Shown in pieces: positions 1 to 64,000 of a stretch of 64,000 nucleotides of DNA (positions are counted from its first letter, which is position 1; every line of letters begins with the position of its first letter). Source of the stretch: Spirometra erinaceieuropaei (Eukaryota > Platyhelminthes > Cestoda > Diphyllobothriidea > Diphyllobothriidae); assembly GCA_902702965.1 (NCBI GenBank), contig CACRXP010000008.1, positions 1,812,977-1,876,976 on the forward strand. The letters run 5' to 3'. The position numbers and the translations under genes were made by a program. The notes under the pieces were generated by a model that worked only from the letters and a program-made list of their open reading frames with translations, was not told the DNA's origin and searched no databases.

Positions 1-282
1 GCTTTTAGCAAGTATCAACGTCGGGAGTACGGTATAATACGTTTACTATATGGATTTCATACTACTCGTAGTACTGCTTGTTTGGAGAATGGGCATTACG
101 TGGTTATTCCACAGTAGTTGATTTTCTTCGACTCGAATTTTCATTGAAATTTCAACTATGACGACTTAAAGTAATGTCCCGGAGATGAAACTCCAAGTCC
201 TGCACTGAGTCATTTCTGAAATTATTCGCTTGATTATTCTCTGCAGTTCATATACCAGAAACCGCTAGAGAAGGCTGCGGGT

Positions 283-353
283 CAAACTGAAGAGTCGAAC
301 AGGTCGCAGCTGTGACACATGTCGGCAGAATATCGGCGAAACACGTGTCTGGG
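283..353 (+). ncRNA. hammerhead-like ribozyme, satellite monomer 1
   Basis: Core boxes are all present: CUGAAGA at 287-293, helix II of GUCGA with UCGGC (G-C outermost, one U.G wobble), GAAA, then the self-complementary ACACGUGU as helix III, then C at the expected cleavage position (triplet GUC). Helix I is weak in this copy (CAAA facing UGGG, two of four pairs). The long helix II carries an inner arm, decayed in this monomer. Read by eye only; activity is inference. Confidence 0.6.
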
Positions 354-634
354 CTTTTAGCAAGTATCTACGTCGGGAGTACGATATAATACCTTTACAA
401 TATGGATTTCATACTACTCGTAGTACTACTTGTTTGTAGAATGGGTATTACGCGGTTATTCCACAGTAGTTGTTTGACTTCGTCTAAAATTTTTATTGAA
501 ATTTCGGTTCTGAGCCGTAAAAGTCATGTCCGAAATATTTAACTCCAAGTCCTGCACCGAGTCATTTCTGAAATTATTCGCTAGATTATTCTCTTTAGTT
601 CATATACCAGAAACAGCTAGAGAACGCTGGAGGT

Positions 635-705
635 CACACTGAAGAGCAGAACCACTCGCAGCTGTGTCACACAGCGGCAGAATATCGGAGAAACACGTGT
701 ATGTG
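635..705 (+). ncRNA. hammerhead-like ribozyme, satellite monomer 2
   Basis: CUGAAGA at 639-645, GAAA, and the ACACGUGU palindrome are intact. Helix I is CACA with UGUG, four Watson-Crick pairs, where most other monomers have CCCA with UGGG: a compensatory change. The predicted cleavage triplet is GUA, allowed by the NUH rule. The base of helix II is damaged (GCAGA facing UCGGA), but the inner arm GCUGUGU/ACACAGC is perfect. Confidence 0.6.
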
Positions 706-986
706 CTTTTAGCAAGTAACTAGGTCGTGAGTACATTTTAATACTTTTAATGTGTGGATTTCATACTACTCGTAGTACTACTTGTTTGTAGAATGGCCAT
801 AACGTGGTTATTCCACAGCAGTTGATTGTCTTCGACTCGAATGTTCATTGAAATTTCGGTTCTGACCAGTAAAATTCTTGTCCAGGATATTTCACTCCAA
901 GTCCTGCACTGAGACATTTCTGAAATTATTCCATTGATTATTCTCTGCAGCTCATATACCAGAAACCGCTAGAGAAGGCTAGGGGT

Positions 987-1057
987 CCCACTGAAGAGCC
1001 GAACCCCTCGAAGCTGTGTCACACAGCGAAAGAATATCGGCGGAACACGTGTCTGGG
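987..1057 (+). ncRNA. hammerhead-like ribozyme, satellite monomer 3
   Basis: Helix I CCCA with UGGG (4 bp), CUGAAGA at 991-997, helix II GCCGA with UCGGC (5 bp, G-C next to the core as in canonical hammerheads), inner arm GCUGUGU/ACACAGC, helix III ACACGUGU, cleavage triplet GUC. The second box is GGAA instead of GAAA, so this copy is probably weakened. Confidence 0.6.
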
Positions 1058-1338
1058 CTTTTAGCAAGTATCTACGTCGGGTTTACGGTATAATACCTTC
1101 ACTATAAGGATTTCATACTACTCGTAGTACTACTTGTTTTTAGAATGGGCATTACGTTGTTATTCCAGAGTAGTTGATTGCCTTCGACTCGAATGTTCAT
1201 TGAAATTTCGTTTCTGCGCCGTAAAATTAATGTACCGCATATTTCAATCCAAGTCCTGCACTGAGTCCTTTCTGAAATTTTTTGCTTGAACATTCTCCGC
1301 ATTTCATAAACCAGGATACGCTAGAGAACACTGGGGGT

Positions 1339-1409
1339 CCCTTTGAAGAGCCGAACCCCTCGCATCTGTGTCACACAACGGCAGAATATCGGCGAAACAC
1401 GTGTCTGGG
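1339..1409 (+). ncRNA. hammerhead-like ribozyme, satellite monomer 4
   Basis: Helix II GCCGA/UCGGC, GAAA and ACACGUGU-C are intact. The first box reads UUGAAGA (C3 to U), and helix I is CCCU facing UGGG, so the pair next to the core is lost. Likely a decayed copy of the same block. Confidence 0.5.
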
Positions 1410-2039
1410 TTTTTAGCAAGTATGTACGTCAGGAGTACGGTTTAATACATTTACTATATGGATTGCATAATACTTGGAGTACTGCTTGTTTTTAGAATGG
1501 TCATTGCGTGGTTATTACACAGTTGTTGATTTTCGACGACTCGATCGTTCATTGAGATATAGGTTCTGACCAATTAAAGTTATGTCCCGGAAATTTATCA
1601 ACGATCCTGCACTGAGTCATTTCTGAAATTATTCGCTTGATTATTTTCTTCAGTTTAGATAGGAGACACCGCTAGTGAAGGCTGGGCGTCCCACTGAACA
1701 GCCGAACCCCTCGCATCTGTGTCACACAGCGGCAGAATATCGGCGGGACACTTGTCTGTGCTTTTAGCAAGTATGTACTTTGCGAGTAATGTATAATACA
1801 GTTAATACATGAATTTCATACTTCTCGTAGTACTACTTGTTTTTAGAATGGGCATTACTTGGTTATTCCACAGTATTTGATTGCCTTAGACTCGAGTATT
1901 CATTGAAATTTCGGTTCTCACCCCTAAAATTCATATCCCGGACATTTAACTCCAGGTCCTGCACTGAGTCATTTCTGAAATTATTCGCTTGCTTCTTCTC
2001 GGCAGGTCATAAACCAGAATACGCTTGGAAATCTGGAGT

Positions 2040-2110
2040 CCGACTGAAGAGCCTAACCCCTCGCAGCTGTGTCACACAGCGGCAGAATATCGGCGAAGCA
2101 CGTGTCTTGG
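2040..2110 (+). ncRNA. hammerhead-like ribozyme, satellite monomer 6
   Basis: CUGAAGA at 2044-2050. Helix I is CCGA with UUGG, four pairs including one G.U, different again from monomers 2 and 3 but still paired. Helix II is GCCUA/UCGGC. The second box reads GAAG and helix III GCACGUGU, followed by C. Confidence 0.5.
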
Positions 2111-3048
2111 CTTTCAGCAAGTATCTACGTCGGGAGTACTTTATAATACCATTATTATATGCATTTCATACTACTCGTAGTACTACTTGTTTGTAGAATA
2201 GGCATTACGTGATTATTCCACAGTAGTTGATTGACTTCGACTCGAATGTTCATTGAAATTTCGGTTTTGACCCTAAAAGATCATGTTCTAGATATAGACC
2301 TCCAAATCCTGCACCGAGTAATTTCAAAAAATATTCACTTGATGTTTCCCTGGATTTCATATACGATAAAGAGCATAGAGAATGCTGTGGGTACCACTGA
2401 AGAGCAGAACACCTCGGAACTGTGTCAGGCAGTGGCAGAATATCGGTGGAACTCGTGTGTGGGCTTTTCGCAAGTGTCTATTTCGGGAGAACGGCATAAT
2501 ACCTATACCATATGGATTCCATTGTACTCGTAGTACTAACTTTTTGAAGAATGATCATTACGTGTTTATTCCACAGTAGTTAATTATCTTCGACTTGACT
2601 GTTCATTAAAATTTCGGTTCTGACCCTTAATAATAATGTGCGGAAATTTTTCGTGAATTCCTACACTGAGTAATTTCTGATATTATTCACTTGGTAATTC
2701 CCTGGAGTTCCTTGCCAGAAACGCATAGAGAAGTCTGGGGGTCACATTGAATAGCCGAACACCTCGCAGCTGTGTCATGCAGCGGCAGAATATCGGCGAA
2801 GCACGTGTCTTGGTTTTAAGCAAGTATCTATGTCGGGAGTGCGGTATAATACATATACCATATGGATTTCATAGTACTCGTTGTACTGCTTTTCGTAGAA
2901 TGGGCTATACGTGGTTATTCCACATCTGTTGATTTTCTTCGACTCGAATGTTCATTGAAATTTCTCTTCTGACATAAAAGGTATTGTCCCGGAAATATAA
3001 ATCCATGATATAATGTAGATATATACTAATTCAAAGAGTTCTTCAGAG

Positions 3049-3640
3049 CAGATTGTCTAGACATGACCGGTACACTTAATATAATATTCTAAGTAGATCC
3101 TTTAAATCAAGAAAACGAATCCTGCAAACTGATTTCTTTTATTAGCCAACAAGCTCCTAACTGACCGCATATGCATTTCTACTGTCAGTTTAGAAGATAT
3201 TAGACGCTTCAAAACTACGTCTCGTAGTTTAATCCCTGAAACATCTGGCGAACTGACAAACCAATTCTGTACCCGAGATAATATCTGATTTAACTTATAT
3301 TCGTCTGTTGTACACTGAGGTCTCAGTGAGGCCATATTCACCGCAGTAACTGATTTATATGGGGTGATTTGCGGACGCCCAAACACCGCGGATTGGGACG
3401 TCAGCTTCGCCGTCGCATCTCATACAGGGTTTGCTTTTCACACCAACTGGCGATAGCGATACATCAGGCTAGTGCTCACGCTTCTGCAATGGTAAGTGTT
3501 TACGCGAAAGCACAAACAATACGACGCACCGCATATCTTCCGTTCAGTCCAATGAAAGCGGTTTGATTATTTGGGTCGCCTTTATCGCAGGCAAATCTCT
3601 GGTTCCGGTGTGATGACAAAATGAAAAAGGTGTGCCCAGT
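3049..3640. repeat. dispersed repeat R1, copy 1 (partner at 10104-10660)
   Basis: Matches 10104-10660 in direct orientation over about 560 bp, roughly 80-85% by eye. Both copies keep an open minus-strand frame of 94 codons (3102-3386 here) beginning MFGRPQITP and ending in a lysine/arginine-rich stretch; about 74 of 94 residues agree. I do not recognise the protein. In this copy the repeat runs into a PLE fragment at about 3640; in the other it runs into unrelated sequence at about 10660, so the boundary looks real. It may be an unknown transposon fragment. Confidence 0.7.
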
Positions 3641-3874
3641 ATCAAGGGTGGGCATGGCCATTTGAGACAGGTGATCTCGCCTCTTAACTGCCAGTGCATA
3701 TTCATGGATGCATGAGACGCTAATTTTCCCGCTTGGCCACAATATGCGGCATAACAAGCATCGCATAGGATCTTGTAGATGACTTCTTTTTTTATTGAGG
3801 TAGCCAACCCTAGCAAGCTGAGTGCGTAAAGCAGTGGTCAGTTTGTGCGCCACTTTTATTTGGTGATTCTCCAA
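3640..3874 (-). pseudogene. PLE C-terminal (GIY-YIG) fragment
   Basis: Minus-strand translation in two frames gives the end of a PLE protein: a stretch like IKVAHKLTTALRTQLAR, then VIYKI..C..CYAAYCGQAGK corresponding to the GIY-YIG motif, then IHEYALAVKRRDHLSQ and TLDTGH. A frameshift separates the pieces and the domain breaks off after TLDTGH where repeat R1 starts. It is closest to PLE-A elsewhere in the window. Non-functional. Confidence 0.75.
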
Positions 3875-4109
3875 GTGTCTTCCAACAAAGGTAATTATGT
3901 TTACTCAGGGAATGTAAGCCAAAAAAACTGACATGTGATTTTTACACGAAGGATACTGCACCCTGAAAATCATGTTTTAAAAAAGAAACGTTTTTAGAAA
4001 AGCGGAGAAATTCCGAGAATGTCATGATTGGTGTAAAGTGAGTAAAATTCAACTGTCGATATATATGTATATATATATGCAGAATGGTATTACCGATAAA
4101 GACAAGGGA

Positions 4110-4154
4110 GACTGGAATGGCCATTTCTGGCTTACTAGCCGTCGTCAGCCATTC
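4110..4154 (-). ncRNA. hammerhead-like ribozyme in SINE foldback, left arm
   Basis: On the minus strand: helix I strand GAAUGG, CUGACGA, helix II GGCU/AGCC with a 4-nt loop (plus one unpaired base on each side), GAAA, palindromic helix III AUGGCCAU, U, then CCAGUC. Five of six helix I pairs form. Same 45-nt length as the other SINE copies. Confidence 0.5.
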
Positions 4155-4262
4155 ATACCCAAGCCCGAAGTGTGGAACACCCGATCCTCGAACTCGCGAC
4201 CTACTAAATCAACAATGTCGCGAGTTCGAGGCTCGGGTGTTCCACACTTGGTCCTTGGTTAT

Positions 4263-4307
4263 GGCTGGCTGACGACGGCTAATAAGCCAGAAATGTCCAT
4301 TCCGGTC
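4263..4307 (+). ncRNA. hammerhead-like ribozyme in SINE foldback, right arm
   Basis: GGCUGG, CUGACGA, helix II GGCU/AGCC, GAAA, then AUGUCCAU (palindrome damaged at one base), U, CCGGUC. Helix I pairs with two wobbles. Lies head-to-head with the left-arm copy. Confidence 0.45.
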
Positions 4308-4331
4308 TCCCTTGTCTTTGTCGGTATCACC

Positions 4332-4481
4332 TTATCTACCTATATCACTAGTCGCTGAGCGACTGCCTCCGAGGGTTTATCTATGAGCCCCAAGGCACAA
4401 CAGCACGATCATGTTCTGTAACCTGATCGGTGAGCGCCCATCTGTCATAATTGATATTCCCGATCACAACCGACAGAACAA
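4332..4481 (+). repeat. SINE tail module with GTCGCTG..GCGAC hairpin
   Basis: Contains a small hairpin around AGTCGCTGAGCGACTG, then GAGCCCCAAGGCACAAC, CCTGATCGGTGAGCGCCC and CTGTCATAAT. The same module, always on the plus strand, follows the SINE bodies at about 4640, 4935 and 11950. Elsewhere it ends in (TA)n; here the (TA)n is replaced by about 40 nt that lead into the next tRNA-like head. Confidence 0.7.
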
Positions 4482-4777
4482 CGGGCCCATGGCTCAATGG
4501 TAGAGCGTCAAACTCCATGACCAAAGATCCCGGGTTCGAATCTCAAGTGATCCACACTTGGGGTTGGGTATGACTGGCTGACGACGCCTAATAATCCAGA
4601 AATGGCCATTCCAGTCTTCCTTGTGTTTGCCGGTTACAACATACTGCCTACATATCATGCGCCGCTGTGCGGCTGCTGGTTGGGGTCAAGAGAGAGCCCT
4701 TAAGGCACAACAGAACGAGTGAGTTCCATATGAACGATCGGTGAGCGCCCCCTACCATTATATATATATATATATAT
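4482..4777 (+). mobile_element. tRNA-derived SINE with hammerhead motif
   Basis: The head at 4482-4545 resembles a tRNA: A box within TGGCTCAATGGTAGAGCG and B box GGGTTCGAATC, both pol III internal-promoter elements. It is not a tRNA gene, because the acceptor and T stems do not pair. Then come the ribozyme-like segment (4572-4616), the TGTGTTTGCCGGT end, the tail module with its CGCTGTGCGG hairpin, and a (TA)n tract at 4758-4777. The plan matches the schistosome Sm-alpha type: pol III head plus hammerhead. Mobilisation by a LINE of the same genome is inference. Confidence 0.8.
4572..4616 (+). ncRNA. hammerhead ribozyme motif in SINE, plus-strand copy
   Basis: GACUGG and CCAGUC give a 6-bp all Watson-Crick helix I directly flanking CUGACGA and the cleavage base. 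GAAA and the perfect palindrome AUGGCCAU (helix III) follow, then U (triplet AUU). Helix II is damaged here (GCCU facing AUCC). Confidence 0.65.
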
Positions 4778-4803
4778 GAGATGATACCGACAAAGACAAG
4801 AGA

Positions 4804-4848
4804 GACCGGAATGGCCATTTCTGGCTTATTAGCCGTCATCAGCCAGTC
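4804..4848 (-). ncRNA. hammerhead ribozyme motif in SINE, best-preserved copy
   Basis: All expected parts are present: helix I GACUGG/CCGGUC (6 pairs, one wobble), the canonical box CUGAUGA, helix II GGCU/AGCC with loop AAUA, GAAA, palindromic helix III AUGGCCAU, and U at the cleavage position. One departure: a C and an A flank helix II where a G-C pair is usual. Stem I is the open stem, so this is a type I arrangement. Helix III has no loop within one strand, which in known minimal hammerheads is solved by dimer formation. Confidence 0.7.
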
Positions 4849-5053
4849 ATACCCAACCCCAAGTGTGGATCACTTGAAATTCGAACCCGGGATCTTTGGT
4901 CATGGAGTTGAACGCTCTACCATTGAGCCACGGGCCCGTGTCTATGTCTACTACTAGTCGCTGTGCGACTGCCTGCGAGGGTTTAAGTATGAGCCCCAAG
5001 GCACAACGGAACGAGCATGTTCCGTAACCTGATCGGCGAGCGCCCACTGTCAT

Positions 5054-5080
5054 AATATATATATATATATATATATATAT
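5054..5080. repeat. (TA)n microsatellite
   Basis: Uninterrupted TA tract joining the SINE tail to the 3' end of PLE-B. A matching tract at 7568-7595 bounds the other end of PLE-B. Confidence 0.95.
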
Positions 5081-5151
5081 GGATAGCTGAGGTAGTGTGC
5101 ATTCCGAGATAATATGATGAAGAACGAAGGCTCGTCGGAAAAATTGAGTTG

Positions 5152-5199
5152 TACTCTTAAATTTTCGAGCTGGTGATACCAACCGGTCCTCAGACGAAA
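5152..5199 (-). ncRNA. hammerhead-like motif in PLE-B 3' UTR
   Basis: Minus strand: UUUCGU, then box CUGAGGA, a hairpin with UUGGU/ACCAG as core, GAAA, a self-complementary AAUU as helix III, U, then AAGAG. Helix I pairs at positions 1, 3, 4 and 5 but not 2, and the base of helix II is mismatched. Same arrangement and place as in PLE-A and PLE-C, so likely a decayed homologous ribozyme. Confidence 0.45.
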
Positions 5200-5561
5200 T
5201 AAACCGTGGAGAAAGTGAACTGGTCAGAATAAATTTGCTGGCGTGACAGGGCAGCCAGTAACAGACAAGCAACTAATGTGTGAATGCGGGTGGACAGATA
5301 ATTAGGCTGGGATCCGTGGCGGGGGAGGGAAGGGGGAACTGTTTCGTCTCCCTGTGTTGGAGGGTAGGGGGGATGACGAATCAATGGAACTATGGGCAGT
5401 GGGCTAAATGGTCGTCGATCCGGCATGCGGGCGGAGGTCAGTGAGCCCAACGTAGAGATGTTACGGGTTGCAGTTGCGGTTCGCTGTGTCTGGGGGTGTA
5501 ATGGGGTGACGAAATAGTGCGATTCTACATGGCCCAGTGTGGATTAGCGGCTGTTGTTAGG

Positions 5562-7567
5562 TCAGGGGCGCAAGTCAGTGAGCCGGGCACGCAGACCTTC
5601 GTAATGAGCATCTAGATCGACATGGCGATTGATGCTTGTCGTGTTAGAGTGCCAGGCTTCGAGGAATTCACGAGCGTGTTTGGTGTTCGCCATGGCAACA
5701 ACTTCAGTTCCTTCCCAGTTGAAGCGATGGTCGCATTCAAGGGCGTGTGCAAACACGAGTGACAAAGGGTCACGTCGGCGGATGGCTAGTTTATGCTCGT
5801 TTATACGCGTCCCAAGTCGTCGGCCTATATGACCAACATAGTCGCAAGAGCAGTTGGCGCACGGAATGCGGTAGATGACATTGGATTGCTGCTCTTTAGG
5901 TATAGGGTCTTTCACTCGCGATAGTGTTGCGCGCACAGAGGACGCCGGCTTGTGGGCAATGAAGATGCCAAACCGGTTTAGTTGTCGGGCGATCGCTTCG
6001 GAAATACCCTGCATGTAGGGTAGCGAGTAGAATTTCCGATGTTCTGGTCCCTCATTAGAACCAAAACCTTGTGGTTGTCTTTGATGCCTGAGACAATTTT
6101 TTACAAAGCTGACCGGGTATCCGTTGAGTCGGAATAACCGATACAGGAAAGCGAGTTTTTTCTTACGTAGATCATCGCTGCTGCAGTACCGATAGGCCCG
6201 GTGGAAAAGGGTTCGGACACAGGTCCTTTTATGAGCCGCAGGATGGTTGCTTTCATAATTAAGAATGACGTCAGCACTGGAGTCTTTTCGGTAGACGCTT
6301 GTTGCAAGGCCGCCATCACTTAGTGTTTGGATACTAACGTCTAGAAACGGGAGAAAGCCTCCTGTTGCCTTTTCGCAAATAAACTGGATAGCTGGGAAGA
6401 CGCTATTCAGACTCAGATGTAGCTGCTCAATTTCGCAGGTCTTCATGATAACAAACGTATCATCTACGTATCTGAGCCACATTTTTGGTTTAAAGGTTCG
6501 CATAACCTCCTCTTCTAGTTGTTGTAGTACTAGTTCAGCTATTAGACCTGATATTGGCGAGCCCATTGGTGTACCCCTAACCTGTTGATAAAACTTTCCA
6601 TCGAATTGGCAGTAGTTCTTGAGACAGAGTCTAAGAAGTTCTGAAATGTGTTCTATCGGAATGTTGGTTGGATTATCTTTCAGGCGTCGGGTTACGCTCT
6701 CAATCGCTAGGTCATGTGGTATTGAGGAAAACAGGGCAACCACATCAAACGATAGAATACACTCATTAGGACTTACTTTCAGGCCTTGGATCTTCTGAAG
6801 GAATGCCTGAGAGTTTTTGATGCTATATTGTGATCCATTGGTGAGGTGCTTCAGGTGCCTGTATAACCATTTAGCGAGGTTGTAGGTGGGCGATCCAATA
6901 AGCGGCACTATGATCCTCAATGGCGCACCTTCTTTGTGCACCTTTGGGAGGCCATATGCATGGGCTATTCGGGGGTCGTTGAGAGTCATACATCTGGAGT
7001 CATCGGCGGTTATGAGTTTCAGTCGAGTGAGCTCATTCACCTTCTTTTTTACAGCTGCGGCTTGCTTTTTAGTCGGGTCTTCCGCGAGTGGTGTGTAGGC
7101 TTCCCTGTCGTTAAAGACTTGGTTCGCTTTGTTGACGTAATCACTCTTTTCCATGACGACGGTCGCGCCACCTTTGTCAGCAGACACAATCACAATGCTG
7201 TCGTCCGTCCTAAGCGACTGTAGTCCTTTTTCTTCATCGATTGGCAAGACTTGGTGGTGCTTCCTTTGTCGAAGGAGACCAGTGGCACAGCTGCGTATGT
7301 CTGCGCGCATTTCTTCAGCCACAGCAGAGGTCAGTAAAATAGATTCAAGGCTCGCTAAGAAGTTTGTGAGCGCAGCATCAGAGTGGCTGAATTTTGTTCC
7401 TCTAGATAGTAGACTAAGTTCAGCGGATGTTAGACTCCTTTTAGAGAGGTTAACAACTCTTGTCGATCTGCTGGTTTCGTTGACAGGGCGAAGAAGAGAT
7501 TGCAGTTTCGCTTGAAGATCGGCTCGCCTTTTCATTCTGGCGTCTAAAGCGGTGGCATTTATTCGGT
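5562..7567 (-). CDS. PLE-B reverse transcriptase with GIY-YIG endonuclease
   Basis: An open frame of about 667 residues (682 if the artificial IYIYIY leader from the (TA)n tract is counted). PLE RT features in order (682-aa numbering): SADKGG at 143-148, LPKVHKEGAPLR at 221-232, SFDVVALFSSIP at 287-298, GTPMGSPISGL at 346-356, catalytic YVDD at 381-384, FLDV at 422-425. A C-terminal GIY-YIG domain follows: VIYRIPC at 578-584, YVGHIGRRL at 591-599, TRINEH at 601-606, and a conserved E near 648. The protein copies element RNA primed at a nick made by the endonuclease (family knowledge). The N-terminal PLE region (HR..N.ILPK.. type) is missing. No stop or frameshift in the remainder, so this is a recent truncated copy. 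The true start codon is lost. Confidence 0.9.
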
Positions 7568-7593
7568 GTATATATATATATATATATATATAT

Positions 7594-7837
7594 ATCAGGA
7601 AAGGGCGCACACCGATCTATTGGCTTCACGAAGCAAACAAGCTCCGTATGTGTGGCAAAGGTCACGAACAGGCAACCAATTACCAGGCCGAAGTCGGCCA
7701 AGTCATAATAGCAGCGAGGTGGGACGACAGAGAATGCGGGTAGATTGAAACAGTATTGCTTCGGGCTTATTGTGCCTTCATTCAGCCAATCATAACCCTC
7801 AATGTTGCCAATAGATCGGTGTGTGCCCATTCCTGAT
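7594..7837. mobile_element. small inverted-repeat (MITE-like) element
   Basis: Termini 7594-7624 and 7807-7837 are 31-bp inverted repeats with two mismatches, enclosing about 180 bp with no coding capacity. The ends read ATCAGGAA inwards. The left end abuts the (TA)n tract at 7568-7595 and the 5' end of PLE-B. No clear target duplication, and no parent transposase in the window. Confidence 0.75.
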
Positions 7838-8019
7838 TGATAAATACCAGATCTGCAGCGACAGAGAATGACAGGTGGCGAGGCACTGATGAACTTCGGT
7901 TCGATGAAGTGCTTATGGCCCATCTGGTAGACTCCAGTAGCTCCCAGCTGTTGTCGCATTTCCACTTTTTTAGCCTGTCCCTCAACCTAAAATCTGGTCT
8001 TCATCTGCCTCCCTCCTAG

Positions 8020-8460
8020 ATCTTTGTGCTTGCCGATGTCCCTCATGCAATCCTAGGATCGGACTTTATAGTCGAGTTCGATCACCTTTTTGACTGTCGA
8101 CGTTCCCATCTCCTTGACCCTACAACTGGTTTCTCTATTCATGGCATAACTCACTTCATTACCTACTGCAACCTATATTTTCTAAATACATACGGGGTTT
8201 GTCCCTTTCGGGCACTGCGCGATGAACATCCCAACATAATGAACCTCGGTAGAGCAATTGCGAATTTCATCATGACGTTGTGCACAACATCCGCCCATCA
8301 GGCCCTCCTGCGCATGCTCGGATTGGACGACTGGCACTGGTCCGTTTGCAGGCCGCAAAGTCTGAGATTGAGCACATGCTGCAACTGAAAGTCATTCAAT
8401 CGTCCAAGGGCCTCGGGCCTTACCCTTGTACATGGTGCACACAGCGACCAACAGCCAGGT
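8020..8460 (+). pseudogene. Ty3/Gypsy protease-RT linker fragment
   Basis: Translation of 8026-8160 gives ADVPHAILGSDFI..F..LFD.RRSHLLDP, matching the protease-to-RT stretch of the full Gypsy element at 17.1 kb (ADVHTAFLGADFI). After a frameshift, 8280-8460 gives HNIRPSGPPAHARIGRL and LQAAKSEIEHMLQLKVI, matching its pre-RT region. RT proper is missing. An old scrap, clearly more diverged than the 15.6-20.2 kb element. Confidence 0.8.
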
Positions 8461-8469
8461 AGTTTTAAC

Positions 8470-9070
8470 CAGTTATCCCCCAGTATGCGTGATGTGTGTC
8501 CTCGTACGGAACATTCGTTGTCGCTAGTAGTCGGCTGCGCTGACAGAAAGGAATCGAGCGAAACGCCAACCACAAGTAGTGAATGCCCAGATGCCATTTG
8601 ACATATTCCAAGGCCAGCACTGGCCGTTTAATTCACGCGGTTCACGACTTTGTTCCGGAAAAAAAAGTGGCCGGTTGAATTTGAGTACTCTGTTCTCAGG
8701 AAATTACAAAACGGTGAAACGGGGTTAATGGATATAAAAAATCGCAAAACACTTCAGGGTCTCGTAGGGTGGTAGATTCTGCATATGAACTCCGACTGTT
8801 TTTTTACCCGTTGGTCGAAACCAAAATGATTAAACCAGCTGGACATCATCAAGTAACTTAACGACGTAAATATGCTCAAGCTGCACACAGGGATAATATG
8901 CTCTCAACCTCAGCGTCAGGTACAGTACGTGGGCTTACTGATGAAATGTCAACCAAAACTCCGAAATGCGTTTCGAAACGATCGATTAAATTGGGTCGTA
9001 TAACTTATCATCTTACATCATAATTCTGCAATAATTCAGTTCCCTCAAGGTACCGGCTTTCGAACGAACT
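8470..9070. other. no gene recognised
   Basis: About 600 bp with no open frame that I can assign and no internal repeat. I see nothing supportable here. Confidence 0.5.
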
Positions 9071-9073
9071 TCT

Positions 9074-9271
9074 TTCCGGCTGCATACCAAAACTATTCTC
9101 TGTTATAACTGAGTATTTATATAGCTTGCATTTTTCTCGTTGATTTTGGGTGCCCTTAAAAATTTAATTATATTCCGGCTGCATACCAAAACTATTCTCT
9201 GTTAGAACTGAGTATTTATATTGCTTGCATTTTTCTCTTTGATTTTGGGTGCCCTTAAATATATATTTATA
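9074..9271. repeat. 99-bp tandem duplication
   Basis: Two adjacent copies (9074-9172 and 9173-9271), each beginning TTCCGGCTGCATACCAAAAC, nearly identical apart from a few substitutions and a diverged end of the second copy. It lies just before repeat R2. Confidence 0.9.
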
Positions 9272-9279
9272 TTTTCTAT

Positions 9280-9760
9280 GTAAGACATGCATAAAAATAT
9301 TCCGTTTCTCGCTCATTTGGTAAACAATTACATGTTATTCAAAAGGTTTACTCAATGAACGGGTATTATTCGGTTTTAGAAAGTTTCTAATTGTGAGATT
9401 TTTTAATGCCGTTAAAGGGCCGTTCATAAAACGTCATGCCTCTGCATTTAACAATGTGGCTTGTAAAGTTAACAATATGGCTCAAATCCACTGCTAAATT
9501 TTATGAATATCATATAGTCTCCTCTTAATACCGTAGAGAAATGTATAAGTTTCCGTGCGCCGAAAATTTACGGCCTGCAGCTTTGAAACCATGAATACAA
9601 GTGTAACGACAGATCGGGTTCAAAATTATTGGGGAATCCGAAAGGTTTTTGAAAACCGAATTATATCCTTTTTTCGGACGATGAGTGTAAACCGGCGACA
9701 TAAGGTGCGACAAAGAGGGTTAATCAGAAGTGTGCACATGCTCATATTTTTGGGTCTTGT
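9280..9760 (+). repeat. dispersed inverted-repeat-ended element R2, copy 1
   Basis: Matches 51440-51895 in the opposite orientation, roughly 75%. A protein-level match survives between the copies: VRFFNAVKGPFIKR.., NNVACKV.NMAQIHC here against VRLLNTVKWPFINR.., TNVACKI.DMNQIYC at 51.7 kb, so both derive from a coding element. The ends (CATAAAAATATTC... and its complement in the 51-kb copy) look like inverted repeats of about 100 bp. I do not recognise the family. Confidence 0.6.
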
Positions 9761-10103
9761 GCCCCCAGTGGTGCTGTTAGACGCCTGCTGTTAGTAGCAA
9801 CATAATAACTAATGTGGTCACTACTGTCCTTTGCATAAAAGGCAGCTGCTTCTCCTGCCGTCACTCTTGTCCTTCTGAACCCCCTCCCCCCCACCCCCAT
9901 CGACACCACAATTTGCCATCCCACCTCCGGCTTGCAGTTGGTTACACTCATTATTTCCTTTGAATTGGACGCACATCCTTGCATAAAAGGCGGTTGCTGT
10001 CACTTTGTCTGACAGATAAACTAATAAAACTGATCACCATCGAAGTACCATATTATGTATTTAATGGGATCACCACACTTAAAATCAAACTGCTCTTAAA
10101 GGC

Positions 10104-10660
10104 AGGTTGTCTAGGCATGACCGGTAGACGTTATATAGCATTCTGTGTAGGTCCCTTAATTCAAGAAAACCAACCGTGCAAACTGATTTCTTTTATTAGC
10201 CAATAGGCACCTTACTGATCGCATATGCATTTTAACTGTCAGTTTAGAAGATATAAGACGCTTCAAAACTACGCCTCGTAGTTTCACCCCTGAAACATCT
10301 CGCGATCTGGCAAACAAATGCTGTACCGGAGATAAAATCTGATTAAACGCATACTCGTCGGTTGTACACTGAGGTATCAGTGAGGCCACATTTACTGCAG
10401 TATCTGAACTAAATGGGGTGATTTGCGGACGCCCAAACACCGCAGATTGGGACGTCGGCTTTGCTTTTTACATCGATCGGCGATAGCGATACATCAGACT
10501 AGTGCTAACGCTTCTGAAACGGTAAGTGTTGACGCAAACACACAAACAATACGACGTACGGCATATCCTCCGTTCAGTCTGAAGAACGCGTTTCGAGTAT
10601 TGGGGTCGCCTTTACCGCAGGCAAATCTCTGGGTCCGGTACGATGACAAAATGAAAAAAA
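10104..10660. repeat. dispersed repeat R1, copy 2
   Basis: Partner of 3049-3640. The minus-strand 94-codon frame is at 10156-10440, again open from MFGRPQITP to LANKRNQFA. Beyond 10660 the copies diverge. Confidence 0.7.
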
Positions 10661-11320
10661 TGGAGTTAGGAGAGGACGCAGGTAGCTCAATGGCGATTTA
10701 GTATGACACACCCATAGTTTTCAAAATTGTTTTACTCATCAGCGAAGTTCAGATATTTAGCCACGTGATTGGGATGATTGAACTACGATGTTCAAACGGT
10801 TATATTTGAAGTCAAAAATCAAACTGCGTAATGTCAGTCTGTTTTGTTAAAACAACAATATTATTTACAAGAAGGATCGCATACATCCTTAAAATCGGCT
10901 CTCGATTACGCTTGTATTTTTGGCTAATTTCCAGTGGGCAAGCGTGTCCTCTTTAGTGGACATTGTTACTCTTTAAGCATAAAATACGGCATAATGTAAT
11001 GGTATACCCGACTGGTCATTAGCGAATGTGCGGCCGATTGCCTTTTCTTTGGTTTAGCTCCTCTTGAGCGAATTCGCACCCTCTGGTCAGGCTCGTCTAA
11101 AGAACTATTGTTCAACGCACGGCGAAGTCTCAGTATTTGCCACCTGCTCATACCCTAAAAGCAGCCTATGTACCCTTGCAAGACAGCAGCAAATGGCAAC
11201 CTATGGGGTTATTTTGGGAGTCTGCAAACATTCCGCATGCCCCTCATAATAGTAGGACTCTATTTGTGTGGCCACGTGTGGGACGTTGGACAAATATATC
11301 ATGACTTATTGGCCTTCTTC
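10660..11320. other. no gene recognised
   Basis: About 660 bp between repeat R1 and a PLE fragment. Short frames such as 11064-11249 show no recognisable domain. I see nothing supportable. Confidence 0.5.
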
Positions 11321-11326
11321 CAGCCT

Positions 11327-11743
11327 TCACCACTCATCTACCCTACGAAATATACCTGTCGGCCACCATGTCAGTGATGATTTTGCAACTTTTTTTCGGT
11401 TATCGGAGGTGTGTAATGTTCCGTCAGTCCTACGCTGGACGAGAACATCCTGAAGTGGAAGATTGCTGTCAACTTTTTTCTCGAGCGTGAATTTTATTCC
11501 CGGAACGGTTAAGTTGATGGTGTTGTTGAGCATTCCCAATTGATCCTTTTTAACGACAACTAATGTATCACCCACATGTCGCACCCAAAACGTAGGGTTA
11601 ACTAATGGAAGAGCTGCTGATTCCTGTTTCTGCATTGTCACCTCGGGAAGAAAGCCAGATAAAAGCGATCCAATTGGAGCTCCTTTTAGTTGTTGATAAT
11701 ATTGGTGACCGAAAGAAAACTTGGTCTTAAAACAAAGGTCCAT
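11327..11743 (-). pseudogene. PLE reverse transcriptase fragment with mutated active site
   Basis: Minus-strand frame of 138 residues covering the PLE RT palm: YYQQLKGAPIGSLLSGFL (family GxPMGSPISG), then RHVGDTLVVV where PLE RTs have R-Y-V-D-D-T-F-V, so two of the four YVDD residues are lost. It continues to LPLQDVLV (family LPFLDVLV) and stops. Similar to PLE-A. No flanking 3' end is visible. Confidence 0.8.
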
Positions 11744-11869
11744 GAGTTCAAGTAAGCAGGTGCGGGAACATCCGTGTCACAGAATTTTAGGAGTTCATCT
11801 ATGCGGTACCTTGCGAAATATAATGGCACGGATGTGAGGATGTACACAATAAAAGAACATCAATCGAAA

Positions 11870-12075
11870 TGATACCGACAAAGACAACGGAGACCGGAAT
11901 GGCCATCATTGGCTTAAAAGCCTTTCTTGTCGGTGTCGTCTCTTTTACTTATACCAGTAATCGCTGTGCGACTACCTGAGAGCGTTCTAGTATACTTCCA
12001 AGGAAAAAACGGAATGAGCATGCTCCGCAACCTGATCGGTAGGCAAATATCCACCACAATATATATATATATATA
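11870..12075 (+). repeat. SINE scrap with tail module and (TA)n
   Basis: Begins GATACCGACAAAGACAACGG and folds back on CTTGTCGGTGTC, retaining only the outer part of the SINE body (the CUGANGA box is gone). Then comes the tail module (ATCGCTGTGCGACTACC..., CCTGATCGGTAGGC) ending in (TA)n at 12059-12075. The TA tract abuts the 3' end of a minus-strand PLE-A copy. Confidence 0.7.
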
Positions 12076-12977
12076 AATTGAAAAACAGGCATCCCAAGAT
12101 ATATAATTAGAAAGGTGAAGTTTTTTGGGAAACAGCAAAATTTAATTGTGAATTTTTGAGACTGGTTCCCCAGCTCGTCTTCAGACAACAGCTGTGCAAA
12201 ACAATAAACCTTTAGCCTGAGTCTAGCAAAAGGAGTCCATGATTGGTTAAGGTTGTTATCTCGGGATTGGCTGACTCGGTTTGAATCTGTCCTTAACGAT
12301 TTTGCATGTGGCATCTAAATCGATATGCCGGTTGATGCAAGCCTCATCTGAGTGCATTGCTTCCAAGAATTCGCGGCCTTTCCTTGTTTGGCAGGCGCCA
12401 ACAATGCGAGTGTTTTCCCATGCGAATTTATGCCCAGTGTCTAGTGTGTGCACGGCCACCTGGGATAGATGGTCGCGTCTCTTCACCGCTAACTGATGCT
12501 CATGTATCCGGCTTGAGACAGATTTCCCAGTTTGGCCACAATAAACGGCATCACAACTAGAACACGGGATTTTGTAGACGACACTATTTTCTTTCAAGGT
12601 AGCCGACTCTGTCCTTAGGGCGCACAAGCTGTGTGCGTAAGTTAGTTGCCGGCTGGTGTGCTACGCGTATCTGGTACATTTTCAATTGTCTTTCGACAAG
12701 TTCAGATACATTTTTGACGTATGGGAGAGTTCGCCATGTGGTTGGTTTTGGTGCCTGAGTGGCCGTTGTATTGGAAATACCTTTTCCCTTGAGTTGCTGG
12801 TGCCTCATGCATTGACGTATAAAGTCATGCGGGTACCCATTTTGAGAGAACAATTTGTAGAGGTATTTCATTTCTGCTCGATAACTTGTTTTGTCAGAGC
12901 AGTGGGTTTTGGCTCGATTCAGAAGGCTGTAGACTGTGCTCCGTTTGTGAGAGACAGGGTGATTACTCTCAAAGTGA
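12076..12977 (-). pseudogene. PLE-A 3' part, minus strand (GIY-YIG end and 3' UTR)
   Basis: Two frames joined by one frameshift near 12600. 12584-12977 encodes HFESNHPVSHKRST...LPYVKNVSELVERQL..YQIRVAHQPATNLRTQL. 12256-12627 encodes VVYKIPCSSCDAVYCGQTGK, SRIHEHQLAVKRRDHLSQ, then REFLEAMHSDEACINRHID, the complete PLE GIY-YIG domain. The 3' UTR continues to 12076. The copy is cut at 12977 exactly where an inverted PLE-A 3' end begins. Confidence 0.85.
12145..12190 (-). ncRNA. hammerhead-like motif, PLE-A minus copy
   Basis: GUUGU, CUGAAGA, hairpin GAGCUGG/CCAGUCUC, then AAAAAUUC (first G of GAAA mutated to A), ACAAU. Helix I GUUGU/ACAAU pairs fully. Probably inactive because of the G12 change. 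Confidence 0.5.
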
Positions 12978-13395
12978 AGAGACGCGACCATCTATCCCAG
13001 GTGGCCATGCACACACTAGACACTGGGCATAAATTCGCATGCGAAAACACTCGCATTGTTGGCGCCTGCCAAACAAGGAAAGGCCGCGAATTCCTGGAAG
13101 CAATGCACTCAGATGAGGCTTGCATCAACCGGCATATCGATTTAGATGCCACATGCAAAATCGTTAAGGACAAATTTGAACCGAGTCAGCCAATCCCGAG
13201 ATAACAACCTTAACCAATCACGGACTCCTTTTGCTAGACTCAGTCTAAACGTTTATTGTTTTTGCACAGCTGTTGTCTGAAGACGAGCTGGGGAACCAGT
13301 CTCGAAAATTCACAATAAAATTTTGCTGTTTCCCAAAAAACCTCACCTTTCTAATTATATATCTTGGGATGCCTGTTTTTCAATTTATACGTATG
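12978..13395 (+). repeat. PLE-A pseudo-LTR (3' end copy) upstream of PLE-A
   Basis: A plus-strand copy of the PLE-A 3' end (VKRRDHLSQ... to the stop near 13204, then the 3' UTR) placed immediately before the N-terminal coding start of the PLE-A at 13396. The same sequence recurs at 15470-15598 plus 20253-20529. Penelope-family elements are known for such partial tandem copies (pseudo-LTRs). With the minus copy at 12076-12475 it also forms a long inverted repeat. Confidence 0.8.
13272..13316 (+). ncRNA. hammerhead ribozyme motif, PLE-A pseudo-LTR (intact core)
   Basis: GUUGU 13272-13276, CUGAAGA 13277-13283, one extra C, helix II GAG+CUGG / CCAG+CUC with loop GGAA and a bulged U, GAAA 13304-13307, the rest of AAUU, C at 13311 (triplet UUC), then ACAAU 13312-13316. 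Helix I pairs GUUGU with ACAAU (five pairs, one wobble). Helix III is the self-complementary AAUU, minimal as reported for PLE hammerheads. The best-preserved PLE copy here. Confidence 0.65.
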
Positions 13396-15598
13396 AACTT
13401 CGAGCGGAGTGTTCTGCTTTTTGCTCGGCGATGGGAAAGTTTGACGCGAGAACAATTATCCTTCCTGCACCGATGTCGAAGCAATAGGATTTTACCGAAA
13501 TCTGTGCGAGTGAAACCAGCATTAAAGTCGTCTCAGGGCTATCAGATTGCTACCCGGTATGGCCAACAAATGCTTGGAGCCTTTATAACTGATTCGCAAA
13601 TTCAAAGATCAAAAAGAACACTACATGCAATTTTGCTATGAACAACTGCCTATTCACTTGTTTGAGATCCTACAGGAAACCATCATACACGTCGCAGAAC
13701 TAGAGCGGCTAAAAAAGAGGAGCACCTTGGACAAAAAGTGGGCAATTATTTCTTATAAAGGTTGTACTAAGTCTACATGTCCAAAGAAGGTCGTAAACCT
13801 ATCCTCTAGGGCCCTAACGACAACAGAGGAAAGTGTGCTTTGCAAAGGAATGAAGTACAATCCATCTGACTCCAATTACTTGGACTTCCTTGCCAGCTTC
13901 GAACCAATCATATCATCAACCAGTCCTACCGAAGAAGAACAATTCACCATTTGCAGCAGCACCGTACAGACATTGAAGAACCGAAAAAATTTCTCAACGC
14001 TTTCTCACGATGAAACAAATGCCTTTAAAGCTCTCAAACAAGACGAAGGCATCATCGGCCTACCGACAAAGGAGGTGCCACCACTATTTCGAACAAAACA
14101 GACTACGCAGACAAAATGAGGTCACTCTTAAAAGACGATTCAACATAGAACCTCTAGCTGCTGACCCCACGAAATCGCAAAATTCACATAAAGAAAAAAC
14201 ACTGAAACGCCTTTTGGGTAGGATATTAATCACAGGAGTTCTTGCCAAGTCTTTACAACAGGATGAACTAACAATTGCCAAGATATATGGATTTCCCAAA
14301 ATGCATAAAGCTGATATTCCGCTGCGAACGATAGTCTCCCTAATCGGTGCACCCAACTATAAAGTCTCGAAATGGCTATTTCGCCAAATACATCCACTTA
14401 CGAAGGACTCCTAGAACTCCATTCAGGATTCAAAAGAGTTTCTAGACAAATTAAACGTTGACAACATTACATGTGAGGAGATTATTGTGTCATTCGATGT
14501 GGTCTCGCTCTTCACTTCGATTCATCTATATTTAACGAAGAGCTGCAGCGAATAACTCTTTTAAACATACACTTCTGAGGTGCCTCCAGAGGCTTTGCTT
14601 TAGCTCCTAGATCTCTGTCTGGAGACATATTACCCCTTCTCCAAACAATGTTACCGGCAGTTAAAAGTTGCTCCCATGGGTTCAACCATATCCGATTTCC
14701 TGGCGGAGGCATTACTGCAGAAATTAGAGAGCATAGCGCTTCCCACCGTCAACCCACAACTGTGGCTGCGATACGTAGATGACACTTTTGTCATCGTCAA
14801 GAAACATCAGTTGAATCTGTTCCATACCAATATTAACTCCATATTTCCAGGAATTAAATTTGGTTTCGAAACAGAGGTCGATGGACAACTCCCAATCCTG
14901 GATATCCTTGTACGTCGAAAAACCGATGAATCACCTTTGACATCAGTTTTTCGCAAAAATGCGTATTCAGAGGCCATCCTACACTTTGAGAGTAAACACC
15001 CTGTCTCTCGCAAACAGAGTACAGTCTGCAGCCTTCTGAATCGAGCCAAAACTCACTGCTCTGATGAAACAAGTTATCGAGCAGAAATGAAATACCTCTA
15101 CAAACTGTTCTCCCAAAATGGGTACCCGCATAAATGTATACGTCAATGCATGAGGCACCAGCAACCAAAGGGAAAAGGTATTTCCAAGGCTACGGCCGCT
15201 CAGGCACCAAAACCAACCACATGGCGAACTCTCCCATACGTAAAACATGTATCTGAAGTAGTCGAAAGACAATTGAAAAAGTATCAGATACACGTAGCAC
15301 ACCAACCGGCAAATACCTTACGCATGCAACTTGTACACCCTTAGGACAGGGTTAACCACCTCGAAAGAAAAGGTGTTGTCTAAAAAATCCCATGTTCTAG
15401 TTGTGATGCCGTTTATTGTGGCCAAACTGGGAAATCTGTCTCAACGCGTATACATGAGCATCAGTTAGCGGTGAAGAGACGCGATCATCCCTCCCAGGTG
15501 GCCATGCACACACTGGACACCGGGCACACATTTGCATGAGAACACACTCGCATTGTTGGCGCCTGCCCAACAAGGAAAGGCCGCGAATTCCTGCAGAC
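13396..15598 (+). pseudogene. PLE-A reverse transcriptase, interrupted by Gypsy insertion
   Basis: Nearly the whole PLE protein in several frames. N-terminal region LSFLHRCRSNRILPKSVR at about 13460-13515; KKVVNLSSRALTTTEESVL at about 13786; an ADKG-region frameshift near 14060; IYGFPKMHKADIPLRTIV at about 14283-14337; a stop after LTKDS at 14412; SFDVVSLFTSI at about 14490; a broken stretch; then APMGSTISDFLAEALLQ, YVDD at 14772-14783 and LPILDILV. GIY-YIG begins KIPCSSCDAVYCGQTGK at about 15387. At least three stops and two frameshifts: dead. The last codons continue at 20253 beyond the Gypsy element. Confidence 0.85.
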
Positions 15599-15802
15599 TG
15601 TAGTGACATTTAAGTCCGTTTTGTTTTAATCAGTTACAATACGTTTTGACACAACTTTGAATAAGACAAACAACACGCACGTGCACTTTTGCCTGCTGAC
15701 GACTTTGTTCTTATTTACTAGTTTGTAACTGTTGGGATACTGCTATTTTCGTTTCCCGGATAGCCTACTCGCTGTGCCCAACTAGTGGGTTTATCACTTA
15801 CA
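15599..15802 (+). repeat. Gypsy 5' LTR
   Basis: 204 bp, TGTAGTGACA...CACTTACA, matching 20045-20248 except for three substitutions (15644, 15667 and 15800 region). Confidence 0.95.
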
Positions 15803-15820
15803 CTGGTGACCCTGTATCGT
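15803..15820 (+). promoter_or_regulatory. primer-binding site, tRNA-Trp-like
   Basis: CTGGTGACCCTGTATCG directly follows the LTR. TGGTGACCC is complementary to a tRNA 3' end reading GGGTCACCA, as in metazoan tRNA-Trp, the primer reported for CsRn1-clade elements. Assignment to tRNA-Trp is inference from nine bases. Confidence 0.6.
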
Positions 15821-16034
15821 TCATAGCTCCTTCTTTTTCATTTCTGTGCATAACTATTTCCATTCGGATTAATCCTCACTCTATTTTTTATCGATCAGAT
15901 TATTCATTTAGCCCTTATTTGCTATTCACATTGTCTCACCCTTTTATCCAATACGAGCGCTACCCTTTAATCTTACTGTCAACGCGCCAGTCATCTACCC
16001 CATTTATCTGACCTCTGACCGACCTCGGCTAATT

Positions 16035-16838
16035 ATGTCCAACGATTCTACCAGCCAGCCGATAGCCGGCATTCACACCTTTGACCTGCCTTCCGTGTGG
16101 CTCGGTGACATCGCGTTGTGGCTGCGCACTGTAGAGTCCCGTTTCGCCCTCCGTCAGATCACACGAGAGGATACGAAATTTCACTATGTTGTGGCAGCAC
16201 TCCCAATGGACATCGCCACCGACCTCCGCGACATCATAGATTGTCCGCCCACAGAAGCCCCTTATACTGCCCTTAAGGAGGCTCTCATTTCCCGCATTTC
16301 CCTCTTAACGCTAAAACGTCTCCAACGTTTAATTTCTGAGGAGGACCTCGGTGACAGGAAGCCTACGCAGCTTCTTAGACGTTTGGAGCAGTTGGCAGAC
16401 GGACAATAGCTGGATGCCACCATGTTCAAACACCTTTTCCTCCAACGGTTGCCTCCTTCTGTGCAAGCCATCCTTGCGCCTAACATTCCTTCATCGACTG
16501 TTCAGATGCTCGCGGAGACTGCCGACCGTATACTCGAGTACTACCAGCGTCCTGTTACGGTTAACGTCGCTAGTCGAAGCACAATTGCCCCCACAATCGA
16601 GGATGTCGTCAAACGCCTGGATGCCCTCACACTCGAAGTTTCCCAGCTCCGGGCCACTCGTGTCCATAACCCTCGTAGCCCTGCGATTTCTCGCCGCCCG
16701 AGATCTCCCACTCCAAATCAACCTGCAGTTGATGGTTTCTGTTGGTATCATCACAATTATGATTCTAACGCCCATCGCTGCCACTCTCCGTGCAAGTATA
16801 AAACACCCGCGTCTGAAAACTCCCCTGCCGACCAGTAA
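16035..16838 (+). pseudogene. Gypsy gag (one in-frame stop)
   Basis: One frame from ATG 16035 to TAA 16838, broken by a single TAG at 16407-16409 after RLEQLADGQ. The capsid-like part has the CsRn1 pattern: KFHYVVAALP, DIIDCPP, PYTALKEALISR, RLISEEDLGDRKPTQLLRRL, FLQRLPPSVQAIL. The C-terminus carries CWYHHNYDSNAHRCHSPC, i.e. C-x2-H-x9-C-x3-C, a CHCC knuckle rather than the retroviral CCHC. Gag packages element RNA. Pol begins 11 nt downstream in another frame (+2), so pol expression probably needs frameshifting or reinitiation. Confidence 0.85.
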
Positions 16839-16849
16839 GGGCGACGAAC

Positions 16850-17518
16850 GTGGTCGGCACATCCTCTCCCAGTCGCTTACTCCACATCTATAACAAGACT
16901 TCCTGTCGTAATTTTCTCGTGGATACTGGTGCGGAGATCAGTCTAATCCCACCCACCTTGACTGACCGTAAGTCACCAAACTCTTCATTTTTCCTCCAAG
17001 CAGCTAACAATACTTCTATTAAAACCTTTGGTCAACGATCCCTAACACTAGATTTGGGTCTAAGACGTTCATTTCGTTGGCTATTTACAATCGCCGATGT
17101 TCATACTGCCTTTCTCGGCGCTGATTTTATATCTTTTTTCGGTCTCCTCGTTGACAGCAAGTCCCATAAATTATTTGATCCTAAGACTTCTTTACATTGT
17201 AATTGTTCCACTCGTACCATTTCATCACCTCATCCACGCATTTCAACAATCCCTTCGTCTACTCCCTATCATCGTTTACTTTCGGAATTTCCATCTATCA
17301 CACGACCCTCACAATTTAACCAACCTATCAAGCATTCTGTTGTACATTATATTTCAACTACTGGACCACCCGTGTTTAGCCGTCCCCGTCGTTTAGCCGC
17401 CGATAAGCTAGCCATAGCCAAGGCTGAATTCAGTCACATGATGAAGCTGGGCATAGTTAGGCCTTCCACTAGTCCATGGGCTGCACCTCTAGATATGGTG
17501 TGCAAAAAGTCTCGTTGA
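16850..17518 (+). pseudogene. Gypsy pol part 1: protease and start of RT
   Basis: 222 residues beginning MVGTSSPSRLL. Aspartic protease motif FLVDTGAEISLIPP at residues about 23-36, the second protease block ADVHTAFLGADFI at about 83-95, then the RT approach ISTTGPPVFSRPRRLAADKL. The frame ends at a TGA created by one extra T near 17514-17516; the RT continues in the next frame ([12 protein letters not shown]). Confidence 0.85.
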
Positions 17519-19976
17519 CTGGCGCCCTTGCGGGGATTACCGACGGTTAAACACCTGCACTGTGCCTGATAGGTATCCACTTCCCCATCTCCACGACTTT
17601 TCATCTAGCCTAGCTGGAGCAACAATATTTTCCAACATTGACTTAGTCAAAGCTTTCCATCAGATACCCGTTGCTCCAGAAGACGTTCCCAAAACGGCGA
17701 TTACAACACCGTTCGGCCTGTTCGAGTTTGTCAGGATGCTTTTTGGGCTACGCAACTCCGCTCAAACTTTTCAACGTTTTATCAACGAAGCCCTCCGCGA
17801 CCTACCTTTCGTTTTTGTCTACGTCGACGATGTTCTGGTAGCAAGTTCCAATGAACACGAGCACCTACAACATTTGCGTCACATTTTTGAACGATTGAGC
17901 CAATTTGGCGTTTTCCTTAATGTTTCTAAATGTGTTTTTGGCGCACAGTCGCTGCTTTTCCTAGGACATCGCGTAGATGCTTCTGGTTGTCATCCCATAG
18001 ACGCCAAAGTTTCAGCTATTCGCGATTTCCCTACTCCCACTTCTTTTCAACAACTGCGCCGTTTTATAGGCCTTGTCAATTTCTATCGACGTTTCATCCC
18101 TCATTGTGCTCAATTAATGCTACCACTTACTAACCTTTTACGCGGGAACAACCGTGAGTTTTCTTTTCCTGACACAGCTGTAGAGGCTTTCAATCGTGCC
18201 AGAAAGGCTCTTGCGGATACAACTGCCCTTGTTCATCCTATACCTGATGCCCCACTTTCCATTGTGGCCGACGCCTCCAATTTCGTTATAGGTGCTGCCC
18301 TTCAGCAACAGACGCCCACTGGCACCCAGCTCTTGGCTCTCTACTCTGCCAAATTGACACCCCCACAAACTCGCTATAGCACTTTTGGTAGAGAACTTCT
18401 TGCAATTTATTTAGCCATTAAGCATTTTCGTAATTATATTGAGGGCCGAGATTTTCGTATTTATACTGACCACAAGCCCCTTACTTATGCCCTCTCTACT
18501 TCTTCTGACAAGTATTCACCCCGCGAGACCCGCCATCTCGATTTTATTTCTCAGTACACCACCGACATTCGATTTCTTAAAGGCCTTTATAATCAAGTTG
18601 CTGACTGTCTTTCTCGGCCTGGCATTAACGCCATCAACCGCCCTTCCATTGATTTGGAGCGCATGGCAGAACTGCAAAATCAGCCGACTTTCAGTGAGAG
18701 CCTTCAACACACTAGTCTTCAACTCGAAGCCATTCCTCTCTCCACCACCCCCGGTACAATCTTGTGTGACGTATCGCGCGGTGCCTCCCGACCCGTAGTG
18801 CCAAGCGAGATGAGACGAGATGTTTTTGCCGCGTTGCACAATCTAGCTCACCCTGGCATCCGCACTACCCAGCGCCTCGTCAGCGAGCGTTTCGTTTGGC
18901 CAAGCATGAACACTGATATCCGCCAGTGGACCCGTTCATGTTTGGCCTGTCAGGAGGCCAAAGTCGGACGGCATAACAAAGCCCCCATTGGCACTTTTCT
19001 CGCACCCGACGCACGTTTTTCACATGTCCATATCGATCTAGTAGGTCCCTTTCCAACATCTCGTGGTTGTAACTACTTACTTACTGCGATTGACCGATTT
19101 ACTCGTTGGCCCATTGCAACTCCCATACCTAGCATAACTGCAGATTCCGTTGCTCATGCTTTTTTGGAACACTGGATCTCTCATTATGCCGTCCCCTCAA
19201 CTATTACCACCGATCGAGGTCAACAATTCGAGTCTAGACTTTTTAGCAGCCTTACCAACCTCCTCGGATGTTCTCGCATACGCACGACAGCATACCACCC
19301 CTCATCCAACGGCTTAGTCGAGCGTTTCCACCGGCAACTCAAAGCCTCGCTCCGAGCTCATGACAACCCTTCCCATTGGAGCGATCATCTGCCTTTGGTC
19401 ATGCTCGGTATCCGTACCGCACTCAAGCCCGACTTAGAGTGTTCCGCTGCCCAACTTGTCTACGGTACCACCCTACGGATTCCCGTGGATTTTTTCGGGT
19501 ACCCTCAAAGCTCAGCCGACTTGGATCCCAGCGACTATATGCAAAGATTGCGCCAAGCCATGACTCATCTTCGAGCCACTTCTCCACGTCCTTCAACAAG
19601 TAAGTCGTACGTCGACCCGAACTTACTAACATGTTCTTTTGTATTTGTCCGCGTAGATAGCATTCGCCGGCCACTACAACAGCCCTATGACGGCCCACTT
19701 CGAGTACTATCGCGCAAGGACAAGCATTTTACAATTGACCGTGGAGGCCGCACCGACGTGGTCCCAATCGATCGCTTGAAGGCGGCTTACACCGAGCCTC
19801 TTTCAACTTCTCCAACCGAACAACCTCCACTTGGCACATTGCCACTTGCTATTTCCCAGACTCCATTTACGCCCAATAACCCCGCATCTTCCCTTAACCC
19901 ACAGACTCCTTCCCTTACTCGCAGCGGTCGTCATGTCCGTTTTCCCGATCGTTACCAACTTGTACAATATGCATAA
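17517..19976 (+). CDS. Gypsy pol part 2: RT, RNase H, integrase
   Basis: About 804 residues from [10 protein letters not shown] (17562), with coding similarity starting at about 17517. [28 protein letters not shown], catalytic [11 protein letters not shown] (YVDD at residues 87-90). RNase [16 protein letters not shown] and [11 protein letters not shown]. Integrase: zinc-binding H-x3-H (HNLAHPG) and CLACQ, catalytic core [31 protein letters not shown] (D,D,E). A GPF/Y-type module [18 protein letters not shown] and [12 protein letters not shown] close it; no chromodomain is seen. No stop in this part. Upstream frameshift separates it from protease. Confidence 0.92.
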
Positions 19977-20030
19977 CACTCCCACATTTTCCTTCTATTA
20001 ACAATAATTTTTTTTGAACTCCGTTCTCCT

Positions 20031-20044
20031 AGGATGGGGAGTAT
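20031..20044 (+). promoter_or_regulatory. polypurine tract
   Basis: AGGATGGGGAGTAT immediately precedes the 3' LTR, the expected primer site for plus-strand DNA synthesis. Confidence 0.75.
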
Positions 20045-20248
20045 TGTAGTGACATTTAAGTCCGTTTTGTTTTAATCAGTTACAATACGCTTTGACACAA
20101 CTTTGAATAAGAAAAACAACACGCACGTGCACTTTTGCCTGCTGACGACTTTGTTCTTATTTACTAGTTTGTAACTGTTGGGATACTGCTATTTTCGTTT
20201 CCCGGATAGCCTACTCGCTGTGCCCAACTAGTGGGTTTATCACTTGCA
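20045..20248 (+). repeat. Gypsy 3' LTR
   Basis: 204 bp, TGTAGTGACA...CACTTGCA; three differences from the 5' LTR. Followed by the AGAC target duplication and then PLE-A sequence. Confidence 0.95.
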
Positions 20249-20252
20249 AGAC

Positions 20253-20527
20253 AATGCACTCAGATGAGGCATACATCAACCGGCATATCGATTTAGATGT
20301 CACATAAAAAAATCCTTAAGAACCGATTCAAACTGACTCAACCAATCCCGAGATGATGACCGTAACCAGTCATAGAATCCTTTTGCCAGACTTAGTCTAG
20401 AAGTTAATTGTTTTTGCACGCCCGTTGTCTGAAGACGAGCTGGGGAACCAGTCTCGAAAATGTACACAATAAACTTTGCTGTTTCCCAAAAAGCCTCACC
20501 TTCCTAATTATATTTCTTGGGATGCCT

Positions 20528-20529
<2 letters not shown>
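20253..20529 (+). pseudogene. PLE-A C-terminus and 3' UTR after the Gypsy insertion
   Basis: Resumes with HSDEA.INRHIDLD.T, the end of the GIY-YIG protein, then the 3' UTR matching 13205-13390 (GATGCCTGTTT end). The tail runs directly into (TA)n at 20530-20558. Confidence 0.85.
20424..20470 (+). ncRNA. hammerhead-like motif, PLE-A 3' end
   Basis: GUUGU, CUGAAGA, GAGCUGG/CCAGUCUC hairpin and GAAA are intact, helix I GUUGU/ACAAU is kept, but the helix III/cleavage stretch reads AAUGUAC instead of AAUUC, two bases longer. Probably impaired. Confidence 0.5.

Positions 20530-20558
<29 letters not shown>
20530..20558. repeat. (TA)n microsatellite
   Basis: TA tract between the PLE-A 3' end and an isolated satellite monomer. 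Confidence 0.95.
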
Positions 20559-20559
20559 C

Positions 20560-20790
20560 GCAAGTATCTATGTCGGGAGTACGCTATAATACCTTTACCA
20601 TATGGATTTCATACTACTCCTAGTATTACTTGTTTGTAGAATGGGAATTACGTGGTTATTCTACAGTCGTTGATTGTCTTCGAAACAAATGTCCATTGAA
20701 ATTTCGGTTCTGACCGTAAAAATTCATGTTCCGGAGATTTAACTCCAAGTCCTGCACCGAGCAATTTCTGAAATTATTCACTTGATATAT
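20560..20790 (+). repeat. isolated 351-bp-satellite monomer (partial)
   Basis: Matches the 5' array from the CGCAAGTATCTATGTCGGGA landmark through TCCAAGTCCTGCACCGAG and GAAATTATTCACTTGAT, about 230 bp, in the same orientation. It stops before the ribozyme block and starts about 11 nt after the predicted cleavage site. It sits 17 kb from the array, directly after a (TA)n tract. Confidence 0.9.
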
Positions 20791-20879
20791 ACATGTATAC
20801 AATCCTACTCTCAGGGATTTTACTCTTTGCAGAGGGGTAATGCGGAAACTTCCGAAGAACATGTACCTAAGAGGTGTCT

Positions 20880-21230
20880 ATGTGCGGTGCATGCGTTGAT
20901 GGAGAAATGCATGATGATTTGCCGCAGATTTTCGTGCAGACGCACGTGACCAGGCAGACCCATGAGGCGAGCGAATGTGCAAAGACAGTTTGCAAATCTT
21001 GATCGGATGTGACAGGCCTACGTCTGGACTCCAGTCATTGGTGCGTCTGCCTCGGTGTTGTGGAGTAGCGCCGGCAGTGATCTCACCGGTGGGCGGATTG
21101 TGCGAGGTAGTAGTTGTTGTCGTCGGCGGGGTGTAGGGGTGTCCAGCGATGGGTTCACGTGACTGTCGTAGTAGGTCGCTCCCTTGCTTGCAGGTGTAGA
21201 CTACGCCTAGCGTCCATTTGCTGGCACCCA
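20880..21230 (-). pseudogene. LINE 3' tail with degenerate C2H2 finger, minus copy
   Basis: A minus-strand frame gives FARLMGLPGHVRLHENLRQ, the end of the finger-bearing tail also seen at 21.9 kb (GLMGQMRVHENLRQT). Upstream is a threonine/proline-rich stretch (PPTTTTTTSHNPPTG). Such finger-ended tails are common in flatworm LINEs. It lies back to back with the plus-strand copy. Frames are broken. Confidence 0.55.
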
Positions 21231-21689
21231 ACTCTCACATGTGGCTACCCGAAGTCAGGCTCTGCCTAGCTGCCGCACCCACGGTAACTGCCTCGACCAG
21301 CGGGCTAAACCAGGTGAGGGTATCCCAGTGTGCATCTCACCACACGGTAATCTCGGCTTCGCTGGCAGGATGGGTCATCGCATCGGCATTGCCGAGACGA
21401 GGCTACGTCTGGAACACTGCGGGAGGTCAAAAGGTAGGTAAGCCCTCAGGTAAGCGAACTTTACTCTGTTTCCTTACTTACTTTCCTGTCAATGTCACTT
21501 GCTGTATGCTGTTCTTGTTGTCTGCTCTGTGTCCGTTTGTCTGTGCCTCTCTCTGCTAATAGCTAGGTGTTAGTGTGCTGGACTTCGTTTGTTGCCTTGC
21601 TTAATCCTGTCCCTGCCTGATGGCTGTGTCTGCTTGTCCACCAGCTCCGTCACGTTGAAGTCATCCTGCACACCCACCATGACTAGTCC

Positions 21690-22030
21690 AACCCACACCC
21701 GTCGCCCAGTGTGCCGACCACCACAAGATCCACCACCAACATCCCCACAGCTGACACTGACACTGTCGAATTCCCATGTCCACACTGTCCCCCCAAATTC
21801 ACCTCACGCATCCACCCGATCGGTCACTTACGAAATCATTGCACAGAGACTGGAGAAACCGTGCCTGAAGCACCAACCTACACTCGCCGAATCCGTCTAC
21901 ACTGCCCACACTTTACTCGCACATTCATTCACTGCATGGGTCTAATGGGCCAAATGCGCGTCCACGAAAACCTACGGCAGACAACCGTCGGTTGCATCAC
22001 GTCATCACATCCTTCCTCACCGGCATCTCA
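21690..22030 (+). pseudogene. LINE 3' tail with C2H2 fingers, plus copy
   Basis: Translation from 21711 gives CPHCPPKFTSRIHPIGHLRNH, a C2H2 finger (C-x2-C-x12-H-x3-H), then a linker TETGETVPEAPTYTRR, then CPHFTRTFIHCMGLMGQMRVHE, where the second Cys and first His are replaced (F and Q). The linker and paired-finger layout resemble C-terminal tails of flatworm LINE proteins; no RT is attached here, so a 5'-truncated copy. Confidence 0.65.
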
Positions 22031-22429
22031 TCGTACATCAACATTCACCCACCACAAGCATCCAATTTCAACCTCCCACGCAAGTGTGCCTCTTGACTCC
22101 GTCTCCATACGGTCCCCCAGCTGCATGTGTGACTCGAATCTGAAACTATCACGGCGCGTCAAGCGTTGTGGATTGAAAGGTCGCTGGCTGACGCCCCAAC
22201 TCAGCCCACGCACTCCGTCCAGTTTTGTGTCTGTTGCCTGGAGTGGCGCACTGGTGGACTGAGAGCCAGGCTGAGACGGCTCCTTCTCAATGTGACCAAC
22301 GACACTCTCACAATTGTGAGATGAACGCCGCTCAACCCCCGTTGTGTGAAATCCTGGCGCCTTTGTTTGCTGGGCCAGGTCGTGCATGTGGCCTGCGCAG
22401 ACAAGATCCCTAGACCACGTCAGCCACCG

Positions 22430-22570
22430 CAGAGTAAACGCTTGTTCGATGCAACTTAAAGCGTCTATTTTCTTGGGTTTTGACCAGGTCCAGAAGTCAA
22501 CCTTCTTGAGTGATGACATGGGCCGACTTGATGGCGGGACGAACTCCTGGAGCCTCCAATGAGACGAAGG
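22430..22570 (-). repeat. dispersed coding-like repeat R3 (DFWTWS), copy 1
   Basis: Minus strand: EFVPPSSRPMSSLKKVDFWTWS then KPKKIDALSCIEQAF. Copies at 24055-24180 and 31556-31680 share VPPSS.P, K.DFWTWSD and K(I/L)(D/N).L..IE, all on the minus strand. Family unknown. Confidence 0.6.
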
Positions 22571-22599
22571 GAAGTAGGCAGTGATTGTGGCAATCCCAA

Positions 22600-24050
22600 C
22601 GTCGAAAAATAGGGAAGGACAGTATTTCTAACCTAACCTACACAAAACCTCCCCTTTCCAGGGCCAGAAGGCCTAGGGCGATCATGACAGGTGCTCTGCC
22701 AGGTGTTAGGGTACGGATTACGGATATACTTGGGGGTTTGGGGTAAGGCCTTAGGCATGGACTTCGTGCTGGTGGTTAAGATACGCCGCGCGCGAGACCA
22801 TGCCTATAACGACCTTCAGGCGCAGTCCCGAACGGAAAGAGAAGGGGGATGCCAGCGGGAAGGATGATCATTCTGTAAAGAATAACTGGAGGAGCTGTGG
22901 AGAGTTGGCAGCCAGACGAGGGAATGTCCAGCGTCGAGTTGGCGGCGTCCCAAAGTCCGTCATGGAATGAGTCAAACCGTCCGACTCGGCTTTGAATTTG
23001 ATTGGCCAGTTGGGAAGCCGAGTGGGCGAATGCCAGACAGCACAGTTGCACACACGCTGACACTCACCAAAGGCCCAGCGTTGCGACAGGCGCTCGGAGT
23101 AGAGCCACTACAACGCTACAAAGATTGTCGACTTTAAATGTGCTTGTCGCAGGCATCGCGGGAGTTAAGTTTGATGACACATACTCCGTAACTCCTCCTC
23201 CAATGCGATTCGTCATCACAGGTGGAGACGAGTTTGCCTCAAACATCTAGTCGGTAACCTAGGTTTCCATTTTTTCTGCCTGCTCAAAGTACGTAATTTC
23301 CAGTTTTACCGACTGAACTTTCGCGTTTTTACGCGTTGTTAGCGCGTCCAAAGGCTTAGCGACGTAAATGTATGTTTCCCGTCCGATTCACGAAAGAAGC
23401 TATCTGTGAGTTTCAAAGACATCATTCATAAAACCTTCATTACTGCTACTTCTGTATCACAAGCGTCTTTACTTCCTGTTTTCTGAGAAGGGCCACAAAC
23501 CCTTTCGCAACCGGCATGCGTAGGTTTGGGATTCTTCACCGATGGTCCTCAAGAACTGACAATACTGACACCGGCTTGAGTGAGACAATTTGGATTACAC
23601 TGACGATACCACCATCTCCGGCTACTCATGGTACAGGATTGGGTTGACCCACGCACAACTTTCGTTGCCTTCTTTAACACTGGTACGGTGCCGCTGTTGC
23701 AAGCGAATTCTCAGGAGGTGGCGAAATGGTCGGCACAGGTCCTCGGGACGTGGAGGTGGCCCCTGGGGCCTCGACATTTCGTCTCGTCTCCAGGGGGCGA
23801 AACACATTACCAAGGAATATTGTTGCCGATTCATCCTACGAGAGTATTGATTTAAACTAGAACAGGCATGACCGCAGCTGTGTGTAACTCCTACAGATTC
23901 TGATGTCCAATTCCCAAGTTTGTATTTGGCACAGAAAGGAAATTTGAAGCATGATACGTAGCTCAGTCACTTTTATTGAAGAATAAAAATAAGCATGTAT
24001 AACAAATTTTTCTTTAAGCTTAACGCTTGAAAAAATCAGCAAATTTTAGC
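22600..24050. other. no gene recognised
   Basis: Several short frames exist (for example 23064-23246 minus, 23590-23850 plus), none with a recognisable domain. I see no clear repeat structure. It may be decayed LINE or intergenic sequence. Confidence 0.4.
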
Positions 24051-24054
24051 ACAG

Positions 24055-24230
24055 AGGAAATGCTCGTTCGATGGACCTTAAACCATCTATTTTCCTGGGA
24101 TCCGACCAGGTCCAGAAGTCAAACTTCTTGCGCGATGGCATGGGCTGACTTGACGGTGGGACGAACTCCCTGATTGATACGCCTTGATCATAACCGTAAC
24201 CTCCAATGAGAAGAAGGAAAGCAGACAGTA
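24055..24230 (-). repeat. dispersed repeat R3 (DFWTWS), copy 2
   Basis: Minus strand: FVPPSSQPMPSRKKFDFWTWS then DPRKIDGLRSIERAFPLC. The nucleotide match with copy 1 extends to the CCTCCAATGAGA..GAAGG segment. Confidence 0.6.
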
Positions 24231-24239
24231 ATTATTTCC

Positions 24240-26150
24240 AACTGAAATTTGATTAGAAGGTGAAAGCGGGTCAAAACAACCAAAGATGTTGGGAATGAGT
24301 GAGGAAGGGGAGTAGGGATGCATGTGGAGAGGGGGTGGGCACATAACTACCGTTGACTCTGATAGTGCGCTGGTGAAAAAGCCGTTTTGGCAAATAGGTA
24401 AATTGTCGGCAGAACTATAAATCATCGACCAAATCGGCCCTTAGGATCCCATTAGGGGAATTCGGCTCGATCAGCCCGAAACAACACCTCATCTATTGCC
24501 GAGAATTCTCAGGGTTTAAGAAGTGCCTGCATGTCCTGGAGAACAGAGGCGAACCAACCTTCCAGCTAGCCGCTCCAACCTCACGTGCACTGCAGACAAA
24601 CACGAAGCATTGAATATAATAAAAGCAATACGCATGAAGTAGGAAAGGAATAAAATGTTCCAAATGCCTCAACCGTCCGTCGCATCGGGTTCGCATCGAC
24701 TCTTGACTGTCTCATTCGGGACGAAGTCTTGCAGTTTACCTGGAAGTTAATCCCCAGGGAGCAGTCGAACTAAACGCCCAGGTACACATTCAGTCACAGC
24801 CATCAGTGCATCACTTATAACGGCAGAAGTGGATGAACCGAGAAGATACTATGAACGGAATAATACAACGCCGCGAGTTTATATAGATCTTCAAATGTTT
24901 AAAATGACTTTTCAAGCCGCATTTAGTGTCAGTGCATACATTGTCTCCAATCTCGCTTTTAGACGATAAATCGACCGGAGATCACTGAAACCGCCATATT
25001 CTCCAGCTTGAGAACAGTAATAACAAGGGTTGCCCATTTATGGAAAACATACGCTAGACGACACATCGACGACTGTCATCTCTCGAAAAAGCTCCCCTTG
25101 TGCTGCAGAATCGAGAACCGTGTACAGCTATCTCCCAGGTCGAGTCAAATGCAGATATTTAATGAATAAAAACAACCTAATCGTGCCCGACAAAGTACCG
25201 TCGACCGGTATCACACAGTTTGTCCCGTTCTGGCCAACAAGAGGGAGGAGCAAGACTACAGAGTCAGATCAACGAGTGGGTACTTCACCCTTCAGAATAT
25301 TTGGTCTTGTACATGGGACTGCATACTATAACACTATAAAACTAGGCAATTCCTAATCGTTCAGTCTTCGTAAAAAAAACACGAGTTAAAACAAATACAG
25401 AAAAGCATAATTGTCATTGCACAAGGGGAAAGTGAAACGATAATTCCCCGAGTTATTTTTCGCCGTCTCTAGGCAGTCATAGTCCAGGTCAAAACCACGC
25501 ATGCTTGGGGGTGAATTCTTGCTCAACTATACATAAGACCAGCCGGCCGAGATCCGCGATGGCGCTGACCGAGTTCGTCCAAGTAAAAAGCGCATCATAG
25601 CAATTCAGTGTTATTTCCTGAAATCATCGGCCTCACCTAGAAGCAAAGAATCCTTCCAGACAAAGGCCTATATATATATAACCTAAATGTCCTGAGGCAG
25701 TAAAGACCGGGTGGGGTGTGTGCACCGGACGCATGCCGACGGGTTTCGCCATGCGGCTGGACAGCCGTTGGACGAAATTACGCTGACGAATTATCTCTGT
25801 CGCAGGCCTGTCAAGCAGTCGAGGCGCTGTGAGTGATAAAGGGGGGGGGGATGAGGTAAATGCAACGAACGGCTGTCCCACTTCAAACACATTTATTCCT
25901 AAATGACTGTCGCCAGGATCCTTTTGTTGTCAGCAAACAAGTTTACACCATGAAAACATATCCACTGGAAGGACCACTGCGTGTGGCCCTAAATCTATCC
26001 CTAAAGGTGCTAACACCTTCTCCAAATTTGGGTCTTCCGATCATTTAGTTGCGATGAGAGAAACAAAGAGAGGGCTTAAAAATGCAAGGGGAAGTAGAGG
26101 ACCGAACTAGGCCATCTTGACAGCCAGACGGCCCACAGGCAGTAGGCAGA
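24240..26150. other. no gene recognised
   Basis: Nothing assignable. Minor features are a short TA run at 25670-25681 and a G10 run at about 25842. Frames here are short and lack known motifs. Confidence 0.4.
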
Positions 26151-26174
26151 CTCGAGGACAGCAAAATCAACTCA

Positions 26175-26620
26175 TCAGGGGAAGAGAGACAGAACTGCTG
26201 ACTCACGGAAAGAAAAAAGTCTGTCCTGCCAAACGGCGAGAGTAAAAAAAGACTCCTTTAAGGTATGTTCAGTGAGGCGTGTCCACTTACCCAAGGGGCG
26301 CCGGTTGTCGGGCGGGGCGAAGACATCAACCCGTACGTTATAATCATTATGAACATAGGCACTGCATCCAGAAATAAAAAGGTCGCCCTTGAATACGACC
26401 GCCGTGCATCCATTATATGCGGATAGCATGGGAGCAGCAGCCTTCCAAAAGCTGTCCGATGACTTTCGTGGTCCACGCCAGTCTGCTGCCTCTCGTAAAT
26501 GACACATCTCCACAGAGGACAATGATTTGACACAAAAATCGGGTTTGCCGCCAATCACAAACACGCGACCGTCCGGCAGCGCAACAGCGGTAGAGTTTTG
26601 CCTTTTTTCTTTTAAACCAG
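26175..26620 (-). CDS. Kelch gene, last exon (Kelch repeats)
   Basis: Minus-strand frame QNSTAVALPDGRVFVIGGKPDF..., SSVEMCHL, FWKAAAPMLSAYNGCTAVVFKGDLFISGC, VDVFAPPDNRRPLGKWTRL, FFTLAVWQDRLFSF, stop at 26175-26177. The GG doublet after a hydrophobic strand and W spaced behind it are typical Kelch blades. A splice acceptor near 26615-26640 is likely but not fixed, because the frame meets a TAA just upstream. Kelch propellers of BTB-Kelch proteins recruit substrates to Cullin-3 ligases (family knowledge). Confidence 0.75.
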
Positions 26621-26954
26621 GTAGTCTTTACCATCTGAAATGAAGACGGCGGTAAAAAGGGTGACTTAATTAGGTCACTGCAACGGTGGCCTACTTATGA
26701 CAACAATCCGGTCAGCAGGACAAGTTGCACGAATTTTAAGTCGAAAGAAAGCGCGTTTAAAAACGTACCACGGGGGCGGGCGGTTTTCAGATGAGATGAA
26801 AACTATGTCCCCATTTGAAACGTGGATCAGACTCTATTAGCTACCCGTTAATTTTGGCCGTAAATGGTGGCGGTATTTTTTGAACAAGGCATGCAGGATA
26901 TCCACGATTAAGTAAGCTTCTTTAATGCGGGCAGTTTTGGTATCTAGGGTCTCC

Positions 26955-27370
26955 CTCGAGCAAACATTTATCGTTCTTTGAAAAAGAGTATTTAAAAGAT
27001 TCCTTTCCGTTGCATTAGCGCGAATCTTTCAAAATGTAAGTATTGCCCTTTCCATGTGATCTTATGGAAAACGGAGCGCCGTACTGATTCATCATCCTCT
27101 CTAAACATGTGAACGTCTAGGAGGGGAAGCTTGTTACACTGCTCCATTTCTATAACAAATTTAATTTTCAGATACACGTTATTCATTACACAAAGTAGAT
27201 CAGAGGCGTCTACCTTGTTATCAACATCCGTGAGTATATCATCCATGTAGAACCTGCATAACGCTGGTATGTTCAGTTATAGTGACACCTTTTCTTCTAG
27301 GTGAACCATTAAAAAACATCGGCAAAGGTTGGCCTGAGCCCATTACGATTCCGTCAATTTGCTCATACGA
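26955..27370 (-). pseudogene. PLE RT fragment of a separate lineage
   Basis: Minus strand reads DGIVMGSG.P..MFFNGS (family DGVAMGSPLGP), then CRFYMDDIL with YMDD at the catalytic site, then NKLPLLDVHMF and VFHKITWKGQYLHFERFALMQRKGIF (family LPFLDVLV and VYRKPTWTG.YLHF.S..P...K). It differs from PLE-A, B and C. It lies downstream (3') of the Kelch gene's predecessor exons, within its span as intronic debris. Confidence 0.7.
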
Positions 27371-27379
27371 CTGAGATTT

Positions 27380-28500
27380 AAGTTCGTACGCGTCATGTGG
27401 TAGGCGAGAGCGGTTTCACTGCGTCCGGTCTGGGCTCAAAGCGGTTTTGAACGGACAGGCCGCTGGCACATGGGTGAGGAGTGAGGTCGATTCAGTGTTC
27501 ACTTTCCTCACAGGAAAATGACATACAGGCTTCTAAACCATCATAACGCCTAAAAATCGTGCTTCAGAAGGGTGCCACCCGATCAAATTATTCGGGCCTA
27601 CCCAGAACTGAGGTACAGACTGAGATAGCTCTAGTATTAACTTCATAACAGTCTATCTAGTAAGGGATTTGAGATCTCCCATCGAGGCCTAGCTTTACTT
27701 TGGAGGACCACTATTTGGGTCACGGAGAGTGGGGGGGGGGTGTAGGGTCGATCAAGGTAGGATTGAAGGCACTAAACATTGCTATTCTTCTGGAACACTA
27801 TCTGGATCTCGGAGAGTGGGGGTTAAGTGGGGTGGAGATGATTGCTCCACTTCTGGAGGTTTCGACGGGCTTTAATGCCTCAAGTCTTACCGATAGGTCG
27901 CCGTCCGTAACCACAGATTTCAATCAGGCCACTCTTCTCTGGAAACTGTCAAGTGCGGTAACAGTCGCTCTGTTGCAGTTGGCTACATCAAACATCGCAT
28001 TTTAAGCGATATGTGCAGACATTTTAGTCGGAATTTTCAGTTTATCTCTGTTACATACATTCTTAGACCAAATGTACAGTTTCAGCAAAAACAGCCAAAT
28101 CACGATCGCTTAATCCTCACTGAGCTTACAAATAACGCTTGTGGAACCTGAGAAAGAATATGGAAGAGGTAGACTGTAAAGCTACGCCATAGAACTTTCT
28201 TAGTTGCAATCGTCAAAGGGAATCCGGCCAGAAAGTGAGAACACATAAGCGGCCGTAGAAAATTGCCTTTGACTAAAGCCAAGTCTGAGCAAAGAGAGGC
28301 CAAGTTAAGACAGGAGATTAATCGGCGAATAGACGCGGTGTCCTAATGCAGTGCGTAATGCCCTCAGGCTTCGAGCCTGGGAGAAGGGCACGGTTGACTG
28401 ACGACCAACCCACTCATACGGCAGAAAAATTCATTCAAGCCTGCCTCAATTTGACGGTGAACAATATTGCCATTTACTTTACTATGCGGCTACGGCGGCC
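27380..28500. other. Kelch gene intron, no other gene recognised
   Basis: About 1.1 kb between Kelch exons. It contains a G10 run at about 27731 and a loosely repeated GGAGAGTGGGGG motif (27724, 27816). Nothing assignable. Confidence 0.4.
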
Positions 28501-28511
28501 AGCAGACTCAC

Positions 28512-28746
28512 TTGTCTTCCTGTGCAGAGTAGATTTCACAAGTGTCAAGACACTCGTTCTGATTGTTCCATCCGCCAAAGACACAAATCACGTTTCCCTG
28601 ACCGACTGGGACGGCAACTACCGAATGGCACCTCCGTCCCGTGGAGAGCCGCGCACATTCCTTCCACCGATGTTCCTTCGTATCAAATTTGTGAACATTT
28701 GGAAAGCTGCCGTCGTTATCATCTCCTCCAATCGCGAAGATGCAGC
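28512..28746 (-). CDS. Kelch gene exon (two Kelch blades)
   Basis: Bounded by a good acceptor (ATTGGAAACAG at 28747-28757) and donor (GTGAGT at 28506-28511). Encodes GCIFAIGGDDNDGSFPNVHKFDTKEHRWKECARL followed by RRCHSVVAVPVGQGNVICVFGGWNNQNECLDTCEIY: two blades with the GG doublet, Y/F..D and W at Kelch spacing. Confidence 0.85.
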
Positions 28747-29374
28747 CTGTTTCCAATGCAATAAGGAGCGAAGTGAGGAGATACGAAAACGAGTGTCAAG
28801 GATATCAACGAAAGGCGTCGACTATGTGAGAAAATACACATTTAAAGGCGATAAATTACCCCACAATGAGTGTTCTCATGAAGTCGGAGGATCTGGCACA
28901 GACATGCTGTTTTACGACTTCCGGTCTTGTACCACAGGCTTATACAATGGCAAAAGGGTTCTGGCCAGAAGTTGGCAGATTATGGCGCAGCACGCGTTTT
29001 CCATCGCGCGGTTTAAAATCGTCGGTGAGGGGGCGTAGGCCTGTTGAACGCCAGCATCGATAAAACATCTATGCTCTGGATAAGGGAGAAAAGTACAAGA
29101 CAAGACGAAAAACCATTCTGTTCACTTATTTCTATGCGACGGGAGGCAGTCAGTTAATGAGCATGGGATCAGTCTTCCACGGCTTACAGTGGGCGACGCC
29201 TTGCGAGGAGGCGAAAAGGCAGATAAGCGTCTTTCCCGTATTAAGGTGAATATCCGGTTCACACAAACCCTGTCCGGTTGATGCAAACATGTTACGGAGA
29301 GAAGACAGGAGCTTGTCAAACGCCATCGACGTCACCACACCAACGCTGATGGTAACAAACGTGTAGAATTAGCC

Positions 29375-29545
29375 GACTAGAGGTCTAGCGACTCTGGACG
29401 GCAGTTGTAATACAACACTAGTGATTACTCATAGGAAACCTTTAGCCACTGAAGAACAGTCTTCTTTTGCGTATGCATTGTACATGAGGATTCACGTAGG
29501 GAGGGTACTCTGCACACCATAACCAACCTGTGTACATTCAGATAA
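29375..29545. repeat. intronic segment duplicated at 31165-31330
   Basis: About 165 bp (TAGCGACTCTGGACGGCAGT... to ACCAACCTGTGTACA) matches 31165-31330 in direct orientation at roughly 85%. Copy 2 overlaps the acceptor of the second BTB exon, so a piece of exon/intron boundary was duplicated within the gene. Confidence 0.75.
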
Positions 29546-30088
29546 GCGTCTTTCGCGCAAAAATGTCAATCCTGGGGAGCTTGTTTTGTTCGGTTTACAC
29601 AAACATACACGGTCGATGCGCATGCTTCGCGTTCGCGTAGAAATTTAGAAGGCGGATCTGCGTGTTATGGAGAAAAGACAGGGGCTTGTAAAAAGCCATC
29701 ATCGTCACCACACAAACGCTGGTAACAACAGACGAAACGCAATCATTTGTCAATTAAGAAGCGTTAGACGGTCCTTTGGACATTCTTGACAGCAGTACGC
29801 TCCGATTACTTGAGTTCGATGTGAAAGCCTGAAATCAGACGGTCGTTTTGTATGCAAAACACTGACACCCCTTGTGAATTTGATGAGAAACGAATGTTTG
29901 ACAAAAAAGAACGCAGACAGATGGTTGTCAAGGTTGGTACATGTGAGCTGCGTTCAGTAAGCAAGCACACAACGGACGAATAACAGTCGCTAGGGCAAAA
30001 TCGAGGACGTTTTGAACAGCATGTGATATTGGTCGGGAGAATATCCGTGTTGCCGACAGCAATCATGGCTGCCTGGTGTCCCCGCCCA

Positions 30089-30250
30089 AGGCCTCGCTGC
30101 CTCAAGGTCATTCACCCCCTTGCAGCGAGCCGTTTCACACGCGCTGACCTGAAGCCACTCGACCGACTTCAGCTCCGACAAACCGGCATGCGCACAGTCG
30201 TACCCGCCGACTTAACCCGCCTTCTCGGCGGTAATTACAACATAACCCAC
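30089..30250 (+). repeat. dispersed repeat R4, copy 1
   Basis: Matches 62438-62601 in direct orientation (CCTCGCTG.CTCAAGGTCATTC, GCGCT.ACC.GA, CGACCGAC). Family unknown; both copies lack a shared open frame. Confidence 0.55.
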
Positions 30251-30370
30251 TGAACGACCAGCCCTCTACATGTCCGTGTTCCACATCGATTCCAGGTGAC
30301 AGTCAAAACCAAACAAAGACAGATATAACAGCTGACTGTCCTATCGAAAGTTCAAATGGACGGGACTCAC

Positions 30371-30598
30371 TCTCAATGGCCACGAAGGCCGCGCTAGATG
30401 AACCTGATGAAACTGCTAGTGGCTTCGAAGTGTTTGCGTCAAAATCGTACTCGATAAAGCACCGCGGACCAGTTTTTGCGTAGCCAATGAAGCAGATGCC
30501 GCCCGGTGGCCTTCTGCGTTTTTCATTAAACGGACACTCTTCATCCACTTTCGAGGACGGATGTTCGATCCAGGAGTTTATACGTCCTAGAAGTTTTC
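30371..30598 (-). CDS. Kelch gene exon (linker to propeller)
   Basis: Minus strand: INSWIEHPSSKVDEECPFNEKRRRPPGGICFIGYAKTGPRCFIEYDFDANTSKPLAV...FVAIES, then donor GTGAGT at 30365-30370. The RPPGGICFIGY start and the EYDF strand suit the first Kelch blade after BACK. The acceptor is near 30598 but its phase with the preceding exon is unresolved. Confidence 0.7.
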
Positions 30599-30639
30599 TT
30601 TAACAGTTAAAAGGTTAAAAGCGCCTCCCAAACTTACAA

Positions 30640-30976
30640 GCATCCCACACTTTTATTCCAGAAGCCTTCTTCATTAAATAGTCTGCATCTGAAGTCGGCA
30701 TCAACTCGGTCCCATCGAACTTCCCGCAGCATCGCTTCCGCGTGCACCAATCGAGTTTCTTCAACTTCGCCGGTTGAACTTACCCAAAGCTCAATCGATC
30801 TGACGACACTCTCCTCACTGTCCACTATGAGGTCGTCTGCACGCAGTATCGACAAGACAGCGTCAGCTGGCAGCTGGATGAACAAGTCACTCGCAACCGT
30901 GGCTTCAAGGGTTGTCTTTATATGCTGAAGACAGGCGTTCACTAGCTGTTCGCTCTTAAGCAATTCTGCGAGGTCC
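30640..30976 (-). CDS. Kelch gene exon (BACK domain)
   Basis: After acceptor CGCAG (about 30977): LLKSEQLVNACLQHIKTTLEATVASDLFIQLPADAVLSILRADDLIVDSEESVVRSIELWV...MLREVRWDRV, ending with donor GTAAGT near 30634-30639. F/L..LP...L..IL..D.L.V.SE..V...I..W and LL..VR are the BACK signature between BTB and Kelch. Confidence 0.85.
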
Positions 30977-31058
30977 CAGTATTTTTTTAAGTTTTCAGCG
31001 TTGAACCTGGGAGTCCATTAGGGCTCGATAACACCTATCTGGCGGCCATAAAACTCAC

Positions 31059-31179
31059 CGCCCACTCTTCCACGCGAGGCATTACGAGTTGCTGCGACAG
31101 CACAATCAGACCAGTAGCATTGGCCTCATTGACTTCCAGCTGGCCCGTGTACACATAGTCGATTAGTGGTTTAGCGACT
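31059..31179 (-). CDS. Kelch gene exon (end of BTB domain)
   Basis: Acceptor CGCGCAG at 31180-31186, donor GTGAGT at 31053-31058. Encodes VAKPLIDYVYTGQLEVNEANATGLIVLSQQLVMPRVEEWA, the last third of a BTB domain (L.DY.YTG.L.V...N...L...A..L.M). Its entry phase does not match the exit phase of the only visible upstream exon. Confidence 0.8.
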
Positions 31180-31387
31180 CTGCGCGGTAGTCGTAATAAA
31201 ACACGAGTGATTACTCAGAGGAAACCTTTGGCCACTCAAGGACAGCCTTTTTTTGCGTATGCATTGTACATAAGGATTCACGTAGGGAGGGTACTCTGCA
31301 GACCAAAACCAACCTGTGTACAGGCAGCGAGACGTCGTCCTGTAGCTTAAAATGAGAAAAGAACAGTGAAGTTCATTTACAAACTTA

Positions 31388-31500
31388 CCTCTACAGTCAG
31401 ATCGGTCAGTTCGCCTGTCATACGAAGGTTGTTTAACTCGGGAAGACATCGTACAAGTGCCACTTTGTCCTCAAATGACTGCGTCTCCTGGTTGGACATT
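31388..31500 (-). CDS. Kelch gene first exon (start of BTB domain)
   Basis: ATG at 31500. MSNQETQSFEDKVALVRCLPELNNLRMTGELTDLTVE, then donor GTAAGT at 31382-31387. L..LR..GEL.DLTVE is the usual BTB opening. It ends in phase 0. The middle of the BTB domain (family: FPAHR..LAA.S.YF..MF) is not found in the 200-bp intron between this and the next exon: an exon was lost, or this copy is decayed. Confidence 0.75.
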
Positions 31501-31555
31501 GAATGTGCAAGATCGGATGGCTAAAAATTCGGTCACGTTTAGTTATTTGTGATAG

Positions 31556-31690
31556 TAAAATTCGATGAAACTTAGAGCATTTAATTTCCCGCGATCCGAC
31601 CACGTCCAGAAGTCAAACTTCGTACGCGATGGTATAGGCGGACTTGATGGCGGGACTGAATCCGCGACTGCTATGCCTTTTTTTATAAGC
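31556..31690 (-). repeat. dispersed repeat R3 (DFWTWS), copy 3
   Basis: Minus strand: SVPPSSPPIPSRTKFDFWTWSDRGKLNALSFIEF, shortly upstream (5') of the Kelch gene's first exon. It extends upstream as IKKGIAVAD, partly shared with copy 2. Confidence 0.6.
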
Positions 31691-32400
31691 GGAACTTCGA
31701 AGATGGAAAAATACCACAGCTTTTTGTAGCAAAACAAACTGTGCCTATGTTAACGAGCCCGCCAGCAACCTAAATTTGATAGTGTTGTTGAGAAGTTGCT
31801 CATTTTGTAGGTTTGGACTCATCGCTTAAGAATTTTTCGGTCTTAGTGGGCCATAGATATTGAAGGTTAAAGGTGACGTTCAGCAAATTTATACCAACTG
31901 ACCCTGCCAACACATGGCCCCGGGGGCAAGACGGGGCTAGGCCCCGTCCAAATTTCCATCCTTTCTAATAACGTCATTCTGCATTATTTTCGACTGTTTG
32001 AGCTTTATTATCGTGAAATATAAGCTTTTTAACTTGTATAATGTGTTTTCAGTCGTATGACATCGAGAGAACCTTTCGTTTCACGAAGGCAAATATTGGC
32101 CTTGTTTAAGTCGGCCATGTACCTACGCACGTGGACTGCACTTCTACGCTGACTGATCCATACAGCTGACCGACTCCTGCTTCTTACTTAGCTAGTTTTG
32201 ACTGCAGTACGTTATCCATTTACTTATTTATTTCTTCCACGCGATGCAATATGTCATTGTAATAAGTAAATGCTTTATTTTAGTATCTATAATCGTAATT
32301 TAAGTTATTTATAAGAATGGCACGTAATCTGACTGCTTGTGTGTACTATATAGCGGTCTAATATATGTTAATGCTATTTATATGTTAATTCTAAGCAAAT

Positions 32401-33579
32401 ATGGATAGGAAATACTGGGGACTTCATCGCAGTACAATGCACAGCATGATTAAGCGGGCGAAGATGGCGTACTATGCCGCCACCGATGATCCCTCGCTCC
32501 CGTCTACGTCATCTCTCGTAACGGAACCGTCACCCGAACCATCGATGCCGCACCTTAGCCCTGAATTGAGCATTGGTAGGTGTTATATGGTATGCTATAA
32601 GACGATGTAGACGACGACCAGGTTGCAGATGAAAGCTCGAACCCGTTCAGTGGCAATTGCTTCCTGACAGATTTGAGGGAATTCTGCTTAAGTGTCCAAC
32701 TACCGCAGGCAACATTCAAGTTGTTGTTCCAAATGTCGCGTAAATAACACCCAGATGTGCCCAAGGACCCGCGAACTCTCATGCAGACACCGCGAGCATG
32801 CGTTACTGAGTCCCTCTCTAACGGCAGCTACGTCCACCTGGGCCTTAAGCGCGGTCTGTCGCCTTTTTTACCGAAAATACGGGTTCAACTCCACATTGAC
32901 GGAATGAAGTTGTTTAAAGGGTCTGGCCAGTGCCTATGGCCAATCCTCGGTCGAGTCAGCTATGCTGTCCGTGGACTGCCGTTTGTTGTTGGAGTGTTCC
33001 CTGGTTCCGGCAAGCCTGAGCCTTTGGATGTATTTATTGGCCAGTGCATCTCAGAACTGAAGGATATTCTGACCAGCGGACTTCAGGTCCCGGATACGGA
33101 CGCTGTAGTTAGAGTTGAGCTGGCCAACGTCATCTGCGACACACCTGCTCGGTCCTACGTCCGGCAAGTAAAAGCGCATAATGGCTATTACGGCTGCGAC
33201 AGGTAATTGCTATAATGGACGAAAATGTAATCCTCCTAGGTGTTTTCATATGGGTAGTTCCGTGGCAAACCGCATGACGTTCCCGGTACACAGCGGGCGT
33301 CTGCGGGATGACAGGTCATTTCGCACGAGAAGTCAGGAGCAGCACCATAAAGGCACCTCACCTTTCGAGGACTTGCCTATTGATATGGTTGCTACGTTTC
33401 CAATTGATTACATGCACCTCGTTTGTCTTGGTGTCATGCGGAAGCTCCTACATATGTGTCGGCTCGCAACGGGGAAACTGTCCATTACTATTAATGCGTC
33501 CATTAAACAATGCAGTCAATGTCTGCCTGCTGCAGACCTCGGGACATGTTCGAGTTTTCGGCGCTATCACTATATTTAG
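32401..33579 (+). pseudogene. TNP2-like transposase, truncated copy
   Basis: Homologous to the gene at 52761. Exon 1 32401-32575 (MDRKYWGLHRSTMHSMIKRAK...), intron 32576-32610 (35 bp), exon 2 32611-33202 with a TAA at 32745-32747 replacing a Tyr codon, then DPRTLMQTPRA, IRVQLHIDGMKLFKGSGQCLWPIL, VVGVFPGSGKPEPLDVF, VKAHNGYYGCDR. Intron 33203-33239 (37 bp), then CFHMGSSVANRMTFP and LPIDMVATFPIDYMHLVCLGVMRKLLHM, breaking off near 33540. Splicing keeps the frame at both junctions. A short deletion precedes IRVQLHIDGM. Dead. Confidence 0.85.
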
Positions 33580-33739
33580 AGGGTGGGCAATACCTAACAA
33601 AGGTAAGGGTTATGGTTGTTCGTCGACCAGAAGTAGAATAGTTAAACCTGCTGTGCGCAGAACTAGGAAAGGGATAATACTGGTAACGTAAATGAGGGGT
33701 TAATATCACGGAGAGCGTGGCGTCTCCCTGCGCGTTTTT

Positions 33740-33905
33740 TTCGAGGACGAGGCCAGATGGGGCTGGGCCTCGCCTAGCCCCCCAGGGCCAGACGGGGCTA
33801 TCGGGTCCCTAGCCCCGTCGTAGTACCGTCATTGCCCCGCCCAAACGGGGCCCAGCCCCGTCTGGCCCCGGGGGCTAGGCGGGGCCAGACGGGGCTGGTG
33901 CTAGC
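33740..33905. repeat. GC-rich subterminal repeat cluster
   Basis: At least six units of GG(C)CCAGACGGGGCT or its complement AGCCCCGTCTGGCC, densely packed and palindromic, in an otherwise AT-rich region. Position next to a transposon end suggests transposase-binding subterminal repeats (inference). Confidence 0.75.
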
Positions 33906-33919
33906 AGGGATATCTCGAA

Positions 33920-36900
33920 AAATGGATAACTGCTTGATTTCCTCTCGAAGTAGTGTACAACCTGGGACTGCATTACATTTCTCACCCAAAAATTACTTGC
34001 TTCTTTGATTGTATAATGCAAAATCATGTAACACTTCTACTGATTATATATGGTCTAAATATAATTTATCCAGATTATATAAAATTAGAACAATTCTGTG
34101 CTCCATAAAATCTTCTTATATCCCAACATAAACGCAATCATAAAAACAATAAGCATTATCGTTCGACTTCAAAAAGATGAGTGCGCGGGTAACGTAGGAT
34201 TTCTGAAGGAAGTACGTGCGGACGCACGGAGAAAGGCGCAAAGCGTCTTTCGAAATGTTGGGAGCGAAGACGACTGACGGCCTTAATAGTTCAGTTGAAA
34301 TAAACAAATTAAAGCGTAAATTTGCATTCGAGGAAAAAATGCGTCACATGGTGTATAAAGCTGAGAACAAAGTAAAATGGCGAAATTATTTTTATTTTTA
34401 CAGATTGGTCTTGTTTTTAGGTTCAGACAGGCAGTCAGCAATGGAGTGAGCATTTTCGACAGAGGAATTGAGTCGATATAGAGGAAAGCATGACTACGGC
34501 AAACAGTCAACAAAATATTTCAAATCTCGTTCACTGCATTACAGATCAGAAATAAATTTGTTTAGGGTGTGCTGTACCATAAAGTAAACAACGAGAAAAT
34601 TGTTCACTTATTCGTTACAATGCTGGACAGTTGAGCACTTTGCAAAATGGGTTTGCCAAGGGTTATGAATATGCTTTGATGGATCGCACAGTTGCAGAAT
34701 CTTCCAACACGACGGACACATTTGTTTCCATCATTTTACTGCGCACACCCCATGTACGGATATTATTTTCTGACTACATCAAGATCTCGTTGACATCGGA
34801 GTAGTTGGCTTACGACGCTTTTTGTGAGATCATTGGCACTAAACCTAAAAATACTGGCATTTTTTCGGTGTCGCATTTATGGTCATTCCACATCATTGGA
34901 GTGTCGAGTGTTCAGATATATTTCGCCAATAAATAAAGTTGTTAAAAATTCGAGAATTTTTTCTTTGGTAGACCAAAGTTTGAAGAGAATTGTTGTTTCT
35001 AACTTAATGGTCTTCAACAGTCAAGTAATCAGCGTTCGTCTATCGGTACCCAGACATGGTTTAAGATGGGTGCTCGTCAAAAATATTATCATTTTACTGT
35101 TATGTGAATCGTAGTACTGCGGATCGTGGTTCACACCGCATGATTCCGTGGCATACCTTAAGGCATGACTTAAATTGTAAATTTAAACTGGATATGGGTA
35201 TCGGCCCTTGCCGAATTTTGTCGTTTGTTTTCCCACGACTGAAAATAAACGAAAGCTATCTAACCCCTTCTCATAGTGACTTCTAGCAGTTCTGCCGAAA
35301 ACAGGCCTCTCGTCATTATATAGTGGCCTTATTTGACGTGTAATCGTATTGTATCTATGTATTAAGCGACGTTGGATAATTCGCGAACTGCAGTGATCTG
35401 ATTAATGGAATACACGTGCGAAATGTGTAAACAGAAATACATTCTCGCGTGGCATGAATTCTTATACTCTCCTAATAATCGAGTTCGGTCTGCAAAATAT
35501 TGTTAGTTTTTCAACATTAAAACTATTAGAAGAATCTGGCGCTAGGCGAAAGAGCGCATACTGAGATGAGTATGACAGAAGTATGAAATAAATTAGGTCA
35601 ACATTGTGAACATGTAAAGGTTAAATACTTGAGGTCGGCACCGCAAATGATTCTTAAGAAAAAAATTGTGGATATCTGCATAGTTGTAATTTGGCATATG
35701 TAAGGAAGATAGGGAGGACCCTACAGATATACGGATGAATAGCATGCATCAACTTGCATAACAACTGTTTCAGTCACTAATACCAAGATAATATGCGACC
35801 ATGAAGAAAAAACCGGCGAAAGCTTCTACTAGAGGTCGTAAAGGTTTCTGCAAGGAAAACAAAATTTGGGATAATGATCTATCTTTCAACAATCCGGTTA
35901 TAGCGGAAATAGACTCGCTCTCCATGGCTGACATAGTTCACCTTTGACTTAGATTGGTGGCCTCGCATAGTCATTGTTCGTAGCATCTCAAAAATATCAA
36001 CAGACTGAGGAGCAAATTCCGGCCCTACAACGATTTTGAAAGCTATGTTCATATCTGTTCTACATTGTCTCTTAGGAAAAAGAAATATATTTAGTTATTC
36101 GGCTTCTCTGATGACAGAATTTAACTAGTCCACGCAACCGCCGTACTCAGTGTTAGTAGGTGTGCAATATGCTCTTGGAAATGAATGTGATCATAAAGGA
36201 AGTGGTTGGTGTCGGTCGGATAAGCCAGATTTGTAGGGGATTCATAAGTGAAGAATTAAATTTAGGCCTTGGGATATATAGGTGACATCACCAACGATAA
36301 AAATGATCAGTGGACAAGGCGAGACATCCCTAGCTTATCGTAACTCTGACCGAATGTCGGAAAATTTACAAGGCAGCATATACGATTTACAGGTAAGGGA
36401 ACTCGTAGCATACCGCTCCTGAGATCTAATTTTTATTTCTACAGCCTACATTGTTAACGCAGGAGAATTAAACTTGCCCTTGATTTAAGCTTAGTCGTCA
36501 TCGAGTCGTCCCTCATGACGACAGATCTATGGCTGCAGGTCTAAACAAGATAGTTTCGACGTGAGTTACAAAGCCGCTGGGGTCAGTCATGTTGACTTGA
36601 GGACGATTCGCGTTACCTGACGGGCGCTATAAAAACACAGTATTGCTTACGGGACGCGAAATGGGAAATACCGTCACATATAGCGCGTAACCAACAAATT
36701 CGGCTTTAGTGCGCAAGTCGGGGAGGCAGAGACTACTCAGGTACTTGGCCATGCCGGTCGATTGAGGGATTATAAGACATGATGCTCGTCTATGGGTGAG
36801 AAGAAGTTGATGCATTCCATCTGGGCAAGGACACGGATTTCGGTTCCATGAAGTGTGGGGCGACGAGTGAGAGGCGACTGACACATGTTAACAGGAAACA

Positions 36901-37240
36901 GATACCGACCAAAAAGACTGATATTTCTCCAAAACTAACAACTATTTCAGCGGCCGTTTGCGAAACGTTCACCAGTTAAGTAGGCCAAATGACATGTACA
37001 TCACTTATACCATATCTAACCGCCTAACTTCGCAGGAAGGCTCAATAGAAGCCAAAAGCCATGCGAAATCTTAAGCTTAGGCAAGCTACCTGAAATTTCC
37101 AATATCGATAAACATATGCTAGCATATATTCTGGTAATCTCCCATCCTAAACATTAAATCATCGTTGATATTATTTAAGCCGTTTTCGCATCAGACACAT
37201 AATGCGCGAACGCAGTCTCAGCCGTCGAGCCGATCTATTT
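33920..37240. other. AT-rich intergenic, no gene recognised
   Basis: About 3.3 kb with only short frames, none matching a known domain. I see no internal tandem repeat or transposon fragment. Confidence 0.45.
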
Positions 37241-37639
37241 CAATTTCAATTATTTTATTAAAGACCCGTCGGGGTCCCATCAAAGCAAGTAAAAATAAAT
37301 TTACATGCAGATTTTCGACGATGTAGGCAAAATCTGCACAAAGTGCAATGCATAGTTTTTGAGGTTAGAAGTTCATTAAGCAAGATGAAAATGAAAAAAA
37401 CGAGGGGTGAAAAAATAACTCCAAAGCAAAATTTAAAAATGATTGTAGTAATTTGACAGGAGAAAAAAAAACCCCTCCGAAAAATAGCATCAGATAAAAA
37501 AGGGAGGACTGGCCTGCATGTGGCGGTACAAAATGGAAAAAAGCCCGACATCAACATGGCCGAAATAGATGTCAGCTGTATATGGCATTGTGTAACGGAT
37601 TTCATAAAATGGTACGTAGGCGGGTTGGTCAGGACTGGC

Positions 37640-38320
37640 CTGTATCGCCTTGAATAAGAAAAAAATAAGTGCCGAAATTGAAAACCAGTTTCAAACCGAT
37701 AGGAACCCAGATGCGGTCGGTTTCATTCAACCGAGTACATCCGAGGATGGGGCAAGGGAGATGCGACCAGACTACTAGTATATGGCGAATAGAGAAGGCT
37801 TTGTTAAGACCGCCGATGGAGCGCATTCTGTAAGGGCATGATGACAACCACTCTCGAGGCGACAAGAACCCAGATGCGGTCGGTTTCATTCAACCGAGTC
37901 CATCCGAACATGGGTGGAACATGGGGGGAGGGAGAAGCGACCAAACTACTAGTATATGGCGAATATAGAAGACTTCGTCAAGACCGCCGATGGAGCGCAT
38001 TCAGTAAGGGCACGATGACAACCAGTCTCGAGGCGACAAGAACCCAGATGCGGTCTGTTACATTCATCAGAGTCCATCCGACCAGATTACTGGTATATGG
38101 CTAATATAGAAGGCTTCGCCAAGAGCATCGATGGAGCGCATTCAGTGAGGGCATCAGAAGATCAGTCTCGAGGCGATAGGAACCCAGATGCGGTCGATTA
38201 CATTCATCCGAGTCCAACCGAGGATGGGGGAAGGGAGATGCGACCAAACTACTAGTATATGGCGAATACAGAAGGTTTCGCCAAGAGCGTCGATGGCGCG
38301 CATTCTGTGAGGGCACGATG
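37640..38320. repeat. minisatellite, four units of about 140-174 bp
   Basis: AACCCAGATGCGGTC recurs at 37703, 37867, 38041 and 38181, each with CGACCA..CTA(C/T)TAGTATATGGC and GATGGAGCGCATTC. Unit lengths differ by internal deletions. It lies within the 3' part of the truncated LINE; the full LINE at 60.9-61.6 kb has no such array. Confidence 0.85.
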
Positions 38321-38574
38321 CATGAACTAAAAAATTGGAATAATTAACATTTCTGGTGAGGGATCTTAGGAAGCGAGACTACTCATAAAGAAAGGAAACG
38401 TGAACAGATACGGAAATTTAATAGCGGCATACTAAATTCCCGGTGGCCCTTTCTCAGTGTCATAGAAAAAGTTGTCTGGGAAGGATGAGGAAAATAAAAG
38501 TTTAATCGAGTCAGTATTCAGATAAAGGCGTAGCCTTCACTTAAAGGTGTGTAGATTTTCTGAAGATCTTATAT

Positions 38575-39085
38575 TTATTGGAAGGTTATTCCAGAGGAAA
38601 GTATACCTGGAAGCGAAAAAAGGGAGCGCTTAGATGTGGAGGACGCTGGAAGAGGTATAATTAGAGACGAGTTGCGAAGATTGTATGGGCGACTACTAGG
38701 GGTAAGTGTTGGAATCCGAGAAAAATTTGAACTATGATTAATGCGAAAGAGGAGACAGAAGCCCGCTTCTAGTCTTCGAACCAATAAAAATTTTAGGTTA
38801 GTTAGTTGGCACCTATCTGAGTAGGAGATATTGGGATGTTCCCTATCTAAAAGTTTTTTTGAAAAACGTCGTTGGACATTTTCAATTTTTAAACGACTGG
38901 CTTCATTCATCAAACCAAAGAATGGGCAACAATACTCGAGAATGGGAAGTACAAACATACGATAGAGCCTTAATTTAATTTCAGGAAGATAGAAATTGTA
39001 AGAAATAAAGCCACAAATCTGGGCAGCTTTGGCTGTAATTCTGTCAGCGTGCGGCGAGAGATCAAGATTACTAGTGTAGCTTAAA
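38575..39085 (-). pseudogene. CR1-like RT C-terminus
   Basis: Minus strand: SPHADRITAKAAQICGFISYNFYLPEIKLRLYRMFVLPILEYCCPFFGLMNEASRLKIENVQRRFSKK and YSDRCQLTNLKFLLVRRLEAGFCLLFRIN, matching the C-terminus of the 58.8-60.9 kb protein. The frame ends at 38575, earlier than the full protein. Confidence 0.85.
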
Positions 39086-39179
39086 CGCGCCCAAAAAGAT
39101 TGCTGATAAAAGCGAACAGGCGAGTCCCAGGTAGCAGTTCAGAAGATGAAGATGCGATCACTGAGACAAGACGTTTATT

Positions 39180-39223
39180 TGCCTGACGTTTTGGATTCTC
39201 ACTCGAACCCATCATCAGAGACA
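39180..39223 (-). ncRNA. hammerhead-like motif, PLE-C 3' pseudo-LTR
   Basis: UGUCU, CUGAUGA, helix II GGGUUC/GAAUCC (6 pairs, one wobble), then AAAACGUC (G of GAAA mutated), AGGCA. Helix I UGUCU/AGGCA pairs fully with one wobble; helix III is the self-complementary ACGU; triplet GUC. Confidence 0.55.
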
Positions 39224-41790
39224 TTCGCAGATAGAGGTGAAGGTGGCACCAGGAGTGCAGTATTTATAGCACGTGGCTGCCGTGGGACCGTATGCGCACT
39301 GCAATTAACAGTTCTCACAATCGCCGCTGGGGTCGTAATTGATGCGGCGGTGGCTTGGCGGTCTGAGTCCGAGTCGTTAATTGCCGCGATTTCGTCATCC
39401 CTGCTGGATAGTGGTGTGACGATTGCTCGGCAAACTGGCTCACTGTCACCGCGATAATTGCTTACCCGCGCCCTCCCCACGTGACTGATTCTCCTGCCCA
39501 GGGGAAATCGCAATACGGAATAGGCCACCGGGAGGTCATTGTGTTTGTTGATGGATTGCGGGCCTGAGAACCATGACTCGAGCAGCTCGCGGCTCAGGCG
39601 GTTGTCACCCCTTGCGAGGATTTCGGCCTCTTTAAATTTGAAATTATGGCCGGGTCCCGTCGAGTGTGCTGTCACCTGAGAGTTAGCGTCTCCCCGCCTC
39701 ACTGCTGCTGCGTGCTCGGCAAGTCGCGTACGGAGTAATCTCCCAGTTTCTCCGACATAATTGCTTTGTCCGCAACTACACCAGATCCGGTAAACGACTC
39801 CAGAGGTTTCCTGCCGTGGCAGCGGGTCTTTTGGCCTCATAACTTGGCGCTTATGGTTGCTTCCGGCCTGTGTGCAACCCCAACTCCAAGTGGAGTGAGA
39901 AGACGACTGACGGCTTCCGAGACGTTCTTCACGTACGGAAGAGCCCGCCAAAATTTGGGGCTAGTTGGATTTGGTCTCTGGTGTCCTTCTCGTATGCACT
40001 GGTTGACAAAGTTGCGCGGGTAGCCATTGGCTCTCATTACCCGTCGAAGATATTGTAATTCAGCAACCTTGTCTTCCATTTCACTGCAGTGCGTCTCAAC
40101 ACGCCGGTATAGCGCCCTTACGCAACTGCGTTTGTGACTGTTCGGGTGGTTGCTATTGGAGTTCAGTATTTGCGTCGTATTTGTCGCTTACCTGAACATT
40201 TTGGTTTTTAGGCCACCACAAACTTTGCGGCAGGCGAGGACATCCAGGAAGGCAAGCTGATTGTTTTCCTCCTCCTCCATCGTAAATTGAATGTCCGGGA
40301 AGACGGCGTTGAGTTGTTCTTTGAAAGTCAGCACCTGATCTCGTTCGATGACGACGAAGGTGTCATCCACATACCGAGCCCAGAATTTCGGTCTGTGGTG
40401 TCGGAAAACCAGCGACTCCAGCCGTTGAAGGACCGCCTCGGCTATGAGTCCCGAAATCGGCGAACCCATTGGCATTCCCTTCACCTGCTCGTAGATTGTT
40501 CCGTCGAATGTAAAGTGCGTCTTGAGACGAAACTTCAGCAGCTGGATGATTTGGGCGTGTCCGAGGCGATTCTCCGTTTCGTCGTACTTCTCTCGTAGGA
40601 GTAATTCGATTGTCTCGACTGCCAGGTGCTGCGGGATAGAAGTAAAAATGGACGTGACATCAAAGGAAACCATGATATCGCTTGGCAGGAGACTTACTCC
40701 TTTAAGTTTCTCCAATAATTGCGTTGACGAGCTGACTGTGGTGTTCAAATCGGAGATCAGAAACTTGAGACGTTGGAACAGCCACTTTGCCAGTCCGTAG
40801 GTTGGAGTGCCCTTTAGTTACACGATAGGCCGGAGAGGAGCGCCCTCTTTGTGCACTTTTGGGAGACCTTAGAATCGGGCTAGGGCCGTTTGGTTTGTGC
40901 TCTCGCCATGCGTCGGTCGATTGGCGATATTGCACCTGAGTTCTCCATTGCCAACAGCTTTGCGTTAATCTCGCGTGTCAGCGTTTTCATGGGGTTTGAT
41001 TCTCATGGCACATAGGACTGACGATCTTCCAACAAGCTTTTGGCTTTTTGATTGTAGTCTGTCCTGTCCAATACGACCGTTGAACGCCCCTTGTCCGCAG
41101 GCACGATAACGAGGTCGTTGTCGGCCCTGAGTTCCTTAAGCGCATCGCGCTCGACCTTGGAAAGCACATCGCGCGGCCTATGAGCCATGAGGAGGGAGGA
41201 TACTTGGTGTCGAATGAGGTTCTTCGTTTCGTCTGTTGCTCCCGTCTGGCTGAGGATTGATTCCACTGCTGCGATCATGTTGGCAGGTTTGGCATCGGCT
41301 GTATTGAATGAGGCCTCATGCCGTTAAACCTGCATTTGTTCCTCCGTCAGCTCCTTTGACGACAAGTTGTGCACCAGTTTGTCGTTCTTGGATGACATTG
41401 GAGCAGGAAGCTTAGGAAATTTGCTCTCTAGGGCTGCTTCTCGCGTTGCTTTATGTTCGCGGCTTCGTTCGGCCAGCCTCTGCTGAAGCAGTTTTATGCC
41501 GTCCTCGCCCATGAACTCGCAGCACCTTGCTTTCTCTTGGTCAATCCTCTGACGTTATTTGCGAATCCGTGAGCGACAGTCTTGAAGGAGCACTCGGATC
41601 ATTCTTCGGCCGTGCTGAAGTACTGCGCGTCTCGCCAGCTCTGTGTTGACCGGAGGTTTGTATGAAACGCACTTCGGCAGCACATTGTTGTCGAGACCCC
41701 TGTGCAGAAATCGAATCTGCGCATATGTTGACGACACTCAAAGGGCAGAGGTTTCCCACCGTCGAGCCGATCGGAGCGCTTCGCGCCCAA
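39199..41790 (-). pseudogene. PLE-C reverse transcriptase with GIY-YIG
   Basis: Minus-strand protein in several frames, N to C: HRGLDNNVLPKCVSYKPPVN (about 41740-41560), LVHNLSSKELTEEQMQV then stop, LRADNDLVIVPADKGRSTVVLDR (about 41160-41090), LRPIV region with a stop near 40817, MVSFDVTSIFTSIPQHLAV, KGMPMGSPISGLIAEAVLQ, ARYVDDTFVVI, LAFLDVLA (40748-40188). After a frameshift comes NGYPRNFVNQCI, LPYVKNVSEAVSRLL, then VVYRIWCSCGQSNYVGETGRLLRTRLAEH and LSRELLESWF..P.SINKHND. At least three breaks, so inactive. Confidence 0.85.
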
Positions 41791-42009
41791 AAAGATTGCT
41801 GATAAAAGCGGACAGGCGAGTCCCAGGTAGCAGTTCAGAAGATGAAGATGCGATCACTGGGACAAGACGTTTATTTGCCGGACGTTTCGGATTCTCACTC
41901 GAACCCATCATCAGAGACATTCGCAGATAGAGGTGAAGGTGGCACCAGGAGTGCAGTATTTATAGCACGTGGCTGCCGTGGGACCGTATGTGCACTGCAA
42001 TTAACAGTT
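41782..42009 (-). repeat. PLE-C 5' pseudo-LTR
   Basis: Same 228 bp as 39086-39313 with about six substitutions. Confidence 0.9.
41876..41919 (-). ncRNA. hammerhead-like motif, PLE-C 5' pseudo-LTR
   Basis: UGUCU, CUGAUGA, one extra U, helix II GGGUUC/GAAUCC, GAAA intact, helix III ACGU, C (triplet GUC), CGGCA. The core boxes are all canonical; the first helix I pair (U-C) is mismatched, the next four pair. Confidence 0.55.
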
Positions 42010-42011
42010 AA

Positions 42012-42105
42012 TTGCAGCACCTCGTGCAAAATGCACAGGTTTATTTATTTCAACTCGTTTTGATGGGATCCCGACGGGTCTTTAATACAAAATATTTATT
42101 TATTT
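42012..42105 (+). repeat. CR1-like LINE 3' terminus scrap
   Basis: TTTATTTCAACTCGTTTTGATGGGATCCCGACGGGTCTTTAATA followed by (ATTT)n-like tail. Matches the LINE ends at 61600-61640 and 37246-37310; no coding part left. Confidence 0.75.
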
Positions 42106-42109
42106 TACC

Positions 42110-45100
42110 TATCAACTCCGTCTACGTAACTGACAGGCAGGCGAGTTCAGCAACCAAGAAAGACGCAGTCCACCGTGTGTCCCACAGCAGTGTGGAAGCA
42201 GGGACGGTGACTTACGCATGAATTCGCTTATAGTCATAACAGACTTGTGCTACAACCACCACACTCTGGCTCCCTTCGTCCACATGCGTCGCGTGCCAGG
42301 ACAAAGTCAGGAAGGTCGCAGACGGGAGAGGGTCCAGGTGGCTGACGAAGCAAAACAACCAGCCTTCGCGTGACACACACGACCTGGTCCCCACACAGTA
42401 GGCCAGAACTTAACACATAAGAATGGGAGTGAAATAATCTCCAAAGTAAGTGATAGCACAGCACCTGAGCAGAGCATTCAATGGTTAACTGAGACTGATG
42501 GGGAGAAGAAGGTCCGCAGACAAAGTTCGCCTACTGATGATCGAAATTTCAATGAGTGACATCATACTTTGATTGTGCTTGCAAATTCGAAGATGTCACA
42601 AATGGCTAGTCGGAAAACAAATTCGGTCACGATGTGATGCAACTAAAATGTGTGCTTCTGGATTAGCCCTTAGCACAGAAGACGAGTCCTATCCTTCTTA
42701 TGCGGTTTATGAAAGGATAAGCAGCTTCAATGCCCATTCATTTTGCGAACCCTTCATGGAATTTCTACGTGGCACTTTTTGCCGTTAATGATGCGGATGC
42801 TCTAAGCCTGCTCGATGTGCGCCAAATGCAAATGCAGAATTTTTTAAGGACTTAGAGGAGAATTTTTCTTAAAACGTCCCAGAAAATTTTCTTCAGTGCT
42901 TTCTATACATATATTAGGCCTTTCGCCATCTTCGAAAAACAAAAGGCACACAACGACAGCTTGTTAGAACTGATAAAAATCCCATCACACACCACTCATT
43001 TTCGTGGATATTTAGTGGCCAAACTCCGGGCGCATGTTGGAACTCCGAGTCCCTCGCGAGTACCAGCACGCGCGCACCAGTTGCAGTCTAGTCCTCGACC
43101 AGTGTTGACTGTCCAAATTGACTTATCGTATTCGAGGCTGACTCGGTCGTGTTCTTGCTGAAGGCGGTGGACGACTGCTCCACCGTCTCACATTCGCGGA
43201 CGCCAGTCTCGAGGCATCGGACGTGCCCTTGTCTGACTGCTCTCTCCTACCAATTTTATGCTTAACTGTTTTGTACGCAATACGACATCCTCCCAACTGA
43301 CGTCACACTTCTGTTCAGAACTGGCTGGGGTCTCATTATGGCCTAAGCAACTGCGATGGATATGGCAGTCTGGGTTGGACTTGCGTACACTGACTGAGTA
43401 ATAGGTCAAGCTCGTCCTGCTTTGCTTCGATATTCAATTTAGAGCCCCGCGGGCAAGCGCAAAGGTGTCGGTTGCATGGAAAGAATGAATCTTTCTCCCA
43501 ACAGGAGTGGAAATATGTGGTGGTGATCGAGGAGGTTGGACGCGGTTAGCCGAGATTGCTAGATGTGGCATCTGAATGGGGTAGCACAACAGGCAACGGG
43601 GTAAATTCAACAGGGAAAACATTAAAGGAGCCACCATTAACTGTGTCGTCCCCAACAAAAAAGATCAGATCTAATGTCAACTTGGACATTCAGGTGCTGC
43701 ACATTGCGCCAGCAGATGCAGGACAGAGTAAAGCCATGCATTATTGTAACGAGGTTGAAGTTGGTGGAGGACTATTCAGATTAGCCGAATTGCCGAAGAG
43801 GTTTGCCGTTGCCGAATTCAACAGCGGCAAAACGTACTACTTCCTTGGCGAGGGCAAGCACGCATACAAGCATGGGGATTTGCATCATTCCTAGTTACAG
43901 AATCCGAAGAAGTACTAGCGTTGCATCGAGATTGCAATGCAGACATTTGAGTGGGCTGAAGCTGTCCGCTCTCACATCTGCCAACATGGCCGCCTACTCA
44001 TGTCGCCTTTCTGACCGCCCCAAGCTCACTGACAATTTATGACTGTGAGAGCTCGACGCAAAAGACGCCGCATATTTCGCGAACTGACTGAAGGCGAACA
44101 CGAACAAGATGGAAGCGTCCACACGCGCTGTGGACTAAGAACTTCAGCGACGGACGACTGTTCGACCGTCGAAACCGACGATGTTTACCGTGGGCTTCAC
44201 AGCAAGGCGAGGCAGACACGCTGACTCGTGTGTGAGCTAGTTTATAGTGGGGGTGGGCTTGCGCAATATCGACTGCACTCTCTCCTTCTCCTTTACCTGG
44301 GCGCGGTGTCATGATATAGCCAAGACCGAAGGCGAGAGAGCGCGCAGGTAGGCGACATGGCGGGACTGCACCTAGGCGTACCAAAACACTCCTTGCCACA
44401 CAACAAACACGACCAGAACTTGAAACAACAGAAACATCACAACGAGTCAGAAGAACGAGGATGACTGGGCAGCCATGTTAACGATCTGTATACATCGCTG
44501 GAGCGCAAGCGCACATACCGGCGGGAAACCAGGTGCAAGAGAACTGCCGGCGTACAGCAGGTTTGGCAGTCATGGCATAGCAGACGCTCACAACGGTTGA
44601 CACTCAGACACACACTTACGACTGAAGAGACAGCTTGTGGCAGCTACTTCCTTAGCTCCGCGTTCGCTATTTCCACTTAGAAAAGCTTCTCCAACCCAGT
44701 CCGTCTTACTTGAATTGTGATTTGGGAACCTTCCTGTTGTCGAGCATGAAAACTTTTGGGTCTGTTTCTACCTCCGACAACTACTAACAACTTAAGAACT
44801 GCAACTTTCCTGCTTCCGAATCTGCGAGGCAGTCAGGCGCAGACAATGGAAGCTGTTTCACAAGTTTCGGCATTTGAATCTACCTCTCCTCCTGCTACGC
44901 AACTTATTCGGACGACCGAGCATCCAATGAAGATGTGCGGCATCGCAAGGCCGAACTTTGCCGTACTCGCAACTTCACCAGACTCTCCTACAAAACACCC
45001 AAAGGCTCCTCTGACGCCCTGAATGCCCAGTCTACACCGTCATCTCGTTCCAACACGGCCGCCCCTTGTTGGCATCACATCACTTCTGGTGAACCCTAAT

Positions 45101-45530
45101 GAGAAAATGAACAGCGCCTCAGCTCCTATTTCTCAGCAGCCAATTTCTGTGCTACCGCATATTACCTAACACTCTGTAATTATTCACAGAACGTTTATCC
45201 GCAGATCTACCAAAACATAACACAGAGTGGTTTTAATCGGTCGTTTGGACTGTCTTCGAAAGAAAAATAAAATAGTACATGCACAGTTTCGAAAGCATCA
45301 AAAAACCTGAGTTCACAAATAGAATACAATTAACAGGCGTTGCATATGGTCTTGGATACAGCCAAATTAACCAGAAGACGCAAGAATACACTAAGCATTC
45401 CGAAGTTTCGTAAATGAATTCAAAAGTTCGGTCAAGTAACTAGGCAGAACGATGACAAGATAAATAATATAAGCGGATATTTTGGCTTCCCAACAGGTCA
45501 TCATAACAAATTCGTCTGTCGCAGGCGACA
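42110..45530. other. no gene recognised
   Basis: About 3.4 kb with isolated short frames (for example 43556-43894, 112 codons; 44756-45022) that lack known motifs. The 43556 frame ends KTYYFLGEGKHAYKHGDLHHS and could be part of an exon, but I cannot support it. Confidence 0.4.
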
Positions 45531-45539
45531 AGGGCAACT

Positions 45540-46500
45540 GCTGGCCAGAAAGGATGCTGCGGTGACTTGGGCTTAGGCATCTTAGTACCTATCCTCAAGA
45601 AGGGAGATAAGAGGAGATGCGACAGCTACCGCGCCATAAGTCTCATCGACGTTACTGCAAAGATCTTCGCTATTGTCCTACTCAGGCCACTACAGGCTAA
45701 TCGTGACACAAGGACGAGGCCCAACAAAGCCGGATTTCGTGCTGCACGTGGATGCGCGCCCCAGGTATTTACAATAAGGCGCATTCCGAATTTCGCCATA
45801 GCTACCAACAACCGACGGCTGTCTGCTTCGTTGACTTTGCCGCCGCGTTCGATTCCGTTCATCGTGAGTCCCTGTGGCAGATATTGGTGCTAGATGGTGT
45901 ATCGGCAAAAATCTTTGCCATGATCAAGGCCTATTATCGCTCCACTACTGCGAGAGTCCTATTCCTCAACAATCTTTCCCAAACTTTACGTATTCATTTT
46001 GCCGTTCGACAGGGTCGTATCCTGTCACCCATTCTGTTTAACTATGCTATTGACTGGATCCTCGAGAGGGCCGTACAGGAGGATGACGGCGTTGAGTTTG
46101 CATCCGGACACCGACTGAGTGATCTCGACTATGAGGATGATATCGCCTTACTTGCTTCAAGTTTTGGTGCTCTGCAGTCTATGGTGTCACGGGTGAGCGT
46201 GGTCGGTAAATCAGTCGGTTTATCATTAAACGCTGGGAAGACCAAAGGGCTTTCAAGCTGCATCCCTGATCAGGAGAAGGCACTCCTCGGGATTGATGGC
46301 TGTCAACTTGAATAAGTAGGCAGTTTTAAATACCTCGGGGCTAGGCTGCTGCCTAATGGACAGAGTAAGGACGATATTATTTCCCGAATCGATGCTGCCC
46401 GCTGGATTTTCTCAAGACTTCGGAAATGGGTTGAGCTGTCTAGATCTGCTGCAGCGGATCGTCACGCGTGGAGAGGTACAGCTCGTGGCATCATCGAGGC
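45540..46500 (+). pseudogene. LINE reverse transcriptase fragment (non-CR1)
   Basis: Frames 45567-45775 and 45752-46315 join by a frameshift: VPILKKGDKRRCDSYRAISLIDV, NKAGFRAARGCAPQ, then VCFVDFAAAFDSVHRESLW, VRQGRILSPILFNYAIDWIL, LSDLDYEDDIALLASS (YEDD where LINEs have YADD), VGLSLNAGKTK, SFKYLGARLLPNGQSKDDI. This style is seen in RTE-like LINEs. 5' and 3' parts are missing. Confidence 0.85.
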
Positions 46501-46899
46501 CGGCTAGATCAGGCATGATCGTAGCCGTACCAAGTACATATACAATAATCGACCACAGTGAGAACAGGTTACGAAAATATCGATAGACCTGGAGACCGTA
46601 CCTCAGACCTCCGATGCACCTGCATTTCAGTGGTTATGCGGACGTTATACTAAATTAAATGGGGGCTGACATGTTTGACTAAGGTACTCAGTGGGTCGAG
46701 GCTTCGCTTCGATGGTTCATTTGCAATTTTTTCTGGCAAACCGCAGTTCGTGCCTATTTACCATACAAAAAAATCAAAGGAGTGACTGGCAATGGAGACT
46801 TACTAGTTTGTAAGAAAAAAAGCCCTCCCAACTAATTCGTTAAGCTCAGACTAGACGGTTAAAAACCGTTTTGTTGATTCCTTCGTGAGGAGACCTCGA

Positions 46900-47145
46900 C
46901 AACAGATCCCAGGAGACTATGGATGCGAGTTGACAGGATACCCATGATGACCTGCATGCCAGAAGTTGGGTCAGAGCCTTGTCGCATAGGTGGTTCCACT
47001 TCGTTAGTGAGAAAAAGTACACTTTGTCTTGAACAGGAGCTAGCACTTTGAAGCGTACGTTTTTGGATACGAACGATGTGTCTCTTCAGGTTTCCATTGC
47101 GGGCGAGGGCTTTGCCACAAATGACACACGTGCACTCATGCAGTT
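46900..47145 (-). CDS. C2H2 zinc-finger exon, copy 1
   Basis: Acceptor TTTTCCTTTTAG then ELHECTCVICGKALARNGNLKRHIVRIQKR: a C2H2 finger whose last His is Gln. It continues SASSCSRQS...PTSGMQVIMGIL to a stop near 46858. Paired with a homologous exon at 49.2 kb, so part of an old duplication. Nucleic-acid binding is the family role; function unknown. Confidence 0.6.
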
Positions 47146-47339
47146 CTAAAAGGAAAAGGATGAAAGATACACCCGACTCACTTTTTCCGGGATTCTATGG
47201 CATTGCAAGCACATTTCAACACAGTAAATCGCGAGGTCTTTGATTACATAATGGAGGACGCTCAGGAACTCCAAGGAGATAACGAAGCTGCAAAACACGA
47301 GACTTGGTGGATGGTGCATAACCGTCTGTTGCGTATTCA

Positions 47340-47600
47340 CGAAAGCCCACAACTACTAGAATTCGGAGCAATTTGAAAGTCCACCGTCCATTAGCGTCAA
47401 ACGGCACGGGAGAGTCCCACGCCCAAGACAGCCCCATCGGTTCGTGCTGATTTGCAGTATGACATTCGGGCGTCGAGATCGCGGCTTAAACATGGCATTG
47501 AAGACACTTGAAATAAGCGGCAAATTCGTATGAGGACTGGAAAACTGCTCATAACCGGGAAGAGAGATGCACATCGACAACTTTATGCTTTTGTTTCACA
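47340..47600 (-). pseudogene. upstream part of duplicated zinc-finger locus, copy 1
   Basis: Minus strand MCISLPGYEQFSSPHTNLPLISSVFNAMFKPRSRRPN aligns with CLVGREQFFSPYANRCAISRLAFMACPDHRRDT at 49.6 kb. No recognised domain; a probable exon remnant of the duplicated locus. Confidence 0.4.
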
Positions 47601-48149
47601 GTCAGTGGAGAAGAGGCCAACTTCCAGTTTACACGATAATCCAATGACTTGCGACAGGGCTCCGGTTTAGTGCCTAATCTGAGTGGCAGTCAGCGTGTGT
47701 GTATTCGATCAGTGGAGAAAGTGTATTGTGTTCCTACCGGATAACAAACAATTTCATATCCTGTCGACCTGACTTTGCACTAGACGGTTACCTGCAAATA
47801 CACGCGTTTGAGAAAGTTACGGGTAGGGTTTGTAGTGTGTCAAAAGCCAGTGCTGAACAGATGTGTCACCGCACAGCTCAGCTCATAAAGAAGGACCATT
47901 CCAGACGCCGGGGGGATTGACTTATTAGGCTGCTTAAACAGGACATGGGAACAGGTACGCCCTGCCCAAGTAATAATGGTGTACCTGCTAAGGGCAGAAT
48001 ATTCCCGTGTCCCGACTCTAACAATAACCCTGGTATAAAACTAAGCTGTTTTCCTAATCTAGACCATAACCTTACGCTAAACCTCAAATCTGCAGTTAAC
48101 ATAAGCCCCTCCCTTAACTCCGAACTTTATTCTGACTTGCGTTACCGTT

Positions 48150-48860
48150 AAATTTAAACTTGGTTCTTATCCTAACCCTAAGCAGAAGTTGATTCAAAGA
48201 CACCCGTATTAAAAACAGCTCCTGCTTGCATATTCTGTTTAGGGGGCCATATAACGCTGGCATCTAGTTTGCATAACAATACGTAAGCAAAAACCCTTCG
48301 CATTTTGACCCAATATTAACATGCTCGGCGACCGCGTTGGGACTCCAACCCTCGGCAACAAGGGTAAGGCTTCAAGAAGGAGACAAGATCGGAGTCGTTT
48401 ATCGGATCTGGTGCAGTGGCGGACAAAGCAACTACGTCGGAGTAACCGGAAGACAGCTCCGAACGAGAATGGCCGAACACGCGGCAGCGGTGCGGTGAAC
48501 ACTCTTCCCAACACCGGGGTCGAGGCGTCAGATGATCGAGCAATCATCACGCCAACATCCAACGCACGTGATGAAATTGCAGCAATTATCGACTCGAATG
48601 TCGGCCACCAAGCAATGATCACACCAAGTGCGACAATCCCGGATGAAGGGGGGAGCCGTGAACGTTCATAGGTATGCGGTAGCATGGCTACTGCATCCTA
48701 TAAATACCGCAGCCCCTTGTGCAACAACCACCCGTTTCTGCTCTTTTGTCTCTGATGATGGATTCGAGTAGGAATCCGGAACGTCAGGCTAATTAAGCTC
48801 TTGTCCCGGCGATCGTGTCTCCTTCTTCAAGACTACTTCCTGGGACTCGGTTCTTCGCTT
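48150..48860 (+). pseudogene. PLE-C family 3' fragment
   Basis: 48380-48500 encodes VVYRIWCSGGQSNYVGVTGRQLRTRMAEHAAAVR, the GIY-YIG motif of PLE-C, then jumps by deletion to the C-terminal tail (RDEIAAIIDSN) and the 3' end with a hammerhead-like block at 48747-48790. The upstream part of the fragment is poorly matched. Confidence 0.75.
48747..48790 (+). ncRNA. hammerhead-like motif, PLE-C family fragment
   Basis: UGUCU, CUGAUGA, helix II GGAUUC/GAAUCC now fully Watson-Crick (the G.U of the other copies is A-U), GGAA instead of GAAA, helix III ACGU, C, AGGCU. Four helix I pairs. Confidence 0.5.
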
Positions 48861-49139
48861 CTATTGATAAGGCTTTAGTTAAACCAAAACAACAATTTAA
48901 AAACCATTCTTACTGATTGGCTAATGCAGACCATGCGGTAACAAACCGCTTAGCAAACTCTCCAGTGAAGAAAACATGACAACATATCGATCCCCCACGG
49001 AGACTTACAATACGGACTGACAGAACACCCATGACGATATGCACGCCAGAAATTCTAACTGATCGTCACATAAGATGCCTCCCCTACAAACTATGGTCAT
49101 ATCCTGGGCGGCAAAAAGTCAACTTAATCTCGGGAAACT

Positions 49140-49250
49140 TAGTAGCATACTAGCGCGTACGTTTGTGGATACTGTCGACATCCCTCTTCAGGTCTGCGTT
49201 GCGTGAAAAAGCTTCCTCACAAACTTCACACGCGTACTCTCGGAATTCTG
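49140..49250 (-). CDS. C2H2 zinc-finger exon, copy 2
   Basis: Acceptor ACTATTTTCAG then EFREYACEVCEEAFSRNADLKRDVDSIHKRTR: Cys pair and the F..N.DLK core are kept, the first His is Asp. Homologous to 46990-47145. Both finger copies have lost one zinc ligand, at different positions. Confidence 0.55.
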
Positions 49251-49493
49251 AAAATAGTTACTAAAAAGGTTAAATTCGTTGAAGAATGTGCTAGATACTT
49301 AAATCACTGAGTACATTATCGAATGAATTTCTAAGCTGGATTTTTACGCCGCAAAATAGTAATTTAATTCGGACAGGAACATCAAATACTTCGACTAAAT
49401 AAAGAGGTATGCTCAGCAACTCCGCAGGTTCGAGAGAGAAAAGCGAACAGCAGAACATAAAACTGGGATTCGGAGCGATTTCGAAGATCGCCT

Positions 49494-50293
49494 TCAATGC
49501 TCATGAACCACGAAAAACGGCACGGGCACGTTTAGGGGCATAAACATCACATCCTGTAGTGCAAACTTAGAGTATGATATTCGAGTGTCGCGACGGTGGT
49601 CTGGACATGCCATAAAAGCAAGGCGTGAAATAGCGCAGCGATTTGCGTAGGGACTGAAAAACTGCTCGCGGCCAACTAGACAGAGGACGCCTCTGACCAT
49701 CAGTACTAAAACAGTAGTCTTCCATAGTGCTGTGCAATGACTTGCAAAATGGTTTCGGTGTGGTTGCTAGTCCGGAGGGCGGCCCCCACGTCCCACTCAG
49801 GGTTGAAGCATCTAAGCAGGGAGTGCACTACGGGCACTAAAATAGCTACGGTCCAGAGGTGGAGAAAGACACTCGATGCCCGGCCGTCTCCGGATCTGAT
49901 CATGCGTCTGCCTGCTAACGTGATGTGCGCGTGAATGAATAAGTCCCATTTGAGTAAGTCAGCATCAGCGTGGTCGGTTGTTTGGATGACGGCGCAGTTA
50001 TGCACTTCAGTGAGGTTGACGATTCGCATGCTTTTTTGGTTGCTCGGAAACAGCGATCTCACGGTTCCTAGTGCGGCGTTGGCTGCAGACAAGGGAGGCC
50101 TTAAAGCGAAGAGAAGATTACTTAATGAAGCTGCGCAACAAACGAAGAACGTATAACCTTCAACTTTGAGTATTCTATCACTGTGTGTGCGCGCGGTGTA
50201 CCTGAACAGCGCGGTGTATCGATGTTTAATTGCACCGTGCAGGGTGTGATAGGATGCCTTATGTACCTCGTGCAGGTGGTGACTGCCCCCCAA
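49494..50293 (-). other. hypothetical frames upstream of zinc-finger copy 2
   Basis: A 195-codon minus-strand frame (49706-50293) and a second one (49494-49700) whose N-terminal part aligns with 47340-47600. The long frame has no recognised domain. It may be an exon of the finger locus or chance. Confidence 0.3.
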
Positions 50294-50756
50294 GCTCCTT
50301 AACCGTCACCGAACTCTCATTTGTGGTCCCCCCCATCCGGAGGCTGGGTTTCGCCCACCGGTCACAATCCGATAACCGCATTGGTCAGAGAGTTAAATTA
50401 TATGAAGTTATCCGGTGTCGTGTGTCTCCACACACCGTATTTCCGCTTCTCATTCCACCCTCCTCTTCCAATTCAGAGGTCTTATTTTAGGGCGACATGA
50501 AATCCCATAGGCGGCGTGCGTTAACTCGTGTCGTTCACCTACCAAACCAAGCTGTGACCGATAATGGTGTTAGGCAGCCGTCTTGAATGTCTTAACAGCT
50601 CTGTTCAGGGACAGCACTGAGTTCTCCCTCCTGGGGAATTGACCAGAAAAGGAGGCCTCAGACAAAAGATGGTAAACAATGTCATCTGCTAATATATCGT
50701 AACTCGCGGATGTAAAACCCGCGGTCGAAAATCTGCAACGAACTTAAACTACCCTC

Positions 50757-51320
50757 GACACTGTCATAGGCCACCACTCCAAAGTTGACACCAATATCGC
50801 CATGCACCGTCCGATTTCCATCCCAGAAGCAATCATAGACGTGGAAAGGCACCCCCGCAAGGAAGGGCCGGCGTCCGACGCAATCCTAAACGAGGTGTAC
50901 AAGTAAGACGGTCATCAGCTGATGGACAAACGCAAAACGCTGTTCCAGGAGATGTTGCGACAAAGACATGTCCATCGGGACATTTAGGACGCGACAATTG
51001 CCCACGCCTACAGGCGGAGCGGGAACCAGCAACTATGTGATAATTACAAAGGCAATTCCCTGCTCAATTTTGCAAAAAGATCTTCGCACACGTCCCTTTT
51101 AATCGTTTTAAGAGCCATCTGGAAGAGAGACTTCTCCCAGACAGTCAGTGCGGCTTCCGACGATACCACGGAAAGACCGACACGATCTTCGCGGCCTGCC
51201 AATTACAAGAGAGGTGCCAGGAAATGCGGGCTCACCTCTACACAGCCATCATGGATGTGACAAAAGAATTCGATACGGTGAGTCGTAATACTCTGGGAAA
51301 TCACTTAGGAATACTACTGC
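50757..51320 (+). pseudogene. LINE reverse transcriptase fragment, second lineage
   Basis: Broken frames give HRPISIPEAI, a degenerate K.G.P.SDAI..E.YK, LFQEMLRQRHVHRDI, NQQLCDNYKGNSLLN, KIFAHV.FNRFKSHLEERLLPDSQCGFRRYHGKTDTIFAACQLQERCQEMRAHLYTAIMDVTKEFDTV. These are RT fingers and early palm of a LINE common in flatworms. Several stops; the YADD region is absent. Confidence 0.75.
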
Positions 51321-51439
51321 CCTGACCTATTCGTGCGTATGGTGCATTAGCTCCACGAAGAAGTGATTGCGCCCGTATTGGACAATGGGGCATGAATTCT
51401 TCTCATTGATTTTCGATGATCCTAAACGTCCGATAATAT

Positions 51440-51895
51440 TTAGTAGAAAACATGCATAAAAATATTCATTCTTTCGCTCATTCGGTAGACAATTACGTCT
51501 TCTACCAATCTTATACTCGAAAGGAGGATAATATTCGGTTTTCAAAACCTTTTCCAAGTCCCGAATAATTTTGAACCCGACCTTCCGTAACACTTGCTTT
51601 CAGGGTTTCCCAACAACAAGCCGTATATTTTCCGCGTACGGTAAACCACGCATTTCTCTGCAGTAATAAATGGGGATCATATAGAGTTCAAAAATGAAGC
51701 AGTAGATCTGATTCATATCGCAAATTTTACAAGCCACATTGGTAAGTGAAAAGACTCGACGATTTATAAACGGCCATTTCACAGTATTTAAAAGTCTCAC
51801 AATAAGAAACTTTTTAAAACCGAATTATGTCCCGCTGTGAGTATAAAATTAGAAGACGTAATAATCTGCCGAATGAACAAAAGAATAACTATGTT
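51440..51895 (-). repeat. dispersed inverted-repeat-ended element R2, copy 2
   Basis: Ends 51450-51560 and 51808-51895 are imperfect inverted repeats of about 100 bp (CATTCGGTAGACAATTACGTCTTC facing its complement). The minus-strand interior encodes VRLLNTVKWPFINRRVFSLTNVACKICDMNQIYC. Homologous to 9280-9760. The right end is interrupted by a SINE insertion. Confidence 0.65.
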
Positions 51896-52084
51896 AGGGG
51901 GCGCTCACCGATCGTTCATACGGAACTCACTCGTTCCGTTGGGCCTTAAGGGCTCTCTCTCGAGCCCAACTAGCAGCCGCACAGCGGCTCATGATATATA
52001 GGCAGAATCGTATTACCGACAAAGACAAGAGAGACAAGTCTCCCCCCTTGTCTTTGTCGGTAATACCATTCTGCCTTTATAAAG
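51896..52084 (-). mobile_element. SINE insertion with 13-bp target duplication and foldback core
   Basis: Flanked by GAATAACTATGTT at 51883-51895 and 52085-52097. Inside is the SINE tail on the minus strand (GGGCGCTCACCGATCG..., CCGCACAGCGGC), then a hairpin whose arms (about 52004-52036 and 52041-52075) carry ACCGACAAAGACAAG and its complement. The tRNA-like head and ribozyme are deleted. The perfect target duplication proves retroposition of this rearranged form, probably via a LINE. Confidence 0.85.
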
Positions 52085-52941
52085 GAATAACTATGTTTGT
52101 GCATGATTTTAATGAAATATAATTGGACTATCGAAAATCCGTGAAAAAAATCTATGCTAAATAAGTCGTCCTTTTTTACAGAGTGTAGATTTTGCATGCA
52201 GCCAGAAGGAAGTTCGTTCGAAATCTGGCATTCTGACCCTGCCAGCACTTGGCCCCCTCTTGAAAGGGGGCCAAGAAGGGGCTATGAGGGGGCTAGCCCC
52301 CTCGTAGTTTTCTCGTCGGTATTGCACTATTAACAGGCATTACTCCGTGAATAAGCGTGCATTTTTCGTTTTAAAATTGTTTTTTGAATAATAAGAAGTA
52401 CCTTTGGTTCTCGGAGGTTGTGCTTTTTACATATCTCGGCAATCCTGATATGAAGCTCGTATTTGTTTAAGTGTGTCAGTTTGCGGCACTTATCTCGCAC
52501 GTGAGCTGCGTTCCTCTCGTCGTGAGTTCTAATACCGTCTACTGTGGTGTACGTGCATACGTTACTGTGGTATGTTACGAACTGTTGTTTTGCTCTCTTT
52601 TATAATATTTTGTTACTTTTGACCTGTAAATTTGTATTATCATTGAATAATTGCCTGTTGATTTAAGCAATATCAATGAGATATCCGTTCTAGCAGAGTC
52701 ATCTGAGAAGCTGCACTTTGAGCCTTTGTTTATCATTTTTGTCATTGACATTAAGTAGAAATGAAGCGTAAGTATTTTGGAATCAACCGGAGCACTGCCT
52801 ATAAGCGAATCCAGCGCCTAAAGAGGGCCTACTATGCTGCAACGGAGGCTGCCCAACCGGTTAATGTTCCATCGGCGTCTACTTTGCCAAGTGACTTTCC
52901 TGAATTAGAAATGCCAGAATTAACGGCTGAGGGTTACACTG

Positions 52942-52980
52942 GTAGGTTTTTCCATCGATGTAGAATATTAGTGGGTGTAG
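52942..52980 (+). other. 39-bp intron, transposase intron 1
   Basis: GTAGGT...GTGTAG. Same position as the 35-bp intron at 32576-32610 in the paralogue, where removal is required to keep the frame. Confidence 0.75.
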
Positions 52981-53593
52981 ATTTTGCAGCCAGCCAAGTG
53001 CAAGTGACGGAAACTGTGGGAAAATCTTTTCTGTCCGGTTTACAAGAACTGTGTCTCAAAACACGAATGCCTCTCTCTATGATGAAGGCTTTATTCGATA
53101 TGCTGCGGCCCTACCACCCAGAAGTCCCCAAGGACCCGCGAACGCTCCTGAAGACTCCCAGAAGTTGTAACGACAAGGTCCTCAGCAACGGGAAGTATGT
53201 CCATCTGGGCATTGAGCGAGCTTTGCTGGATGAGGTAAACCGTCGTCAAACGACTGAAATTCCTGAAATGCGCATCCAATTGCACATTGATGGGATGAAG
53301 TTGTTTAAAGGATCGGGTCAATGCCTTTGGCCAATACTTGCGCGAATTAGTCACCCTGTTATTGGTGATCCCTTCGTCGTTGGTGTATTTTCCGGCTTCG
53401 GCAAACCCGAACCAGTCGACGAGTTTCTTCATGACTGCGTTTGCGAATTGAAAGGACTTCTTGATGGTGGCCTGCGACTCCCAGGTACAGGGGATATTGT
53501 AAAAGTGGAGCTAGGCAATATAATTTGCGATGCCCCTGCCCGCTCCTACATCCGCCAAGTCAAGGCACATAACGGATACTATGGATGCGATAG

Positions 53594-53630
53594 GTAGGTT
53601 TGTTCATCTAGCTAACCTAAATCACTCTAG
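53594..53630 (+). other. 37-bp intron, transposase intron 2
   Basis: GTAGGT...CTCTAG, within an Arg codon after YYGCD. Same position and exactly the same length as 33203-33239 in the paralogue. Confidence 0.85.
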
Positions 53631-54812
53631 GTGCTGCCATGTAGGAATTCCCATAGCTAACCGGATGACATTTCCGCCATATAGTGGGCGTCCTCGAGAC
53701 GATATGTCATTCCGGTTGCGAAAGCAGGCCATGCACCATCGGGGCATATCACCATTCGAGGAGTTACCCATCGACATGGTTGCCTGCTTTCCCATGGACT
53801 ACATGCGCCTAGTATGCCTGGGAGTAATGCGTAAATTGCTGCACATGTGGCGCCTCGGGGTGAAGAAGTTTTCTGCGGCGCTCAATGCGCGGATTGAACA
53901 GTGCAGCAATTGTCTGCCGGCAGAATTTGCTCGGAAGTGCTGAACTCTGGATTGTCTGGAGTATTGGAAGGCGGCCGAATTCCGGCAATTTCTCCTTTAC
54001 ATCGGGCCGGCAGTTTTAAAATCATTTCTTGACCAGGAGCGGTATCAGCACTTCCTCAAGTTGTCTGTTGCCATCTATATATTTTCTCACCCCCGGTTAC
54101 ACATTACGTGCATTGACTTTGCACGCATCCTTTTAAATGGCTTCGTAGAAGACTTCGGCAAGCTGTACAATCCAGCTGACCTGGGTTACAACGTGCATTG
54201 TCTGGTCCGACTTCACGAAGATGTATCGCGGTTCGGAGTGGTAGACAACTTCTCGGCTTTTCGCTTTGAGTCGTTTCTGCAAAACGTCCGCAATTACATT
54301 AAAGGACCGACAAACGTAGCCGCGCAGGTGTACAGGCGCATTAGTGAAAGGCGCCTGCCTGAGTTGTCCACAGGTCCCACGCTGTTGGACGACGATGAGG
54401 GAGTGCCACGGTCTTTGCAGTTGCCCCGCAGCTCTAAGGCCATATTACACAACGGGTATCTCTTGTCGACCCAATCTCCTGACAATGTGGTACTTGTCGG
54501 CGATAGACCGTGCGTACTGACATCCGTGTCGGCTACAGGCATAGTTTACCGCCAGTTTGTTGATTGCCAAGACTGCCTGGATCCTGCATTCCCTTCCTCA
54601 ACTTTACTCATTTTTAAGGCCTCCCATTTGGACAGCAAAGTTTCGAATGCTTCACTCGATGACATTATTTGTAAATACGTTGCGCTACACCTGGACGGTT
54701 GTTTTCACCTAATTCCCATGTTGCATACTTTTTGATTTTTGATCCCCCACTTTTTCCATTTTGCATCCCATGGACATTTTTCGGTTCTACATTTTGTGGA
54801 CACTACTTACAG

Positions 54813-55841
54813 ATGTATGCGGTTGTTGAGTTTTTGAATGATAAATCTGTGGCGGCCGTGCCGAAGAGTTGGTTCCACAGCGAGGACTGTGTGATGTGGG
54901 TTAAGAACCACAAGCTACGTGACCGGCTACTTGTGAATAACGAAAGGCCTCCAGAAGGCACAAAGATTTACCCGGTCCGTTTGCTGAAGAATGACCTCTC
55001 ACTGGACAGAGCGCTTCGGCTAGAAAGAAAGGCTGTAGAGACTGACGATCTTTCCCACTCCGAGCCTACCGAATTAGGCCGAGGGATGAGGAGAAAGTAA
55101 GTGTTTGCTTTTCATTAATTTATCTTTGTAGGTTTGTGCGCCAGCTCACCTCAGACGACGACGAGGATGATGATGAGGAAGAAATAGCTGCACAAAGAGC
55201 AAGACAAGATCGTCTATTAACTGCTTGGCCCACGCCGCCACGCATTCTCCAGTAAGAATCTGTGTATATTATACCAACTTTTAGACCACGCAATACTTCG
55301 GAAAATACACCTTGGTGGAGAGACTGCAGCCAACCTACGCCACCAAGGGCTAATCAGTACGCCGTTTCTTTTAAAGTTTACTTTAGGCCGCCCCTGGAAC
55401 CCTGCACGAGCGCGTTTGACAAAAGGTTATCACATGTGCAGCACGATGGTGAATGCGTCCGGTAAGACTGTTCTGAATCTTGATGACATGCGAGTAGACA
55501 AAAAGTTGATTACATTGCTGAGGAACTCGTCGAACTACGTGCTGACATAACGCAGGTTAAGGCTACAATGGCCGAAATTTTAAAGGCCATTCAGGATTTA
55601 CGTCTGTCAGCTGAAGCGAGGCATCCTTCACTGACGTTGCCTCTGTGTACGAAGGAGGCCTACAAGGCTTTCGTCAGTGAGCTAGAGAATAATGCTAGTT
55701 TCGCTCAAGACGCGGTATGTACATATACTGACACTTCTTTATTTGAATGGATTGTAGATTAAACGTCTGGAAATTACAGACGGGCGAAACGAGAAAGAGT
55801 TCGTCAGAAATCTACTGACAACTCTACTCGAGGTAACTTAA
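54813..55841 (+). CDS. second transposon gene, DUF4806-like, five exons
   Basis: ATG at 54813. Exons 54813-55096, 55132-55251, 55285-55461, 55495-55714, 55758-55841; GT..AG introns of 35, 33, 33 and 43 bp. All four junctions keep one frame of about 294 codons. N-terminus MYAVVEFLNDKSVAAVPKSWF and YPVRLLKND, an acidic tract (SDDDEDDDEEE), a helical stretch IAEELVELRADITQVKATMAEILKAIQDL that looks coiled-coil, then SLTLPLCTKEAYKAFVSELENNASFAQDAIKRLEI, similar to DUF4806 ends of insect and cnidarian transposon proteins. Starts 77 nt after the transposase stop. Role unknown; perhaps a DNA-binding partner as TNP1 is in plant CACTA elements (inference). Confidence 0.75.
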
Positions 55842-55929
55842 ATTGTATAGAATATTGTTGCAGGCTGACTAGATTTAAAACCTTACTTAATTAATCTTTG
55901 TGAAATAAAACGCATTTTGGAATTCCGAT

Positions 55930-56140
55930 GGACATTTTATGACTTAGCCGACCAGATGTGCGAGAAGAAAACTCGAAATCGATTTCTTTTCTCCTTTGAC
56001 TAACCAGGCCGGTATGTGTTCACGTAATCTTTTTCCCAGGCGTCTCGTTGTACGGCCAATATATCCCGTTCCGAAATATAGGGGAGCGCACTGCAAAGTC
56101 CACCATGACAACTGCAGAGAAGAAAGACTTATTTATAAGA
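55930..56140 (-). pseudogene. GIY-YIG fragment (retroelement), minus
   Basis: Minus strand: CAPLYFGTGYIGRTTRRLGKRLREHIPAWLVKGEKKSISSFLLAHLVG then stop. GYIGR and REH are GIY-YIG motif residues. Same family as 61740-61960 on the plus strand, distinct from PLE-A, B, C. The RT part is missing. Confidence 0.75.
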
Positions 56141-56466
56141 CTGCCTTTTCAAGGGGACGCAGCAAGTGACCTAGTAAGGTCAAGGTCAAACCGCTGGTTT
56201 TAAATTTGAAGATAAGTGGAGGATATTATTTTAAGTGGTTTTTCTGTGAGAACTAACGATTTTAGTACCTGTTTTTTTGTTTGAATTTCCTTAAATACAG
56301 GCGTTTTCTCTAAAAACTGCCTGCTGCCATCTCCTTTGGAGTTTTGCTAGTCTATGCCCGTTGTTCACTAATCGCACTTTGCAATTCTCATTTTGTGCAC
56401 CCGATTTATCTCTAACTGTTGTAATTTATTTTTACATCGTTAGCCTCTAGCTGAAATTCAGTCAAC

Positions 56467-57597
56467 TTGTCTGCCAGAAGTTTTCTTAATCACAAATTGC
56501 CTCGAGACAAGATGAGACCAAAAGTCACAGGTCGACGTAAGCTCTCGGCTCTTGTAAGTAAACATGGCCTAACTATACGTAAGTCAGAAGCTTTACATAA
56601 ATCTAAGTCAGATGATATTACTAGTCAGTCGTCACCCGTTGTAATTGGTCGGCAGCTTAATCTGTCTGCACTTGACCACTGCAATGGCTTTATGCAAAAG
56701 TTTGGCTCTTTGCTGACAATTCTTGGACATTTATTCGATGGGAACATCTCCGATATTCTCTCTGAAGAATGTAGGCGTCTCAACTCACTTGTTCACCTGA
56801 TCGCCAGTGAATCTAGTGATAGACAGAAGCGTTCTTACAACTTCCTGCTAAAAAATGTTCCTCGATCTGCTCGGCCAATTGATGTTGCGACCAGTTTCCT
56901 GTATTCATGTGGTTTCAACTATAAAATAGCTAATGCCAAACGCTTGTCCTCCCGTAGTACAAATCCACCCATCTTAGTCAAATTGTTTTCATCAATCGAA
57001 GTTGACACAATCTTTACTCATCGAGAGCGTGTCACTGCGTACCTAGAAAAGGCAAAATTTTTCCTTTGTCATGATCTTACTTCTATGGAGCGTAGAATCG
57101 GGTCTCTATTCTCACGTAAATCTACTGCTTCTCAGTCTAATGCTCCCCAACTCGGTCATAATACAAGTGGCCGTAAGGATTCAGCTTCTCCTACTCCTGC
57201 GACATCTGACTCCCCCCTTCCTCTTTCTCCTACATCTCCATCTCACTCAAGCCACTTGACGCATTTGCCTGCCACTAAACTTGCAGCAGCAGCAGCAGCA
57301 GCAGCCCCATTTGTCGTTTCGTATCCTCCGGATATTCCCGCTGAGACACATGAAAATCCGTCTACATCAGCTAGACCGAAAACTTCTATTGTCCAACTGG
57401 GTGCTGTAAGGTCTACAGCTAAGCCACCCGTGGCTTGGCGTCAGAACGGTGAGACTCGAAAATTGAATCAGACTCCGACCCAAAAGATAGGTAGTACAGT
57501 TCCATTTAGGGGTACGACGCCTTCTCTTAGATCTAACAAGTCTGTTCAGCCCAGCACGTCTACATACCACGCAGCTGCAAATTATATCCCCGAATAG
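56467..57597 (+). CDS. LINE ORF1 protein
   Basis: 376 codons from an initiator read at 56467 (the first clear ATG is at 56512). Middle part SSDRQKRSYNFLLKNVPRSARPIDVATSFLYSCGFNYKIANAKRL...PPILVKLFSSIEVDTIFTHRERV resembles the RRM-like nucleic-acid-binding unit of LINE ORF1 proteins. The C-terminal third is Ser/Thr/Pro-rich with an eight-alanine run encoded by (GCA)n at about 57283-57306. Presumed role: binding LINE RNA. No zinc knuckle seen. Confidence 0.75.
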   Translation: MSARSFLNHKLPRDKMRPKVTGRRKLSALVSKHGLTIRKSEALHKSKSDDITSQSSPVVIGRQLNLSALDHCNGFMQKFGSLLTILGHLFDGNISDILSEECRRLNSLVHLIASESSDRQKRSYNFLLKNVPRSARPIDVATSFLYSCGFNYKIANAKRLSSRSTNPPILVKLFSSIEVDTIFTHRERVTAYLEKAKFFLCHDLTSMERRIGSLFSRKSTASQSNAPQLGHNTSGRKDSASPTPATSDSPLPLSPTSPSHSSHLTHLPATKLAAAAAAAAPFVVSYPPDIPAETHENPSTSARPKTSIVQLGAVRSTAKPPVAWRQNGETRKLNQTPTQKIGSTVPFRGTTPSLRSNKSVQPSTSTYHAAANYIPE

Positions 57598-57661
57598 TTA
57601 TCTGTCCTGCGTACCGGTTACTTATCAAAGCCCTACTATATATCCAGCAAATAATTCATAC

Positions 57662-58702
57662 ATGAATTGCCCTAAATCAAATATGCCCCAACCTAGTTCA
57701 GGCTTCCCACCACTTAAGGCCAATTGCACTCAGGTACGTCAAACTATCTCCTTTGACTTCCAACCTAGACCTGGTTTCCCACTATTTCATTCTTTTTGTG
57801 GCCTACCCTCGCCCATTAGCCCCTACTTTCCTTCTAGCCTCCCTCCTCCTCCTCCCCTATCTCCATTATTTAACTACCAACAAGTCTATCCATGTTCTAA
57901 CTCCCCTAGCATTCCAATGTTTGAAAACTATATCCCCACCTCCTTTAGGTCTCATACTCAGCCTTCTCTTGCTGACTCCCCGTACGTCAATAACTCTAAA
58001 TTAACTGGTACTTACTCTCCAAGTGTCATTAATTCGCGGCTTACATATCCGCCCCCAAATTTTTTAAATACCGTCGAAAATAGCATTGCCGTTCGAAACA
58101 CATTAGATATTATATTATTGAATGCCAGATCTTTTATTAACAAGATAGTCCAAATCAGACCCATTGCTCTGGAAATGACGCCTGATATTATATGTGTAAC
58201 TGAATCTTGGACACATTCTCTAATTCCTGACTCTGTCCTTCTCATAGATGACTTCAATTTTTACCGCCAAGACCGCACGACTAGGCGTGGGGGTGGTAGT
58301 TTTCTTTATCTTAAATCCTACCTAAAGCACTCTGCCTATTACTTGGATGTTTCCTTATTCACGGGAAACTTCTGCTTTGCATCTGTTATTCTCTCGCCGC
58401 AAAGAAAGGCAATTATTGGCTGTATCTACAATCCCCCAAGTTCTTTAGCCAGTGATGATTCTCAACTTTGTGAAATCTTTAAATTAATTTCGGAAGCTGC
58501 TTTCGATGTTAAAATAATCACTGGGGACTTTAACCTTCCTGAAATAGAATGGATTTCCAATAGCTGCCCACCCAGATTCCAGCCCTTTCAAGTTATTGTC
58601 AATTTTTCTAATTGGTCCCAACTGGTGCGCTCTCCAACAAGAGATAATCACATTTTAGATCTAATCTTTACCAATGACATTGCTCCTCTTTCTGTTGTTT
58701 AA
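57662..58702 (+). CDS. LINE ORF2 part 1: endonuclease
   Basis: Pro-rich leader, then an apurinic-type endonuclease: DIILLNARSFINK, ITPD-like DIICVTESWTHSLI, RRGGGSFLYLK, IIGCIYNPPSSL, IITGDFNLPEIEW, DNHILDLIFTND. It nicks the target for primed reverse transcription. The frame ends at TAA 58700-58702; a one-base deletion near 58700 separates it from RT, which reads KKDLFDSDHVL in the next frame. Confidence 0.85.
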   Translation: MNCPKSNMPQPSSGFPPLKANCTQVRQTISFDFQPRPGFPLFHSFCGLPSPISPYFPSSLPPPPPLSPLFNYQQVYPCSNSPSIPMFENYIPTSFRSHTQPSLADSPYVNNSKLTGTYSPSVINSRLTYPPPNFLNTVENSIAVRNTLDIILLNARSFINKIVQIRPIALEMTPDIICVTESWTHSLIPDSVLLIDDFNFYRQDRTTRRGGGSFLYLKSYLKHSAYYLDVSLFTGNFCFASVILSPQRKAIIGCIYNPPSSLASDDSQLCEIFKLISEAAFDVKIITGDFNLPEIEWISNSCPPRFQPFQVIVNFSNWSQLVRSPTRDNHILDLIFTNDIAPLSVV

Positions 58703-60879
58703 AAAAGGACCTCTTTGACAGTGACCACGTATTAATTCATTGTTGCTCACCGCTTGCCTTTTCAAAAAAGACAAGCGTCGTTCGGACTTACATGAACTAC
58801 GACTGCGTAGATAGCGACTTAATAAATAACTGTATGAGATCTTTGGATTGGTGTGACTTCCGCACTTGTAGCGATGCAACCATTCTTCATGATGTCATGT
58901 CCAATGTTTCCAAGGACATCCTAGAGTTTGTGCCACGTAGATATATCAAGCCTAATTCTTCACATTCCCTTGTTCCTCATTTTCTTCAGAACAGACTGAA
59001 AAAGTTGAGGCGACAACTGCGTGACCTTTCCACTATTTCCTTATCAGTTCATCTTACAATCACAGAGATTTTTGAAATGGCCTCAAGGATGCGCCAAGCG
59101 CGCGACAGGCAAAGAGAATCAATTGCTCTCAGTGGTTCGAACCCTGGCAAATCCGTCGCTAACATCTTCCGTCATCGGTCCTCCTTTAAGCGTGGTCATG
59201 AACTTCCACCCATGCTAAATGATAACAAAGTCTTCCTCACCGATGACACTGACAAGGCGGAGTTGTTTAGTGCTTTCTTTGCAAAACACCTTGCTACCGA
59301 GTCCGATCCGGTCCCTTTCTTTCCATCACTTTCAGATAGGACACTGAGTTCAATTGATGTCTCCTCAGATCTCATTAAGAAACACACAAGTCGTTTGAAA
59401 TACTCACACTGTTCAGGAAGGACGGGATTCCAAATTCGATTATTAAACAAGTGTCTGACCTTCCATATTGCTAGTCATTTATTCTCGGTTTATATTTCAA
59501 AAGGATTCCTTCCTGAAACATGTAAAACGTCAATTACCATTCCCGTTTTCAAGTCAGGATCTCGGTCCGATGTTAATAATTATCGGGGCGTGCACAAAAC
59601 GCCGTCTCTAGCAAAACTTCTTGAAAGGATTATTTTTAATGAAATTCTTGACTTCTGTCTAGCTAATCGGCTTCTGAGCTCTAGTCAGCATGGATTTTTA
59701 CCTAAACGATCCTGCGAAATATGTCACTTGGCTTTTCTTAATCTAATCACTTCTCTTCGTAATGAACGGCAGTCAGTGGTAGTTATTTACTTTGATCTTA
59801 GCAAAGCCTTTGACAAGGTGCCCCATACACGTCTTTTAGTAAAATTGGAAGCTCTCGGCATCCGGCCGCCTCTACTCGACTTCATCAGGTCCTATCTGTC
59901 CAACCGTTATCAGAAAGTCATGGTCGGTAATAGCTACTCGACACCCCACTCGATCACGAGTGGCGTACTTCAAGGCACGGTCCTGGGTCCGCTACTCTTC
60001 CTTCTGTACATCAATGATATTTCGACTGGACTCGGAAATTCGCAAACTTTTACGTATGCCGATGACCTCAAGCGTGTTTACTCATACTCTAGGCACACCG
60101 CAAATGTTTTTGTTGAAAAAATTAATGCCGATCTACTACGCTTAAGCAGATGGGTTTCGACATGGCAGATGGAGTTTTTATCATTCAAGTGTAGTTTTAT
60201 GTCGTTTGGTCCTACCAAACTTCCTGGTCCCATAATTTTTCAGAATAACCCACTCTCAGAATGCCTCACCATAAAGGACCAAGGTATAAGTTATACAAAT
60301 AAACGTTCTTTATCACTTCATGCAGATAGAATCTCTGCCAAAGCCGCGCAGATGTGTGGATTCATATCGCATAATTTTTTCCTTCCGGAAATGAAGCTGA
60401 AACTTTATCAAATGTTTGTTCTTCCAGTCCTGGAATACTGCTGTCCTTTCTTCGGTTTATTGAACGCCTGCGACCGTAATAAAATCGAAAATGTTCAGAG
60501 GGTTTTCACCCGGAAACCGTTCACTGAAGCTTCGTCCAATATTTCTTATGCTCAGAGATGTCAGCTGGCGAACATTAAGTTTTTGTTGGTAAGAAGACTC
60601 GAAGCTGGCCTTTGCTTCCTTTTTCGCATCAACTCTAGCTCCAGTCTTCCGCACATTGACACTCTCACTCCGAGAGATCGGTCTTATGCCACGCGCAACT
60701 CCTGCATGGTGATTACGCCGCCTCTTTGTACTACATCTAAGCGCTCCCTCTTCTTTGCTTCCAAATATGCCTTCCTTTGGAATAATCTTCCGCCTGAAAT
60801 TAGATTATCGCCGAAGTTACTGGTATTCAGGTCCAAATTACGTAAACGCCTTACATCGGAAAGCATAAAGACACTGTAA
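58702..60879 (+). CDS. LINE ORF2 part 2: reverse transcriptase
   Basis: In frame from about 58702; first ATG 58792 (695 codons). RT motifs: TSITIPVFKSGSRSDVNNYRGV, QHGFLPKRSCE, VVIYFDLSKAFDKVPH, SGVLQGTVLGPLLFLLYINDIS, TYADDLKRVYS (YADD at 60055-60066), MEFLSFKCSFMSFG, then the CR1-style C-terminus MFVLPVLEYCCPFFGLLNACDRNKIENVQR and AFLWNNLPPEIR. No further break. The frame would be joined to the endonuclease in an intact element. Confidence 0.9.
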   Translation, partial: KKDLFDSDHVLIHCCSPLAFSKKTSVVRTYMNYDCVDSDLINNCMRSLDWCDFRTCSDATILHDVMSNVSKDILEFVPRRYIKPNSSHSLVPHFLQNRLKKLRRQLRDLSTISLSVHLTITEIFEMASRMRQARDRQRESIALSGSNPGKSVANIFRHRSSFKRGHELPPMLNDNKVFLTDDTDKAELFSAFFAKHLATESDPVPFFPSLSDRTLSSIDVSSDLIKKHTSRLKYSHCSGRTGFQIRLLNKCLTFHIASHLFSVYISKGFLPETCKTSITIPVFKSGSRSDVNNYRGVHKTPSLAKLLERIIFNEILDFCLANRLLSSSQHGFLPKRSCEICHLAFLNLITSLRNERQSVVVIYFDLSKAFDKVPHTRLLVKLEALGIRPPLLDFIRSYLSNRYQKVMVGNSYSTPHSITSGVLQGTVLGPLLFLLYINDISTGLGNSQTFTYADDLKRVYSYSRHTANVFVEKINADLLRLSRWVSTWQMEFLSFKCSFMSFGPTKLPGPIIFQNNPLSECLTIKDQGISYTNKRSLSLHADRISAKAAQMCGFISHNFFLPEMKLKLYQMFVLPVLEYCCPFFGLLNACDRNKIENVQRVFTRKPFTEASSNISYAQRCQLANIKFLLVRRLEAGLCFLFRINSSSSLPHIDTLTPRDRSYATRNSCMVITPPLCTTSKRSLFFASKYAFLWNNLPPEIRLSPKLLVFRSKLRKRLTSESIKTL

Positions 60880-61639
60880 ACGGTCTCATTCCCGAACACT
60901 CAGGTTGTTGACTTCGAGAAGGGTCCTCCTGGGATTAAGTGGTAGATTAAGTGGTAACTCTTAATTATATCACTAGAAACCCCTGTTTTGAATTGGTTTC
61001 TTAATCCACTGCTATCACTCCTCCCCCATAGCGACAATTTTCGCGGTTTTTGATGTCATCTCCCGCATTCCGACCTCATGCGGTCTGTTGGCGCTCAGGG
61101 CGTAACCCTCAGTATTCGCCGTCTACTAGTAGTTCGGTCGTACCTCCCTTCCTCACTGCTCGGCTGAGCTCGAAGCGTGCTGCGGCCGATCGCATCTGGG
61201 TTCCTCTCGTCTGGCCTCTTTGACGCGGCGTACCAATCCGGCCCAGACTATCTCAATTGTGAATCCCGTATACAATGCCATATGCAAGCCAGTCCTGGCT
61301 GACCCATATTCGTACCCATCAAGGCTGACATTTATTGCTACCCTGACGATGACCGACAACATTCCGTTATATACCGCCACCTACAGGCCAGTCCTGCTCG
61401 CTTTTTTCTATCATTATTTTTCTGGAGGGGTTTTTTTTCTCCTGTAAAATCAATCCAATCATTTTTAACTTTTAGTAAGGAGTTTTTTTTCACCCCTCAA
61501 TCATCATGTTTCTCAATGGACTTCTAATTCAGAAACTATGAATTGTATTTGTAAAGATTCGGCCTATTTCGTATAAAACTAGCATGCAAATTTATTTTAA
61601 CTTGCTTTGATTGGACCCCGACGGGTCGTTAATAAAAAT
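60880..61639 (+). other. LINE 3' untranslated region
   Basis: Between the RT stop and the (TCTA)n tail. Contains short homopolymer runs (T8 at 61431 and 61485) and the conserved terminus also present at 37246 and 42050. Confidence 0.7.
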
Positions 61640-61664
61640 TATCTATCTATCTAAGGCTTCTGAA

Positions 61665-61980
61665 GACAGCCATCACTAGAGCTTTCCCCGCGACGAATTT
61701 GCGCATATGTTTCACGAACTCTCCCCTCCTACGCTTGGGAGGTAAGGACCGATTACCGTTGCAAGCCACAGCGATGTGTATTTACTCATTCACCTGCTCC
61801 TGTAGAGCAGGATACATTGGCCGTACAACGAGACGCCTGGAAAAAAATATTACGTGAACACATACCGGCCTGACTAGGTAGAAGTAAAAAGAAATTGATT
61901 TCGAGTTCTATTCTCACACATCTTGTCGATACGAATCACTGGGTCAATGCCAAAGAAGCATTTCAGTGCAGTCTGGTCGG
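61665..61980 (+). pseudogene. GIY-YIG fragment (retroelement), plus
   Basis: CIYSFTCSCRAGYIGRTTRRLEKNI then a frameshift to REHIPA.LGRSKKKLISSSILTHLVDTNHWVNAKEAF. Same family as 55930-56140, opposite orientation, and it keeps the C..C.AGYIGR core. The two copies flank the CR1-like LINE. Confidence 0.75.
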
Positions 61981-61989
61981 TATAAGTTG

Positions 61990-63050
61990 ATATTATCGAT
62001 ATCGAGGGTGGAGTCAAAGATTAGAAACTGCAATAAATGTCTTAATCAAAAACAGAAGCTAGCTGGACCATCTCATGGATGACAGACCTCCCATTGAGAG
62101 GGATAATACTGAGCGGATTCCTAAAAAACAGCTGATCGAGGAATAGCAAACTGTTGGGAAGAAGTAAGAGGCTGTATGAAAAATTTTTGGGATCTTTCAT
62201 TTATGGAAATATTATCGTTAGCTATAAATGCGTTATTGCACAGAGACCAGTTGAGGTAGGATGCATAGGAAGGAATACTATTTTGCGGAATCGGAAATAC
62301 AGAAGGATTTGTGAAAGCAGGCTTCTGAGGAATGCTGAAAAAATATGAAGGGAGACTTACATTTAAGAAAACGGGCAGGATAATTTTAAAGATCTGTGGC
62401 GGCTAGTCATCATGCGCGGTCTGACGTCATTGTTAAAGACCTCGCTGTCTCAAGGTCATTCGTCCTTTTTGCAGTAGGCCTTTCCAGAAGCGCTCACCCG
62501 AGGTCACACGACCGACAACTCGGGCATACCTGCGTCCGCACAGCCGCAGCTGCCCATGAGGCCACTTGAACGTACCTCACACCTGCAACCATGACCTAAG
62601 CCACTAGAACACCATCCCTCGGTAAATGTAACTCACACCCATTGGAGACCAATTGAGCTTGGCCTACGAGCCTACAAAAGTTGCTGCAACCACTGTTCCA
62701 AGGACTCTCAGGCATGACTGGACGCACTCAACATCAACCCTGGCTTCGCCGGTGGCCACTGCCGCCTGAGAGGACAACTCTAGGCTTTGTATGCATTAAA
62801 CACCATATTCAGGTTCCTTTCGTCTTCTTCTTCCAGCATAGGCCACTACAGACCGTCTCTACGGCGAAACGTAATAGTTAGCGTGGGAGTTTGGCAAGTT
62901 GTTGGGGTCAGATCGCAGTTCGTATCCTTCGAATTGGAAGCCACCCGGTAGTTCACTGTTCGACGGGACCGGTGGGAATGGGGTGCCTATAGGGTGGGGT
63001 AAAGGGAGGGGGGGTAGGAGGACAAACGACAGCAATTTAAAAGATTATGT
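61990..63050. other. no gene recognised apart from repeat R4
   Basis: Includes repeat R4 copy 2 and otherwise unassigned sequence. No supportable open frame. Confidence 0.45.
62438..62601 (+). repeat. dispersed repeat R4, copy 2
   Basis: Partner of 30089-30250, clearly diverged. Confidence 0.55.
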
Positions 63051-63059
63051 TTTCAGGGG

Positions 63060-63760
63060 TAATTAGGGAAGCTTTCCTGAGCTGAAATAACGGCAAAAAA
63101 CCAAAGAAAAACATGTCCCACGTAGCACGGCTGCGCAATAAGAACAGGTTTAGTGTTTACAGGAAGCCATCTGACTCTGCCGATGGCAGTAAGAACCACC
63201 CTCGCCTTTCTGCTGGGAACAGGCGTAATCAGATGTGCCGCGTTGGTCGGCATTAGTAGAAATGCTGCTGTGGAGTGCTATGATATCTGGCGGGATGTCT
63301 GCACTACAGCCCTCCTCTTGGAGATGAACCAGTTAGGAGGACCGGACGTAGAAGTCCAAGTGGATGAGACCATGATAACAAGACGGAAGTAAAACGTTGG
63401 GCGCGTAAAGACGCAGTACAGGGTTTTGGGTAAGGATTTCCGAATCGATGGCCATTTCTAGGCATTTCTGATACAAGCACAAGGAAGGCTATCTTCGAAC
63501 AAGTCAACGATCGAAGCTGGGCCTTCCTGAGAGTCGTTATAAAGAAATGGGTAGCACCTGCCAATGCAACTGTGACGGACCAGTGGAAGACGTATGCCCG
63601 TCTGCCAGAGGAAGGCTATCGTCATCTGACCGTCAAACACTCCTCCAATTTTGTGGATCCCACCACGGAGAAGAAGAATGCCAACGTCATATTAGCATAT
63701 TGGAGGAGACTAAAACGGAAGTTACGCGAACACGGGACCGATTAAAGTCAGGAAGGTATG
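63060..63760 (+). pseudogene. Merlin (IS1016/ISXO2-like) transposase, decayed
   Basis: Frame with CAIRTGLVFTGSHLTLPMAVRTTLAFLLG, IRCAALVGISRNAAVECYDIWRDVC, VEVQVDETMITRRK (first catalytic D) then TAA where the family has Tyr, NVGRVKTQYRVLG. After a frameshift: FLRVVIKKWVAPANATVTDQWKTYARLPEEGYRHLTVKHSSNFVDPTT (second D in VTDQW), then VILAYWRRLKRKLRE, where the catalytic E of the family ESYW-type motif appears as L. A further stop lies near 63121. No inverted termini recognised. Inactive. Confidence 0.8.
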
Positions 63761-64000
63761 AGTACACATTGACGAAACCCAATACCGCCTGTGGTACGGT
63801 GTGAAGTCGAAAAATTTGTCACCAATGATAACAAACCTCGTCGAAAATATCGGTATTATGTTAAAACTTTGCACCTCAATAGTTAAATCTTCCCTCTGCC
63901 TCCAAATCTTCTCCCATACGGTCGGTAAAGCCATTCTGAATGCGCCAACCGAGTACGAATAGGCGATAGTGTACTCCTTGGCCAATCGGTAGCCTAGCCT

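Follow-up and report, generated by a model that had tools for sequence, protein, structure and literature searches.

Satellites that contain hammerheads have been on record since 1987. The precedents that the original prediction for this locus had listed (newts, cave crickets and schistosome repeats) are incomplete, as the available portion of PMC7229834 mentions platyhelminth repeats among the animal non-LTR retrozymes. That paper proposes that the templates are RNA circles and that Penelope elements are likely to help, with no insertion evidence given for either in that portion. The Schistosoma satellites Sm-alpha and W-element are likewise flatworm satellites with type I hammerheads and, according to the excerpted PMC8490949, occur as arrays and as dispersed copies, with core-mutated beside intact copies. 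In Dolichopoda cave crickets, the hammerhead lies within the monomer of the satellite pDo500 (excerpt of PMC2837043).

Penelope elements provide a second point of comparison. In the accessible sections of PMC11167929, a Penelope protein cuts AT-rich DNA, primes on both strands and starts reverse transcription at internal sites; the lizard protein uses a similar start site on both strands, and this start bears no likeness to the cut DNA. Extracts of PMC3846280 describe AT-rich targets, head-to-head copies in which one inverted repeat carries a tail and, usually, short target-site duplications; self-priming on an antisense template is the origin preferred there for head-to-head copies.

Here we analyze a window of 64,000 nt from the tapeworm Spirometra erinaceieuropaei, together with copies of its 352-bp repeat unit elsewhere in the genome. 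Our main reading, to which we assign a probability of roughly 0.64, is that the window holds the decayed edge of a 17-kb array, and that a reverse transcriptase of the Penelope type probably wrote the dispersed copies from RNA circles, with many of them landing at (TA)n. The kind of element, a retrozyme, is known, and we did not find this insertion pattern described; among the matches listed from open-licence literature no title names a tapeworm hammerhead or retrozyme, and an earlier report is possible.

The tandem array and its hammerhead block

TRF identifies a tandem array with a period of 352 and 8.5 copies at 1-2973. Monomer alignment resolves eight full monomers and a 197-nt partial monomer, and the right edge of the array of 352-bp units is placed at 1..3006 (plus strand). 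An extent of 1-3012 had been predicted; the array is present there, but it is only the right edge of 17.3 kb (C8:1,798,718-1,815,981), and a truncated dispersed copy lies at 20560-20786 (plus strand, identified by sequence match, unit ~11 to 237, lacking the hammerhead). No unit matches other than these two loci were found within the window, and none of the listed ORFs in the window array reaches 130 aa.

Core-to-core spacings of the eight window monomers are 352, 352, 352, 351, 350, 353 and 350, and the tandem array of blocks 350-353 bp apart is real. The predicted cleavage base falls at 349, 701, 1053, 1405, 1756, 2106, 2459 and 2809 in monomers 1-8, the first of these being the position already predicted for monomer 1. 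As the 75-nt windows around the eight blocks align without gaps, each block is exactly 71 nt long (4 + 63 + 4), in agreement with the earlier claim. It begins with a helix I strand, continues with CUGAAGA...GAAA...GUC and ends in UGGG. The block consensus passes a strict hammerhead descriptor, which upholds its predicted type I structure of three helices, open at the end of helix I; among dinucleotide shuffles (n = 20,000), 5 pass a loose descriptor and none does so with the block's own helix lengths.

The claim that every monomer carries a hammerhead ribozyme, on the other hand, did not survive, since none of the eight single window monomers passes the strict descriptor (its two matches in the rest of the window, at 36108 and 55042, are chance-like) and the array is decayed. 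All blocks lie on the plus strand. Relative to the family consensus, all 12 core letters are present in one of the eight, or in two if A is allowed at position 17. The core-intact one is monomer 1 (283..353), which pairs just two of four positions in helix I; monomer 2 (635..705) has A at position 17, keeps helix I through a double change and forms 3/5 helix II pairs. Core changes elsewhere are A13G in monomer 3 (987..1057), C3U in monomer 4 (1339..1409), G8C, A13G and A14G in monomer 5 (1690..1760), A15.1G in monomer 6 (2040..2110; every helix I position paired, one of them through a double change, and 4/5 pairs in helix II), A13G and C17G in monomer 7 (2393..2463), and C3U, G8U and A15.1G in monomer 8 (2743..2813). 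Across the 17.3-kb array, the core is present in 19 of 48 near-full monomers, and core and helices are both intact in one.

An Rfam search had been proposed as a check. No match in the window array reaches the gathering score (34 bits, a score cut-off rather than a biochemical criterion); below it, 1-3100 yields three Hammerhead_1 matches, all in register, at 19.6 (monomer 3, the top score in the window), 17.3 and 16.9 bits, and Hammerhead_1 is the only family reported for this interval at E up to 10. The low score is likely caused by the helix II insert, which spans 34 positions against 4 in the model.

The 12 core positions of the array diverge by 7.5% compared with 11.6% elsewhere, which cannot be told apart from random columns (p 0.28). 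This differs from pDo500, where conservation is higher in the hammerhead than outside it and 146 of 198 copies fold into the active form (excerpt of PMC2837043). Neighboring window monomers are 15-24% different, and divergence climbs toward the right edge (rho 0.90 for the eight window monomers, 0.30 for 48 monomers). At the level of sequence, the array blocks thus have a type I hammerhead consensus with single copies decayed, and the window array looks like the decayed part of an otherwise young-looking family.

The dispersed family

Genome-wide, one exact 21-mer of the unit is found at 581 places; one exact pattern each gave 0 matches in viral contigs and in the genome contigs set (which excludes animals). 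The dispersed unit measures 352 bp at 44% GC, and dispersed segments range from 0.1 to 5.9 units; most of the 38 full dispersed monomers differ from their own consensus at 2-9 of 352 positions. Among 120 dispersed blocks in 67 loci, where copies of several units contribute several blocks each, 95 carry the invariant core CUGANGA / GAAA / NUH, 79 have the core and 11 helix pairs intact, and 54 are identical to the letter. The family looks young because of these 79 intact and 54 identical blocks. Hammerhead_1 matches of 22.6-25.4 bits were obtained at 23 blocks in 16 of 20 scanned loci, the best dispersed block thus remaining below the 34 bits of RF00163; the same scan gave 15 further sub-cut-off matches, to other families.

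Covariation was evaluated on 37 distinct rows in an alignment fitted to the hammerhead structure. It contains nine double-change cells against 2.6 in shuffles (reached by 0/500) and five pairs with a double change against 2.5 (reached by 46/500). The eight window monomers alone give a weak signal, their paired share being reached by 39/500 shuffles, or 56/500 with a longer helix I. The best RNAfold structure breaks the hammerhead core (-35.9 versus -30.0 kcal/mol). Out of 300 shuffles in each case, 293 fold less well than the young unit and 258 less well than the window consensus. Helix I is predicted to contain a U bulge, and helix II an internal loop. A GGGG/CCCC loop-loop pairing present in the consensus was dropped, as no matching changes were seen by eye across the eight monomers. 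Taken together, self-cleavage of the unit by its hammerhead is a prediction from sequence.

We read the unit as a non-LTR retrozyme, probably one that a Penelope-type enzyme has copied from circles of RNA. It shares with that class a type I hammerhead, repeats of 150-450 bp, dimers to multimers and a GC content below 50%. A target-site duplication of more than 4 bp was not found in 26 single copies, which does not exclude the class because its definition says "when present". With respect to the animal non-LTR retrozymes in the consulted part of PMC7229834, the unit differs in the long second arm of its helix II and in this lack of a detected duplication, and that part describes neither its pair of start zones nor its targets in (TA)n nor its head-to-head A+B pairs (see below); its circle is predicted to be 62-64% paired, compared with more than 70% reported for retrozymes. 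Unlike the Schistosoma satellites as excerpted from PMC8490949, it showed no tRNA-like part, and for the window array Rfam reports Hammerhead_1 only, below cut-off. A tRNA-derived SINE of the Sm-alpha kind was rejected, as the doubled window consensus matched neither an A box nor a B box and the window contained no tRNA gene.

Insertion ends

Readable 3' ends (n = 98) concentrate in two parts of the unit: 58 lie at unit 42-59 (zone A) and 18 at 234-244 (zone B), leaving 22 elsewhere. The main ends are directly after unit 48 or 54 in zone A, BLAST ends at 54 being partly over-extended from 48, and around 237 in zone B. A (TA)n tract follows 42 of the 76 zone A/B ends and 2 of the 22 others, against a background of 8 in 2070 random 12-mers. 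Loci located solely by pattern (n = 34) repeat this distribution, with 28 zone A, 11 zone B and 10 other ends among 49. Head-to-head copies make up 19 of 71 loci; all 11 pairs with both ends in zones join one A arm and one B arm, while 6/19 have an end outside both zones and 2/19 an unreadable end.

No target-site duplication was found in the 26 single copies with a non-TA left flank, whose mean flank repeat is 1.27 nt versus 1.47 in shuffles; copies with TA on both sides, where a duplication is undecidable, were left out. In the wider sample, 5' ends are spread along the unit; a cluster at unit 292-337 among the first 30 loci came mostly from choosing long matches and disappeared in that sample. 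A genome-wide exact pattern for 5' ends at unit 1, which requires three unlike preceding bases plus the exact 21-mer and therefore misses copies, gave one locus, L049, in both arms, and no enrichment. Locus L009 also begins at unit 1, preceded by N.

Sequence features shared by the two zones were discarded. A motif TT[TC]ACC-N2-AT before both was dropped because the exact junctions are 48 or 54 in A and the letters vary at B; the likeness of 7/10 letters in register is not rare (16 of 1277 AT/TA-ending position pairs); and ACCT, restricted to unit positions 42 and 231, is absent from some B copies.

These ends bear on the view that the unit is a plain satellite, with an inert hammerhead-like block and a spread as DNA through unequal exchange and excised circles. 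Array decay with divergence rising toward the right edge is typical of satellites, and the absence of extra core conservation in the array and of target-site duplications would suit it as well. DNA routes, however, predict neither two 3' zones, 3' TA tracts, varied 5' ends nor A+B pairs, and the hammerhead is intact in 79/120 dispersed blocks; we regard this view as very unlikely.

The probable RNA template

The cleavage junction 352|1 is uncut in 88 of 104 dispersed segments, 40 of which contain at least two junctions. In the 23 young copies of 1.1-2 units, successive passes differ at 28 of 2997 sites, compared with 820 of 32,856 between copies, and of 39 variants, 29 are seen again in the other pass, compared with 48 of 394 in another copy. 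When all 44 copies that cover some stretch more than once are taken together, 559 of 18,099 sites differ between passes, and unshared variants (559) outnumber shared ones (219); a single locus, L078, accounts for 345 of the 559. Judged by these patterns, the dispersed copies are better candidates than the window array for a spread through RNA circles, because most of them cross the cleavage junction uncut and the passes of young copies share private variants.

If a tandem array gave long uncut transcripts that were copied from the same internal start sites with no circle, the junction would equally be expected to stay uncut in 88/104 segments. This route would also agree with the lack of enrichment of 5' ends at the cut site, and with the variation between turns in older multi-unit copies such as L078. 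What it explains poorly is that neighbors in the window array are 15-24% apart while young passes differ at only 28/2997 sites and share 29/39 private variants, an argument that compares neighbors in the window array and that a young homogeneous source would weaken. Another array of the unit, on C14, spans at least 1,734,343-1,795,152. We consider the uncut transcript unlikely, though it keeps some weight.

Penelope elements and the candidate helper

Both unit loci in the window adjoin a Penelope 3' end, with different orientations toward the Penelope. Next to the array, a Penelope-like remnant (3034..3904, minus strand, recognized by eye from its likeness to other Penelope copies; no Pfam match in 3500-3901) has its TA-rich 3' end ~25 bp from the array right end. 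At the second locus, the 3' end of a Penelope-like element (20252..20530, plus strand, by sequence comparison) runs into a (TA)14 tract (20531..20558, TRF) that separates it from the truncated unit copy; read by eye, this copy is flanked by TATATAC on both sides and has its 3' end in zone B. A head-to-head Penelope-like pair occupies 12072..13389 (~12072-12976 minus, 12974-13389 plus), its left 3' end lying in (TA)n and its right one not. The candidate helper is a Penelope-like ORF (5562..7616, minus strand, open over 684 aa in the ORF list) with a reverse transcriptase domain according to domain and protein matches, and the 3' region of its element runs into (AT)13 at 5055-5080. It matches proteins of Sparganum proliferum (95%) and Spirometra erinaceieuropaei (94%), in line with the original view that this is flatworm DNA.

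In the excerpts of PMC11167929 and PMC3846280, hammerhead Penelope elements resemble the unit in their AT-rich targets, internal reverse transcription start, both-strand priming and head-to-head copies with one end extended. Differences are that the unit has no ORF, a canonical rather than minimal hammerhead, no target-site duplication found, and strands that seem to use different start zones; the strand-equal start of the lizard protein and its lack of likeness to the cut DNA are unlike the A+B pairs and TA matches of the unit. The unit is not a Penelope-like element itself, as 352 bp cannot hold an ORF with reverse transcriptase and GIY-YIG, and the Penelope ORFs nearby are separate elements. 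It is hardly credible, too, that it is no element of its own but a Penelope terminal repeat: hammerheads do occur in Penelope terminal repeats (excerpts of PMC6155905 and PMC11167929) and both window loci sit at a Penelope 3' end, but window matches to the unit are limited to the array and one truncated copy, the unit's hammerhead, having both helix III and a long helix II, is unlike the minimal Penelope form, and orientation toward the neighboring Penelope differs between the loci. A strict scan of the window Penelope copies found no minimal Penelope-type hammerheads.

In the one Penelope family in hand, 8 of 11 3' ends run into (TA)n, against a background of 72 in 3513. A LINE at 58678-60879 with a reverse transcriptase domain has its 3' ends in other short repeats in both of two copies, this comparison covering one LINE. 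Twin priming is known for L1, so inverted pairs might be its ordinary product if the mover were an RTE or CR1 LINE and not a Penelope. In S. proliferum and S. erinaceieuropaei, RTE-BovB and CR1 each account for ~9-11% of the genome (excerpt of PMC8166898). The Penelope ends in (TA)n (8/11 versus 0/2 for the checked LINE), together with the double priming and one-arm tail described for Penelope in the excerpts of PMC11167929 and PMC3846280, argue against such a mover, which we think rather improbable, and in favor of a Penelope-type enzyme.

Proposed cycle

Tandem copies would be transcribed, and the hammerhead is predicted to cleave between unit 352 and 1. Unit RNAs may then be circularized by a host RNA ligase, as suggested by the available part of PMC7229834. 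A Penelope-type enzyme would cut (TA)n, freeing a TA end from which reverse transcription could be primed within the circle, mostly after unit 48 or 54 (A) or at ~237 (B), the zones and TA tracts themselves being observed. The enzyme would continue across the point of ligation, in many cases through more than a single turn, before falling off at varied points, in keeping with 88 of 104 segments having an intact junction and with variants being common to passes. Both DNA ends could prime, one at A and the other at B, the cDNAs being joined head to head; this step is suggested because 11/11 pairs with both ends in zones are A+B. Some insertions would presumably expand by unequal exchange to long arrays and then decay. 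As a whole, the scheme in which a Penelope reverse transcriptase opens (TA)n, primes both strands, each in a fixed zone of its own on a hammerhead-made circle, and rolls round it, giving single, multi-turn or head-to-head copies, is tentative, and we place it just short of even odds.

The many young insertions in one genome show copying start sites and the crossing of the ribozyme junction; in young copies the passes repeat the variants of one unit, and head-to-head copies pair two start zones. A single protein, a single RNA and a single TA target would thereby suffice to test which helper and which template are involved. A satellite that looks ordinary and has decayed can be part of a young mobile family. 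If the proposed scheme is true, the family records the genome entry of an animal retrozyme, its copies being the raw material of ribozyme satellites, and sequence data would then tell which enzyme mobilizes animal retrozymes and which RNA it copies.

Sampling of dispersed copies

From 91 loci, 20 were removed, seven as duplicates, overlaps or pieces of arrays and 13 as members of the C8 array, the tandem array whose right edge lies at window positions 1-3006. The remaining 71 loci, with 104 segments, comprised 27 loci from the 30 best matches, two of the remainder that were re-read in wider pieces, eight more places from the same search and 34 loci found by an exact pattern. The latter were picked in contig order among the first 100 of 581 places, and the 71-locus sample is non-random.

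A degenerate array with a hammerhead consensus

The 352-bp unit occurs in 8.5 tandem copies at positions 1-2973 of the window (TRF), as part of the C8 array, which extends over 1,798,718-1,815,981 of contig C8 with 48 near-full monomers, as assembled from overlapping pieces. The window consensus has the core CUGAAGA, GAA plus A15.1-U16.1 and the cleavage triplet GUC, together with helices I (CCCA/UGGG) and II (GCCGA/UCGGC) and a two-pair helix III closed by ACGU, and it satisfies a strict hammerhead descriptor. Of 20,000 shuffled units, 5 matched a loose descriptor and none did so with the helix lengths of the actual block; over the remainder of the 64 kb the strict descriptor gave two chance-like matches. 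Helix I is extendable by eight further pairs beyond a single U bulge, and in the predicted fold helix II continues into a second arm, which ends in a loop of three bases. Fold prediction on the RNA alone did not favour the hammerhead.

The original prediction of a block of constant length within varying monomers was confirmed, as the eight 75-nt windows around the hammerhead blocks align without gaps at a block spacing of 350-353 bp. Its claim of a ribozyme in every monomer was not borne out: no window monomer satisfies the strict descriptor. Across the 48 near-full monomers of the C8 array, the 12 core letters are kept in 19, core and most pairs in 12 and everything in one; conservation of the core there is no higher than that of random columns (p 0.28). 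Monomer divergence climbs toward the window's edge. The window array is a relic.

No Rfam match reached the cut-off in the window; below it Hammerhead_1, the sole family in 1-3100, was found three times, in register. Paired cells make up 88.6% in the eight monomers, a share that 39/500 letter shuffles reached; sliding one strand gave at most 50%. Three pairs changed on both sides (reached in 16/500 shuffles); with the longer helix I both measures weakened (56/500 for paired share, 35/500 for both-side changes). Covariation in these few sequences lends modest support to the predicted hammerhead. A wider alignment, fitted to the structure, held 76 matches in 37 distinct rows, some from 5'-cut copies; nine cells changed on both sides versus 2.6 in shuffles, none of 500 shuffles reaching nine, and the number of pairs with a both-side change was reached by 46/500.

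A young dispersed family

The 758.7-Mb genome contains 581 exact occurrences of a 21-mer (unit 24-44), a count to which arrays contribute, and none of the same 21-mer read backwards. Most of 38 full monomers from the 30 best loci lie 2-9 differences per 352 positions from their own consensus. Among 120 complete hammerhead blocks from 67 loci, some of which derive from one and the same multi-unit copy, the core is intact in 95, core and all 11 pairs in 79, and 54 are letter-identical. When 20 loci out of a set of 30 were scanned with Rfam, 16 gave scores of 22.6-25.4 bits, at 23 blocks and all below cut-off, and the same scan gave 15 sub-cut-off matches to other families. Judged from sequence, the dispersed family outside the window array is young. 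A second long array of the unit lies on another contig (G000:C14, at least 1,734,343-1,795,152), where the outermost listed exact matches are about 60 kb apart. At L011, a dispersed locus, positions 1284-1359 form an almost perfect hairpin, each arm about 30 bases long, which resembles Rfam mir-1329 below cut-off and is probably a small inverted-repeat element.

Insertion ends and head-to-head pairs

The 5' ends of dispersed copies are scattered across the unit. The 98 readable 3' ends fall at unit 42-59 (zone A, 58), at 234-244 (zone B, 18) or elsewhere (22), and a TA tract follows 31/58, 11/18 and 2/22 of them, respectively, against a background of 8/2070 random 12-mers from the same loci. 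The 34 pattern loci taken separately gave 28, 11 and 10 of 49 3' ends, with TA tracts after 11, 7 and 1, and eight loci head to head. Junctions read CTTTA|(TA)n, CCATAT|(TA)n and TGAT|(TA)n; the truncated window copy at 20560-20786 ends at the last of these. Among single copies, the 26 whose left flank is not TA showed no target-site duplication.

At 19/71 loci two copies are joined 5' end to 5' end in opposite orientations. Eleven of these pairs have both outer ends in the two zones, and in 11/11 one end lies in each; in the other eight, an end falls outside both zones (six pairs) or in a gap (two pairs). Zone B accounts for 13/27 zone ends inside pairs versus 5/50 outside (Fisher p 0.0004; a looser flank rule gives this count one zone end more than the 98-end tally).

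Penelope elements, in the available text of PMC3846280, form head-to-head repeats with a tail on one inverted copy and prefer simple AT-rich targets; short target-site duplications are also described, and self-priming is preferred as the origin of inverted copies. From the accessible part of PMC11167929, the lizard Penelope protein cuts AT-rich DNA, extends both strands and starts reverse transcription internally on the template, at sites accounting for the 'tail' of genomic copies. Three features reported there do not match the pattern of our unit: the start site is equal on both strands, starting occurs without likeness to the cut DNA, and ribozyme cleavage is dispensable in vitro. In available sequence of one Penelope family, a perfect (TA)5 lies within 45 nt of 8/11 ends versus 72/3513 random stretches, although some of these ends share the unit's own TA tract because the loci were chosen for carrying the unit. 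As a control, 2/2 copies of one LINE end in short repeats other than TA (by eye, (ATCT)n and (TTGAAA)n, at window 61620-61650 and 37240-37260).

The window also contains a head-to-head Penelope pair and a Penelope-like ORF at 5562-7616 (-), which stays open for 684 aa. Its product shares 95% identity with a protein of Sparganum proliferum and 94% with one of Spirometra erinaceieuropaei, which places the host among tapeworms of the Spirometra/Sparganum group; among 7987 scored candidates, 1158 proteins were related (E ≤0.001), Spirometra and Sparganum being best. Another Penelope copy breaks near 15593 and resumes near 20245-20252 around a nested LTR element at 15599-20248, judged by eye to be Gypsy-type on its ORFs and flanked by 204-nt end repeats that are 99% alike. 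The (TA)14 tail of this Penelope copy adjoins the truncated copy of the ribozyme unit. Further short repeats are an unrelated tandem repeat at 37747-38387 (period ~174, copies ≤90% alike) and a 99-bp unit in two copies at 9074-9273 (94% identity).

Template of the copies

The predicted cleavage junction (unit 352|1) is uncut in 88/104 segments, 40/104 having two or more such junctions, so that cut unit-length RNA could not have yielded most copies. Copies whose 5' end coincides with the predicted cut site, sought genome-wide with one exact pattern as a footprint of cleavage, turned up at a single locus; a general mark of cleavage on the copies is thus absent. That locus, L049, is a head-to-head pair at 1304-1593 with both arms ending exactly at unit 1.

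In the 23 of 44 repeated-stretch copies taken as young (≥97% identity, 395-703 nt), 28/2997 sites differ between passes through the unit versus 820/32,856 between copies; passes are more alike than copies in 20/23, and 29/39 variants seen in a given pass reappear in its partner, versus 48/394 in another copy. Turn-to-turn comparison gave no differences in 3680 for a 5.1-unit copy and 20 in 4935 for a 5.9-unit copy. With older copies included (all 44), 559/18,099 sites differ between passes, 345 of them supplied by one locus (L078, ~91% alike), with shared and unshared variants numbering 219 and 559. An RNA circle would most simply explain the young copies; a transcript of a homogeneous array is a possible template too. 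Transcription and cleavage of the unit, its circles and its enzyme are what we infer.

Relation to known elements

Neither a tapeworm family of such repeats nor a comparable insertion pattern was found in the literature searched; in the S. proliferum genome paper (PMC8166898, main text as available), Penelope makes up ~10% of the genome and the word ribozyme is absent. Self-pairing in the unit RNA is lower than for the retrozymes in the accessible text of PMC4918200. The unit resembles animal non-LTR retrozymes, as presented in the available portion of PMC7229834, in its length, its type of hammerhead, the form of its helix III, its GC content and its Penelope company, and platyhelminths are listed there among the hosts. 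Schistosome satellites carry both active and mutated hammerheads (PMC8490949, in part). On these precedents, the kind of element is already known.
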